Below are positions 1 to 45,677 of a stretch of DNA of 45,677 nt, in pieces. The position numbers were made by a program, and so were the translations under genes. The notes under the pieces are model-generated. The model had not been told where the DNA came from, searched no databases, and worked only from the letters and a program-made list of their open reading frames with translations. The stretch is from Candidatus Methanoperedens sp. (GTDB lineage: Archaea > Halobacteriota > Methanosarcinia > Methanosarcinales > Methanoperedenaceae): assembly GCA_028715885.1 (NCBI GenBank), contig JAQUQX010000012.1:1-45677 (forward strand), written 5' to 3'. Numbering within the stretch: position 1 is the first letter of the stretch; each line of letters starts with the position of its first letter.

Positions 1-128
1 GCTCGAAGTTTATCGGACATGGTTGAACATATGATTAACCCGTCTCTGCTTGCTATTGCCGATGCTTCGACTCCGCCTATATTGTTAATGTTATTCAGGA
101 TTTTTCCAAGCATTTCTGTTGTTGTCAT
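1..128 (-). CDS. Roadblock/LC7-family protein, N-terminal part only
   Basis: Reading the minus strand from an ATG at 126-128 gives about 42 residues that run off the window edge. They begin MTTTEMLGKILNNINNIGG and continue with a 'VEASAIASRDGLII' strand-turn-strand, which is the typical start of the roadblock/LC7 (MglB-like) fold: an amphipathic helix followed by 'g-v-x-a-s-x-i-v-s-r-d-G-l'. Such proteins form dimers that regulate small Ras-like GTPases or act as scaffolds in prokaryotic signalling. It lies 11 bp downstream of the four-helix membrane protein on the same strand, so the two probably share a transcript. Identity rests on a short fragment; the C-terminal half is outside the window. 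Confidence 0.7.
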   Translation of the reverse strand, partial: MTTTEMLGKILNNINNIGGVEASAIASRDGLIICSTMSDKLR

Positions 129-139
129 AGGTTACCAAA

Positions 140-490
140 TTATTTTATCAAAATTTTGAACCATTCGTAAGCAAGGGCAACAAGTATTATAAATATTATA
201 AGTTCCAAGAGTTCGGATACCACAAAGAATGAGGTGCTGATAATAGCGAAGTTGTCATACGGAAAAAATATTAAAAACAGAATCTGGCGGACTGTCATCG
301 TAGCACCTGCAAGCAAAATATATATCCAGTTCTTTTCCAAAAATCTTTTATCCAAAAAAATCCTGGCTTTAACAATATTCATGTTTATATTCTTCCATAC
401 TTTCCAGATTCTAACAAAAAAATAAACCCCGATAATTGCAAATAATATTGATATTATATCCATTATTGAGTATATAGAAAATTTTTCCAT
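140..490 (-). CDS. Small four-helix membrane protein, paralogue of the gene at 44533-44904
   Basis: A 116-residue protein with four hydrophobic segments (about residues 9-30, 55-75, 78-95 and 93-112) and a basic cytoplasmic stretch between helices 1 and 2. That stretch holds the motif KARIFLDK, followed by an aromatic 'W-I-Y-I-LLAGA' segment. The same arrangement (KARIFLNH, then 'W-T-Y-I-SIAGA') occurs in the gene at 44533-44904, so the two are paralogues. I do not recognise a named family. It sits directly upstream of a roadblock/LC7 gene and divergently from a KaiC-like ATPase, which suggests a membrane partner in signalling; that is inference from context. No catalytic residues are evident. 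Confidence 0.75.
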   Translation of the reverse strand: MEKFSIYSIMDIISILFAIIGVYFFVRIWKVWKNINMNIVKARIFLDKRFLEKNWIYILLAGATMTVRQILFLIFFPYDNFAIISTSFFVVSELLELIIFIILVALAYEWFKILIK

Positions 491-565
491 TTATATCACA
501 TTGGAAGTATTTGCCTCGCTCCCATTCATTTATTTGCTATTAACTTTAATGGTACGATACATATA

Positions 566-612
566 TTGCATGATGCAACCGACCTGCGTTGAAATAAGCT
601 ACAATGTTTCAA
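566..612. promoter_or_regulatory. Palindromes in the divergent intergenic region (491-760)
   Basis: The 270-bp gap between the membrane protein and the KaiC-like gene holds a perfect palindrome, TTGCAT-G-ATGCAA (566-578), beside an ATATAT stretch, and an inverted repeat TTGAAA (589-594) / TTTCAA (607-612). These look like operator half-sites. Closer to the KaiC-like gene there is an AT-rich TATA candidate (TTTATTTAAC, near 714-723) and a clear AGGAG ribosome binding site near 748. The regulator is unknown. Confidence 0.35.
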
Positions 613-760
613 CTATGTTCCAATCTTTACCTGCCTCTCCAAATACTTTTCTCATTCAGGGTAAGTAACCCCCTCTCACAGGATGCCTAAAGGTATCTTT
701 CTTACTCAGGAAATTTATTTAACTATCCAAGCATATTAACATCATAAGGAGCGATATTAA

Positions 761-1468
761 ATGGAACGAGTGTCAACTGGTATAAAAGAACTGGATGGGA
801 AAATAGAAGAGGGCTATCCCCGCAACCGTACGACGTTATTATCAGGAACAACCGGCTCGGGGAAGACAATACTTGGTCTGCACTTTATATATAATGGCTG
901 TTCAGACGGCAAGAAATGTGCAATGATAGCTACTGAAGAAACGCCTGAAGACCTGTTAAGCCAGGCGGAATCTATCGGTTTGCCTCTTTCAAAATATTAC
1001 AAAAACGGGGTTTTGGCTATTGAAAGAGTCTATGATGAACGTGCTGAATATATAAAAGATGTCCTGGCATTCGACATAACAAATATCGATGAACTCCAGT
1101 CAAATATTATAGGATTGCTTGACAGAATCCCCAAGGATACTGAAATTGTTTTGATAGACAACATCGGGGTTTTTACTCTTAACATGTCAACCAATGAGTT
1201 TAGAGCCCAATTTGACGCTTTAATACACGGTCTGGCGAAAAAGAACGTAACTTCTGTAATCATATTGGATTCAGCGTCCGATGAACGCACGGGAGGCATT
1301 GCCGCATATTCTGTATACGGGGTAATTAAAACATTAATAAAAGAAAATCCGTACACAGGTTCAAAGGAACGATTAATAGAAATCTTAAAAATGAGGAATA
1401 CAAAGACCCAGCTCGATCCTATCAGGTTTGAAGTCACATCGAACGGTATAGTTCTCCTGAAGAAATAA
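761..1468 (+). CDS. KaiC-like RecA-fold ATPase (single domain)
   Basis: A 235-residue KaiC/RadA-superfamily ATPase of the one-domain kind common in archaea. It opens with 'R-V-S-T-G-I-K-E-L-D', the usual KaiC entry. The Walker A motif GTTGSGKT is at residues 29-36, the paired catalytic glutamates (T-E-E) are at 59-60 and the Walker B strand VLIDN ends at D133. The start is supported by an AGGAG Shine-Dalgarno a few bases upstream. Archaeal KaiC-like proteins are signal-transduction ATPases often found with receiver and roadblock proteins, and both lie next door (receiver 1495-1863, roadblock 1-128). A role in a phospho- or nucleotide-state signalling complex is inferred; the partner is unknown. 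A circadian role should not be assumed. Confidence 0.9.
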   Translation: MERVSTGIKELDGKIEEGYPRNRTTLLSGTTGSGKTILGLHFIYNGCSDGKKCAMIATEETPEDLLSQAESIGLPLSKYYKNGVLAIERVYDERAEYIKDVLAFDITNIDELQSNIIGLLDRIPKDTEIVLIDNIGVFTLNMSTNEFRAQFDALIHGLAKKNVTSVIILDSASDERTGGIAAYSVYGVIKTLIKENPYTGSKERLIEILKMRNTKTQLDPIRFEVTSNGIVLLKK

Positions 1469-1494
1469 ATTTTAAGAGAGATACATACAGGCTC

Positions 1495-1863
1495 CTACTT
1501 CCTGTATTTCTCTATTTGATTCATAAAATCAACCACATGCAATGGTTTTGGAACCACATCCTCAAAACCCTCTGCACGGAATCGTTCCCTCTCTGCCCTT
1601 CCCCCGGTAGCATAAGCTGTCAAAGCCAGAACAGGCGTATTTTCGTAACCCGGCTTGCCTCTAATTCTTTTAGCAACTTCAATGCCGTTCATGCCGGGAA
1701 GCCCTATGTCTGTTATTATCAAATCATAGGTTTCCTGCTCAGCCTTATTAACAGCATCTTCGCCGTTCATCGCTCCTTCAGCAGCAAAGCCTTTTGCGTT
1801 AAGTATCTCAAGAACAAGCTCCATATTTAGAAGATTATCCTCTACCACAAGCGCCTTTGTCAT
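1495..1863 (-). CDS. Stand-alone response regulator receiver (REC) domain
   Basis: A 122-residue CheY-like receiver with no output domain. The acidic pocket is E8-D9, the phospho-acceptor is D52 in 'DLIITD-IGLPGMNG', the switch threonine is T82 in 'ALTAYA' and the invariant lysine is K106 in 'VPKPL'. This is a complete active site, so phosphotransfer from a histidine kinase is expected. No kinase is encoded nearby. It converges on the KaiC-like gene, with 26 bp between stops. The '-PKPLHVVDFMNQI' end resembles receivers of hybrid-kinase type in bacteria and methanogens. The output partner is unknown; the KaiC-like ATPase or the DUF835 protein are candidates from context. Confidence 0.93.
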   Translation of the reverse strand: MTKALVVEDNLLNMELVLEILNAKGFAAEGAMNGEDAVNKAEQETYDLIITDIGLPGMNGIEVAKRIRGKPGYENTPVLALTAYATGGRAERERFRAEGFEDVVPKPLHVVDFMNQIEKYRK

Positions 1864-1896
1864 TCAATCCCTCCGCCAAGCCAATGACATCCACTT

Positions 1897-1928
1897 ACCT
1901 CATTATGATGAGGTGTATATAAATATAT
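1897..1928 (-). promoter_or_regulatory. TATA box plus palindrome upstream of the receiver gene
   Basis: An inverted repeat ACCTCAT (1897-1903), spacer TATG, ATGAGGT (1908-1914) lies directly downstream, in minus-strand sense, of an archaeal TATA stretch (ATATATTTATATAC, about 1914-1928). The palindrome therefore covers the expected transcription start of the receiver gene, about 35-50 bp ahead of its ATG. It could be a repressor operator or a 5'-end hairpin. Confidence 0.45.
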
Positions 1929-2011
1929 CGTTCCATTTTCATATAACCGCATGGAAAAAACCAAATAAATCAGGTCGTTCCTGAAAAAGAGATGGATTGT
2001 TACATCAGATG

Positions 2012-2563
2012 CTAATTGAAGCTTCTCTTTCTAGCTGGAACATAGAGTTTGTCCAGCAGGTCGCCTATCATCACAAATAAAATTACCATGACCAGGAAAG
2101 TTGAGATTACAGAACCCGGGGAAGGAGGCGACATGCCATACGCTGCCATAAGGTTTGCCCGGATAGCCATGGTGCCTCCTATGGTCAATGCGAACAGGAA
2201 ACCGTTGATTGTCCAGTAAAGGTTTGTTTTTCTTGAGATAATCCAGACCAGGAATAAAATCACCAGAGCGATCCACATCTTTAAAGTGATAACGCCCTGT
2301 TTTCCTGAATTCGCGTACATAAACCTCATAACCGGGTTTACTTCGTGCGAAACACCTGTTTTTTCCATCATGTAAGTTGCAGTTACACCGTCACCAAAGC
2401 CGTACGACAGAAACGACGATGAGTACAATATCTTTCGGAGATTTATTGTACTTAAAAGATATTGTATTGGAATAAAAATAATATCTTTTAAAGGAACCGG
2501 CTTCACTGTTGGCGTGAATTTTATTTCCTCCCCGGTTAGTGTTTTCTGTCCTCTTTTCGTCAT
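2012..2563 (-). CDS. DUF5658-like integral membrane protein
   Basis: A 183-residue protein with a polar N-terminus of about 45 residues and then four hydrophobic helices. The segment 'FGDGVTATYMMEKTG...EVNPVMRFM' followed by a lysine-bearing helix matches the DUF5658 pattern, in which a first helix carries D-x-x-T-x-x-x-x and is followed by E-x-N-P-x-M. Function is unknown for that family. Its ATG overlaps the stop of the upstream 7TM/DUF835 gene by four bases (ATGA), so the two are translationally coupled and probably act in the same membrane. The family call is from pattern memory and is moderately secure. Confidence 0.65.
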   Translation of the reverse strand: MTKRGQKTLTGEEIKFTPTVKPVPLKDIIFIPIQYLLSTINLRKILYSSSFLSYGFGDGVTATYMMEKTGVSHEVNPVMRFMYANSGKQGVITLKMWIALVILFLVWIISRKTNLYWTINGFLFALTIGGTMAIRANLMAAYGMSPPSPGSVISTFLVMVILFVMIGDLLDKLYVPARKRSFN

Positions 2564-3981
2564 AATTTTTCTTCTAATTTGAACGCAGAGGCATTGTTGT
2601 TAGTTCTTTTTCGCCTGAAAAACAGGGGCTTCAACCTGCTAAGAGCATCACCCTCCATGTTTGTGGAAATAATGAGACTATTATTTGTTGTCTGCGCTGC
2701 GCTGCTCATAACCTGGACAACAGGTTGAACATTACCAAACCCGTTTATTGAGATTAGCATGTCGATTCCATCGAGAAAAACCACTGCGTTGTTCGTTTTT
2801 TTCATGAAGTTTATAATTACAATGCTCAGGCGCTTGAGGTCTTTGGGTTTAATGCCCATATCAAATGCCTCATCTGATATCCATACTATCGGTGTGGTGC
2901 AAAGACCATATTTTTCCCTTATCTCTTGCGGATGCATAGTAGAGACAACAAAACCATAAGCTCCGCTTTTAACCGCATCCAGAAAGAGGTCATAACCCGT
3001 ATCTTTTACAAAATACGTACTGCCCGGTCTCAGGTCGTATTTCCGTATTGCCGGTGATGAATCAGGCTTTGGCACCAGAACAAAACATTGTCCAGATATT
3101 TCTTTCCGCAGGAGGCATGTGGATATTTCCGGGCATTCACCGCAGTCTTTGTATCCTCTTTTAGTCATGCATTTATATATCTCGCAGTCCGTATACTTCT
3201 CCCTGTTAAACTTGCAGCCGGGGCATTTATCGTTAATATATTCGGCACACCGGGTGCATTCCACGCCGCAGAAAGATGTAACCGAGACTTCCGGCATTGG
3301 CGTTATACAAAACCCATACTGGTAAACGGCGTATGCGAAAAAGACGCCCATCACCGCTGGCGCAAGTGTTGAGAGCGGGAGAAGATATATGCCATAGAAC
3401 ATGGGCAGTATTAAGTTTGAGATAACCGCAATGAGTACCGCGGAGATGGCGCCTGTTAATATGATTTTCGCCTGCTCTTGCTGTCTGTATTTACTTGTCA
3501 TATAATGTCTCAATAACAAATACACGCCTGCTATACCAAGCAGTCCTGATACAAGGAAGAACTCCTGCATTCTCTCTTTCATTGTGGAAAACATGGCGGT
3601 GTCCAATCCTGATGCGTCGGATGTCCATATCAGGCTCAATAAATAGATGGCTGGTATAATAATCAGGTAGGAGATGGGATTTTTATAAACCTTCTCTATG
3701 TTCATCAGCGAGATCGTAAATAAAACGAATAATGTGAGGGCAATGATGGTGCCGCTTAACTGGAGTTTCGTATAGAGTAATACATCCTTAAGCGACTCAG
3801 TTCCCGCCGCCAATCCTGTGTTGTATGTTCCCACCGACCATATTATAAATGCCAGCATGAGGAGGGCGAAGATCTGGTTGGTACGTTCATGGGGGTTTTT
3901 TTTCAATACATAAATCCCAAGCGCTGTGTAAAGGAATATGGTAAAAAGGGAAATTATTACGCTGAATATGACGCCATTCAT
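2560..3981 (-). CDS. 7TM sensor with Cys-rich domain and C-terminal DUF835
   Basis: A 473-residue three-part protein. Residues 1-225 form seven hydrophobic helices of the 7TM histidine-kinase N-terminal type ('N-P-H-E-R-T-N' after helix 1). Residues 236-300 contain eleven cysteines (238, 242, 245, 253, 256, 266, 271, 280, 283, 289, 299), beginning CGVECTRCAEY and resembling DUF3795 zinc or Fe-S binding segments. Residues about 315-455 match archaeal DUF835, including 'VVFLDGIDMLISINGF' and 'IISTNMEGDAL'. There is no kinase domain, so DUF835 replaces the usual output. The start has a GGAG site (AGGAGTG) upstream of the ATG at 3979-3981. It is coupled to the DUF5658-like gene by ATGA. A membrane receptor reporting a ligand, metal or redox state is inferred. 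Confidence 0.85.
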   Translation of the reverse strand: MNGVIFSVIISLFTIFLYTALGIYVLKKNPHERTNQIFALLMLAFIIWSVGTYNTGLAAGTESLKDVLLYTKLQLSGTIIALTLFVLFTISLMNIEKVYKNPISYLIIIPAIYLLSLIWTSDASGLDTAMFSTMKERMQEFFLVSGLLGIAGVYLLLRHYMTSKYRQQEQAKIILTGAISAVLIAVISNLILPMFYGIYLLPLSTLAPAVMGVFFAYAVYQYGFCITPMPEVSVTSFCGVECTRCAEYINDKCPGCKFNREKYTDCEIYKCMTKRGYKDCGECPEISTCLLRKEISGQCFVLVPKPDSSPAIRKYDLRPGSTYFVKDTGYDLFLDAVKSGAYGFVVSTMHPQEIREKYGLCTTPIVWISDEAFDMGIKPKDLKRLSIVIINFMKKTNNAVVFLDGIDMLISINGFGNVQPVVQVMSSAAQTTNNSLIISTNMEGDALSRLKPLFFRRKRTNNNASAFKLEEKL

Positions 3982-4157
3982 TTTAACACTCCTAACACTC
4001 CTTTATACTGCTACATGCAAATATACTTTATTTATCTTTCTATTTGAGGGGATGTGGGACAAAAATTAAACAAAACAAATATATAGGTAATTTTACATCG
4101 TGTGTAAAATAAAGCATGTTTATAATGGACAAGGACAATACAAAAGCAGGCTAAACA
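3982..4157. promoter_or_regulatory. Divergent promoter region, DUF835 receptor / ccdA
   Basis: This 176-bp gap separates two outward-facing genes. Toward the + strand, an AT-rich box (AAATATATAGG, about 4077-4087) lies some 70-80 bp ahead of the ccdA start. Toward the minus strand, a purine-rich GGAGTG repeated twice immediately precedes the receptor ATG. I see no strong palindrome. Confidence 0.4.
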
Positions 4158-4895
4158 ATGGTTGAACCCTCGGCGCCCTCGATAGTTCTGGTTTTCATAG
4201 CAGGCATAGTGACCATACTCAAGCCGTGCTGCCTTCCGCTTGTCCCTGTAATATTTTCAGGCTCTGGCGGGCACAGGCTGCGACCTGTAGCTATTGTATC
4301 GGGTTTGACCCTCAGCTTTACTGCGATGGGCGTGCTGGTGTCAGCCTTCGGCGCCACTTTCGCAGCTTTTGCTGATTCTTTGCGAAGCATTGCTATTTTA
4401 TTCATAATAGGCATGGGAGCCGTACTCTTTGACGAAGACATAAACATGGAGTTTGTAAAAATATCAGGCGCAATAACACAGGGCATAAGACAGTATTTTG
4501 GCTCCCTGAGCGGCTACTCGTCATTAAATATGCCTGAAGGAGGCATTGCAGGGGGCTTTTTCCTTGGCATGTCCCTTGGCATCCTCTGGATACCGTGCGT
4601 TGGACCGATTCTGGGCGCTGTGCTTGCGTACGTCGCCTCTGTGGGCAATGTCTCCTACGGCGCATGGATGCTGTTCGTTTATTCCATTGGTATGAGCCTG
4701 CCCATGCTTTCCATAGCATACTATGGCAAGAAGGTCACGGGCAGGTACCAGTGGTTTGTGAGGCGGGGACCATTACTTAAAAAACTCTCGGGGCTCGTGC
4801 TTATAGTGATAGGCATTATGCTGCTCTTCAATGTAGATAAACTTATAATTAAAGCGCTATCGCCCTATTTCCCGACCACGGTGTATGGATTATAA
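4158..4895 (+). CDS. ccdA: CcdA/DsbD-type transmembrane thiol-disulfide transporter 1
   Basis: A 245-residue, six-helix protein of the CcdA/DsbD-beta family, which passes electrons across the membrane to reduce extracytoplasmic thiols, for example apocytochrome c CXXCH motifs. The two family cysteines are C24 in 'LKPCCLPLVP' and C147 in 'WIPCVGPILG'. An extra cysteine, C25, follows the first, where most relatives have Val or Ala. The start MVEPSAPSIVLVFIAG matches the start of its paralogue at 9181-9903. It converges on the ccmF cluster. Two CcdA copies in one block suggest different partners, such as the thioredoxin at 7204-7677 and the PCYCGC protein. Family is firm; substrate is inferred. 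Confidence 0.9.
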   Translation: MVEPSAPSIVLVFIAGIVTILKPCCLPLVPVIFSGSGGHRLRPVAIVSGLTLSFTAMGVLVSAFGATFAAFADSLRSIAILFIIGMGAVLFDEDINMEFVKISGAITQGIRQYFGSLSGYSSLNMPEGGIAGGFFLGMSLGILWIPCVGPILGAVLAYVASVGNVSYGAWMLFVYSIGMSLPMLSIAYYGKKVTGRYQWFVRRGPLLKKLSGLVLIVIGIMLLFNVDKLIIKALSPYFPTTVYGL

Positions 4896-4922
4896 ATGGG
4901 TTCTTATTTTTCCACGGCTTTT

Positions 4923-7202
4923 TTAACCGCCACTGGATTTTGATTTCACAGCCATTATCAGGATTATTCCCACTGCGAAGAGTATGATGCCAAGCCATGC
5001 AAAGTTTACAGCAGGGACGATTTTCAGCGTAATGGGAACTGCGCCGCCGCCTACGCCCTGGAAAATGACGTACACGTCGCCGCCGAATAGGGTTATGGAA
5101 GGGTCAATCATAGGGAATGTCCCGCTTCCGCCTTTTCCCTGGAGGTATTCCGCTACACCGCTTCCGATTTTCCTGTTGTTCTTGTAAACTTCGAGCTGGA
5201 CGCTCTGGACCTGATATTTGCCTGACGCATCAAATTCATCCGCGCCGTTTACTATCAGCACCGGTTTTTCAAACCCTGACATTATTCTGCCGCTGACAGT
5301 CAATCCTGAATTTAATTTCACGGGTACATTTCCCTCGAATACAACCCATATACTGCCTGAATTATCATCCAATTCAACAAGAGTGCCATGGCTGCCTGAA
5401 GAATTAAAATTCGTGACTTTTCCGCTTATTGTCACATCTTTTTCAAATAAGGACGGGTTTGCAAGCACCTCTGCTATTGTGGTTCCTGAATAACTTGTCT
5501 CCGTCAGGCTTCTGGTTGAATAATCAACGACCTTAATACCGTAACCATCGCCCACATCAAGTAATACGCCTTTTGCTTCAAGCGGTATATTTATCCTCTG
5601 GTTGGTATAGGTGAAGTTGGAACTTATAATTGCGCCAAAAAGTGTGAGAATCACTGCTATATGAACTATTGCTATGCCAATCCCTTTTATCCTTACCCGT
5701 GCGTTGCCAAGCTTCAGGTAACCCGAAAGGTACTGGTATATGGCTGCCGTAGCGTATATCATGGATGGGAAGATGGATATGACAGAGATAGAACCTAAAA
5801 GTTTATAGATTGACGGCTCTCTTACCCAGAACGGGCTTGAGTGGTCAAGCACATAAAAAGTCTCTGTCCGCAGGAACATCGTTATTATCGAAAGAGCCGC
5901 CACAATAAACAGGGTTTTTTTCTGTTTTTCCTTTTCGGATTCCTTGTAATTTAAACAGAACCCCAGCGCGAGCATCAGCAGGATTGCGAAAGGATAGCTC
6001 CATACGTTGAAGAAATTCTTGGTGTCCGATGCTACATTTACCTTAAAGCCCTGCGTGAGCTGAATAAATACCGGGTATGTGATACCCCAGAAGGAAATGA
6101 AAGCCAGTATTACGAACAAGAGCAGGGTTACATAGAAAATGTTTGTCTTGTTCCAGAACCCCTTATCCTCTTCTACCTTATCAGGCTCTTCAAGGTACCG
6201 CCTCATGCCAAGGACAAGAGAAACCACGCCTGTTATGAGGATTGAACTGATGAGCAGCGTGCCTGTTGAAGTCTCCCCGAATGCATGGACTGAGTTGAAA
6301 AGCCCGCTCCTGACAACAATGGCAGCGTATATAATTAAAATGAAAGTAACCGCAGACAGCATAGGCGCGGCTGTGGAAAATGTGGTTTTATTCTTCCTGT
6401 GAAGGGCTGCTGCATGCATAAAACCCGTGAGGGTGAGCCAGGGAATAAACGAGGCAGTTTCAACTGGGTCCCATGCCCAGAACCCGCCCCATCCCAGCAC
6501 CACGTACGCCCAGACTCCTCCGACTGCAATGCCCATTCCCAGGATTAACCAGGTAAAGCGCGCCCACTGCCGTGCCAGTTCTTCCCAGCCGTCCTCTTTC
6601 GTAAGCAAATACACTATCCCTGCGGCAAACGGTATGGTCATTGTCGCATAGCCTATGAACATGAAAGGGGGATGCACTATCATCCAGAAGTTTATAAGAA
6701 GCGCATTCAATCCGCTGCCGTCAACAGGCACAAAGCCAAGGGGCACGTCTGCCACCTCGTAAATTGACTTAAAAGGGGTCTGGATAAGTGTAAGCACTAT
6801 AAAATAGAGTCCTATAGCCAGGGTTATTATCTGGGTTCTCCTTGTCAGCGGAGTTGCGTGCTTGGTTGTCTGCGCAAGCCATGCAGCCGAGAGAAATATT
6901 ACCCACACCCATAGAAGGTATGTACCCGGCTGACCTGCCCACGTACCTGAGATTTTATAGATTAAAGGCAAGTCGCGGCTTGAGTATTGCCACACATACT
7001 CGTATGTGAAATCGCCAGTTATAAAATAATATGTGAGGAGCAGATAGGCAAAAGTGAGTAGTCCCGCAACTATCAATATTGCAGGGGAAACCAGTTTAGT
7101 TAAAAGGTCATTGTTTTTACGGTCTTTCAGCAACAGTCCCAAAAGTGCGACTGAGCCTATCACAAGGCTTGTATAAAGTATAGCATTTCCGAAGGTTATC
7201 AT
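4923..7202 (-). CDS. ccmF: CcmF-like cytochrome c heme lyase with an OB-fold insertion
   Basis: A 759-residue polytopic protein of the CcmF/CcsA heme-handling family, which ligates heme to apocytochrome c on the outer membrane face. Recognisable pieces are 'GTWAGQPGTYLLW' (86-98), 'VHPPFMFIGY' (176-185), the tryptophan-rich WWD heme-binding segment (about 238-256, with 'WDPVETASFIPW') and 'VVRSGLFNSVHAF' (297-309). Candidate heme ligands are H177, H263, H306 and H514, in the places expected from bacterial CcmF. Residues about 576-655 look like an inserted OB-fold resembling the CcmE barrel ('VTISGKV...WVVFEGNVPVKL...VSGRI') but with no heme-binding His or Cys/Tyr motif. The C-terminal helix (731-752) is as in CcmF. 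It begins one base after the thioredoxin gene stop. Confidence 0.92.
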   Translation of the reverse strand: MITFGNAILYTSLVIGSVALLGLLLKDRKNNDLLTKLVSPAILIVAGLLTFAYLLLTYYFITGDFTYEYVWQYSSRDLPLIYKISGTWAGQPGTYLLWVWVIFLSAAWLAQTTKHATPLTRRTQIITLAIGLYFIVLTLIQTPFKSIYEVADVPLGFVPVDGSGLNALLINFWMIVHPPFMFIGYATMTIPFAAGIVYLLTKEDGWEELARQWARFTWLILGMGIAVGGVWAYVVLGWGGFWAWDPVETASFIPWLTLTGFMHAAALHRKNKTTFSTAAPMLSAVTFILIIYAAIVVRSGLFNSVHAFGETSTGTLLISSILITGVVSLVLGMRRYLEEPDKVEEDKGFWNKTNIFYVTLLLFVILAFISFWGITYPVFIQLTQGFKVNVASDTKNFFNVWSYPFAILLMLALGFCLNYKESEKEKQKKTLFIVAALSIITMFLRTETFYVLDHSSPFWVREPSIYKLLGSISVISIFPSMIYATAAIYQYLSGYLKLGNARVRIKGIGIAIVHIAVILTLFGAIISSNFTYTNQRINIPLEAKGVLLDVGDGYGIKVVDYSTRSLTETSYSGTTIAEVLANPSLFEKDVTISGKVTNFNSSGSHGTLVELDDNSGSIWVVFEGNVPVKLNSGLTVSGRIMSGFEKPVLIVNGADEFDASGKYQVQSVQLEVYKNNRKIGSGVAEYLQGKGGSGTFPMIDPSITLFGGDVYVIFQGVGGGAVPITLKIVPAVNFAWLGIILFAVGIILIMAVKSKSSGG

Positions 7203-7203
7203 A

Positions 7204-7677
7204 TTATTTGCCTCTTACCTCGTCCCTGACCCTTGTGACAATGGGCAGGAAATAGTTCGCATCCACAGCGCCCGGCACTCTCTCAAGTACTTTATCATTT
7301 CCGTCAAGGAAAAGCACATACGGGGGATAACTCACACCGTATTTGCGCGCAACATCCCTGTCAATATCCAGGTCCATTGCCACGAGAACATAATCTTTTT
7401 CCAGTATCTCCTTTACCTGCGGGTTGCCAAGCGTCTCCGACTGGAATTTTGCGCAATACTGGCACCATATCGCCCAGAAATACACTGCAACAGGCTTGTT
7501 TTCCTGTTGGGCTTTCAGCAATGAGGCATCAAGCGAGCGCGACCATGTAAGACCGCCTAAGTAACTATTGTTTTTATCGCTCAGCTTGAAATCCGAGAGT
7601 GAAATATTGTAAGTACCGTATGCCATGGATATTATCAATATCAATACAAGTATTGACAGCAGTTTTTTGGTTTTCAT
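7204..7677 (-). CDS. Exported thioredoxin-like protein (DsbD-gamma/thioredoxin_7 type)
   Basis: A 157-residue protein with an N-terminal signal or anchor helix (residues 5-20, preceded by KTKK) and a thioredoxin fold. The active site is W71-C72-Q-Y-C75, and the cis-proline lies in 'YGVSYPPYVLFLDG' (about P118). The WCxxC and 'VAMDLDIDRDVARKYGV' segments match the DsbD C-terminal domain group, which takes electrons from CcdA and reduces apocytochromes or CcmH-like factors. It sits in an apparent operon directly before ccmF, with one base between stop and start. It is the natural redox partner of the CcdA proteins encoded on either side. The fold is certain; the exact client is inferred. Confidence 0.92.
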   Translation of the reverse strand: MKTKKLLSILVLILIISMAYGTYNISLSDFKLSDKNNSYLGGLTWSRSLDASLLKAQQENKPVAVYFWAIWCQYCAKFQSETLGNPQVKEILEKDYVLVAMDLDIDRDVARKYGVSYPPYVLFLDGNDKVLERVPGAVDANYFLPIVTRVRDEVRGK

Positions 7678-7782
7678 GGATATTCCTTATTGATTCGTGT
7701 TAAATATAAGCGTATATGGTTTAATCCTGTGGTTTTCGCGCCAATTTTTGTTATAATGTTCTATTTTTGCATGTGAGTAAGC

Positions 7783-9174
7783 TCATACTATAGGAAGCGT
7801 TAATATCTTTATCCCGATGACTAAATAAACAACAGCGGTAAGACCTACTGCAATCATGCTCTGCTGTAACTCTTCTCCGCTATCGGAATCCCTCCTGCTT
7901 ATAAGGTATCCTGCCCATACAGTGAAAAGAAAACCGGCAGCTAATAATATAATCTGCAATTGGTTTATAGTCTCAAAATTTATTGCGAATTCCCATACTT
8001 TCCCGAAAAATTTTCCCGTGTTTTCCGCAATGAAGAACAATCCCTTCAGCAGCCTGAACGTATTTTCGGCTAAATATACAGACAGGCTCAGGGGAATGAA
8101 AGCGTAGGAGAGGTCTGTAAACCTCTGTTTTGTGTTTTTGCCTGAAAAAGACGCCCTTGTAAAAAGATACATGATGCCGGCAGCAGCCAGCGTTATTGCC
8201 GCGAAAATAATGATAGCCCACATATTCCTCCAGTAGTTCACGAAAAAGTCGCGGAATATCATGGTATCAAAAGGCGCGGTTGACCTGACAAAGTTTATAA
8301 TCACATTTCTGAACTGGAATCGTTCCATTCCCATTACAAAGAGGAAAATGATAATAATCCCGTGGACTAAATACGCTTCGTCCAGATGTGTTTTTCTGGA
8401 TTTTACGATATCTGCGCCTGGAAGCCTCGGGCTTATGCGGATATTGTCCCGTGAGCATGATTTCACGCACTCCATGCACATGATACAATAATTGTTGCGT
8501 TCCATTGTCTGGGGAAATTCGCCCACAGGACAGGCTTTTCCGGTTTCATTCCCCATGACGCATTCTTTTATGTCGTGGTCATGGCAGATCTTCTTTGATT
8601 TGCATCGAAGTTCAATTACCGAGAGCATGGAGAAAACACCGAGTACCAATCCAATGGGACAGATGTATCTACAAAAACTTCTTTTCTCAAATATCGCCCC
8701 CATCACAACAGCCAGCGCTGTGAAGAATAAAAGCAGGAGCGCAGTGTTCGGCGGGTTCCTTGTGAACATGAAGAGATGGCGCTCAGCAGCGAAAATAAAC
8801 AGGAAAAATATGACTGCAATCCAGAGGTTGCGATACTTCTCAGGATATTTCTTATTAAGGCTGAATACGGACTGCGTCCAGTCGCCCACTGCGCCTATGG
8901 GGCACGCGAAGCACCACAACCTTCCAAACAGTAAAATGGTAAAAGCAAGGAGAGGATGCCAGACATCCCATATCATCGTAGTTGCAAATGGGATTCCGCC
9001 CTGGAAACGAAGGTCGGATGTACTTATTAGACCGTAGTAAATGATGATCGAAAGAATGATGAAGAATATTATGTTGACGACTGGCTTCAGGAATCTGTTT
9101 TTGACTATGTCCCTGAAAAAATATATATCGAGCAGGTCGGATTTTTCGTTGTTTTCTTCGTGTTCTTTTTCCAT
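7783..9174 (-). CDS. NapH/NosR-like membrane polyferredoxin
   Basis: A 463-residue membrane iron-sulfur protein. Helices flank two CxxCP/CxxxCP pairs (C88-F-A-C91-P and C168-R-Y-I-C172-P), the signature of NapH, NosR and RdxA/CcoG proteins. A ferredoxin segment follows with a classical C230xxC233xxC236xxxC240 and further cysteines at 191, 197, 205 and 215, enough for two clusters. At least three helices follow the cluster region. Such proteins carry electrons from quinol or the cytosol to exported redox enzymes or maturation factors. It lies 6 bp downstream of ccdA2 and upstream of the thioredoxin/ccmF pair, so it may feed electrons to that thiol pathway. The exact electron donor and acceptor cannot be told from sequence. 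Confidence 0.85.
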   Translation of the reverse strand: MEKEHEENNEKSDLLDIYFFRDIVKNRFLKPVVNIIFFIILSIIIYYGLISTSDLRFQGGIPFATTMIWDVWHPLLAFTILLFGRLWCFACPIGAVGDWTQSVFSLNKKYPEKYRNLWIAVIFFLFIFAAERHLFMFTRNPPNTALLLLFFTALAVVMGAIFEKRSFCRYICPIGLVLGVFSMLSVIELRCKSKKICHDHDIKECVMGNETGKACPVGEFPQTMERNNYCIMCMECVKSCSRDNIRISPRLPGADIVKSRKTHLDEAYLVHGIIIIFLFVMGMERFQFRNVIINFVRSTAPFDTMIFRDFFVNYWRNMWAIIIFAAITLAAAGIMYLFTRASFSGKNTKQRFTDLSYAFIPLSLSVYLAENTFRLLKGLFFIAENTGKFFGKVWEFAINFETINQLQIILLAAGFLFTVWAGYLISRRDSDSGEELQQSMIAVGLTAVVYLVIGIKILTLPIV

Positions 9175-9180
9175 ATATCC

Positions 9181-9903
9181 TCAGAAATAGACGGGTAAAT
9201 ATGGCAGTAATATTTTCTTCAGGTATTTATCAATATCAAAGAGCATCATCAGTCCCACCAGTATCAATATCAGGCCGGATAGTTTCTTAAAGAAATGACC
9301 TCTTTTCACAAACCAGCTTACGCGGCTTGATATTCTTTTTCCTGAATATGCTATTATCAGCATCGGAATGCTGACGCCCAGTGAATATATTAAAAGAAGT
9401 GCAGTGCCATATAAAAGATTGCTTGCTGAACTTTCAGCCACGTATGCGAACACAGAACCAAGAATAGGACCAACACACGGGATCCAGAGGACACCGAGGG
9501 ACATTCCCAGAAAAAGACCCCCAAGAAGTCCTTCTCTGGGTGCCATTGATTCCAAGTTCTTAAGAACTGGCACATGCTGGCGTCCAACATTGATAATAGA
9601 GCTTGTGATGTTCATATACGCCTGATTTAAATCATCGTCAAACATGACCGCACCCATACTGATAATAAATAAAATCGAAATCCAGCGCAGGTATTCAGCG
9701 AAAAAACCAAAAGATACGACCGCTGAGATAAATACGCCCATCAGAGTGAAGGTTATAGACATGCCTGTGACTATGGCGACAGGGCGCAACCTGCTTCCTG
9801 CCGAGCCTGATAACACAGCAGGCAGCACAGGGAGAACACACGGTGTTATCACCGTGGCTAAGCCTGCTATAAAGACCCAGAATACCGATGGTGCTGCGGG
9901 CAT
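9181..9903 (-). CDS. ccdA: CcdA/DsbD-type transmembrane thiol-disulfide transporter 2
   Basis: A 240-residue paralogue of the protein at 4158-4895, with the same six-helix plan and the canonical 'ITPCVLPVLP' (C22) and 'WIPCVGPILG' (C143) cysteines. Shared blocks such as 'LRPVAIVTG' and 'ISMGAV-FDDD' show that the two arose by duplication. Unlike copy 1 it has Val rather than Cys after the first active cysteine. Its ATG follows the stop of the PCYCGC gene without a gap, and the polyferredoxin follows after 6 bp, so the three are co-transcribed. Expected role: transfer of reducing equivalents across the membrane for cytochrome c maturation or for the PCYCGC protein. Confidence 0.92.
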   Translation of the reverse strand: MPAAPSVFWVFIAGLATVITPCVLPVLPAVLSGSAGSRLRPVAIVTGMSITFTLMGVFISAVVSFGFFAEYLRWISILFIISMGAVMFDDDLNQAYMNITSSIINVGRQHVPVLKNLESMAPREGLLGGLFLGMSLGVLWIPCVGPILGSVFAYVAESSASNLLYGTALLLIYSLGVSIPMLIIAYSGKRISSRVSWFVKRGHFFKKLSGLILILVGLMMLFDIDKYLKKILLPYLPVYF

Positions 9904-11184
9904 TTAGGTTCTGGCTGCCGCATCAATATTATCAGCATCTGCTTGAACGGTTGCCAGATCGCCTGTTACTTTTATTATTAAAATCTTACCTTTGGTTTGC
10001 GGATTATATTTACTGAAAGCAGCTTGTATGGACTTGTTATCTGTAATATTATAAGCCTTAACAAGTTCCACTTTACCGTTAACCGGAGTTAAGCCCATGT
10101 AATTAATATCCGAAAACTTATTGGGTTGTGCCATTACCAGGGCATAGGCGGCATTTTGATAATCAACAGCATCAAGCAGCGGTTTATAGGTTTGATATGA
10201 TGTGGTCATGCTCTTTGGGTCGCTCATCAATTTCAGGACATTGTCCACGTTCTGGCTATGCCCGTAGATAAGAGGCCTGGTGTATAGGATGTTTTTCATC
10301 CCCTGCTCATTGCGTACTCTGAGCCCTGTATCCTTTGTACTGTCATAACCAAGATCATGCATCTCAATCCATGAGGTAGGACTGAAATCGGCGCTGTACA
10401 TACCTATTAGCTTTTTCCCGTAGAAAGAGTCGGGCTGTACTTGTTGTCCCTCTAAAAACGCAGCTTCCATTTCTGTCCCGATAAGCATTTTGGTATTTAC
10501 GAAATACGCTCGGTTGACCCCTGATGGAGTAAGGTTCAGCCCGTCAGCCAGTGATTTAAACTTATCAGATAGAGAGAGTGACGCTATATCAATCGCTGAA
10601 GTCTTTATTGTTGTTGCATCGGGTACTGATGCACTCAGCTTTGTTATTCCTGACGGGAAATTATTCTGGGCTCTCATAGCCAGTCCGATGCAGACATCGC
10701 AAGTTGAAGCATGGCTGTCATACTGACCCCGGTCGTTAATGAAACAATCCCTCAAGAACCTGTGAGGCTTTCCTTCTGATGCTTCGCTGCCATGCTGTCC
10801 GCATCCGCAGTAACAGGGCAACTGCTCAAGCACTTCAGGATGCTCGGTCGCATATTTATATGCGCTCAGGGTCATGGCATTTGTATAAACATAATCCGGT
10901 AGCTTCCCTGCCGTCTTTGGCGAGAGTATAGGGGTATAATCGTCTCTTACAGGAGGCGTATTTGTTCCTGAATACCCTTTTTTGCTGTATTCCGTATCTA
11001 TCTGCTCCCTGAGTTCCTTAAGCGTCATGGCTGTTTTTTTTGTTTCTTTGGTCCCCGAGTCACCGGATAAAACAGCATTTGCTATCAGGGCAAGTACTAT
11101 TACAGCTACTACTCCTATGATTAATCTGCTATTCCCTTTATTTTTAGAAACATTTAATTTTTTTGCTTTCTTTTCAGGCTTCAT
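9904..11184 (-). CDS. PCYCGC-motif membrane-anchored protein
   Basis: A 426-residue protein with a lysine-rich N-terminus, one membrane anchor (about 21-38) and a large extracytoplasmic part. Residues 123-128 are P-C-Y-C-G-C, the signature of the PCYCGC family known from Bacillus lipoproteins. Three further cysteines (C147, and C162/C165 in 'STCDVC') and histidines ('GQHGSEASEGKPHRF', 'DSHAST') nearby suggest a metal site. Residues about 185-420 contain a second region with no family I recognise. There is no CXXCH, so it is not a c-type cytochrome. Position as first gene of a ccdA2/polyferredoxin/thioredoxin/ccmF run suggests that its cysteines are clients of that thiol pathway. Metal binding, perhaps copper, is speculation. 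Confidence 0.8.
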   Translation of the reverse strand: MKPEKKAKKLNVSKNKGNSRLIIGVVAVIVLALIANAVLSGDSGTKETKKTAMTLKELREQIDTEYSKKGYSGTNTPPVRDDYTPILSPKTAGKLPDYVYTNAMTLSAYKYATEHPEVLEQLPCYCGCGQHGSEASEGKPHRFLRDCFINDRGQYDSHASTCDVCIGLAMRAQNNFPSGITKLSASVPDATTIKTSAIDIASLSLSDKFKSLADGLNLTPSGVNRAYFVNTKMLIGTEMEAAFLEGQQVQPDSFYGKKLIGMYSADFSPTSWIEMHDLGYDSTKDTGLRVRNEQGMKNILYTRPLIYGHSQNVDNVLKLMSDPKSMTTSYQTYKPLLDAVDYQNAAYALVMAQPNKFSDINYMGLTPVNGKVELVKAYNITDNKSIQAAFSKYNPQTKGKILIIKVTGDLATVQADADNIDAAART

Positions 11185-11303
11185 TTTTTAGCCTCATTTA
11201 ATTTGCGAGTTCATTTATTGTGTTAAGAAACGTCAAAGTGCATTTAAGTTTACAATAGGTGTAAAGTAATATAAGGATTGCGGTTCTGCAAATAAGAAAA
11301 GCC

Positions 11304-11322
11304 AGGGAGCCATCCGGCTCCT
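11304..11322 (-). terminator. Hairpin terminator after the lipoprotein gene
   Basis: GGAGCC (11306-11311), loop ATCC, GGCTCC (11316-11321) forms a six-pair GC-rich stem about 20 bp past the lipoprotein stop. Read on the minus strand it is followed by a T-rich stretch (CTTTTCTTATTT). This fits termination of the minus-strand lipoprotein transcript. The rest of 11185-11341 shows only an AT-rich promoter-like stretch for the PCYCGC gene. Confidence 0.55.
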
Positions 11323-11341
11323 GTTGCAAAAGAGGGTTGTG

Positions 11342-12151
11342 TCAGTACCCTCCCCCGCTGTAGCGCGGGCTGACTGTTATCTGGTATTCCGGCGAATAAA
11401 CATCGGCGCCGTCAACTATTGCATGAGCCCTGAAGTAGATAGTGCCGCCCCCTGAAGGAGCCGTCAAATCTGCACCGAAAACCTGGGGGGTTTTTCCTGT
11501 CTGCACCTTGCTCGCTCTTGCATAGTCTGAAATATTTGCGCTTCCGTTCTTGAAGCCCCAGTGAACCGCAGTATTGCTTATGTCTCCCTGTGTCCCGCCA
11601 GATACCTCCCACCTGATGGTAAAGCTCGCATCACCATTCACAGCCATAGGGTATGATGTAACTTTGGCGGAAGCAACGGAAGGCGTTGCACTGGATGCGG
11701 ATATGGTTATCATCTTCTCCTCAGACCAGTAATTGACGCCATCGATAATGGCATGAGCCCTGAAATACGTGGTTCCGGAAACGTTTACGGCAATACTGGC
11801 ACTAAAATCCGCCGGTATTGTCCCGTTCTGGGGCGTTGTCAGGCTAGGGTAGCTCTTGAGAGTCAGTGGCTCGGACTTTGACTCCTGTCCATAATGCACC
11901 GCGGTGTGAGGTATATCCTTCCGGACAGGGCTGTTAACCCGCCATGATACCTCAAACTTCTCGCCTGCCACTGCGGAAGCTGGCGCTTTTAAAACTTCAA
12001 CGCTGATGCCCGGTGTGGGCGCAGGCGTCTGCACGGGCGTTGCCGCGGGCGAAGGTATAGCCTCTGGCGGCGCGGTCACACAGCCTGATATGATTAACGA
12101 TGTTACTATTGCAGCAACTGCAATATAATGTGTTAGACTTCCCCTGAACAT
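11342..12151 (-). CDS. Lipoprotein with two tandem beta-sandwich repeats
   Basis: A 269-residue exported protein. I place the start at 12149-12151 because a strong GGAGG site lies just upstream; an in-frame codon nine residues earlier lacks one. A hydrophobic signal ends in the lipobox 'LIISGC' (C24), followed by a Pro/Thr/Ala linker (about 25-50) typical of surface proteins. Two homologous units of about 90 residues follow. Each has 'F-x-W-x-V', then 'D-I-x-[HN]-TAVH[YW]G', then 'T-x-YFRAHAI-DG', and closes with 'S-[EP]-E...ITIS/ITVS'. They probably form Ig-like sandwiches. A short Gly/Tyr tail ends the protein. No enzyme motif is visible; a cell-surface structural or binding role is inferred. 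Confidence 0.8.
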   Translation of the reverse strand: MFRGSLTHYIAVAAIVTSLIISGCVTAPPEAIPSPAATPVQTPAPTPGISVEVLKAPASAVAGEKFEVSWRVNSPVRKDIPHTAVHYGQESKSEPLTLKSYPSLTTPQNGTIPADFSASIAVNVSGTTYFRAHAIIDGVNYWSEEKMITISASSATPSVASAKVTSYPMAVNGDASFTIRWEVSGGTQGDISNTAVHWGFKNGSANISDYARASKVQTGKTPQVFGADLTAPSGGGTIYFRAHAIVDGADVYSPEYQITVSPRYSGGGY

Positions 12152-12218
12152 AATAAACCTCCAGAGATTGTTTATCAATGATGGTATTTATAACCATCTG
12201 TCATCAAGATTTGCAATT

Positions 12219-13856
12219 TTAATCCACTGAAATATAATCCAGTATCTTTCCACTGACAGATGTTCTTTTGATAATATCTTCTTTATTCTTAAACGGTCTT
12301 CCCCGCATTACCAGAGCCGCCTGTTTCTTATCAATGCCAGGAAGCATCTCTATGAGCTTAAGCGGCGCACGGTTTATATCCACAGGCACTGGAATTCCTG
12401 TTATCGACCTGTGCCCATGGTCTGTCACCGTGATATCGTAAGAGGTGTTTAATTCAAGTTTCAGGGGAATGCCCACAAGAAGCGGATATGAACCGAGCTG
12501 GCGCCCAAATGTTATCTTATCGTACACTTCAGTCCTAACATCCCGCAATACCGTGCCCGCAGGCGCTATGCGGCGAAGCATAGGAAGGTCAATCACGTTT
12601 CGGATTTTTTCCTTGTAGCTGAGGAACATTTCCTTGTTTTTCGCTACATTCTCATCCGCGCCGTACATCGGCGTGCCTGCAAACGTCATCACCTGCCTGA
12701 TGTTCACCCTGCGCACCATAAGACCGCTGTCGAGTGCTTTTTTCATGAATTCAAAATTCAACTCAAACGTCTTTTTAGTCTCGCCTTTCAAGCCGTGCAC
12801 GAAGTTTATCCCGGGCAAAAGTTCAGGAAGGCCGCTTGCTCCCCGCGCTGCTCCGACTTCATTTAAGAGTTTTATGGCTTCAAAAACCTCATCAGGCGCG
12901 GCTTTCAGGTCATTCGCCATTATTACGTCTGGGTCTGCGCTTTCCATGCCCAGCGCAGCCACATCCCCTGATGTGTGGTATTTTACTATTGTTCTTGCTA
13001 TCTCTCTTGATTCATCTGGATACCTTGCAAGGGTTACCGGATTTGCATTGTCCATATGCAATACTTTGAGTTCCGGCGCAGCGTTTCGTATCCCGCCGTA
13101 GAGTTCCTCCAACGCATCGGGATTCGGGATACCGTTCTTTGCCTGATACATGAATAAATCAGGCTGCCTGCCGAGTCTGAAATACCGCGCGCCGTGGGCA
13201 TAGAGCGCGGAAACTTCCTGAATTATCTCCTTTATCTTGCGATAATCAGGCTTCCCGTAGAAGGGTTCGGTGCAGAAGGAACAGTGCGAATGGCGCGGGC
13301 ATCCGCGGTAGGTCTCAAGCTCGCACATCACGTAAGGATAATCGGGATGCTGGCGTATTATGAATGCGCCGTTTTCTCCCCATCTCCCTATTTCTGACGT
13401 GGTTCTCATCCTGTGCTGCACGCAGTCAGGGTCTTTTACGTTATCCAGCGAATCATATACAAATGCCTCGATGTCATTTTTTGCAAGGGTAATACCCGGC
13501 ATTGAAAATGATTTTGCAGATGAGCCCCCTTCCTCGCCAAAACCCAGCCTGATTGGTCCTCCGATAATCTTTATACCTTCAAGATGCGAGAGTTCCTGGA
13601 TTTCTTTCCGGGTTATTGGAGCCGCTCTCAGGTATTTTCCCGGCACAGTCATGCCTGCAATAATAACGGTCATGTCAAACCTGACAGGCTCCCTGTGCCT
13701 GCGCATCTGGTCTATGGTGCGGTAGGAAATATCCTGCGGTTTTACTCCTTTTTCAACAAGGGCGCCGGCTATATATCGGGGATAGGGCGCCATGTATGGC
13801 GGAACGCCAAGGCAGGCGGGTTCGTCCACGTAGCCGTCAATAATTAGAACGCGCAT
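12219..13856 (-). CDS. Archaeal radical SAM protein with C-terminal helix-hairpin-helix
   Basis: A 545-residue protein. The N-terminal part (1-130) has a Rossmann-like start ('MRVLIIDGYV') similar to B12-binding-like domains. The radical SAM cluster is C186-x5-C192-x2-C195 ('GCPRHSHCSFC'), a variant spacing of the usual CxxxCxxC that is known in the archaeal and bacterial family of radical SAM proteins with helix-hairpin-helix tails. 'GMESADPDVI' and 'HGLKGET' are core-barrel segments. Residues about 480-545 are the helix-hairpin-helix ('DINRAPLKLIEMLPGI'), which suggests nucleic acid contact. The substrate is unknown, and the gene is probably conserved in methanogens. It is divergent from pmbA with only 32 bp between starts. 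Confidence 0.85.
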   Translation of the reverse strand: MRVLIIDGYVDEPACLGVPPYMAPYPRYIAGALVEKGVKPQDISYRTIDQMRRHREPVRFDMTVIIAGMTVPGKYLRAAPITRKEIQELSHLEGIKIIGGPIRLGFGEEGGSSAKSFSMPGITLAKNDIEAFVYDSLDNVKDPDCVQHRMRTTSEIGRWGENGAFIIRQHPDYPYVMCELETYRGCPRHSHCSFCTEPFYGKPDYRKIKEIIQEVSALYAHGARYFRLGRQPDLFMYQAKNGIPNPDALEELYGGIRNAAPELKVLHMDNANPVTLARYPDESREIARTIVKYHTSGDVAALGMESADPDVIMANDLKAAPDEVFEAIKLLNEVGAARGASGLPELLPGINFVHGLKGETKKTFELNFEFMKKALDSGLMVRRVNIRQVMTFAGTPMYGADENVAKNKEMFLSYKEKIRNVIDLPMLRRIAPAGTVLRDVRTEVYDKITFGRQLGSYPLLVGIPLKLELNTSYDITVTDHGHRSITGIPVPVDINRAPLKLIEMLPGIDKKQAALVMRGRPFKNKEDIIKRTSVSGKILDYISVD

Positions 13857-13888
13857 AGGTTATCTTTATCATGCTTTAGTTTAAATTA

Positions 13889-15214
13889 ATGGTTCCCATG
13901 ACCGATATTTTTGACCTTGCATACAACGCCCTTGAGCTTACCAAAAAAGCTGGGGCGGATGAAGCAGAGATTTTTTGCGTAAAGGGCAGGTCTGTTTCAA
14001 TCGATATCCACAGGGATGCCATCGACCTCGCCAAAGAAAGTATTGTTTCAGGTATTGGTATCAGGGCAATTGTTAACGGAGCAGTGGGGTTTTCGAGCAC
14101 CAATGATGTTGAACGCGTCGAAGAAGCCTGCGTCCTGGCTGTGAAATCCGCAAGGGTAAGGGGCAGCGACCCGCTGTGGTCCGGGCTTCCGGAAAGAAAA
14201 AAACCTGCTCATGTGCGCGGGATTTTTGATAAAAGGCTTGCAAATATCGAAATCGAGTCCTGCATCGATTACGCAGCCGGCATGATTAAAGGAGCAAAGA
14301 CTGCTTCTGTCATGCCCACATCCGGACATTTCTCTTGCGGCAGCGCCGCCAAACTGATTTTGAATTCAAACGGGGTTGAAATAAAAGAAGATGATACAAT
14401 GGTACAGGCGTCAATAGATGCAGTCACAAGAGACGCCCCCATGTCAACTGCTTCCGAATTCGACATGTCAAGGAAACTGGACATTGATTTTTACAGGATA
14501 GGCGAGCGGGCTTCCCTTCTTGCCATGCGCTCCCGGAATGGCGTAAGCACGGAAACGCGCGATTGCGCCGTGCTTCTTGAACCCCTCGCTTTTGCGGATA
14601 TTCTTGAGAATACGTTTGTAACTTCGTTGAATGCCGATAATGTGCAGAAAGGACGCTCAGCCCTTATCGGGAAAATGGGTACAAAAATCACAGCGGATGA
14701 ACTTTCTATTATCGATGACGGGACGCTCGATGGCGGTCTGGGAACATCGAACTCCGACGACGAGGGTACTCCTTCCATGAAGAACGAAGTTGTGAAAAAC
14801 GGTGTGCTGTCCTCGTTCCTTTATGATTGTTATACCGCAGGCAAGGAGAAAAGGGAAAGTACGGGAAACGCTATCCGTTCATCCTTCACTTCCACGCCGT
14901 CGATAGGCATTCGCAACCTTGTGATTGAACATCCTTCATTTGATGTTGTTGCCGAAACGCAGGACGGCGTGATTGTCAATACCGTAATCGGGGCGCATAC
15001 CGCAAACCCGATTTCAGGGGATTTTTCTGTCGAGGCGAGAAATTCGTTTTTGATTAAGAACGGCGAGAGCGCATCGCCCATCAAGTCCATGATGATTTCG
15101 GGGAATATATTCGAGCTGCTTATGAATATAGATGGCATCGGGAAAGATGTCAGGAAAGTGGGGAATGTGATTACGCCGACAGTGAGGGTGGCTAAAATGA
15201 GGGTTGTTGGATAG
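13889..15214 (+). CDS. pmbA: PmbA/TldE-type metalloprotease subunit homologue
   Basis: A 441-residue member of the TldD/PmbA (TldE) family, close to the usual 440-450 length. It shows the N-terminal 'GADEAEIF' strand, 'RAIVNGAVGFSSTND' and the C-terminal 'GDFSVEARNSFLIKNGE' and 'SGNIFELL' blocks. There is no HExxH, so this is the TldE-type partner rather than the zinc-bearing TldD. In bacteria TldD/TldE act together in microcin maturation and antitoxin cleavage; archaeal roles are little known. An alternative start three codons in (ATG at 13898) is equally possible. No tldD gene is in the window. It converges on the Hsp90-like gene with a 10-bp gap. Confidence 0.88.
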   Translation: MVPMTDIFDLAYNALELTKKAGADEAEIFCVKGRSVSIDIHRDAIDLAKESIVSGIGIRAIVNGAVGFSSTNDVERVEEACVLAVKSARVRGSDPLWSGLPERKKPAHVRGIFDKRLANIEIESCIDYAAGMIKGAKTASVMPTSGHFSCGSAAKLILNSNGVEIKEDDTMVQASIDAVTRDAPMSTASEFDMSRKLDIDFYRIGERASLLAMRSRNGVSTETRDCAVLLEPLAFADILENTFVTSLNADNVQKGRSALIGKMGTKITADELSIIDDGTLDGGLGTSNSDDEGTPSMKNEVVKNGVLSSFLYDCYTAGKEKRESTGNAIRSSFTSTPSIGIRNLVIEHPSFDVVAETQDGVIVNTVIGAHTANPISGDFSVEARNSFLIKNGESASPIKSMMISGNIFELLMNIDGIGKDVRKVGNVITPTVRVAKMRVVG

Positions 15215-15224
15215 TATTTTAAAA

Positions 15225-17540
15225 TTAAAATGATGAAATTGTATCAAATCTTACATAGAAACTCCTCTTCCCTTCAACCAACTCAAAGAATCGCTTTAAG
15301 CTATCTGGAACAGGAATAAATATGCGCTTCTTTGTAACAATCGTAGTGGTAGGAAAAATCCCACCTCCTGCAAGGTCACCAGCGTCTTCAAACATCTCAA
15401 TATCATAATATAAGGAAAAACTACCTGATGCATGAGTAAAGATGTAGATTATTCTATGTCCTCCCCATATAATTCTCGTTGTATGGGGGGCAATGAAGAA
15501 GTCGTATTCTTCTCGGAATGCGCGATCAGAAATCGCAAAAAAAAGTTGGAAGTTATTTAATGCAGGATTTCGTTTTTCTACTGCAAGGAGTTTCTTATTG
15601 GTATCCACATCTGTTCTCAAAAATGCTGGAAAAGGTGGAAATATTGGCCCCCCATTTTCTTCTTTGGATGGCTGCACTAGGCTTTCAGCCAGGTCAGGTA
15701 TTTCTGTTTCCATCTTTCCTACGTTACCTTTTGTTATTTCTTGAGTTTGTATCTTCGTAAAAGAATTTGCCTTGGTAACGACATCTTTGAAGTCCACCCT
15801 ACCAGCCATGAAGTCGGAGAACAATGATGTCATTCCGAAATCTTCCATTCTAATTTCAAATAATTCTCTTTTCTGTTTGAGTATCTTCTGGAGAGCTTCA
15901 GCGCCCTCTCTTGTAGAAGACGGCACCCAATTCTGTATCCGAGGATAAATATGTACCCTCACATAATCTTTTATTAATCCATAAAATACATCATATGAGT
16001 CATGATAGCATTTTAAAATGGGCTTGATTGTTGGATGATTTCTCTGAATATATATTTCTACATAACCTTTTCCTGATGATTGTATAATGTATGGAAGATT
16101 ATGGGTTAAATTGGCAAACTTAATTTTAGCGTTCTGGAGTGCATAATCATCTTCAAGAAGGTTCTTTGCTTTGATAACAAAAGACATCTCATCCATGGTA
16201 TATGATTTTTCTGAAAACTCTTGTAATATTTTCGGAGCATCTGTAACTCTTTCTACCTTGCAGAATTGTTGAATGAATGATGATTCAAGTTGTCTTCTTG
16301 GACTTGACCTTGATAGGACTATCAACGGTGTATCGGGGGTTCCATATGTTTCGATAATTGTTTGGTCATTACCTTCGTAATAGTTGTATATTCGCTTCTG
16401 TGAGTGTTCTTTGAGTTCTTCCAATGTCATCTCTTGTCCAGGCTCGATTTTCACTTTTAATTTATTGGCTAGTAATATCCTTCCTGTCGAAAGTATGCGT
16501 GACATAAAAGCAAGGCTCTTGTTGCATATTTCTGATTCAGCGAGTGTGTTGGTTGCACACTCTTCGACTATTTGTATCAATCTCTGTGTTACTTCAACAC
16601 TTTCTCGGCTCAAAGCTTCTCTTCCAGCGGTAGGTGAAATAACTGAAATATTAACGACCCCTCCAAAAGAATAGAATGAACTAATAGGAATAGGCGCCAG
16701 ACCAAAAGAACTTCTTAACCCCCAGAGATGGCCAAAATCCTGTCGCAAACAGATGATTCCCTTGATTACTTCCCCTCCTATGGAGATGTTACTGACCGTT
16801 GCTGAAACTCTGCCAGCGTCATTGCACTGTACCAAAACGTCCGCTTTGATGCCTCCGTACTCGAATCCATTCCAGTTTCGTTGGATTTTGGCAGAGTTAT
16901 CACGATATTTATCCTCTATAGAATTCTGACTTATAATGGTTCCATTCAATTTCAATATAATAGGCAAGTATTGGACATACGGAGTTAGGTAGCTTCGTGC
17001 CTGTTCAAATGTCAATCTTGCGTTCGGATCAAGTACTGTGGTTATAGTTGTCCCGTATTCACCAGTTTGAGAGGTTTTTTCAATCCTTATACAATCTTCG
17101 GAAAGAGAGAGACTTTCTCGTTCAACCTCACTGATTATTCTTTCTTTAGTTTCTATGGATTCCGTCTCCACTTTTAGTTTTGTGCACACCCCAAAATTCG
17201 CCATTGCCCCTATTCCAAAAGTACCTACAACTCCAGATTTCAATGCAAGCTCGGTTCTCTTTCCACTTGACCCCGCCATCCAATAATTTTCTTTTAGAAC
17301 TTTTTCTGACATGCCGATTCCGTTGTCAGAAATTACTATCTTTTCATTATCTATATGCACAATTATTATGCCATTTTCTTGAGGTGACCATTTTCCTCCT
17401 GAATATTGAGCTCTCATTAGGATGGCATCATAGGCATTCTGGATATTTTCTCTCAGTAATGCGTATGGAGAGTCATAAATCTCCTTGGAGAGAACATCTA
17501 GCACTCTCTTGATCTCTATCTGAAACTTGATCTTCTCCAT
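15225..17540 (-). CDS. Hsp90-like (GHKL) ATPase, partner of the phosphoesterase
   Basis: A 771-residue protein with an N-terminal Bergerat-fold ATPase of Hsp90 type. The N-box is 'LLRENIQNAYDAI' (catalytic E31, Mg-binding N35), the G1 box is 'SDNGIGM' (71-77, ATP-contacting D72), the lid glycine motif is 'GVVGTFGIGAMANFG' (103-117), and G-T-T at about 163-165 closes the pocket. The following 600 residues do not resemble the Hsp90 middle or C-terminal domains; the last 150 look like a mixed alpha/beta domain. It is much longer than HATPase kinases and lacks kinase motifs. The ATG follows the phosphoesterase stop with no gap, so the two are tightly coupled. Codons are visibly AT-rich beside pmbA, which suggests transfer. 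A two-gene conflict or defence role is inferred. Confidence 0.85.
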   Translation of the reverse strand: MEKIKFQIEIKRVLDVLSKEIYDSPYALLRENIQNAYDAILMRAQYSGGKWSPQENGIIIVHIDNEKIVISDNGIGMSEKVLKENYWMAGSSGKRTELALKSGVVGTFGIGAMANFGVCTKLKVETESIETKERIISEVERESLSLSEDCIRIEKTSQTGEYGTTITTVLDPNARLTFEQARSYLTPYVQYLPIILKLNGTIISQNSIEDKYRDNSAKIQRNWNGFEYGGIKADVLVQCNDAGRVSATVSNISIGGEVIKGIICLRQDFGHLWGLRSSFGLAPIPISSFYSFGGVVNISVISPTAGREALSRESVEVTQRLIQIVEECATNTLAESEICNKSLAFMSRILSTGRILLANKLKVKIEPGQEMTLEELKEHSQKRIYNYYEGNDQTIIETYGTPDTPLIVLSRSSPRRQLESSFIQQFCKVERVTDAPKILQEFSEKSYTMDEMSFVIKAKNLLEDDYALQNAKIKFANLTHNLPYIIQSSGKGYVEIYIQRNHPTIKPILKCYHDSYDVFYGLIKDYVRVHIYPRIQNWVPSSTREGAEALQKILKQKRELFEIRMEDFGMTSLFSDFMAGRVDFKDVVTKANSFTKIQTQEITKGNVGKMETEIPDLAESLVQPSKEENGGPIFPPFPAFLRTDVDTNKKLLAVEKRNPALNNFQLFFAISDRAFREEYDFFIAPHTTRIIWGGHRIIYIFTHASGSFSLYYDIEMFEDAGDLAGGGIFPTTTIVTKKRIFIPVPDSLKRFFELVEGKRSFYVRFDTISSF

Positions 17541-19022
17541 CTAATTACCTCTGTATTTGAGTTTACCGTTCATTCGTTTAAATGGTTCAGAATTAGCAAT
17601 ATCTTGGTTCTGGCTTAATTCATCAAGAAGCTTTCTCAAATCGGGTAAATTTTTCTTTCGCCAGAGTGCCTCGGATAGATATGTGAATTCCGTTATAGTA
17701 TTTGGCTCTTTGATAAATTGAATACATTCATCATCCATTTCTAATTGTGAAAGGCATTCGATTGTGAGTCTCCGGACAAATGGATTTTCTTGTTCCAAAA
17801 GTTTTAACTTTCTGAGTGCTTCAGGATAATCTTTTTTTGCAACTAAATTTTCCGCCTCTGCTAATTCCTTCAACGAATCCGATTTTGATAGCATCTCTTG
17901 TCCCTTTCCTGTATCCTTATTAATAGTTATAGGTATCTTAATATTCATACAACTTTTATCTCTGTTTTGCCTTATATTTCCAGGCATCCAAATGGGCAAC
18001 CCAAGAGGTTGTTCCACAGCCTTTCTGATGTGGAATTTTAAATCAGTAGAAGAACTGTCTAACTCAATCATGCTGTATTGTCTGGTTTCACCTGAAGGAA
18101 TGTCCTGTTGAGATGCACATAAAGTACCACATCCAAATATTTGCATTGCAATTGTTTGGTCGGCACTGAATTTAACCTCAAAAATATCACTTTTATGCTG
18201 ATGACCATGCAAACCCATCTCAAATCCTTTGTCAATCAAGAATTGCACGATTCTTTCATCCATGAAATCTGACCTTGTTGGAAAACCATGCACGCCGTGA
18301 TGCCAGACTGCAATCTTCGACCAATCATTATATTTTATTTGATTGATATTATTGTGGCAATCGGCCATGCATTCCGGATGAATCATGCCAATGTAGTTAA
18401 GATGGTCATTACAGAAACAGGAATTGAAACCCACGAAGAGCATTTTGTATTCTGGAAATTCAAAAACATCATATTGTTCTTCCGGTTTAAGTGAATAATG
18501 ACGTTGGTTATTGTAGAATGTTGTATAAAATTTTGAAAATGGAAAGAATCTCTGATTATAAAGTTCATAGTCCGATATTTTGTAATACGAATGCTCTCTC
18601 CAACTCCATCGAATATTGCTTCTTGGATTCTTGCAAAGTTCCACAAAGTTTGGTTCAAGATTTTCAAGTTTTTCCATACTTTTTTGTGAATGAGGCCATG
18701 AAACATCATGATTCCCAGGAACTATCACTATTCGGTGTTTGTCTCCATTAAAGAGTTCGTTGCATAATTGACTCAAAAAATCGTTTGCTTCATTATATTG
18801 TTTCTCGATTTCCCGTATAGATAATTCAAAGTCCATGGATGTCCCACAACCTCGAATAATATCTCCACAAACTATCAATATATCAGGTTTCGAAATAGGG
18901 ATTTCTTCTTTATTATATCTTGCAATATCTGAAACAATAGAAGATATAAGAGCTTTATTACTATCAAGTACTGAAGCTCTCTTGTGAAGGTCTGAAAACT
19001 GCATTATAGTTACAATTGACAT
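17541..19022 (-). CDS. Calcineurin-like phosphoesterase with TPR-like tail
   Basis: A 493-residue protein. The metallophosphoesterase core is complete: D11-L-H13, G53-D54, G103-N104-H105-D106, 'VWHHGVHG' (H241/H242) and G271-L-H272-G-H274. These bind two metals and cleave phosphodiesters or phosphomonoesters. After about residue 385 the protein becomes an alpha-helical repeat ('EAENLVAKKDYPEALRKLK', then 'LWRKKNLPDLRKLLDEL') like TPRs, suited to recruiting a partner. The start at 19020-19022 is preferred because a later ATG would remove the first beta strand. It is the first gene of the pair, with an AT-rich TATA-like gap (19023-19079) behind it. Substrate could be nucleic acid, cyclic nucleotide or nucleotide; unknown. 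Confidence 0.88.
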   Translation of the reverse strand: MSIVTIMQFSDLHKRASVLDSNKALISSIVSDIARYNKEEIPISKPDILIVCGDIIRGCGTSMDFELSIREIEKQYNEANDFLSQLCNELFNGDKHRIVIVPGNHDVSWPHSQKSMEKLENLEPNFVELCKNPRSNIRWSWREHSYYKISDYELYNQRFFPFSKFYTTFYNNQRHYSLKPEEQYDVFEFPEYKMLFVGFNSCFCNDHLNYIGMIHPECMADCHNNINQIKYNDWSKIAVWHHGVHGFPTRSDFMDERIVQFLIDKGFEMGLHGHQHKSDIFEVKFSADQTIAMQIFGCGTLCASQQDIPSGETRQYSMIELDSSSTDLKFHIRKAVEQPLGLPIWMPGNIRQNRDKSCMNIKIPITINKDTGKGQEMLSKSDSLKELAEAENLVAKKDYPEALRKLKLLEQENPFVRRLTIECLSQLEMDDECIQFIKEPNTITEFTYLSEALWRKKNLPDLRKLLDELSQNQDIANSEPFKRMNGKLKYRGN

Positions 19023-19079
19023 GACAATTGGTTCCAGTATAAAGTAATTTTAAGATTATGAACAAATGCAAAAATTAGA
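19023..19079 (-). promoter_or_regulatory. AT-rich promoter of the phosphoesterase/Hsp90-like pair
   Basis: The 57-bp gap is strongly AT-rich. Read on the minus strand it has two TATA candidates, CTTAAAATT (about 19046-19054, at a distance that would give a leaderless transcript from the ATG) and TTTATACT (19037-19044). No ribosome binding site precedes the ATG, which fits a leaderless start. The cassette thus has its own promoter and is not obviously read from the upstream inositol phosphate synthase gene. Confidence 0.45.
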
Positions 19080-20144
19080 TTATCCCCTTATAAACTCCTC
19101 AAGCTCTGCCCGCGCCTCGCTCTCCCGCATCTGCTGCGGGGGATGCTTCATGAAATAAGCCGATGCAGGCAAGAGGGACCCTCCGAGCTTCCTGTCGAGA
19201 GCTATTTTTGCCACGCGTATGGCATCCACAACCACGCCCGCGCTGTTGGGACTGTCCTCAACCGAGAGTTTTAAATCAACGTAAGCCGGGACGTCGCCGA
19301 AGAGCTTGAAATCAATCTTCAGGTGGCATATCTTGTTATCATTCAGGCAGTCGATGCACCCGTTGGGACCTGCATACACATACGCATCGTAAGGTATTTG
19401 CGAGGCGACAGATTCGGTTTTTGAGATTTTCTTGGACTTTAACCTCGACTGGTCTGTCATATTACGGAAATCCGTATTCCCGCCGATGTTCAACTGGTAG
19501 GTGCTGTCGATTTTCGCCCCCCTGTCCACAATAATCTGGGTAAGCGCCCGGTGGACAATGGTGGCTCCAACAAGGCTTTTTATATCATCCCCGATTATGG
19601 GAAGCTTTGCTTTCCTGAATTTTTCCGCCCACTGCTTATCTGACGCAATGAAAACCGGTATGCAGTTTATAAATGCGCATCCTGCTTCAAGCGCCTGCGA
19701 AGCGTACCATTTCACCGCCTCTTCCGAACCCACGGGCAGGTAATTTATAAGCACATCGGCTTTCGTTTTCTTTAAGACCGATGCGACATCTACGGGTTTC
19801 TGCTTTGCGTCCACCCTGAAATAATCTTTCATGTGCGGCGCTACGCCGTCGAGAACCCTGCCCTTCATTACCTCAACATCCAATTCAGGCACATCAGAGA
19901 ACTTTTTAGTGCAGTTCGGCTCCGAAAAAATAGCCCCCGACAAATCTTTTCCCACCTTGCGTTTATCAACATCGAATGCAGCCACAGGTTTTATGTCCGA
20001 TATGAGATAGCCGCCAAGAGTATTATGCATCAATCCCGGGACAAGGTCATCAGAGTTATTTACATTTTTATAATATTCAAGTCCCTGAATCAGGGATGAA
20101 GCGCAATTACCTACTCCTGCGATTGCTATACGAATGCCTGCCAT
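19080..20144 (-). CDS. ino1: Inositol-3-phosphate synthase (myo-inositol-1-phosphate synthase)
   Basis: A 355-residue NAD-dependent enzyme of the MIPS family, converting glucose 6-phosphate to myo-inositol phosphate. 'IRIAIAGVGNCASSLIQG' is the NAD-binding start, 'IGDDIKSLVGATIVHR' and 'NIGGNTDFRNM' are MIPS core motifs, and 'SKKISKTESV' carries the catalytic lysines. I place the start at 20142-20144, where a GAGGA site lies just upstream. A longer frame starting at 20201 would overlap the upstream gene by 14 bp and add a tail not seen in the family. It follows archaetidylinositol phosphate synthase, which uses its product, so the two form a lipid head-group operon. Confidence 0.92.
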   Translation of the reverse strand: MAGIRIAIAGVGNCASSLIQGLEYYKNVNNSDDLVPGLMHNTLGGYLISDIKPVAAFDVDKRKVGKDLSGAIFSEPNCTKKFSDVPELDVEVMKGRVLDGVAPHMKDYFRVDAKQKPVDVASVLKKTKADVLINYLPVGSEEAVKWYASQALEAGCAFINCIPVFIASDKQWAEKFRKAKLPIIGDDIKSLVGATIVHRALTQIIVDRGAKIDSTYQLNIGGNTDFRNMTDQSRLKSKKISKTESVASQIPYDAYVYAGPNGCIDCLNDNKICHLKIDFKLFGDVPAYVDLKLSVEDSPNSAGVVVDAIRVAKIALDRKLGGSLLPASAYFMKHPPQQMRESEARAELEEFIRG

Positions 20145-20187
20145 TAGATTTCCTCTTATACCCGCTAAATGATAATCTTCCTCCAAC

Positions 20188-20787
20188 TTAAAAGTTGTCA
20201 TTAGTCCCTGTATTACGGGATTTTAATATTTTCCTGACATGCGCAATTCTCTGGACGACTGTAATAAAAGAAATAATAACTACCAGTAGAATCGCCCGGT
20301 TAACCATGCCGAGAAACGCGCCGATGACAATAATAATCATTCTTACCGGACGTTCCCCGAAACCGACAGATGCATGCGCTCCTGCCGCTTCAGCCCTTGC
20401 TCTCGTGTAGCTGACCATTAACGAGCCTGTAATCGCAAAGGCGCCCATAAACCAGTCCGGGAATGGAGGAATCGCTGCCAGACCGCCGTACATTGCCCCT
20501 ATCAAAACCGCCGCATCTGCAAACCTGTCGCAAACCGAATCCAGAAAGCCGCCAAATCCGGTTATGCGGTTGTTTTCACGTGCAACCTCCCCGTCGAGGG
20601 CGTCAAGAAAGCCGCTGGCGAGAAGAAAAATTCCCGCCAGCAAAACCTCGCGCGATGCAAATAAAAAACCCGATACAAGACTTAACAGGAGTCCGAAAAG
20701 GGTCAATGTGTTCGGGTTTATATCCGTAATTTTTTTTGCAAGGGGTCTTAACGCGCCTCTGGTATATTCTTTTACCTTTTCAAGCAT
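20188..20787 (-). CDS. Archaetidylinositol phosphate synthase (CDP-alcohol phosphatidyltransferase)
   Basis: A 199-residue, roughly six-helix membrane enzyme. The complete CDP-alcohol transferase motif DG-x2-AR-x8-G-x3-D-x3-D is present at D65-G66, A69-R70, G79, D83 and D87 ('DALDGEVAR', then 'GGFLDSVCD'). In archaea this subgroup joins CDP-archaeol to 1L-myo-inositol-1-phosphate, giving archaetidylinositol phosphate. The gene directly precedes inositol phosphate synthase on the same strand, which supports this substrate over serine or glycerol. It is divergent from an aminotransferase gene. Confidence 0.88.
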   Translation of the reverse strand: MLEKVKEYTRGALRPLAKKITDINPNTLTLFGLLLSLVSGFLFASREVLLAGIFLLASGFLDALDGEVARENNRITGFGGFLDSVCDRFADAAVLIGAMYGGLAAIPPFPDWFMGAFAITGSLMVSYTRARAEAAGAHASVGFGERPVRMIIIVIGAFLGMVNRAILLVVIISFITVVQRIAHVRKILKSRNTGTNDNF

Positions 20788-20885
20788 TGTCTTTTTTTAT
20801 TGTCCTGTTAGATTATCAATATTCCTTTTGACCGGCACATCAGAATGTCTTAAATATAAAGAAATTAGTCAGTGAGTCACACTTT
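20788..20885. promoter_or_regulatory. Divergent promoter, lipid operon / aminotransferase
   Basis: A TATA box TTAAATATAAAG (20850-20861) lies about 26 bp before the expected start of the + strand transcript and about 30 bp before the aminotransferase ATG at 20886. This gives a nearly leaderless mRNA, in line with the absence of a ribosome binding site. Toward the minus strand the gap is AT-rich without a clear single box. Confidence 0.5.
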
Positions 20886-22028
20886 ATGACTGCAAAGCGA
20901 CTGCAAAATATTACAGAATCAGCCACGCTTCGGATATCAAATCTTGCAAGCGAATTAAAAAGCCAGGGCAAAGACATAATAAGTTTCAGTCTTGGGGAAC
21001 CTGATTTTATTACGCCCAAGCATATCATCGATGCTGCAAAGGTGTCCCTTGACCGCGGCGACACACATTACACTCCTTCTCCAGGAATCCCGGAACTGCG
21101 GCGTGCTATTGCAGAAAAATTACAAAAAGAAAATAATATCGAGGCGAAGGCGGGCAATATTATAGTCACACCCGGCGCCAAGCAGGCTATTTTTGAGGTC
21201 ATGCTTTCAGTACTGCAGGAAGGCGATGAGGCGATTCTCTTTGACCCTGCATGGGTATCATACGACCCCTGCGTGAAGCTTGCAGGCGCAAAAACAGTAT
21301 GGGCGCGTACTTCAAAGGATAACGGTTTTTCACCCGCGAAACCCGGCGAATACATAACAAAAAAGACTAAACTCATTGTTATAAACAGCCCGTGTAATCC
21401 TACCGGCGGCGTGTATGGCAGGGAGACCTTGAAAGAGATTGCCGAACTTGCTATTGATAATAACATCATGGTTTTATCGGATGAGATTTACGAAAAGATA
21501 ATCTATGATAAAAAACACATAAGCATTGGCTCTTTTGATGGGATGCAGGACTTAACGATTACAGTTAACGGATTCTCAAAAGCCTATGCCATGACAGGAT
21601 GGCGCCTGGGATATGTGTATGCGCCAAAGGATATCTACGAACAGATGCTCAAGCTTCACTCTCACTCGGTGAGCCAGGCGACTTCGTTCGTACAGTATGC
21701 CGGCATGGCGGCGCTCCAGGGCGACCAGAAATGTATCGCAGACATGGTGGCTGAGTTCAGGCGACGAAGGGATTTGCTTGTGAGGGGACTGAACGGGCTC
21801 GGTATTAAATGCGCCATGCCAGACGGCGCTTTCTATGCTTTTGCCGATGTGAGCGAATACGGAAGCGGGGAAAAGATTGCCGAACTCTTACTTAACAAAG
21901 CCTTCGTTGCAACCACGCCGGGCGCGGCTTTTGGCGAAGCGGGGAATGATTTTATCAGGATTTCATACGCAACATCGCAGGAGCGCATCAAAGAGGCTCT
22001 GCGGCGGATTGAAACGGTGTTAAAGTGA
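20886..22028 (+). CDS. aspC: Class I/II pyridoxal-phosphate aminotransferase (aspartate type)
   Basis: A 380-residue fold-type I aminotransferase of the I-gamma aspartate/aromatic group. Key residues: 'SLGEPDFITP' (35-44), N171 in 'NSPCNPTGG', D199 and Y202 in 'LSDEIYEKI', PLP lysine K232 in 'NGFSKAYAMTGWR', the phosphate arginine R240, and 'FIRISYA' near the end carrying the substrate carboxylate arginine. The likely reaction is transfer of an amino group between aspartate, or a related amino acid, and 2-oxoglutarate. Exact specificity cannot be read from motifs. Its stop abuts the stop of ribL on the other strand with no gap. Confidence 0.9.
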   Translation: MTAKRLQNITESATLRISNLASELKSQGKDIISFSLGEPDFITPKHIIDAAKVSLDRGDTHYTPSPGIPELRRAIAEKLQKENNIEAKAGNIIVTPGAKQAIFEVMLSVLQEGDEAILFDPAWVSYDPCVKLAGAKTVWARTSKDNGFSPAKPGEYITKKTKLIVINSPCNPTGGVYGRETLKEIAELAIDNNIMVLSDEIYEKIIYDKKHISIGSFDGMQDLTITVNGFSKAYAMTGWRLGYVYAPKDIYEQMLKLHSHSVSQATSFVQYAGMAALQGDQKCIADMVAEFRRRRDLLVRGLNGLGIKCAMPDGAFYAFADVSEYGSGEKIAELLLNKAFVATTPGAAFGEAGNDFIRISYATSQERIKEALRRIETVLK

Positions 22029-22454
22029 TTACCTGTTTCTCTCAAGTATTTTCCTGATAATCGCAGCGCTGCTACAAAGTTCGCATTGCTCAAACGATTG
22101 GATTCTTACCACTTTTGCAGCTATGCCGTGGGCTTTTAATTGGGTTTCCAGTTCCTTTTCCTTGAAAAACTGGTTTTCACCAAGCGCTATAATATCAGGT
22201 TTAATCTTGCGAAGCGGCTCGAACATATCGGTCTCGCTTCCCAGCATTGCCCTGTCCACGATGCGCAGCGCCTGCACCATAGCAAGCCTCTGTCCTTCTG
22301 GCACAATGGGTTTGGGCTTGTGCTTCACCATGGAATCGCGAGCCACGATTACGTAGAGTTCGTCGCCGAGAGCCTTTGCTTCTGAGAGGTACAATAAGTG
22401 ACCGGGATGAAGTATATCGAACGTACCGGTTGCAAGGACTCTGACCATGGACAT
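22029..22454 (-). CDS. ribL: Archaeal FAD synthase (RibL-type cytidylyltransferase fold)
   Basis: A 141-residue nucleotidyltransferase with 'VLATGTFDILHPGHLLYL' (HxGH at H16-H19), 'VARDSMVKHKP-KPIVPE' and 'LGENQFF', like the archaeal FAD synthase RibL first described in Methanocaldococcus jannaschii. It transfers AMP from ATP to FMN. Two cysteines near the end ('FEQCELCSS') match the redox-sensitive cysteines reported for that enzyme. Glycerol-3-phosphate cytidylyltransferase is the alternative in this fold, but size and archaeal context favour RibL. Alternative start two codons downstream (MVRVLATG). Confidence 0.85.
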   Translation of the reverse strand: MSMVRVLATGTFDILHPGHLLYLSEAKALGDELYVIVARDSMVKHKPKPIVPEGQRLAMVQALRIVDRAMLGSETDMFEPLRKIKPDIIALGENQFFKEKELETQLKAHGIAAKVVRIQSFEQCELCSSAAIIRKILERNR

Positions 22455-22472
22455 CCAGATTATCTTTAATTA

Positions 22473-23633
22473 CTAAAAATGTTTGTAATCTATAATACGT
22501 CTCACGTCAGCCTCATGCATTGCCGATAAACTATCAATATATTGCCGATAAATTGCCGATAAACCGTATGCTCGTTTCCGGTTGGATGGATTTGCTATGA
22601 CCAGCCAGCCATCTTTGACCCAGTTATTAAGCAGTAAACGGGTCATGCGTTCCGAAAGTCCCAGAGTAGCGGCGACATGTGATGTAGTAACCTGTTCTGC
22701 TCTGGCGAACAGCGCAAGAACAGTCCGCGCCCTGTGGTCAAGACGGCGCAGTTCTTCGGGTTCTGCCTGCATACCCTGCACAGCATAGCGCAGCGCTTCA
22801 TCTTTTGCAGCGGTGAATACCCCGGAAAGCGTTTTGACGAAATATTCAAGCCACGGCGTCAGGTCAGCTTCTGCACGCCCTTCGTAATAGTTATGGTGCG
22901 GATGTACAGCAAGGGAGCGGTAATAGCCTTCCAGGTCACGCGCATGGTGTTCTTCCAGCGAGAAAAATCCATTTAATCCATAGCCGCCGCGGTGCAGTAT
23001 AAATGTCGAAAGTAAACGTGCCGTCCTGCCGTTGCCGTCATAGTAAGGATGAATGGTGACGAACTGGTAATGCACAAGACCGGCTATGAGCGGCACAGGC
23101 AGCCCCTCTTTTTCTGCCCTGTGTACCCACTCGACCAGCGCTGCCATGAGCGCAGGAACATCTCTGGCTTCGGGCGGCAGATAAATTATTGCGCCTGATG
23201 CTGAATCGCGGATGACGTTCTGACCATCACGGTAAGGAGTTGGTTTAGCACGCGCGCCTGTTTCAATGAGCGCATGAAGCCTCTGGATAAGCTCTTCTGT
23301 GAGCGGCATTTTTTTCGCAGCCCATTCCTCCACGCGCAGCAGCGCATTCCAGTAGTTCTTCACTTCGCTGACATCACGCTCCCGCCCGTGGAAATGCGCC
23401 TGTTTCCCCTCGATGACCTGTTGCGCCTCTGCCAGCGTGAGGCGGTTGCCTTCGATGCGTGTGGAATAATGTGTGGAACGTATGCGTGCGCGGCGGCGCA
23501 GTTCAGCTTCTGCTGCGGGCGGCAGGTGCGTCTGCCCGACCACGGCGCGCGCGGCTTCGAGGTCCATGAGCGCGCGGGCGATGGCTGGGGTGAGGGTGTA
23601 GGGAGGGCGCCAGAGAGGACGGGGTTTAGTCAT
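22473..23633 (-). CDS. Fic-domain AMP-transferase with built-in inhibitory helix
   Basis: A 386-residue Fic protein. The catalytic loop is H195-P-Y-Y-D199-G-N-G-R203-T-A-R206, a full HPFx[DE]GNGRxxR match with Tyr for Phe. The N-terminal inhibitory motif [ST]xxxE[GN] is S57-T-R-I-E61-G62, so this is a self-restrained class II-type Fic; E61 is expected to block ATP until displaced. The C-terminal part (about 310-375) is a winged-helix domain ('TTSHVAATLGLSERMTRLLL'), suggesting DNA binding and autoregulation. Fic proteins usually AMPylate target hydroxyls; the target is unknown. The gene is clearly more GC-rich than its neighbours, with GCG and CGC codons favoured, which points to recent acquisition. 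The MTKPRPLW start fits the family. Confidence 0.93.
   Translation of the reverse strand: MTKPRPLWRPPYTLTPAIARALMDLEAARAVVGQTHLPPAAEAELRRRARIRSTHYSTRIEGNRLTLAEAQQVIEGKQAHFHGRERDVSEVKNYWNALLRVEEWAAKKMPLTEELIQRLHALIETGARAKPTPYRDGQNVIRDSASGAIIYLPPEARDVPALMAALVEWVHRAEKEGLPVPLIAGLVHYQFVTIHPYYDGNGRTARLLSTFILHRGGYGLNGFFSLEEHHARDLEGYYRSLAVHPHHNYYEGRAEADLTPWLEYFVKTLSGVFTAAKDEALRYAVQGMQAEPEELRRLDHRARTVLALFARAEQVTTSHVAATLGLSERMTRLLLNNWVKDGWLVIANPSNRKRAYGLSAIYRQYIDSLSAMHEADVRRIIDYKHF
22520..22563. repeat. Three copies of an 11-bp repeat at the 3' end of the fic gene
   Basis: TTGCCGATAAA occurs at 22520-22530, 22542-22552 and 22553-22563; the last two abut. The first two are 22 bp apart. In the protein this gives the near-repeat 'LSAIYRQYIDSLSAM'. 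It may be a slippage-prone end of the gene or relics of an expansion. Confidence 0.7.
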
Positions 23634-23674
23634 GCAGGTCTCCTGAGTTGTTATCAGGCATTAGCACTTGCTTT

Positions 23675-24757
23675 TCAAGCTCTTGCAATTAGGAGAACCT
23701 CCCCATTTTTTTCTTCTTTCTCTTTGCTAAGAACATATTTGTATTTCCTATCTTTTAACTCAACTTCTTGTTTATATTGTTCCAGTAGATTTATTATGAC
23801 TTCTTTTTCAGGTATTCCGGGAGACCTATACGAAACGACCAAAATGCTATCCTGGAACTTTTTAAATAACCTATCAAATGCTTTTTCTATCTCATTCTTA
23901 TTGACCCAGACATTAGATTCTGATTTAAATGGTCTATGCTTATAGGAAAAGTCTATTTTATCATGCCAATTATCGTAATCGACTATTCCCTCCAAGAAAT
24001 GATAAAATTGCTGATAATCCACTCCTACACCTTGCGGAGAAACATAAGGCGTATCAATGTAAACCATATCATAACCATCAGGAACATCGAAAATATCAAA
24101 ATTTAAAGCTTTATTGTGTTTGCCGTTTGAAAATACTGCCTCATTAAATTCCTTACTGAATTTCCTGAAATAATATTGGAATTGTTTATCCCACGTTGCT
24201 TTATTACCAAAACTCCTCGGTACATCTGCAAATCTCACATATAAATTCTTTCTATGAAATAAATTGAAAGGTCTTTTAACCAAACATGACTGTCCAAGCG
24301 CTGCAAAAGCTATTGCTTTTTTATATTTATCTTCTAATTGGTTTATGTTGGTTATCATTATATCGAGGAGGGTATTTTCTTCATCCGTATAATAAATGTC
24401 TTTAAAAGTATCTTGAATAAAAGTTGGGTAGTCAATGCCTTTTTGTTTTGTTAAAATAAACTCTATATCACCATCATTCAACACTACGGAGTTATTTTCT
24501 ATAATAGCCAATGCCACTTGATAGTTAAACCTTAAGATGTCATTGCATGTAACTTCTTTTTGATTCTTCTTTGCATGAAAACCAACGCATGCGGTGCCGC
24601 TGAATGCATCAAGGAAAGTATCAAATTCAAGGTGGCTAATGTTTTTCCAAATCCAATCCACTATTTTCTGTTTACTACCTTGGTATCTAGTCGTAGGAAA
24701 ACTGTAATCGTATGCCTTAACCCCCTTTAAGAGTTGCATTTGGTAATGTTTAGCCAT
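23675..24757 (-). CDS. D12-class adenine-specific DNA methyltransferase
   Basis: A 360-residue N6-adenine methyltransferase of the D12 (Dam/M.EcoRV-like alpha) class. Motif X is 'FPTTRYQGSKQKIVDWI' (20-36), motif I for SAM binding is 'DAFSGTACVG' (50-59) and catalytic motif IV is D235-T-P-Y238, a D-T-P-Y variant of DPPY. The target recognition region lies between motifs I and IV, as usual for the class. It is 52 bp downstream of the restriction endonuclease on the same strand, so the two form a type II restriction-modification pair. It is expected to protect the host site, perhaps the GATATC family (see nuclease). It is AT-rich compared with fic. Confidence 0.9.
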   Translation of the reverse strand: MAKHYQMQLLKGVKAYDYSFPTTRYQGSKQKIVDWIWKNISHLEFDTFLDAFSGTACVGFHAKKNQKEVTCNDILRFNYQVALAIIENNSVVLNDGDIEFILTKQKGIDYPTFIQDTFKDIYYTDEENTLLDIMITNINQLEDKYKKAIAFAALGQSCLVKRPFNLFHRKNLYVRFADVPRSFGNKATWDKQFQYYFRKFSKEFNEAVFSNGKHNKALNFDIFDVPDGYDMVYIDTPYVSPQGVGVDYQQFYHFLEGIVDYDNWHDKIDFSYKHRPFKSESNVWVNKNEIEKAFDRLFKKFQDSILVVSYRSPGIPEKEVIINLLEQYKQEVELKDRKYKYVLSKEKEEKNGEVLLIARA

Positions 24758-24809
24758 AAAGTTTTAGTTGTCTTTTGTTGCATAAAAATGTAACGGTCAT
24801 AAAATTTAT

Positions 24810-25463
24810 TCACTTTAATGAGCGCCCTTTATTTCGCCAAAATTTTAGGAATTCATTCTCCGAATCAAATCCACCTCTTCCATCTTTCAATGCTTGGATG
24901 TTTTTTGCTGAACCTATATGTTTCGTGGTACCTGTTCCAGTGCTTTTAGATGCCATTTTCCATTTAAGATTCACCACGCAATCAATTCCTGATACCATTT
25001 CTTTGCTGTTTTTCCTTGGATCCCATTTATATAAAAACGCAACAATCCAGTGTTCATCAAAATTTCCGTATGGGATACTGCACCCTGCTCTCTTTTCATC
25101 CGGATGGAGAAAATAACCTGCATAACTTCCTATCGTCAAACCAGAAATCCTATCTAGTCCTATTTTTCTGGCTGTTTTTATATCTAAAGCAATTATTTTA
25201 TCTCCAAATATACCTCCTCTAAGTATTGCATCTGGATATTCTCTTGTCGTTGGGGCTCTTATAAGTTCACACTTGTATTTCTTTTTTACAAATTTATCCA
25301 ATATTTCCAGTGCCTTTTGTTCAACAATAGCGGTTATGCAAGTTGAATTCTTGGGGATAGGAATAATATTTTTCCTATCATCAGCAATCCCGATAAAATC
25401 CCACTTGAAATCTGAAAATAATTGTTCTAAATCCTTTTTGAGATTTACTTTTCCACCTAACAT
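24810..25463 (-). CDS. Type II restriction endonuclease related to EcoRV
   Basis: A 217-residue PD-(D/E)xK nuclease that aligns by eye with EcoRV across its length. The active site matches: E48 (EcoRV E45), Y-P-D78 (D74) and A-L-D94-I-K96 (D90/K92). Later blocks also agree: 'IGSYAGYF' against GGYTSF, 'HWIVAFLY' against HWIIGYVY, 'GTGTTKHIGS' against the EcoRV recognition loop GSGNTTNIGS, and 'GGFDSENEFLKFWRN' against GIFDSEDEFLDYWRN. The recognition loop (about 174-182) keeps the Gly/Thr pattern but lacks the first asparagine, so the target may be GATATC or a variant. It is paired with a D12 methyltransferase and divergent from a winged-helix gene, probably its controller. The alignment is from memory. 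Confidence 0.85.
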   Translation of the reverse strand: MLGGKVNLKKDLEQLFSDFKWDFIGIADDRKNIIPIPKNSTCITAIVEQKALEILDKFVKKKYKCELIRAPTTREYPDAILRGGIFGDKIIALDIKTARKIGLDRISGLTIGSYAGYFLHPDEKRAGCSIPYGNFDEHWIVAFLYKWDPRKNSKEMVSGIDCVVNLKWKMASKSTGTGTTKHIGSAKNIQALKDGRGGFDSENEFLKFWRNKGRSLK

Positions 25464-25572
25464 AATGAGGGAGATGGTCAGTTATTTGAAAAGGATTTGT
25501 TGTATAATAGTGCATAATGTTGTAATTTTGTGTAACAAAATAATATATTCTACATCAAATTACGTGAGTATC
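25464..25572. promoter_or_regulatory. Divergent control region of the restriction-modification locus
   Basis: A 109-bp AT-rich region between the nuclease and winged-helix starts. It holds two TGTTGTA copies about 18 bp apart and an imperfect inverted repeat TTGT...ACAA (about 25520-25538), plausible sites for the winged-helix protein. TATA-like stretches face both ways (ATAATATATTC near 25541-25551 toward the + strand). Confidence 0.45.
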
Positions 25573-25890
25573 ATGGAAAATATCCAGAATCTTAATTTAG
25601 AGACTGTTGCTAAAGCACTAAGTGCGGATACTAGATTAAAGATTTTGAAAATTTTAGTCGGTAAAAACTTCTCTTCAATTGAAGTTTATAAAGAATATAA
25701 GAAAAAATTCCATGACGATAAACATCGGGAAACCATCTACAGGGCATTAGAAATTCTGTTAGATGCAGGAATTCTTGATAAGCGTTACGATAAAAAGAAT
25801 AAAAATGTTGTTTACTATATAAAGCACAAAGAATTAACTATAGACTTACTCACTCAAAAATTAAAAATTAAAGACGACACTATTCACTGA
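25573..25890 (+). CDS. Winged-helix regulator, candidate controller of the R-M locus
   Basis: A 105-residue protein starting at the ATG at 25573. The frame stays open upstream, but that part overlaps the nuclease gene and its promoter and is not needed. The N-terminal helix 'ETVAKALSADTRLKILKIL' resembles ArsR/TrmB-like winged helices. It is followed by 'YKKKFHDDKHRETIYRALEILLDAGIL' (recognition helix) and a wing ('RYDKKNKNVVYYIKHKEL'). It has no cysteine metal site and no effector domain. It is divergent from the nuclease across a 109-bp region with repeats, the usual layout for restriction-modification controllers, although classical C-proteins are of the different HTH_3/Xre type. Function as regulator is inferred. 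Confidence 0.75.
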   Translation: MENIQNLNLETVAKALSADTRLKILKILVGKNFSSIEVYKEYKKKFHDDKHRETIYRALEILLDAGILDKRYDKKNKNVVYYIKHKELTIDLLTQKLKIKDDTIH

Positions 25891-25901
25891 GTCTTCAATT
25901 A

Positions 25902-26438
25902 TTAAATATATATCGTGCAGTCAATATCCAGATACATCACGCACGCTTCTCCTTTTCCACCCCAATTTTTAGGATTATCTACATCGATGGTAACGCTCGG
26001 CAAATTCTTAACTGCATTCACCAGGTACTTATTCATCTCAATATTGCACGAGGGCAGGCATATTATATGCTCGCTCACCTGTTTGCATTCCAGCAGCAAT
26101 TCATAGAACGGGTCTATCACCTGCCACGCATAATCCATCTCTCGCCCCATGAACTCGCAGAACTCATCATAATCACTCTTCTGGAAAGCATCGCTCAAAG
26201 CATCTTTTTCAAGAAGCGCAGTGAAGCACTGGATATATACGTCCTGAAAGGACTTGGGCTTAAACGGAAGGTTGAAGGCATCACAGCATACCACCTCAAA
26301 CCCCTGTTTCTTAGCCTGCCTGCAAAGATTCATTTTGACATCGATACCAACAAACAGCGCCCATTCCTTACCTTTTGTATCGTACAGTTTCGAGTGCCCG
26401 CCGCAACTTATTTCAAGGATTGAATCTGGTTTTATCAT
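25902..26438 (-). CDS. SAM-dependent methyltransferase-like protein
   Basis: A 178-residue protein with a short class I methyltransferase core: 'ILEISCGGHSKL' (motif I region), 'FVGIDVKMNLCRQAK' (motif II acidic strand end), 'VVCCDAFNLPFKPKSF' (motif III) and 'DVYIQCF'. The core is smaller than most small-molecule methyltransferases, and the motif I glycine pattern (SCGGHS) is weak, so catalysis is not certain. It converges with the winged-helix gene (11-bp gap) and is divergent from mtd. The substrate is unknown. It may belong to the host rather than to the restriction island, as its codon use is more like mtd. Confidence 0.6.
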   Translation of the reverse strand: MIKPDSILEISCGGHSKLYDTKGKEWALFVGIDVKMNLCRQAKKQGFEVVCCDAFNLPFKPKSFQDVYIQCFTALLEKDALSDAFQKSDYDEFCEFMGREMDYAWQVIDPFYELLLECKQVSEHIICLPSCNIEMNKYLVNAVKNLPSVTIDVDNPKNWGGKGEACVMYLDIDCTIYI

Positions 26439-26581
26439 AAAGATTTCGTTGTGAGTTCGTATTAGTTCGTTGCTAACTTAATCACGGCTGGGTTTATTAA
26501 TTTTTATATATCTTCCAGAATAGCCGAACAATTCCAAAAAACTTATTAACAAACCGTGCGAATCTCATCCTGTGATCAAAT
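26439..26581. promoter_or_regulatory. Promoter region upstream of mtd
   Basis: A 143-bp AT-rich gap between divergent genes. A TATA candidate TTTTTATATATC (about 26500-26511) and a second one, ACTTATTAAC, nearer the gene lie ahead of the mtd ATG at 26582, which lacks a ribosome binding site. A near-repeat of GTTCGT (three copies between 26439 and 26474) lies on the far side and could belong to the methyltransferase-like gene. Confidence 0.4.
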
Positions 26582-27409
26582 ATGGTCGTTAAAATAGGCT
26601 TTATAAAACTTGGAAACTTAGGCACCTCGCAGGTAATAGATTTATTGCTTGATGAGATTGCAGCAAGAGAGGGAATTGCGGTGCGCGTATTCGGAACAGG
26701 CGCAAAGATGGGAAAGGAAGAGGCTGAGGATACAAAATACTTCCTGGACTGGAAGCCCGATTTTGTAGTTATGATAAGCCCCAACTCAAGCGCGCCCGGT
26801 CCAACCGCAGCGCGTGAGATCTATAAAGTCGTTCCCACGATAGTGGTATCGGACGGTCCCACAAAGAAAGAGGACAGGGAGAAACTGGAACAGGCTGGAT
26901 TCGGGTACATAATACTGCCCGTTGACCCCCTGATTGGCGCAAAAAGGGAATTCCTCGACTGTGTTGAGATGGCGTCTTTCAATACCGATGCATTAAAGGT
27001 ATTGTCCGTATGCGGCGCAATCAGGCTTGTGCAAACGGAGATAGACAAGGTCATAGACCAGGTTGCAGCAGGCACAAAGCCGCTGGCTCTCCCCAAGATT
27101 CTTGCCAAACCCGAGAAATGCGTGGATAGCGCAGGATTTGCCAATCCCTATGCGAAGGCAAAAGCCCTCGCAGCTTTGCATATAGCAACCAAGGTCGCAG
27201 AGATTGACTTCCCTGCATGCTTTGTGCTGAAAGAGGTTGACCAGATTGCAACCACAGCAGCAGCGGGACATGAAGCCATGCGTGCAGCGGCAAAGCTGGC
27301 TGACGAGGCGCGCGAAATGGAAAAAGCAAACGACTCGGTCCTGCGAAAGCCTCATGCAAAGGATGGAAGACTGCTCTCCAAGACAGAACTGCTTGAAAAA
27401 CCGCAGTAA
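26582..27409 (+). CDS. mtd: F420-dependent methylenetetrahydromethanopterin dehydrogenase
   Basis: A 275-residue protein that matches Mtd almost end to end: 'VVKIGFIKLGNLGTSQ' at the start, 'FVVMISPNSSAPGPTAAREI', 'IVVSDGPTKK', 'GYIILPVDPLIGAKREFLD', and the end 'KPHAKDGRLLSKTELLEKP'. Family length is about 275-280. The enzyme catalyses reversible hydride transfer between F420H2 and methenyl-H4MPT to give methylene-H4MPT, in the cytoplasm, as part of methanogenesis or of reverse methanogenesis in ANME archaea. It marks the host as a C1/methane archaeon. It is a single-gene unit with its own promoter and a hairpin terminator at 27420. Confidence 0.97.
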   Translation: MVVKIGFIKLGNLGTSQVIDLLLDEIAAREGIAVRVFGTGAKMGKEEAEDTKYFLDWKPDFVVMISPNSSAPGPTAAREIYKVVPTIVVSDGPTKKEDREKLEQAGFGYIILPVDPLIGAKREFLDCVEMASFNTDALKVLSVCGAIRLVQTEIDKVIDQVAAGTKPLALPKILAKPEKCVDSAGFANPYAKAKALAALHIATKVAEIDFPACFVLKEVDQIATTAAAGHEAMRAAAKLADEAREMEKANDSVLRKPHAKDGRLLSKTELLEKPQ

Positions 27410-27419
27410 AACATTATAT

Positions 27420-27451
27420 CAGGAAGTGTTTCACTTCCTGACTCCTTTTTT
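27420..27451 (+). terminator. Hairpin terminator after mtd
   Basis: A nine-pair perfect stem CAGGAAGTG (27420-27428), loop TTT, CACTTCCTG (27432-27440), is followed by a T-run (27445-27451) 10 bp after the mtd stop. This is a classic intrinsic-type terminator for a highly expressed gene. The remaining bases to 27590 hold an AT-rich TATA candidate (AATTTAAATACT, about 27499-27510) for marC. Confidence 0.75.
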
Positions 27452-27590
27452 AAATATTGATTTCAAAGAAGTTATTCATTTTACTGTATGTTTAATAATT
27501 TAAATACTTAGGTTTTTGATTTTCAGTTTTTCCGGCAGACTGAAACAGGCAATCCAAACATTCAATAGCATTTGAAGAATAGTATAATCA

Positions 27591-28223
27591 ATGACCTCAG
27601 ACCTCACGTTCTTCATCTATGCCTTCACATCCATCTTTGCAATAGTCAATCCTGTCAGCGGCGTGATGACTTTCATATCCATGACCTCGAACATGAGCAA
27701 TGCTGACAAAATCTATATTGCAAAGCGGTCGGTACTAATCGCCTGTGTCATTGCAATCATCTTTTCCATATCAGGAGAAATTTTATTAAAACTCTTTAAC
27801 ATCACAGCCGACTCCCTGAGAGTTGCGGGCGGCGTCCTGCTTTTTCTTGTAGCCATTGACATGCTGTTTGCACGGACAACAAGGGAAAGCATCACATCAG
27901 AGGAATTACAAGATGCAGCGCAGAGGGAAAACATTTCGGTATTCCCGATAGCAATGCCCCTATTAACAGGACCTGGGGCTATTACCACAATAATCGTATT
28001 AATAAGGACTGCGGAGAACATCGACTCAAAACTGATGGTTATAGCAGCAATCATACTTACTTTTTTAATCACTTTTTTGATATTCAGGTTTTCCGAATCC
28101 TTTAATAAAGCGGTAGGGATGACGGGCACGCTGGTAATGACAAGAATCATGGGTTTATTCCTCGGGGCTATAGCAGTTGATTTTATTTCAACAGGAATAA
28201 AAGGAATATTCAATCTGGCTTGA
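27591..28223 (+). CDS. MarC-family (UPF0056) integral membrane protein
   Basis: A 210-residue protein with six hydrophobic segments. Family blocks visible are 'FAIVNPVSGVMTFISMT' near the N-terminus, 'RVAGGVLLFLVAIDML' in the middle, 'FPIAMPLLTGPGAIT' before helix 4, and 'RIMGLFLGAIAVDFISTGIKGIF' at the end. MarC proteins were first linked to antibiotic resistance, but that role was not upheld and their transport substrate is unknown. It lies three bases before the pterin gene and so probably heads a three-gene operon with it and cofH. Confidence 0.9.
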   Translation: MTSDLTFFIYAFTSIFAIVNPVSGVMTFISMTSNMSNADKIYIAKRSVLIACVIAIIFSISGEILLKLFNITADSLRVAGGVLLFLVAIDMLFARTTRESITSEELQDAAQRENISVFPIAMPLLTGPGAITTIIVLIRTAENIDSKLMVIAAIILTFLITFLIFRFSESFNKAVGMTGTLVMTRIMGLFLGAIAVDFISTGIKGIFNLA

Positions 28224-28226
28224 GTT

Positions 28227-29705
28227 ATGAAAATACTGGTGGTAACCGGAAAACTTGCAGGGGATACCGTAAAAAAGTCCGTGAAGGACGAAGCTGACGT
28301 TCTTGTACTGGACGTTGAAGTTGCGGCTTTTATTACCCCCGCGCTTTTGCGCCGCTTTCTGCCCGACAAGAAGTATGATTTAATATTGGTTCCAGGTCTT
28401 GCATCCGGGGATTTTTCGGGGTTTGAAAGAGAACTCAATACACCTATCCGATTGGGGCCGAAACATGCCGTTGACCTTGGTTTTGTTCTTTCCTTCGCCG
28501 ATAACCTGAATTTTTCCACAAAAGTGCCGGCATGCGAGCTTCTGGCTGAAAAAAGGCGAAGAAGTGTCTTCGATGGGGTAATCGAACTTGAAAATAATTC
28601 AACAATCCAGCTAACGTTAAAAGGGGTAAGGCTCGGCGGGAATTCCCGGATGAAGGTGATGGCTGAGATAGTGGATGCGGGGCATTTGAGCCGGAGTGAG
28701 TTAACCGATAAAATATTATATTTTGTAGAAAGGGGCGCAGATATCATCGACCTCGGGATTTCCCTCGATACTTCTGCGAATGATGTAAGAGCGGCTGTAA
28801 AAACCGCAAAATCGACAACGCATGTTCCTCTGAGTATCGATACGCTTGACCCAGAGCTAATCAATACAGCCCTTGATTCCGGGATAGATATTGTGCTCAG
28901 CCTGAACTCCGAAAACATAAGCGAAGTAAAAGATAATGTTGCCATGAAATCCGTAGCATCCGTTATAATTCCAGATTGCGTGGAGGATTTGGAAAGTTTG
29001 TTTAACAATATCGAATTAGCCAGGAATTCAGGGATTATGAATATAATCGCCGACCCCGTGCTTGAACCAATTGGTCACGGCATGGCAGAGTCGATTAACA
29101 GGTATTATGAGTTCAGGAAACGCGACACGACAACGCCGCTATTCTTTGGCGCGGGTAATGTGACAGAACTTTTGGACGCCGACTCAATAGGGATTAATGC
29201 TATGCTGTCGGGTATTGCAATGGAGCTTGACGCAAGTATCCTGTTCACTCCGGAATTCAGCCACAAAGCCCATAACAGCGTATTTGAATTAAAAACAGCG
29301 TCTATGATGATGTTGCTCTCAAGAGAAAGGGGTTCGGCTCCCAAAGACCTCGGACTTGACATGCTCGTTATAAAGGAAAAAAGGCGGCGCGAATTTTCCA
29401 GAGTTCCAGAGAATGCAACAGAAGCAAAAAGTAGCGAAAAATGGCATCTTGACCCCGCAGGATGCTTTAAAATTGATATTTCAGATGATGAAATGCGTAA
29501 CGGAAAGCTCAGTACGGGAAAAATTGTTGCAAGGCATGAAAATAAATCAATCACAGGACAAACGGCAAGGGAAGTTATTGATACCATAATAGGGCTCGGG
29601 CTTGTATCCCGGCTTGACCATGCGGCTTATCTGGGGAGAGAGCTAATGAAAGCAGAACTGGCGCTGAAATTCAAGAGGAGCTATTCGCAGGATGACAAAT
29701 TTTGA
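28227..29705 (+). CDS. Dihydropteroate synthase-like protein of methanopterin synthesis
   Basis: A 492-residue protein of the archaeal dihydropteroate synthase-related family (TIGR00284 type). An N-terminal domain of about 140 residues ('MKILVVTGKLAGDTVKKSV', 'YDLILVPGLASGDFS') precedes a TIM barrel with pterin-binding features: 'GADIIDLGISLD', 'VPLSIDTLDPELI', 'IIADPVLEPIGHGM', and 'FFGAGNVTELLDADS' in place of the usual GxSN. It is expected to help join the pterin to the arylamine moiety of tetrahydromethanopterin; the precise reaction in archaea is less settled. The spacing of 3 bp after marC and a 14-bp overlap with cofH indicate one operon for C1 cofactors. Confidence 0.85.
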   Translation: MKILVVTGKLAGDTVKKSVKDEADVLVLDVEVAAFITPALLRRFLPDKKYDLILVPGLASGDFSGFERELNTPIRLGPKHAVDLGFVLSFADNLNFSTKVPACELLAEKRRRSVFDGVIELENNSTIQLTLKGVRLGGNSRMKVMAEIVDAGHLSRSELTDKILYFVERGADIIDLGISLDTSANDVRAAVKTAKSTTHVPLSIDTLDPELINTALDSGIDIVLSLNSENISEVKDNVAMKSVASVIIPDCVEDLESLFNNIELARNSGIMNIIADPVLEPIGHGMAESINRYYEFRKRDTTTPLFFGAGNVTELLDADSIGINAMLSGIAMELDASILFTPEFSHKAHNSVFELKTASMMMLLSRERGSAPKDLGLDMLVIKEKRRREFSRVPENATEAKSSEKWHLDPAGCFKIDISDDEMRNGKLSTGKIVARHENKSITGQTAREVIDTIIGLGLVSRLDHAAYLGRELMKAELALKFKRSYSQDDKF

Positions 29706-30792
29706 ACAAATAAAAAAGTTCGCAGAAGATGACAATATTTCCGGTGTTCTCAGCCGCGCCGACCACGAAACGCTAAATGTAAAAGACGGTGTTGAGATGC
29801 TTGAAAGCGGAAATCTTAACCTTCTGGGCGCAGCAGCGGACGAGCTGCGGAAAAAGAGCGTTGGTGAGCTTGTCACATTCATCGTGGACAGGAACATCAA
29901 TTATACCAATGTCTGCTCATCAAAATGCAAATTCTGCGCATTCTACAGGGAGGCTGGCGCTAAAGATGCATATGTCCTGTCGATTGAGGATATTCTCTCA
30001 AAAGTCGATGAAGCGGTTAAGCTCGGCGCAACCCAGATTCTCCTGCAGGGCGGTTTGAACCCCGACATTCCCGTAGATTATTACGAAGAGATGCTCAGGC
30101 GTGTTAAAAGCAGGTTCAACGTCCAGATGCACGCCTTCTCTCCGCCTGAAATAGTGCATATATCCAAATTATACGGCGCAAGTATCAAGGAAACAATATC
30201 ACGTCTCCATGATGCAGGGCTTGATTCCATACCGGGCGGCGGGGCTGAAATCCTTGATGACCGTGTGCGAAAGAGCATTTCACCCAACAAGATAGGATGG
30301 AAACAGTGGGGAGAGGTAATGCTGGCGGCTCATTCTCTCGGGATTCCCACCACCGCTACGATGGTCTTCGGGCATGCCGAAACGCTTGAGGAAAGAGTAA
30401 AACATATTATACGAGTGCGTGAAATGCAAAAAAAATATAATGGATTTACCGCTTTCATACCATGGAGCTTCCAGTCAGAAAATACACAATTAATCGGCAA
30501 TTCAACAGGCGTGGATTACCTGAAGATGGTAGCAGTATCGCGGATTCTTCTCAACGGGTATATCAAAAATATACAGGCTTCATGGGTGACGCAGGGTCTT
30601 TCTATTGCTCAGGTAGCATTGAATTATGGCGCCAATGACCTCGGTGGAACGATGATTGAGGAGAATGTTGTGAGGGCTGCAGGGGTGCCTTTTCATAGCA
30701 AAAGCATAGAGGAGTTTGTGTATAGCGCAAAGAAATTGGGGCGTCCTGTCGCGAAGCGGGATACGCTGTATAATATCATAGAACGGTATTAA
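29692..30792 (+). CDS. cofH: F420 (Fo) synthase subunit CofH, radical SAM
   Basis: A 366-residue radical SAM enzyme. The cluster motif is C75-S-S-K-C79-K-F-C82 in 'NYTNVCSSKCKFCAF'. Other CofH/MqnC-family features are 'ILLQGGLNPDIPVDYYE', 'PPEIVHISKLYG', 'GLDSIPGGGAEILDD' and 'FIPWSFQSENTQL'. CofH joins a tyrosine-derived fragment to 5-amino-6-ribitylaminouracil; CofG then forms the deazaflavin Fo of coenzyme F420. MqnE/MqnC are the nearest alternatives, but the methanogen setting and neighbouring pterin gene favour CofH. No cofG is in the window. The ATG lies inside the end of the pterin gene (14-bp overlap), so translation is coupled. Confidence 0.9.
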   Translation: MTNFEQIKKFAEDDNISGVLSRADHETLNVKDGVEMLESGNLNLLGAAADELRKKSVGELVTFIVDRNINYTNVCSSKCKFCAFYREAGAKDAYVLSIEDILSKVDEAVKLGATQILLQGGLNPDIPVDYYEEMLRRVKSRFNVQMHAFSPPEIVHISKLYGASIKETISRLHDAGLDSIPGGGAEILDDRVRKSISPNKIGWKQWGEVMLAAHSLGIPTTATMVFGHAETLEERVKHIIRVREMQKKYNGFTAFIPWSFQSENTQLIGNSTGVDYLKMVAVSRILLNGYIKNIQASWVTQGLSIAQVALNYGANDLGGTMIEENVVRAAGVPFHSKSIEEFVYSAKKLGRPVAKRDTLYNIIERY

Positions 30793-30905
30793 TTCTGGTT
30801 TTATTTGAACGCTCTACAGTTTGTTGTTGCGGACTTCGGGGAAAAGCCAGGTAATTACGCAAAGCTCAGTCAGAGCATTCAATTCCAATCCCAAATCTTT
30901 CTTTT

Positions 30906-31964
30906 CTAAGGTGCGTGTAGTCCCGAAACTCCATCCTGCGCTGCGGCAGACCCCAGGGACTTTTCCACATCGTACTCATCAAAAATCTCCCCAACCAGCT
31001 CCTCAAGGATGTCCTCGATGGAAACAAGCCCGATGACATTCATATTATTATCCACTACTATTGAAATATTCATCTTCTTTTGCTGGAGTTCCTTCAATAT
31101 CGAAGAAATCTCCCTTCCTGCTTTAACAATCAGGAGAGGGCGCAAAACCTGGAACGCTTTTATCCTTCCCAGTTCATAGTCCCGAAACTTCAGCAAATCT
31201 TTCGCATAAATCATCCCCACGATATTATCGAAATCCCCTCTATAGACCGGTATTCTCGAATGCCCCGACTTATTAATCAATTCAAGCACAGTGGCAAGCG
31301 TCTCCGATTCTTCTATGCAAATCACCTTGTCTCTGGGGGTCATAACGCCGTGCGCTTTCCCATTGGTAAATTCAAAGACTTTGTGTATCATCTCTCTCTC
31401 GTGTTTTTCAATAGTCCCCTCCTTTTCCCCGACCTTCAGCATCATCTTAATTAATTCCTCTGTAACGAAAGGGTGACTTACCCGCTCTTTCCCTCCGAAA
31501 AGCACGATCATGGAATTTACAATAGTGGTGATAAACCACACAACAGGTCTTAAGATTGTGATTACCGTTACTATGGGATTTGCGATATGCATCGCTATAT
31601 ACTCGGAGTTCCTTGAGGCAAGCGTTTTTGGAAAAACCTCGCCGAAAATAAGGATAAACAGCGTCATGATGCCTGTCGCTATGGCAATCCCCGAGCCTCC
31701 AAAAAATCTCAAAGCCGCATCCGTAGCCAGTACAGAAGCGGTAATATTGACGATATTATTGCCAATCAGTATTGCTGCGAGAAATAACTCCGGGTTTTCA
31801 AGTAATTTTATCAGGGTTTTTGCGTTTTTATTTCCTGTTTCTGCCTGGTGCCTTATGCGTATTTTACTTACTGAAAGAAGCGCGGTCTCCGAGAGGGAGA
31901 AGAAAGCAGAAAATACAATCAGTACGGATATAATTATTATTTCAACTGTAATCCATGAATCCAT
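30906..31964 (-). CDS. CNNM/CorC-like membrane protein with DUF21 and CBS pair
   Basis: About 352 residues from the ATG at 31964. An in-frame TTG seven codons earlier lacks a ribosome site. Residues 5-190 are the DUF21/CNNM transmembrane domain ('FFSLSETALLSVSK', 'ILIGNNIVNI', 'IFGEVFPKTLA'). A CBS pair follows ('VMTPRDKVICI...SGHSRIPVYRG' and 'MNISIVVDNNMNVIGLVSIEDILEELVGEI'), which binds adenine nucleotides and Mg in relatives. The usual C-terminal CorC_HlyC domain is absent. CNNM proteins move or sense Mg2+ and other divalent ions. It is divergent from pcc1 (89-bp gap with TTTTTAAG box) and convergent with cofH across a 113-bp stretch where I see only a T-rich end of cofH. Confidence 0.88.
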   Translation of the reverse strand: MDSWITVEIIIISVLIVFSAFFSLSETALLSVSKIRIRHQAETGNKNAKTLIKLLENPELFLAAILIGNNIVNITASVLATDAALRFFGGSGIAIATGIMTLFILIFGEVFPKTLASRNSEYIAMHIANPIVTVITILRPVVWFITTIVNSMIVLFGGKERVSHPFVTEELIKMMLKVGEKEGTIEKHEREMIHKVFEFTNGKAHGVMTPRDKVICIEESETLATVLELINKSGHSRIPVYRGDFDNIVGMIYAKDLLKFRDYELGRIKAFQVLRPLLIVKAGREISSILKELQQKKMNISIVVDNNMNVIGLVSIEDILEELVGEIFDEYDVEKSLGSAAAQDGVSGLHAP

Positions 31965-32053
31965 CGGGTGTTTGCTCAGTTCCAATAATATCGAGCCAGC
32001 TTAAAAATTTAACTGCAAACATACATATAAACGCAGGTTTTATCAGTATCTTC

Positions 32054-32284
32054 ATGCTTGTGCTCGCAGAATTCGAATTCGAGGCTGGAAGCAATTCGCG
32101 GATAATCTATGAGGCGCTGCTCCCGGAACTTGAGGAAGATTACCAGCGCACAAAAACAGCGCTCAGGTTAGAGAACAATAAACTTATTTTGAACGTGGAA
32201 GCAAACGACATGGTATCGATGAGGGCTGCCCTGAACGGATGGCTTCGGTTGATAAAAATCACGCATGAGATTCTAACTTTGTAA
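32054..32284 (+). CDS. pcc1: KEOPS complex subunit Pcc1
   Basis: A 76-residue protein from the ATG at 32054. A longer frame from 31955 would overlap the divergent promoter and adds a tail absent in the family. It has the Pcc1 beta-alpha-beta plan: 'LVLAEFEFEAGSNSRIIYEALLPE', then 'RTKTALRLENNKLILNVEANDMVSMRAALNGWLRLI'. Pcc1 is the dimerising subunit of KEOPS, which makes the universal t6A37 tRNA modification with Kae1, Bud32 and Cgi121. It lies upstream of prefoldin beta, a pairing commonly seen in archaeal genomes. Confidence 0.85.
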   Translation: MLVLAEFEFEAGSNSRIIYEALLPELEEDYQRTKTALRLENNKLILNVEANDMVSMRAALNGWLRLIKITHEILTL

Positions 32285-32303
32285 TATTAAAGTTTTAAAA
32301 GAA

Positions 32304-32325
32304 GGGGTATGCAGCGGCATACCCC
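32304..32325. repeat. Hairpin 1 in the pcc1-pfdB gap
   Basis: GGGGTATGC (32304-32312), loop AGCG, GCATACCCC (32317-32325): nine perfect pairs. No T-run follows, so it is not a standard terminator. It is the first of two hairpins separated by 6 bp; the second is shared with another locus. Confidence 0.75.
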
Positions 32326-32331
32326 TATACC

Positions 32332-32357
32332 GCATAAAGCGAGGTTTCGCTTTATGC
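32332..32357 (+). repeat. Hairpin 2, palindromic element copy A
   Basis: GCATAAAGCGA (32332-32342), loop GGTT, TCGCTTTATGC (32347-32357): eleven perfect pairs. The inner 24 bases recur exactly, as reverse complement, at 37950-37973 ahead of the minus-strand ATP-grasp gene. Both copies therefore have the same orientation relative to the downstream gene. Here the downstream gene is pfdB (start 32413), whose own promoter candidate lies between. Confidence 0.8.
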
Positions 32358-32412
32358 ACAAGTTATAAATTAATGATGCGCAATACTACACCAGACATAT
32401 AAGGTGAAATAA

Positions 32413-32769
32413 ATGAGTTCAGAATTACCCCCGCAGATTCAAAACCAGCTTGCGCAGTTGCAGCAGATACAGCAGCAGGCGCAGTCGCTTGCAGTACAGA
32501 AAAACCAGGTTGAAGTTACTTTGAAAGAGACCGAGCTTGCACTTTCGGAACTTGAAAAACTTGATGCTGACGCCGTTGTTTACAGGGCTATCGGAGATTT
32601 ATTGATAAGAACAGAACGCGATAAAACAAAAGAATCACTCGTCGAAAAAAAAGATACGCTTAGTCTCCGGGCTCAGACCCTTGTGCGCCAGGAAGAACGA
32701 ATCCAGAAGCGATTCCAGCAGTTACAGGAGCAGCTCAAACAGGCAATCGGAACCCCGGTCGCCCAATAA
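32413..32769 (+). CDS. pfdB: Prefoldin subunit beta
   Basis: A 118-residue all-helical protein with two coiled-coil helices joined by a beta hairpin: 'IQNQLAQLQQIQQQAQSLAVQKNQ', then 'LDADAVVYRAIGDLLIRT', then 'ERIQKRFQQLQEQLKQAI'. This is the archaeal prefoldin beta pattern. Six subunits (two alpha, four beta) form a jellyfish-shaped holdase that hands unfolded proteins to the thermosome. AGGTG lies nine bases before the ATG. It is followed after 3 bp by a DHH phosphoesterase gene, so they are probably co-transcribed. Confidence 0.95.
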   Translation: MSSELPPQIQNQLAQLQQIQQQAQSLAVQKNQVEVTLKETELALSELEKLDADAVVYRAIGDLLIRTERDKTKESLVEKKDTLSLRAQTLVRQEERIQKRFQQLQEQLKQAIGTPVAQ

Positions 32770-32772
32770 ACC

Positions 32773-33723
32773 ATGGAGATAGACGAATCCGAATTCTATA
32801 ATCAACTGCTGGATTACAACAATATCCTTTACTTATGCCATCGTAATGCAGACCCGGATGCCCTTGGCAGCGCATTCGCGTTAAAAGAAGCAATCGGGGG
32901 CACTATTGGCGTAATTGAAGGATGCGACCGCGTAGCGTCCCAGATTGCCCATCAACTGGATATCGGGTTTGTCACAAATCCGGCAGGGGATTTTGACCTG
33001 GTGGTCGTAGTGGATACATCCACTCCTGCCCAGCTAAATGGATTCCCGTTAAAGAAATATGCAGTAATTGACCATCATACAACCACCTCATTGAATGATA
33101 ATGCGGTTTTTTATCTTCATCGCAATAAAAGTTCAACTGCTGAGATTGTTCTTGACGTATTGAAGATAATGGGGGCGCCCATAATGGGTCGTACGGCTTT
33201 TGCCCTGATGTCTGGCATAATCACGGATACGGGCAATTTCAGGCATGCAACATCGGATTCATTCAAGGCTGTGGCTGAACTTATTGAACTTAGCGGCATC
33301 GAGTACGGTGAAGTGATTGACATGCTTTCGTCAGTCCCGCAGGATGTTTCCATGCGAATTGCTTTCTTAAAAGCAGCCCAGCGCGCGATGATTGAACGGG
33401 TAGATGACTGGATAATTGTAACATCGCAGGTTAGTTCATTCGGAGGCGCAGCCGCGTCAAGTTTAATCTCGATAGGCGCGGATGTGGCTTTTGTGGCGTC
33501 AAAGAAGGACGATGTGGTTAAGGTGAGCGCCAGAGCGAGGCGAGAAATCCAGAGTGAAGGCGTTAATCTTGCAAAACTGATGGAAGATATAAGCGTAAAA
33601 TTCAAAGGCACAGGCGGAGGTCATGAAGGCGCCGCAGGGATGGACGTGCTCGGAGAGACGGAAAACGTGCTGGTTGCCTGCGTGGAGTATGTAAAAAATT
33701 CTCTTGCAAAACGGCAGGCTTAA
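32773..33723 (+). CDS. DHH-family phosphoesterase (NrnA/RecJ-like)
   Basis: A 316-residue protein. Metal motifs are H23-R-N-A-D27-P-D29, D81 in 'VVVVDTST', and D100-H101-H102 ('VIDHHTT'). A fourth aspartate is in 'GIITDTGNF' and the C-terminal DHHA1 glycine loop is 'GTGGGHEGAAG'. This is the layout of NrnA-type nanoRNases, phosphatases of pAp and cyclic dinucleotide hydrolases. Its length is typical. The position beside prefoldin beta is a conserved archaeal context. Exact substrate (short RNA, pAp or c-di-AMP breakdown products) cannot be told from sequence. Confidence 0.88.
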   Translation: MEIDESEFYNQLLDYNNILYLCHRNADPDALGSAFALKEAIGGTIGVIEGCDRVASQIAHQLDIGFVTNPAGDFDLVVVVDTSTPAQLNGFPLKKYAVIDHHTTTSLNDNAVFYLHRNKSSTAEIVLDVLKIMGAPIMGRTAFALMSGIITDTGNFRHATSDSFKAVAELIELSGIEYGEVIDMLSSVPQDVSMRIAFLKAAQRAMIERVDDWIIVTSQVSSFGGAAASSLISIGADVAFVASKKDDVVKVSARARREIQSEGVNLAKLMEDISVKFKGTGGGHEGAAGMDVLGETENVLVACVEYVKNSLAKRQA

Positions 33724-33728
33724 AAAAA

Positions 33729-35265
33729 TTAAATTTTGTCCTTTAAAAGCTGGTTAATCGCAGCCACCAGCGCTTCCACAGATGCCATCACAATATCTTC
33801 ATTCGTGGCGCGTGCAGAAACCACCCTGCCTTTTTCGTCCTCGACACCGATGATTACTTCTGCAAGCGCGTCAGAACCGCCTGAGATTGTCTCAATCCTG
33901 AAGTCGCGCAGCTTGATTTTATGGTCGCCGAGAATACTGGTTACGGTATTTAGCGCCGCATCGACCGGTCCCACTCCGGTATGAGCCCCGATGCGCTCTT
34001 TCCCTTTCACCATCGCTTTTACGGTGGCGGTGGGAGTTATGATGTTCCCGGTCATAACAGAAACTTCTTTCAGCACGATAACCTGCTCGCCTTTCGGAGT
34101 GCCCATTATCGATTCAGCAATGGCGTAGAGGTCGGCGTCGGTTATGCGCTTCCCCTTGTCGCCTATATCTTTTATGCGCTTGAGTATCTCATTCAACTGC
34201 GTTTCCGTGGGTTTCAGCCCTGCGCTCTCCAGGGATTGCATTACGGCATGTTTACCGGTATGCTTTCCGAGCACGATGCGTCTTTTGTGCCCCACCATCT
34301 CAGGGGTCATAACCCCGGGCTCGAAAGTATCAGTCCTTACCAGCACGCCGTGCGTATGTATGCCGGATTCGTGGGCAAACGCATTATCACCAACTATTGG
34401 CATCGTGGGCGGCATGCGCACCTGGGTGAGCCTCTCCACCAGATGAGAGGTCTCAACAATGTACTGGGTTTTTATATTGGTTTTTGCGCCGTACAGGGAA
34501 TGCAGCCCCATCACCGTCTCAGCGAGGTCGGCATTTCCCGCCCGTTCGCCAAGACCGTTTATGGTGACCTGCACCTGGCTCGCCCCGGCTTCGACCGCTG
34601 CAAGACTGTTTGCCACAGCCAGCCCGAAATCATTGTGGCAGTGCACATCAATCGGTATTTTTACGTTCGATGCAATCTCGTTGATTAATTTATACATCGC
34701 CGAGGGCACGCCCACCCCCACCGTATCCGGCACGTTTATAATATCGCAATGCGCAGATTCTACGCCCTTATATATTTTGAGAAGATAATCCATGTCCGTC
34801 CTTGTGGCATCCATGGCTGAGAACATGCATTTCACCCCATGGTCTTTGATATACTCGACTGCGTCTATTGCCATCCTGTAGACCTCGTCCCTGCTCTTTT
34901 TAATCGTTGATATCCGCTGGACATCAGATGTGGAAACAAAAGTATGCACCATGTCCACGCCGCAGTCAAGGCATGTATCTATATCGGATTTGATTACCCT
35001 TGCCAGCCCGCATACCTGTAAATTCAGTCCTGCATCGGCTATATTCTTCACTGAAGTCTTTTCCCCTTCCGAAGACATCGGGAAACCCGCTTCAATGATA
35101 TCGACTCCCAGTTTATCGAGCTGCTGCGCGATGAGAAATTTATCTTCCTGGGTGAGCGATACGCCGGGAGTCTGCTCCCCATCGCGGAGAGTGGTATCAA
35201 AAATACTTATTTTCTTGTTCCGGAGCGATTCAATGGTGTAAAAGACGATCCCTCACGTTTGTCAT
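33729..35265 (-). CDS. Citramalate/2-isopropylmalate synthase, start codon unclear
   Basis: An acetyl-CoA-dependent alpha-keto acid condensing enzyme of the LeuA/CimA family. It has a TIM barrel with '[12 protein letters not shown]', '[12 protein letters not shown]' and 'GKHTGKHAV', and a C-terminal regulatory LeuA-dimer domain (about the last 120 residues). The catalytic '[12 protein letters not shown]' is encoded at 35163-35198 in the same frame, so the protein must begin upstream of the first in-frame ATG (35078). Yet this frame has no ATG, GTG or TTG between the TGA at 35253-35255 and that motif. The TATA box (TTTATACA, about 35293-35300) and an ATG at 35263-35265, out of frame by one, suggest a single-base indel near 35232-35252, or a non-standard start such as ATT at 35232-35234. 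LeuA and CimA cannot be separated here. Confidence 0.85.
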
Positions 35266-35412
35266 AGTTATCGTATCTCAATAGCGTTTTATTGTATAAA
35301 GGCTTTTTCTATGCAACCTGACCCGTCACTATTATTATAAATATACTCATTTAAAAACAAATTGTAGAAAAGTATATATATTATAAAAATAGATTTTTAC
35401 TCTTAGTGGTAT
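35266..35412. promoter_or_regulatory. Divergent promoters, citramalate synthase / DUF2551
   Basis: Minus-strand TATA box TTTATACA (about 35293-35300) would start transcription near 35270, only a few bases before the ATG at 35263-35265. The + strand carries a long box AGTATATATATTATAAA (about 35373-35389), about 25-30 bp before the DUF2551 start. Both genes thus appear to have short or no leaders. Confidence 0.5.
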
Positions 35413-35733
35413 ATGATGGAGTCGCTTAAATTTCGAATAAAGAGACGCCTTGAGACATATCTAGAGCTTGACATAGATGGTATCAGGAAAGTCATAATAG
35501 ATTTGTTGTTAAAATTAAAAAAATTGACCGTGGACCAATTATATCAAGAATTAAACCGCAAATTCAACGTTTCTTATAGCGCGGTTGCTTCTATGATAGG
35601 ATACATCCATTCAAAACTCGGGATTCTCCATGCGTATAAGGAGTCCTATAAAACACCAATTGTGTATTCATTAAAAGAGGAATACATCGATATAATAAAA
35701 AGCGCATTGCATAAAAGTGTTATTGCATCATAG
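35413..35733 (+). CDS. DUF2551-family small winged-helix-like protein
   Basis: A 106-residue archaeal protein. 'LKFRIKRRLETYLELDIDGIRKVIIDLLL', 'LTVDQLYQELNRKFNVSYSAVASMIGYIHSKLGIL' and a short wing 'ESYKTPIVYSLKEEY' give the DUF2551 pattern known from methanogens, probably a winged helix-turn-helix. A DNA-binding regulatory role is likely, but the target is unknown. Two adjacent ATGs are present; either may be used. Its end overlaps the end of the HD-domain gene by 14 bp (convergent). Confidence 0.75.
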   Translation: MMESLKFRIKRRLETYLELDIDGIRKVIIDLLLKLKKLTVDQLYQELNRKFNVSYSAVASMIGYIHSKLGILHAYKESYKTPIVYSLKEEYIDIIKSALHKSVIAS

Positions 35734-36295
35734 CGCAAATCTCGTTATTTAATTCAATGATGCGCCGGATTATTTTTTCATCAAGCTGTTTTTTTCTTAA
35801 ATTCAAAACCAGTTCGTCCAGCGTGCCGACTTTCCCGCCAAAAACAAGATTGTCTGCATGTGCAACTATTTTCTCTTCCATCGTAACAGGCAGATAATCC
35901 TTTTCCGGAAGACCAAGAGCCATTGCCTCTTCCATGGGAATTCCTGCGCCTATATGCCGTTCTATGATTTTTACAACCGTATCGCTTAACCCCTTTTCAA
36001 TCGCTATTGATGCGCCAGCAACTGCGTGGTCTATGCCGTGCGTCTTTGACCTGCCTATGTCGTGGAGCAAAGCCCCAAAATAAACTGCATCCAAATCTAT
36101 ATTTATTGGCTGTCCCCTCTTTTTTGCGCGCCTGCTGATATTCACCGCTATTTTCCTGGCATACTGCGCTACAGTCCTGCAGTGCTCGATTACATCGTTT
36201 GCGCATCCCGAACTAATGAGCAGGGCTATCGCATCTTTTTCTTTCAAGTTTTGATGCACCCGATAATCTTCATTCTTTATGGGCAGGTTCATCAA
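35720..36295 (-). CDS. HD-domain phosphohydrolase (TIGR00295-type)
   Basis: A 191-residue protein with the HD metal site: a first histidine in 'VIEHCRTVAQYA' (H38), 'ALLHDIGRSKTHGIDHAV' with the His-Asp pair, then 'IIERHIGAG' and 'KIVAHADNLVFG' with the final Asp. It matches the archaeal HDIG family TIGR00295, predicted phosphohydrolases. Substrate is unknown; nucleotides are usual for the fold. It is coupled to the TFE gene by a 4-bp overlap at 36292-36295, a pairing that suggests shared expression rather than shared function. Confidence 0.85.
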   Translation of the reverse strand: MMNLPIKNEDYRVHQNLKEKDAIALLISSGCANDVIEHCRTVAQYARKIAVNISRRAKKRGQPINIDLDAVYFGALLHDIGRSKTHGIDHAVAGASIAIEKGLSDTVVKIIERHIGAGIPMEEAMALGLPEKDYLPVTMEEKIVAHADNLVFGGKVGTLDELVLNLRKKQLDEKIIRRIIELNNEICAMMQ

Positions 36296-36816
36296 GCAAC
36301 GGTGCCTGAAGACATTTCTTCAAGCTGGGAAATCCTTTGTTTCAGGGCTTTTATTGTTAATTCATTTTCCTGGAATTTCAATTCCCCGCCGCAAATCGGG
36401 CAAATAAATTCCAATTCAGCCGCTGTTTCAAAAAGAAAACGTCCGTCCTGCTTTTCGCATACATAAAATACCTTATTATTCTCAAATTCAAGCTTTGTCT
36501 TGAGATTTTTCAAAAGTTTTTTTGCCTCAATTTCAAGCTGGCTGTTTAAATTATCAAGGTCGAGCTTCCATAAATATGTCAGCCAACCGCTGTCGGAATC
36601 CCTTTCCCTGCGATAAACCGCAAGCCTGTTTTCATATAGTATAAACAGCGTACGCCGGACAATATTCAGTAAAACATCTGTTTCCTGGGAAATCTTTTCA
36701 TCAGTGACCTCGCCTTCCGGCATATTCTTCACAACTTTAAATCCTTCTTCCCCAACAAGATTTATGAGATAACCTTTAATAATAGGATCCTTTAAGTCAA
36801 CCAAAAATATCACCAT
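36292..36816 (-). CDS. tfe: Transcription factor E (TFE alpha), with altered zinc ribbon
   Basis: A 174-residue TFIIE-alpha homologue. The N-terminal winged helix (about 8-90) includes 'GEVTDEKISQETDVLLNIVRRTLFILYENRLAVYRRERD' in overlapping form, with the basic wing. A charged linker helix follows. The C-terminal zinc ribbon has C139-P-I-C142 but only one cysteine (C120) in the first knuckle, where CxxC is expected: the fourth position is Gln123 (C-E-K-Q). TFE helps open promoters by binding RNA polymerase clamp and stalk. Loss of one of four zinc ligands is unusual and may mean a degenerate ribbon. It lies 23 bp downstream of an ATP-grasp gene. Confidence 0.88.
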   Translation of the reverse strand: MVIFLVDLKDPIIKGYLINLVGEEGFKVVKNMPEGEVTDEKISQETDVLLNIVRRTLFILYENRLAVYRRERDSDSGWLTYLWKLDLDNLNSQLEIEAKKLLKNLKTKLEFENNKVFYVCEKQDGRFLFETAAELEFICPICGGELKFQENELTIKALKQRISQLEEMSSGTVA

Positions 36817-36839
36817 CTTATTCTTGTTTTTATAGGACT

Positions 36840-37952
36840 TTAAACTTCCGTCTTTGCAAACATGCCTTTAATGCAACGTGCAGATTTTTCCACCTTTTCT
36901 AAAACCATTGAACGGGTTTTAGCGGTTGCGAGCGTTGTTGTTATGGGTTCATCAGGCTGAATAACTGCTTTTGAATGTGGAATGTCCGCTGCCCGCCCGG
37001 ATTCCATGCATCTCATTAGCGTATCTGAAACTCTTTTCTCTATCACGACTTTCTTATTTGCGTAAACAATTGCCTTTGCTGCAAAACATGCAGTTTTCCT
37101 TACTTTCGGAAGTTCCCCTGCGAATGATTTAATGTGCGCATCCACGATGTTCATCCAGGTTGAGCGCTCCACGGTATCAAGACTTCCCTGGAAACGCGGA
37201 TTGACCTCAATAACCTCGATGCCTCTTCCGGTCAACATGAAATCTATGCCATTTGAACCCAGAAGCCCGAAATCCAGGGCAATCTGCTCTGCATATTGTA
37301 TCATTTCGTTACTGAATTTTGTATGGAAGGGTGTGATGTTGCCGCAATAAGCAAACGGCAGTCCGGTCAGCCATGGAAGTCCAATCAACTGTTCATTTAA
37401 AGCAACAACGACTGCCTCATCGGCAGTACTTATTACAGAGGCGCTGCATGGTATCCCTTCCACGAATTCCTGGGCTATGAACTCATGGGCATCGTTTCTC
37501 TCTTTAAAAAGAGCCAGTTCTTCCTCGCTGCTTAAAATCATGTTCCTCATGCCGCCCGAACCCACCATTGGTTTTATCATCACTGGGAACCCAAGACCCC
37601 GGGCTTTGTCTATCGATTCGGTTTCCGGGTGCGGGATGCCTATTGATTTTAATTTCCGGGGCAGCTTTGATTTATCATTCACTTCTTCCATGACTTCTTT
37701 CGGGTTATTCAGGGTATTTTTGAATTCCAAATTTTCAAAACCAGGTCCCAGAATCACAGCATCAACATCACCAAAAGATTCTGCAAGCTCATGCAATCGA
37801 TTCTCCTGACCGCCAGGAATCAATTGTACTTTATCAGCGCATTGCTGCATATCCACGTCCCCGAAGCGGTCAAGTGCAAAAACAGTATAGCCTGCCTTTT
37901 TAGCAGAGCATACGATACTGCGGGCGCTGTTGGCGATGACTAATACATTCAT
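36840..37952 (-). CDS. ATP-grasp enzyme (COG2232-like)
   Basis: A 370-residue ATP-grasp protein related to biotin carboxylase-type carboligases, of a kind frequent in methanogens. It has an N-terminal Rossmann-like domain ('MNVLVIANSARSIVCSAKKAGY'), an ATP loop 'GFPVMIKPMVGSGGMRNM', 'EFIAQEFVEGIPCSASV', and the metal-binding 'GIEVIEVNPRFQGSLDT'. It should form an amide or similar bond using ATP, but the substrate is unknown; tyramine-glutamate ligase-like reactions are one possibility. The ATG (37950-37952) is the 3' end of a palindromic hairpin whose loop holds GAGG, so the ribosome site is inside the hairpin. Confidence 0.82.
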   Translation of the reverse strand: MNVLVIANSARSIVCSAKKAGYTVFALDRFGDVDMQQCADKVQLIPGGQENRLHELAESFGDVDAVILGPGFENLEFKNTLNNPKEVMEEVNDKSKLPRKLKSIGIPHPETESIDKARGLGFPVMIKPMVGSGGMRNMILSSEEELALFKERNDAHEFIAQEFVEGIPCSASVISTADEAVVVALNEQLIGLPWLTGLPFAYCGNITPFHTKFSNEMIQYAEQIALDFGLLGSNGIDFMLTGRGIEVIEVNPRFQGSLDTVERSTWMNIVDAHIKSFAGELPKVRKTACFAAKAIVYANKKVVIEKRVSDTLMRCMESGRAADIPHSKAVIQPDEPITTTLATAKTRSMVLEKVEKSARCIKGMFAKTEV

Positions 37953-37975
37953 AAAGCGAAACCTCGCTTTATGAA
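37948..37975 (-). repeat. Palindromic element copy B, covering the ATP-grasp start codon
   Basis: TTCATAAAGCGA (37948-37959), central AACC, TCGCTTTATGAA (37964-37975): twelve perfect pairs. Its inner 24 bases are the exact reverse complement of those at 32333-32356. On the minus-strand transcript the loop reads GGTT preceded by GCGA, giving a GAGG Shine-Dalgarno-like motif at the loop edge about nine bases before the ATG. The start codon itself is in the 3' arm. Translation could therefore depend on the hairpin opening. Confidence 0.8.
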
Positions 37976-37977
37976 TC

Positions 37978-38000
37978 CACGTATAGCGAAGCTATATGTG
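37978..38000 (-). repeat. Second hairpin beside palindromic copy B
   Basis: CAC-G-TATAGC (37978-37987), loop GAA, GCTATA-T-GTG (37991-38000) forms a stem of about ten positions with one mismatch or wobble. It lies a few bases from copy B, so the hairpin-spacer-hairpin order seen ahead of pfdB (32304-32357) is repeated here, although this upstream hairpin has another sequence. Confidence 0.65.
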
Positions 38001-38052
38001 TGTGCGGTGTAAACTGACGCAACAGTTTTTGATAAACCTTTCCTAAAGTTTT

Positions 38053-38586
38053 TCATCTGCTTTTAACCTCTTTTCCCGCCCTTTTTGGAACAATCTCTAT
38101 CTCACCGCCTGAAAATTGAGTTCTTAAAGCGTCTTTGCCCTGCGCCACCATCAGTCTGTCAAGCGTAATTGCAAGCGCTGCTACCTCAGAGTGCGGCTGG
38201 TTACCCACTCCGATGTTCCAGTCTGCAAGCTCGTATATTTCGGGCGGGACTTTCTCTGCCCCCACAACGATCATAAGATTGGCTGCTGTTGATACTATTT
38301 CAGGTATCGCATCAGGAAGATTGATTCCGTACATTGTCAGGTGCAGTACTTTTCCTCCATCCTCTTTCCATTTTTTTATCTCGCTTTTCCATTTTGTAAT
38401 ATTTTTAACATAGAACGTGCCGCCCCACCTTGCTGTGGCTTCGCTTATGCTTTTCCCGATGCCGCTGTCATCAGAATCAAGGAGCATTCCCTCGGCGCCC
38501 AGAGCGCGCGCCGTGAGTGCTACGTGAGTGGTTATCCTCTGGTCTCTCTGGATGCGGTGACCGAGACGGAGTATTATTATTCGCAT
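38053..38586 (-). CDS. trm56: tRNA (cytidine-56-2'-O)-methyltransferase aTrm56
   Basis: A 177-residue SPOUT-fold methyltransferase specific to archaea. The start 'MRIIILRLGHRIQRDQRITTHVALTARALGAEG', 'HLTMYGINLPD', 'LMIVVGAEKVPPEIYELADWNIGVGNQPHSEVAALAI' in overlapping form and 'LDRLMVAQGK' are Trm56 hallmarks; the last blocks form the trefoil-knot SAM site. It methylates the 2'-OH of C56 in the T-loop of tRNAs. The ATG at 38584-38586 is preceded by an AT-rich leader. It is divergent from cfbA across 295 bp. Confidence 0.93.
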   Translation of the reverse strand: MRIIILRLGHRIQRDQRITTHVALTARALGAEGMLLDSDDSGIGKSISEATARWGGTFYVKNITKWKSEIKKWKEDGGKVLHLTMYGINLPDAIPEIVSTAANLMIVVGAEKVPPEIYELADWNIGVGNQPHSEVAALAITLDRLMVAQGKDALRTQFSGGEIEIVPKRAGKEVKSR

Positions 38587-38753
38587 AGGATTAATTTGGA
38601 GATTCAGAAACTACTTATGAGCTTTTAAATCTGATGCACTGTATATTGAAACTCATCTGAAAGCCCGGTTATATTTTCCACATCAAAAATTTTTCCATAT
38701 TTTTATCTTGATGGATGGTCTTGTTTAATCAAAAGTATTATAAGAAGCCACCA

Positions 38754-38858
38754 CTATAAAAACCCTTAGACCCCGTATTTCGAAACCCCGTATTGAGGCC
38801 CCGTATTGAGACCCCGTATTTAAACGGGGACTAAGGGGACTACGGGGGGACTACGGGG
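38754..38858 (+). promoter_or_regulatory. C-tract/G-tract repeat array in the cfbA promoter and leader
   Basis: After a TATA box (CTATAAAAAC, 38754-38763) come four CCCCGTATT units starting at 38771, 38786, 38799 and 38812, spaced 15, 13 and 13 bp. Four G-tracts follow: 38826-38829, 38835-38838, 38844-38849 and 38855-38858, separated by the five-base loops ACTAA, ACTAC and ACTAC. The G half fits a four-layer G-quadruplex. Each C unit can also pair with a G-tract; the innermost stem is CCCCGT/ACGGGG with a six-base loop. With a start near 38785, most of the array would be in the leader, and a GAGG ribosome site (about 38872-38875) follows. The rest of 38587-38753 is AT-rich with a second TATA candidate (ATTATAAG, near 38737). 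Confidence 0.75.
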
Positions 38859-38881
38859 AATCACGATAAACGAGGATTTTT

Positions 38882-39283
38882 ATGAATGAAAAAATAGGAA
38901 TACTGGCGCTCGGGCATGGAAGCAAACTCCCGTATAACAAAGACGTGGTCAGCGGCGTTGCAGAACTTATTGCAAAGAAATACAAAAATGTTGTTGTCAG
39001 AACCGGTTTTATGAACATGAACAACCCAACGATGAAAGAAGGACTTGATGCTTTCAAAGGAACAGGCGTCACCACGATCGTGGCAGTTCCTATTTTCCTG
39101 GCGCACGGCGTGCATACGACAGAAGACATTCCCCAGATTCTTGGCGTAAGCCGCGAGGAGAGGAGAACCACGATAAAATTGGATGGCAGGGCTGTAACGC
39201 TTGTATATTCAGAACCTCTCGGCGTGGATGAATTGATTGCTGAACTGGCTTTCAAGAGGGCTAAGGAAGCTCTATCAAACTGA
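38882..39283 (+). CDS. cfbA: Sirohydrochlorin nickel/cobalt chelatase (CfbA/CbiXS)
   Basis: A 133-residue short-form CbiX chelatase, the archaeal homodimeric type. Metal ligands are H12 in 'LALGHGSK' and H75 in 'IFLAHGVHTTEDIP'. It inserts Ni2+ into sirohydrochlorin in the first dedicated step of coenzyme F430 synthesis, and can insert Co2+ for cobamides. The next gene overlaps by one base and is the last enzyme of the F430 pathway, so the nickel role is the likelier one. Its leader holds a striking C/G-tract array. The ATG is preceded by a GAGG site. Confidence 0.92.
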   Translation: MNEKIGILALGHGSKLPYNKDVVSGVAELIAKKYKNVVVRTGFMNMNNPTMKEGLDAFKGTGVTTIVAVPIFLAHGVHTTEDIPQILGVSREERRTTIKLDGRAVTLVYSEPLGVDELIAELAFKRAKEALSN

Positions 39284-40647
39284 TGCACTTTAAAAGCTCG
39301 TTCAGGGTAGCAGTACTTGATTTAACGCATGGCGGCACGGTAATAGCCGGGAAACTTAAGAAGCTCGTAGGCTCAGTGGCGGCGGTAGATGTATATAATA
39401 CCCTGAGCGCTGAAGAATTGGATGGGTTAGAAAAAGACGGCATCAGAACTTCCCGGGAACCTCTTAACGCATCGGATTTTGACGTTATAGTCGCGCCCGT
39501 GCATCTTGATAAAAATTACCCCATGCTTGTGGATGCACTTTCGAATAACATCCCTGTTTTATCGCATCATGCAGCAGCAGGCGAGATACTATCCGGGTAC
39601 AATCTCAACGACAAAACACTGGTTGAGATAACTGGTACGAAGGCAAAAACAAGCTCAGCTATCCTGCTTGCCGGGATTTTATCGAAAGAAAAAAAAGTTG
39701 TCTCGCATACAAGCCGCGGACTTGAAGACTGGGATGCCGGAAAAGTTGTTAAAAAAGGCTTGAGCATAACCCCAGCCAGCATTCTTTCAGCGCTGGATGC
39801 AGTTTTAGAGGCGGGTATCGAATTTGAAGTATTCATATCCGAAATTTCACTTGGGGGGACAGGTTGCGCTGATATCGGTGTGATTACCACAATAGCCAAT
39901 GACTATAAAATAGCCAATGGCACAGGGCTTGCAAGCGATGCCAAGCGCCAGATGATACTCAGTGCAAAACCCGGAAGTACGCTTGTGATAAATAACGATG
40001 CGTTGAGGTTTTTCGGGTCATGCAGGAGGGATATGGATATTATTTCATTCACCGATTCGGTCAATGCTTCCTGCAATGTCTATTACGAGGACGAAAAGAC
40101 AATAGCGTATTATCTTGGTAAAAAACACGGCAGGATACGTCTCCCTGATGCGCAGGATTACGACATGAATTCCTATAAAACAGCGTTTGTGTGCGCTGCT
40201 GCGGCTGCTCTGGCAATAAATATAGGGGCAAATACAATCGAACGCTCGCTGCGTGAATTTAGCGGCGCTGAAGGACGAATGAAAAAAACATCCCTCGAAG
40301 GAAGAACGCTTATAGACAACTCAAACTCGGGGATGGACATTAAGGCGGCTGAGAGGGCATTGTTATTTGCGCAGGCTCAGGGTGGGAGAATTGTAATGGT
40401 ACTGGGGGAGGAGGCAAAAGAGGTATGCGAAGGGCTTGAACCCGGCGGAGTTGAGCGATTTATCAGGAAGCATCTGACTGAACTTGAGGCGCTGGTGCTT
40501 GTGGGGGAGAGGATGAAACCGCTTGTTCAGGATAATACCGGGGGTAGGATTTATTATGCGGACGATTTAGCCAGTGGAATTGAACTCGCAAAAAGATTGA
40601 CAGGGGAAAAGGATATTATTTTATCATGTGTTAAGTGTTTTAGATAA
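39283..40647 (+). CDS. cfbE: Coenzyme F430 synthetase (Mur-ligase-like CfbE)
   Basis: A 454-residue Mur ligase homologue. The P-loop is G118-T-K-A-K-T-S124 ('EITGTKAKTSSAI'), with 'SEISLGGTGCADIGVITTIANDY' and 'LIDNSNSGMDIKAAERAL' in the central and C-terminal Mur domains. The N-terminal domain has 'FRVAVLDLTHGGTVIAG' and 'VAPVHLDKNYPML', typical of the methanogen-specific CfbE branch. CfbE uses ATP to activate the g-propionate side chain and close the last carbocyclic ring of F430, the nickel cofactor of methyl-coenzyme M reductase. The ATG overlaps the cfbA TGA by one base. Confidence 0.9.
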   Translation: MHFKSSFRVAVLDLTHGGTVIAGKLKKLVGSVAAVDVYNTLSAEELDGLEKDGIRTSREPLNASDFDVIVAPVHLDKNYPMLVDALSNNIPVLSHHAAAGEILSGYNLNDKTLVEITGTKAKTSSAILLAGILSKEKKVVSHTSRGLEDWDAGKVVKKGLSITPASILSALDAVLEAGIEFEVFISEISLGGTGCADIGVITTIANDYKIANGTGLASDAKRQMILSAKPGSTLVINNDALRFFGSCRRDMDIISFTDSVNASCNVYYEDEKTIAYYLGKKHGRIRLPDAQDYDMNSYKTAFVCAAAAALAINIGANTIERSLREFSGAEGRMKKTSLEGRTLIDNSNSGMDIKAAERALLFAQAQGGRIVMVLGEEAKEVCEGLEPGGVERFIRKHLTELEALVLVGERMKPLVQDNTGGRIYYADDLASGIELAKRLTGEKDIILSCVKCFR

Positions 40648-40675
40648 ATGATGACTGATATGTCGTGATGGGCTT

Positions 40676-41113
40676 TTAGCCAGTTTTTGCTTTTAACTCT
40701 TTCAAACTTTCGATTCTCACGATACCATCAACAGCATCGAAATGTTGCCTGTCAAAAGATACAAGTAGTTCTATTCCCTGCCTGTTCATAATAGCGCATA
40801 TAATTGCATCAAAACTTGGCATAGGATGAAGCTTGAAGATTTCCAGTTCATTGAGCATATCTTCAATATCGCAGGTCAACACAGTAACATCCTCTGCTTC
40901 AATCAAACCAAGCGTCTTATCGATCGCTGTGAAGTGATTTACTTTTTTCCACAGCACATATTGCAGCTCAAGCACCGTTACATCGCAGGTATAAAAATTC
41001 AGGCTAATATGTTCGGTGTCTATTATTTCAATTGCCTGCTTATGGAATTCATCCTCGATATTGAAGTAAGCCACCAGGGCGCTGGCATCGAGGAAGAGAT
41101 TGTATTGCTTCAT
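40676..41113 (-). CDS. vapC: VapC-type PIN-domain ribonuclease toxin
   Basis: A 145-residue PIN-domain protein with all four acidic residues: D9 ('LFLDASALVAYF'), E49 ('VTVLELQYVL'), D102 ('PSFDAIICAIM') and D121 ('LVSFDRQHFD'). VapC toxins cleave RNA, often initiator tRNA or rRNA, with Mg2+. It follows its antitoxin with a 4-bp overlap (41110-41113), the standard toxin-antitoxin order. It converges on cfbE with a 28-bp gap. The active site is intact, so the toxin is probably functional. Confidence 0.92.
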   Translation of the reverse strand: MKQYNLFLDASALVAYFNIEDEFHKQAIEIIDTEHISLNFYTCDVTVLELQYVLWKKVNHFTAIDKTLGLIEAEDVTVLTCDIEDMLNELEIFKLHPMPSFDAIICAIMNRQGIELLVSFDRQHFDAVDGIVRIESLKELKAKTG

Positions 41114-41382
41114 AGATTGTATTCTCTATCCACAAGCTCTTCTGCGCTCGCTCTTGAGAGTTTTCGTCCACCGCGTATGCTTCCTTTAAGTTCTTTGATG
41201 GATTTGACAGGTCTTCTGAAAAGCACCCGTATTTCCCCATTTCTATCGTACCAGACGACCTGCATCCCCTGTTTCACTGCGTAAGCTCTGCGGATTTCTT
41301 TTGGGATTGTGGTTCTGAATCCATAGGCTACGTTTGTTTTAACTATTCTGGTTTTGGGCACTTTGAGTCTGATTTTAACCAT
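41110..41382 (-). CDS. vapB: AbrB/SpoVT-type antitoxin (VapB-like)
   Basis: About 90 residues from the ATG at 41380-41382; a longer frame starts at 41406. The swapped-hairpin AbrB fold is visible in 'KVPKTRIVKTNVAYGFRTTIPKEIRRAYAV' in overlapping form, followed by 'GMQVVWYDRNGEIRVLF'. The C-terminal tail ('SIRGGRKLSRASAEELVD') is the usual toxin-binding part. It overlaps vapC by 4 bp. The shorter start has a weak AGGA site upstream, while the longer one follows a TATA-like ACTATAATATG with no leader; both remain possible. Confidence 0.85.
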   Translation of the reverse strand: MVKIRLKVPKTRIVKTNVAYGFRTTIPKEIRRAYAVKQGMQVVWYDRNGEIRVLFRRPVKSIKELKGSIRGGRKLSRASAEELVDREYNL

Positions 41383-41538
41383 ATTCCTATATCTTCTTTG
41401 GCGCATATTATAGTTTGTGGTTGGATTTTAATATTTGCCATGAAATGATTAATCTGGTTCACAATGCTTGTCTCACCTCAAAGAGCGCGAATAACGTAAA
41501 GTAGAGCAGCAATCTTTATAAAAAAACAACGAACAAAA

Positions 41539-41595
41539 ATGAACTTGTACGAACTCAGCGGTGCAATGTCAGCCCGCGGCGCAGATGAGTTTTAA
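41539..41595 (+). CDS. Possible leaderless 18-codon small ORF
   Basis: An ATG at 41539 begins MNLYELSGAMSARGADEF and ends at TAA 41593-41595. A TATA-like stretch CTTTATAAAAAAAC (about 41512-41525) is at a suitable distance for a leaderless start. The peptide could also be the remnant of a lost gene. Besides this, the 224-bp gap (41407-41630) shows nothing I can name. Confidence 0.25.
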   Translation: MNLYELSGAMSARGADEF

Positions 41596-41630
41596 CAATA
41601 TCCTTAACTGCTGCTACTTTAACCGCATCT

Positions 41631-41927
41631 TCACCCGAAAATCATCCCCATACCGCTTGCTGCATTCTCAGCTTCGGCGATAAAAGCGGCTGTCACAATT
41701 TTCATCTCCTCGCCCATGAGTTTTAGAAGACCACAGCCCTCGAATTTTTCCTCTGCGCGGTCGATGTCCTCGGAATTTGCTTTGATATAAAGAAAATAAC
41801 CTTTACGCTCAGAGCCAAGAAGCTTGCACTCGCGAACAGTATAGCCGATGCGCTTGAAGAAATCGTCCTCTAATACTTTTGACACGTCTTTGCTTACTTT
41901 GTCTTCATAGAAATAAACGGATTCCAT
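41631..41927 (-). CDS. Conserved-looking small cytosolic protein, function unknown
   Basis: A 98-residue soluble protein: 'MESVYFYEDKVSKDVSKVLEDDFFKRIGYTVRECKLLG...YFLYIKANSEDIDRAEEKFEGCGLLKLMGEEMKIVTAAF' in outline. Predicted pattern alpha, beta, beta, alpha, beta, like a small ferredoxin-type fold; two cysteines, no obvious metal motif. A strong GAGGAAAG ribosome site precedes the ATG, which supports a real gene. I do not recognise a family. It lies downstream of a HAD phosphatase on the same strand, 52 bp away. Confidence 0.65.
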   Translation of the reverse strand: MESVYFYEDKVSKDVSKVLEDDFFKRIGYTVRECKLLGSERKGYFLYIKANSEDIDRAEEKFEGCGLLKLMGEEMKIVTAAFIAEAENAASGMGMIFG

Positions 41928-41979
41928 ATTTCTTTCCTCAAATACCTTAATGGCTGTGACGGTTAATAAATAATACCAA

Positions 41980-42633
41980 TCATTCGGACAATTCCAATCC
42001 CGCTATATAATCCCTCAGAGCAGCATGATTCGCAAGCACCACATCCGCATCCTTCAACCTCTGCGCCTCAACGTATGTGGGAATTGCTATGCAGAACAAC
42101 CCCGCCCTCTTTGCAGATTCCACGCCCAGCGGCGCATTCTCGATAACAATACATTCATCTTTTCTCACGTTGAGCATCTTGATAACTTTCAGATAAGGCT
42201 CAGGCGACGGCTTCCCCTCCCTGACATCATTTCCCGTGACCACAGCATCAAACGTGTCCAGGAAAAACCGCCCGAGCAATTCCATGACCACAGCTTTATC
42301 CGAGCCCGACACAACTCCGAGAAGACACCTGTTTTTCAATAAACCGAGGCAATCGTAAATTCCATCAAACACGGTAACCTTATTTGTCCGTGTAAAAATT
42401 TCTTTTTTCTTCTGTGCAAGCCCGACTATCTCCTCCGCATCAGGTATCCTTCCAGCCTTCTTAAATACCAGCCTGATAATCCCTTCATGGTTTGAGCCTT
42501 CAATATCGTAAATATCCTGCCTTGTGATATGGATACCCAGCTCGCCAAAAACGGTTTTCCACGCATCCGCATGGTCGGGCATGGAATCCACAAGCACGCC
42601 GTCCATGTCAAAAACCACTGCCTTAATTACCAT
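41980..42633 (-). CDS. HAD-superfamily phosphatase / beta-phosphoglucomutase-like
   Basis: About 217 residues from the ATG at 42631-42633; an upstream TTG frame (to 42666) is less likely. HAD motif I is 'VVFDMDGVLVDS' with both catalytic aspartates, motif II is 'GVVSGSD', the motif III lysine is in 'REGKPSPEPY' and motif IV is 'IVIENAPLGVESAKRAG'. The cap domain lies between motifs I and II, as in beta-phosphoglucomutase and phosphoglycolate phosphatase. The substrate is probably a sugar or glycolate phosphate. A BRE/TATA-like GGGAGGTATAAAAT (about 42674-42687) lies upstream on the minus strand. Divergent from the first gcvH-like gene. Confidence 0.88.
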   Translation of the reverse strand: MVIKAVVFDMDGVLVDSMPDHADAWKTVFGELGIHITRQDIYDIEGSNHEGIIRLVFKKAGRIPDAEEIVGLAQKKKEIFTRTNKVTVFDGIYDCLGLLKNRCLLGVVSGSDKAVVMELLGRFFLDTFDAVVTGNDVREGKPSPEPYLKVIKMLNVRKDECIVIENAPLGVESAKRAGLFCIAIPTYVEAQRLKDADVVLANHAALRDYIAGLELSE

Positions 42634-42701
42634 TTTATCTCGTTCCGGGACACCAATGCGCTGCAAAAGTATTTTATACCTCCCTTTAAATTGTAAGCAG
42701 C

Positions 42702-43124
42702 ATGAAGGCTTATGAATTCGAATTCCCCGAAGACAGGTATTACATGAAAAACCATGTATGGCTGAAGCAGGAGAAAGGCAATATCCTCATAGGTATTACA
42801 GAACTCGGACAAACCATGTCCAGAGGAATAGTGCATATAGACCTGCCTGAAATCGGCGAGTCAGTCAAAAAAGGAGACATGCTGGTGGCGTATGAAACCA
42901 TAAAAGCCGTCTCACAGGTCTCCCTGCCATTTGATGCAGAAGTCACAGGCGTAAATGAAAAACTCTGGGACGACCCCAATATCATTAACAGCAGCCCGTA
43001 CAGCGAATGGCTTGTAAAAGTGAAAGGCGAGTTTCATGAGGACTCTGTGATGAACGTGAAAGAAGCCGCTGAATACTACGGAAAATTAATAGCAAAAGAG
43101 CGGGAGCGGTTTGCCGATAATTAA
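42702..43124 (+). CDS. GcvH-like lipoyl-carrier protein 1
   Basis: A 140-residue GcvH-family protein. The hairpin that carries the lipoyl lysine is 'AYETIKAVSQVSLP' with K68, aligned with the ESVKAAS of GcvH; 'DRYYMKNHVWLKQE' and 'INSSPYSEWLVKV' are the family start and end blocks. The usual 'E-S-V-K' is altered to 'E-T-I-K', but Lys and hairpin are kept, so lipoylation is possible. No glycine cleavage genes (gcvT, gcvP) and no lipoate ligase lie in the window. It is followed by a second, divergent GcvH-like gene, which points to a job other than classical glycine cleavage. Confidence 0.88.
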   Translation: MKAYEFEFPEDRYYMKNHVWLKQEKGNILIGITELGQTMSRGIVHIDLPEIGESVKKGDMLVAYETIKAVSQVSLPFDAEVTGVNEKLWDDPNIINSSPYSEWLVKVKGEFHEDSVMNVKEAAEYYGKLIAKERERFADN

Positions 43125-43125
43125 G

Positions 43126-43135
43126 TTTATATATA
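43126..43135 (+). promoter_or_regulatory. TATA box of the second gcvH-like gene
   Basis: TTTATATATA lies just after the stop of the first gcvH-like gene, about 35-40 bp ahead of the ATG at 43169, with a GAGG ribosome site (about 43159-43162) in between. The second gene thus has its own promoter besides any read-through from the first. Confidence 0.5.
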
Positions 43136-43168
43136 GTGATGTAATAACACATAAAACGAGGAAAAAAC

Positions 43169-43597
43169 ATGGCGGAAATAGAAGGATATAATCTTCCGGA
43201 AGAGCTGTATTATACAAAGGATCACACATGGGCGAGGGTAGAAGATAACGGGACAGTAACCGTGGGCATGGACGCCTATGGCGCGAAAGCCGCAGGTAAT
43301 ATTGAGTTCATAGACCTTCCCATGGAGGATGACGAATTTGATGCCGGGGAGGCGTTTGGCTCACTGGAATCCGCGAAATGGGTGGGGGGGCTGCTGATGC
43401 CAGTTGCAGGCACGGTAATCTCAGTCAATGAAAGCATTGAGGATGAACTCACCATCCTGAAAGAAGACCCTTATGGCGAGGGGTGGTTAATCAAGGTAAA
43501 ACCCTCTAACTTAAAAGACGAATTGAAAACCCTTGTTCATGGCGCTGATGTAGTTCCCTGGCTTAAGAAAGAGATTGAAACCCGAAAGAAAAAATAA
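43169..43597 (+). CDS. GcvH-like lipoyl-carrier protein 2
   Basis: A 142-residue GcvH-family protein. 'EELYYTKDHTWARVEDNG', 'GNIEFIDLPMEDDEFDAGEAFGSLESAKWVGGLLMPVAGTV' in overlapping form, and 'DPYGEGWLIKV' match GcvH. The lipoyl lysine is K70 in 'ESAKWV'. It differs widely from copy 1, so the duplication is old. Such orphan H-proteins are known elsewhere to serve sulfur-linked heterodisulfide reductase-like systems or other lipoate-dependent reactions; which applies here is unknown. It converges on the JAMM gene without a gap. Confidence 0.9.
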   Translation: MAEIEGYNLPEELYYTKDHTWARVEDNGTVTVGMDAYGAKAAGNIEFIDLPMEDDEFDAGEAFGSLESAKWVGGLLMPVAGTVISVNESIEDELTILKEDPYGEGWLIKVKPSNLKDELKTLVHGADVVPWLKKEIETRKKK

Positions 43598-43987
43598 TTA
43601 CCAGTTTTCCTCATCCTCTTTAAACTTGTAATCAACGACCGCAAGCCTGACAGGTTCTCCTTTGTTATTATAGCATGTCCAGCTTGAGAGGTCATAAGGG
43701 GCGCCCACAATAATGTGATATTGCCCTTTCCTGTCGAATAGTTCGAGGTCTTCGGTCGAGGGGTGTGTATCCCCTGTCGGGTGGCTGTGGACGGTTCCGA
43801 CCGTGTGTATGTTAGGAAGCATAAATAACTGCATCACGGCACTCTCATCGCTTGATTCTGTTCCGGGGACGATGACCACATCCGTTATAATATCGCCTTC
43901 TGCTGAAAGCATGCCTGCGAACTCCAGCGGGGCTGATGATTTGCTTACTTCGAGTATGAATAATAACGTTTCTTTTGCGATTTTCAT
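43598..43987 (-). CDS. JAMM/MPN-domain metalloprotease
   Basis: A 129-residue JAB1/MPN+ protein with the full zinc motif: E22, then H67-S-H69-P-x6-S77-T-E-D80 ('VHSHPTGDTHPSTEDL'). JAMM proteases cleave isopeptide bonds; the archaeal enzyme HvJAMM1 removes SAMP ubiquitin-like proteins. The alternative is release of sulfur-carrier proteins, as in bacterial Mec+ proteins. No SAMP-like or E1-like gene is in the window. Convergent with the second gcvH-like gene. The 274-bp region upstream (43988-44261) is very AT-rich; I see no gene in it. Confidence 0.9.
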   Translation of the reverse strand: MKIAKETLLFILEVSKSSAPLEFAGMLSAEGDIITDVVIVPGTESSDESAVMQLFMLPNIHTVGTVHSHPTGDTHPSTEDLELFDRKGQYHIIVGAPYDLSSWTCYNNKGEPVRLAVVDYKFKEDEENW

Positions 43988-44261
43988 CTGTGCTCAATTG
44001 GGTGAATTCTTTTATTTGTGTAAAAACCTGTGTATTAATTCATTTTAAATCAAACCCGGTCTTACGGTAAATAAAGATTTTTAAACTTTTATTTACAAAA
44101 ATAAGAATAATTTAAGGTTTTAATTTTAAAAAATCAAAAAATACATTCTAATTTTAGTTTTAAATCATTAGTAAATATTATTTATTATAATACAACTGTA
44201 CAATTTTTTATTTATGAAGAGAATTTCGAGAGTAAAATATATATCTTATTAAAATTAATTA
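43988..44261. other. AT-rich intergenic region without a recognisable gene
   Basis: About 270 bp of strongly AT-rich sequence with runs of A and T. Near the right end, AAAATATATATCTTATT (about 44236-44252) is a TATA candidate for the small membrane protein. No palindrome or repeat stands out. Confidence 0.5.
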
Positions 44262-44474
44262 ATGTTGAATGAAATGACTGAGAGCATTATGCTAAAACCT
44301 TTTATGGTTTTAGTTTTCATGACAGGCGCAGTAATAAAAAGTTTGAGTCTGGTATTTAATTACAATTTCAGCGATACGATTATAGTAGTTATCTCCATAT
44401 TTTCCTTAGTCAGCCTGACACTGATATTTTATTATATATCTATAAAAAATTTCCCCGGTACAATTAAAAAGTAG
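44262..44474 (+). CDS. Small two-helix membrane protein, unknown
   Basis: A 70-residue hydrophobic protein with two helices (about 12-32 and 38-58) and a basic end ('NFPGTIKK'). A TATA-like box lies about 20-25 bp before the first ATG; a second ATG four codons in (44274) would suit a leaderless start. It has no recognised family. The setting, next to the four-helix signalling-type membrane gene at 44533-44904, is the only clue. An AT-rich chance frame cannot be excluded. Confidence 0.45.
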   Translation: MLNEMTESIMLKPFMVLVFMTGAVIKSLSLVFNYNFSDTIIVVISIFSLVSLTLIFYYISIKNFPGTIKK

Positions 44475-44532
44475 TTGTTAAATCGATTCCTGCATAATTA
44501 TAACAGGTTGAATATGTGAAAGTATCAAAAAT

Positions 44533-44904
44533 TTAAGGTTCAAACGCTTTTGGGGAATGCGTACTTATAAACACGAAATAGCTATATATCGCGTGGATGA
44601 AAGCCAATAGAAAGATGACCTGGGTTATCTCTAACATATAGTATTTATTAAGCATCTCTCCTGTTCTGGTGAACAAAACCATAAATTTGGTTACTGCATT
44701 TAAGGCAAATGCGGCTCCAGCAATCGATATATACGTCCATGTCTGTTGAGTAATGGCATGATTGAGAAAAATTCTTGCTTTTAGTAAGTCTCTATTCAGT
44801 CTTTGCATGTTGAAAATGACCAGTCCACTAATCAGGACAATAAGTGTCGCTGCACATACGTTAAATATCTCCATAAATATTTCAATATAGCTCATCGCAA
44901 ACAT
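44533..44904 (-). CDS. Small four-helix membrane protein, paralogue of the gene at 140-490
   Basis: A 123-residue protein with four hydrophobic helices (about 12-32, 55-75, 76-92 and 93-112). Between helices 1 and 2 it carries 'LLKARIFLNHAITQQTWTY', which corresponds to 'IVKARIFLDK...WIY' in the copy at the left end of the window, followed by the same 'AGA' turn. Overall identity is low but layout and length agree, so the two share ancestry. Two start codons (M1 and M4) are possible. No enzyme motif. It stands next to a small two-helix protein and tRNA-Lys, not next to KaiC or roadblock genes, so its context differs from copy 1. Confidence 0.75.
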   Translation of the reverse strand: MFAMSYIEIFMEIFNVCAATLIVLISGLVIFNMQRLNRDLLKARIFLNHAITQQTWTYISIAGAAFALNAVTKFMVLFTRTGEMLNKYYMLEITQVIFLLAFIHAIYSYFVFISTHSPKAFEP

Positions 44905-45009
44905 TGCAACCCTTCACTTGTTTTATGTGATACTATTGTTTATAGATTCTGGTTGTGGCTGCGAAATGTATATATTAAGATAACATTATTAGAGAAAAGC
45001 CCTTTTTAT

Positions 45010-45083
45010 GGGCTGGTAGCTTAGACAGGCAGAGCGTCGGACTCTTAATCCGACGGCCGTGGGTTCAAATCCCTCCCAGCCCG
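45010..45083 (+). tRNA. tRNA-Lys (anticodon CTT)
   Basis: A 74-nt cloverleaf. Acceptor stem GGGCTGG (45010-45016) pairs perfectly with CCAGCCC (45076-45082), with G as discriminator. The anticodon stem TCGGA/TCCGA encloses the loop CTCTTAA, anticodon CTT, so it reads AAG lysine codons. The T arm is GTGGG-TTCAAAT-CCCTC with one mismatch. CCA is not encoded. A TATA-like GTATATATTA lies about 40 bp upstream and a short T-run (CTTTTG) follows the gene. Confidence 0.95.
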
Positions 45084-45246
45084 CTTTTGACATAAAAAAG
45101 GAATGCTTAATCACAGGAGTCAATTTTTTAAGACCATCTTGAATGAATAATCATTAATGATGCCGAAAACTATTTCTATTGTTAGTAGTAACTTAACTAG
45201 AGGAAATGGTGTTACCATTTATCTTAAAGTAGCTGGAGAAATAACT

Positions 45247-45579
45247 ATGGGAAATAATAAAACAGCATTAGGTATTGATGAAAATATCGAAGGTGTGCTC
45301 TGTTATGTCCTGGGATTTATAACCGGGATAGTATTTATGGTTTTAGAAAAAGAAAATAAATTTGTCAGGTTTCATGCAATGCAGTCAATAGCGACTTTTC
45401 TGCCTCTTTTTGTGATAGGGTATGTCATTGGATTTATCCCATTAATTGGATGGGTGATAGGGCCTCTCTTTGGATTATTAACATTAGTTCTGTGGTTATT
45501 ATTGATGTTCAAGGCATATAAAGGGGAGTTATATAAACTGCCAATAGCAGGGGATTTCGCAGAAAAACAGATTGGATAA
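45247..45579 (+). CDS. DUF4870-family membrane protein
   Basis: A 110-residue protein from the ATG at 45247, preceded by a GGAG site; an open frame reaching back to 45157 has no such support. It has three hydrophobic segments. 'IEGVLCYVLGFITGIVFMVLEKENKFVRFHAMQSI' in outline and the end 'KAYKGELYKLPIAGDFAEKQ' are the DUF4870 signature (a Phe-His-Ala-x-Gln-Ser turn between helices 1 and 2). Function is unknown. It lies between an intact tRNA-Lys and a copy of the tRNA 3' end, so it may have arrived with a small integrated element. Confidence 0.88.
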   Translation: MGNNKTALGIDENIEGVLCYVLGFITGIVFMVLEKENKFVRFHAMQSIATFLPLFVIGYVIGFIPLIGWVIGPLFGLLTLVLWLLLMFKAYKGELYKLPIAGDFAEKQIG

Positions 45580-45629
45580 GCCATGTGATTCTGTTATTTC
45601 CAGAGCTAAAAAAAAACAAAAATTCGTAT

Positions 45630-45665
45630 CTAATCCGATGGCTGTGGGTTCAAACCCCCAGCCCG
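45630..45665 (+). repeat. Partial copy of the tRNA-Lys 3' end
   Basis: The stretch from CTAATCCGA to CAGCCCG repeats the anticodon 3' arm, variable loop, T arm and acceptor 3' side of tRNA-Lys (45045-45083), with a few substitutions and two to three bases lost in the T-arm/acceptor junction. There is no 5' half before it, so it is not a tRNA gene. Such 3' tRNA copies are typical of integrase attachment sites; a decayed tandem tRNA is the alternative. Confidence 0.65.
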
Positions 45666-45677
45666 TGCGGAATATTG

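Follow-up and report, generated by a model that had tools for sequence, protein, structure and literature searches.

Two adjacent genes at positions 15225-19022 of a 45,677-bp stretch of DNA from Candidatus Methanoperedens (the window) encode a metallophosphoesterase (MPE) and a large ATPase. The locus raises the questions of whether the two genes belong together, how they came to lie between core genes, and what a phosphoesterase might do with such a partner. The reading favored here, with a probability of about 0.6, is that they constitute a laterally mobile conflict module, most likely antiviral, that combines an Hsp90-family ATPase with an MPE effector of the kind found in the anti-phage systems DS-8 and DS-9.

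Layout and insertion site of the cassette

The pair is encoded on the minus strand and is transcribed from 19022 toward 15225. The first gene (17541-19022) encodes a calcineurin-like MPE of 493 amino acids, the predicted effector, and the second (15225-17540) encodes an Hsp90/HtpG-like GHKL ATPase of 771 amino acids, predicted to act as a switch or chaperone. The stop codon of the MPE gene (TAG, 17541-17543) directly abuts the ATG of the ATPase gene. A preliminary description of this DNA had reported two abutting genes on one strand and a 10-bp gap on one side of the cassette, and both statements are exact, the gap lying at 15215-15224. The gap on the other side is 57 bp (19023-19079, minus strand) and contains the TATA-like sequence TTTATA ~20 bp ahead of the MPE ATG, a putative archaeal promoter; a promoter belonging to the cassette, as proposed earlier, is plausible. 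The cassette is also AT rich, as had been claimed, with a GC content of 37.1% in its coding part compared with 48.8% and 48.1% in the two flanking genes.

The flanking genes encode a PmbA/TldD-type protein (13889-15214, plus strand) and an inositol-phosphate synthase (19080-20201, minus strand). These genes are convergent and lie end to end in 11 of 20 genomes of the same genus, with stop codons 0 to ~30 bp apart. Other short genes fill the same slot in two of the 20 genomes, and the flanking pair was not found adjacent in the remaining seven. Relative to the empty site, the inserted segment spans 3865 bp (15215-19079), and the cassette is a clean insertion between core genes. Terminal repeats and a target-site duplication were looked for at the insertion and none were found. 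Elsewhere in the window are genes for coenzyme F430 synthase, archaetidylinositol phosphate synthase, an MqnC-type protein of the menaquinone pathway, and a cytochrome c heme lyase, a set that marks the DNA as archaeal and is suggestive of a Methanoperedens-like methane oxidizer.

The two proteins and their relatives

The MPE matches the Pfam family PF00149 (Metallophos, 2e-13) above the cut-off. Its active site had been described as complete, which holds, but the final motif should read G273-H274-Q-H276: H272, which had been counted in the site, is variable (Phe in two homologues). The residues invariant among nine homologues are D11/H13, G53-D54, G103-N104-H105-D106, W240-H241-H242, and H274/H276. 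The AlphaFold2 model (mean pLDDT 83.8) predicts about three helical hairpins at residues 375-491, within a tail (~residues 375-493; 17541-17900, minus strand) where pLDDT is mostly 80-93. The helical hairpins agree with the TPR tail proposed earlier but have no Pfam TPR match, and the tail is probably TPR-like. Most of the many short hits to the MPE in relatives extend only over residues ~35-135; these resemble the small subunit of DNA polymerase II and its family and were set aside.

Among NCBIfam models of anti-phage proteins, DS9_1 was matched by all nine MPE members and DS8 by eight of the nine, all below cut-off and with scores far under the equivalog thresholds (51 bits against a cut-off of 420 for the MPE and the DS-9 model NF053862). 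Judged by these profiles, the MPE is kin to the effectors of DS-8 and DS-9, two anti-phage systems that have been tested, but its different partner means that the pair is not a member of either. In both systems, catalytic mutations in the metallophosphatase abolish phage defense (PMC13092281). DS-9, a DefensePredictor system, likewise has two genes, the first of which encodes a related metallophosphatase (DS-9A), but its partner is a HAD phosphatase whereas the partner of the MPE is an Hsp90-like ATPase. DS-8 is a single metallophosphatase-NACHT protein in which a related effector is coupled to an ATP-driven switch, and its match covers the whole MPE domain. The switch of DS-8 is a fused NACHT P-loop NTPase, whereas the candidate switch of the MPE is a separate GHKL protein of Hsp90 type.

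The nearest fold match of the MPE is YydB, followed by Lmo2642, SMPDL3B, and purple acid phosphatases. The YydB match comes from the integrative YydD-YydB model (9a6c), which we take to be another phosphoesterase-ATPase pair. This top match and the resemblance of the fold to Mre11/SbcD, among others, would suit an Mre11-Rad50-like arrangement in which the MPE cuts invading DNA and the ATPase serves as a DNA-remodeling clamp, as in SMC-type anti-plasmid systems. Such an arrangement is quite unlikely given that SMPDL3B and purple acid phosphatases match the MPE better than Mre11 does, that no DNA-binding domain was found, and that the ATPase is of Hsp90 type and not of ABC/SMC type.

The ATPase contains an HATPase_c_3 domain (5.4e-10) that was found in all 11 of its homologues. 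Its N-terminal domain (residues 1-200; 16941-17540, minus strand) holds the Bergerat ATP site recognized earlier, with E31, N35, D72/G74/G76, and the lid G103-G117 conserved and nearly all invariant across the 11 homologues, and it matched Hsp90 chains in the PDB. At the level of sequence, the active sites of both proteins are conserved. An Hsp90-type middle domain follows (residues ~201-427; 16260-16940, minus strand). The N-terminal and middle domains together align with HtpG by hhalign (99.4%, E 6e-22, residues 1-427), which places the invariant motif PTAGRE on the HtpG catalytic loop LNVSRE; R307 and E308 are invariant among the homologues. The best Foldseek matches of the predicted structure (pLDDT 80) were TRAP1, Hsp90, and HtpG (E down to 5e-24). 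With regard to the C-terminal dimerization domain of the Hsp90/HtpG family, these alignments extend over 620-690 columns at modest TM scores (0.37-0.48 by query), and hhalign ends at residue 427. About 600 residues had been considered unassignable; residues ~200-427 of these prove to be the Hsp90-type middle domain, which leaves the C-terminal ~345 residues (15225-16259, minus strand) unassigned, a Pfam search having found no domain there. This C-terminal part is family specific and contains the conserved blocks PHTTRIIWG, LYYDIE, and VRFD.

Like HtpG, Hsp90, and TRAP1, the ATPase has an N-terminal ATP domain and a middle domain with a catalytic arginine loop. It differs from them in its long C-terminal part, in being always operonic with an MPE, and in being mobile and not core, and its identity to them (~25-36%) is restricted to the N-terminal domain. 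The ATPase does not reach the curated cut-offs for HtpG (64 bits vs 371) or PRK14083 (84 vs 455), suggesting a divergent paralogue and not HtpG itself. The preliminary description had called it Hsp90-like and had pointed to the MORC/Hsp90-like ATPases of predicted conflict systems. The Hsp90/HtpG part of that comparison stands but the MORC part does not, as the best relatives are Hsp90 proteins by PDB, Foldseek, and hhalign comparison. MORC/paraMORC proteins and VcSduA are also GHKL ATPases of conflict systems, but they belong to other GHKL families and are partnered by helicases, methylases, and nucleases. Membership in MORC/paraMORC was rejected on the grounds of these Hsp90 relatives and of an operon partner that is always an MPE.

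PP5 is a helical-repeat phosphatase of the metallophosphoesterase superfamily that works with Hsp90. The occurrence of a helical-tailed phosphoesterase beside an Hsp90-type protein, with 8gae and 8gft among the fold hits, is what a stress or housekeeping chaperone-phosphatase unit of this kind would look like, acting on cellular phosphoproteins and having no role in conflict. However, eukaryotic PP5-Hsp90 is an analogy only: the TPR domain of PP5 is N-terminal and binds MEEVD, whereas the MPE tail is C-terminal and inspection of the ATPase sequence found no MEEVD-like tail. The missing tail, the very patchy spread of the pair, the empty sites in relatives, and its carriage by a virus and by plasmids make a housekeeping role very improbable.

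Pairing, spread, and the virus-borne copy

Scanning the genome collection with the single sequence gave no matches, but an alignment-based scan did. Full-length homologues (31-66% identity) occur in Alphaproteobacteria, Gammaproteobacteria, and Bacteroidota, in plasmids of two lineages, and on IMG/VR contigs. The cellular hosts of ATPase homologues are Methylobacter, Rhizobium, Oceanibaculum, Rhodospirillaceae, and three Bacteroidota (one copy is cut at a contig end), and the plasmid homologues come from one P. aeruginosa and one Rhizobium lineage. Upstream sequence can be read for 12 full-length copies, the window included, and in every one of them the MPE gene lies immediately upstream of the ATPase gene, the two either abutting or overlapping by a few bases. 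This count leaves aside two copies with the ATPase at a contig edge (L111 and L112) and a degenerate fragment (in genome G533). In Methylobacter, the MPE gene is split by a frameshift. The pairwise identities of MPE and ATPase covary (r=0.90, Mantel p=1e-4, 9 taxa). MPE and ATPase genes constitute a single unit; the preliminary description had allowed that homologues might be found mostly apart, and this was not the case in any readable copy.

It had also allowed that the pair might belong to the core genome of relatives. The full-length ATPase is present in none of 99 relatives and in none of the other 392 genomes from the source phylum. Partial ATPase hits in Methanosarcinales (E 1e-4 to 1e-23, N-terminal domain only) proved to be other GHKL proteins. 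Elsewhere the pair occurs in about 1 in 200-400 genomes: 385 genomes from the class of the Rhizobium host contained one intact copy (already known) and one degenerate fragment, and 393 genomes of a Bacteroidota order contained two copies, both already known. Four of 72,556 plasmids carry the pair, three of which match identically and are from P. aeruginosa. The carriers pPUV-9 and the plasmid of Rhizobium sp. 007 are conjugative. The empty sites in 11 genomes, the GC contrast, the patchy spread, and the conjugative plasmids demonstrate that the unit moves horizontally.

An IMG/VR contig of 43 kb carries the closest relative of the cassette, with 66% and 62% protein identity and a DNA similarity of 70% that is confined to the cassette. 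The contig has genes for terminase, portal, head protease, cement/scaffold, and major head proteins and is, by its gene content, a genuine tailed virus in which the cassette lies between the terminase and portal genes. Distant homologues of the viral portal were found in five genomes of the same genus and in no other genus among 60 relatives searched, which hints that the host of the virus is related. The archaeal and viral copies differ by a dN of 0.21-0.24 with dS saturated, so both proteins are under purifying selection.

The location of this copy inside a tailed-virus packaging module and the presence of others on conjugative plasmids could mean that viruses and plasmids use the pair to break down immune signals of the host (e.g., cyclic nucleotides) or other host defenses, the Hsp90-like protein stabilizing the MPE. 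A precedent is the mycobacteriophage metallophosphoesterase Gp48, which reportedly subverts the antiviral immunity of the host (PMC12287305). However, copies also lie between core genes on the chromosomes of cells and next to Septu and Lamassu, the closest functionally tested kin of the MPE (DS-8 and DS-9) protect against phage, and a search of 50,697 phage records found no full-length ATPase. Counter-defense is an unlikely role for the pair.

Candidate role in conflict

The chromosomal and plasmid neighborhoods bear on the antiviral reading. One copy (L031) has Septu and a patatin-like protein as neighbors, another (L032) has Lamassu, and the copy on pPUV-9 has an ABC three-component system and Fic; no recognized defense system adjoins copies L027, L033-L035, and L110. 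PADLOC matched five of 20 genes neighboring the cassette, all from two of six loci, compared with one of 20 genes (a UvrD-type helicase) neighboring the housekeeping gene htpG. The enrichment in defense islands that the preliminary description had proposed to look for is suggestive only; the difference is not significant and comes from two loci. Within the window, an EcoRV-type restriction enzyme, a D12 methylase, and a SoFic-like protein are encoded 3-6 kb from the cassette.

The kinship with DS-8/DS-9 and the neighboring defense genes favor an antiviral module. The conflict role put forward in the preliminary description is consistent with these as well as with the insertion, the patchy spread, and the virus-borne copy, and it is a supported role for which the support is indirect. 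The joint travel of the two genes, the Hsp90 kinship of one product, and the anti-phage relatives of the other point to a probably undescribed immune module.

From these features we infer an ATP-gated sensor coupled to an effector, as first suggested; the physical complex, direction of gating, substrate, and trigger in what follows are part of the same proposal. An Hsp90-like dimer would grip the helical tail of the MPE and keep the enzyme inactive or immature until a cue from infection altered the ATP-driven clamp of the dimer, whereupon the MPE would be released or matured. The freed or matured enzyme could then hydrolyze a phosphodiester, whether in a nucleotide signal, NTPs, or nucleic acid, and this hydrolysis would stop the infection or kill the cell. 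The broader proposal, which we hold tentatively and at somewhat less than even odds, is that an Hsp90-class chaperone serves a prokaryotic immune effector as its dedicated ATP-driven switch, in an undescribed system common to archaea, bacteria, and viruses, with a mechanistic parallel in the eukaryotic Hsp90-TPR-phosphatase or Hsp90-NLR pairs. Conflict systems in which a chaperone sets the threshold of the effector, including MoxR-vWA ternary systems and SecB-type toxin-antitoxin-chaperone systems, have been surveyed (PMC7159879). The idea is shared, but those systems use AAA+ MoxR or SecB, and the survey includes no Hsp90 or GHKL member and nowhere uses the terms Hsp90, GHKL, or HATPase (PMC7159879).

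An existing named system with both domains was the remaining objection raised in the preliminary description, and none was found in PADLOC 2.0, NCBIfam, or the open literature. Neither the ATPase family nor the pair has a model in PADLOC 2.0, NCBIfam (June 2026), or PHROGs, and no description of the pair was found in the full-text open literature, a scope outside which preprints and DefenseFinder models fall. None of the listed titles and abstracts on P. aeruginosa hotspot systems names the pair, and WonAB/GrwAB of V. cholerae was considered and is irrelevant to it. The pair appears to be undescribed, and an earlier description that we have not seen is possible.

If the proposal is correct, Hsp90-type machines would join NACHT, AAA+, SMC, and others as ATP switches of prokaryotic immune effectors, in a module shown to move among archaea, bacteria, and viruses. 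It would also provide a testable microbial counterpart to the Hsp90-dependent immunity of plants and animals. The poorly understood phosphoesterase effectors of the DS-8/DS-9 kind would gain a third control partner, one that is separable, which would make it easier to ask what MPE effectors cut and how they are restrained. The MPE domain is also found in a 1443-aa multidomain protein (hhalign E 3e-36) encoded on a Nostoc plasmid with NACHT genes on either side.

A viral copy of the cassette and a plasmid-borne relative of its phosphoesterase

The closest relative of the cassette is found on L110 (IMG/VR 3300031876, 43 kb), a tailed virus whose terminase and portal genes flank the cassette and which also has genes for a protease and major head proteins. 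Among the relatives searched, distant homologues of the L110 portal were found only in the window's own genus. A Nostoc plasmid (L028) encodes a 1443-aa protein (3397-7728) with the same phosphoesterase domain as the cassette MPE and with NACHT genes on both sides, an arrangement that resembles DS-8 (a metallophosphatase-NACHT single-protein anti-phage system).

Possible insertion sites

In place of the cassette, two genomes of the same genus carry other short genes between the TldD-type and inositol-phosphate synthase genes: a pair of ORFs (106 and 116 aa) at L177 255-918 in one, and a single 349-aa ORF at L176 4944-5993 in the other. This hints that the slot is a small insertion hot spot. 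The ORF pair may be a toxin-antitoxin. The 29% GC stretch at window 44001-45000, which adjoins tRNA-Lys (45010-45084), is possibly another insertion.

A probable second defence cluster and Fic genes

The window has a probable second defence cluster (22473-25463), in which the gene for a D12 adenine methylase (23675-24757) lies between those for a SoFic-like Fic protein (22473-23633) and an EcoRV-type restriction endonuclease (24810-25463). The endonuclease gene and most of the methylase gene lie in AT-rich DNA (32-34% GC). Several cassette copies have a gene for a Fic-type protein within about 15 kb (window 22473-23633; L189 32681-34213; L129 3729-4775, the last recognised by eye only), a recurrence that may be coincidental.
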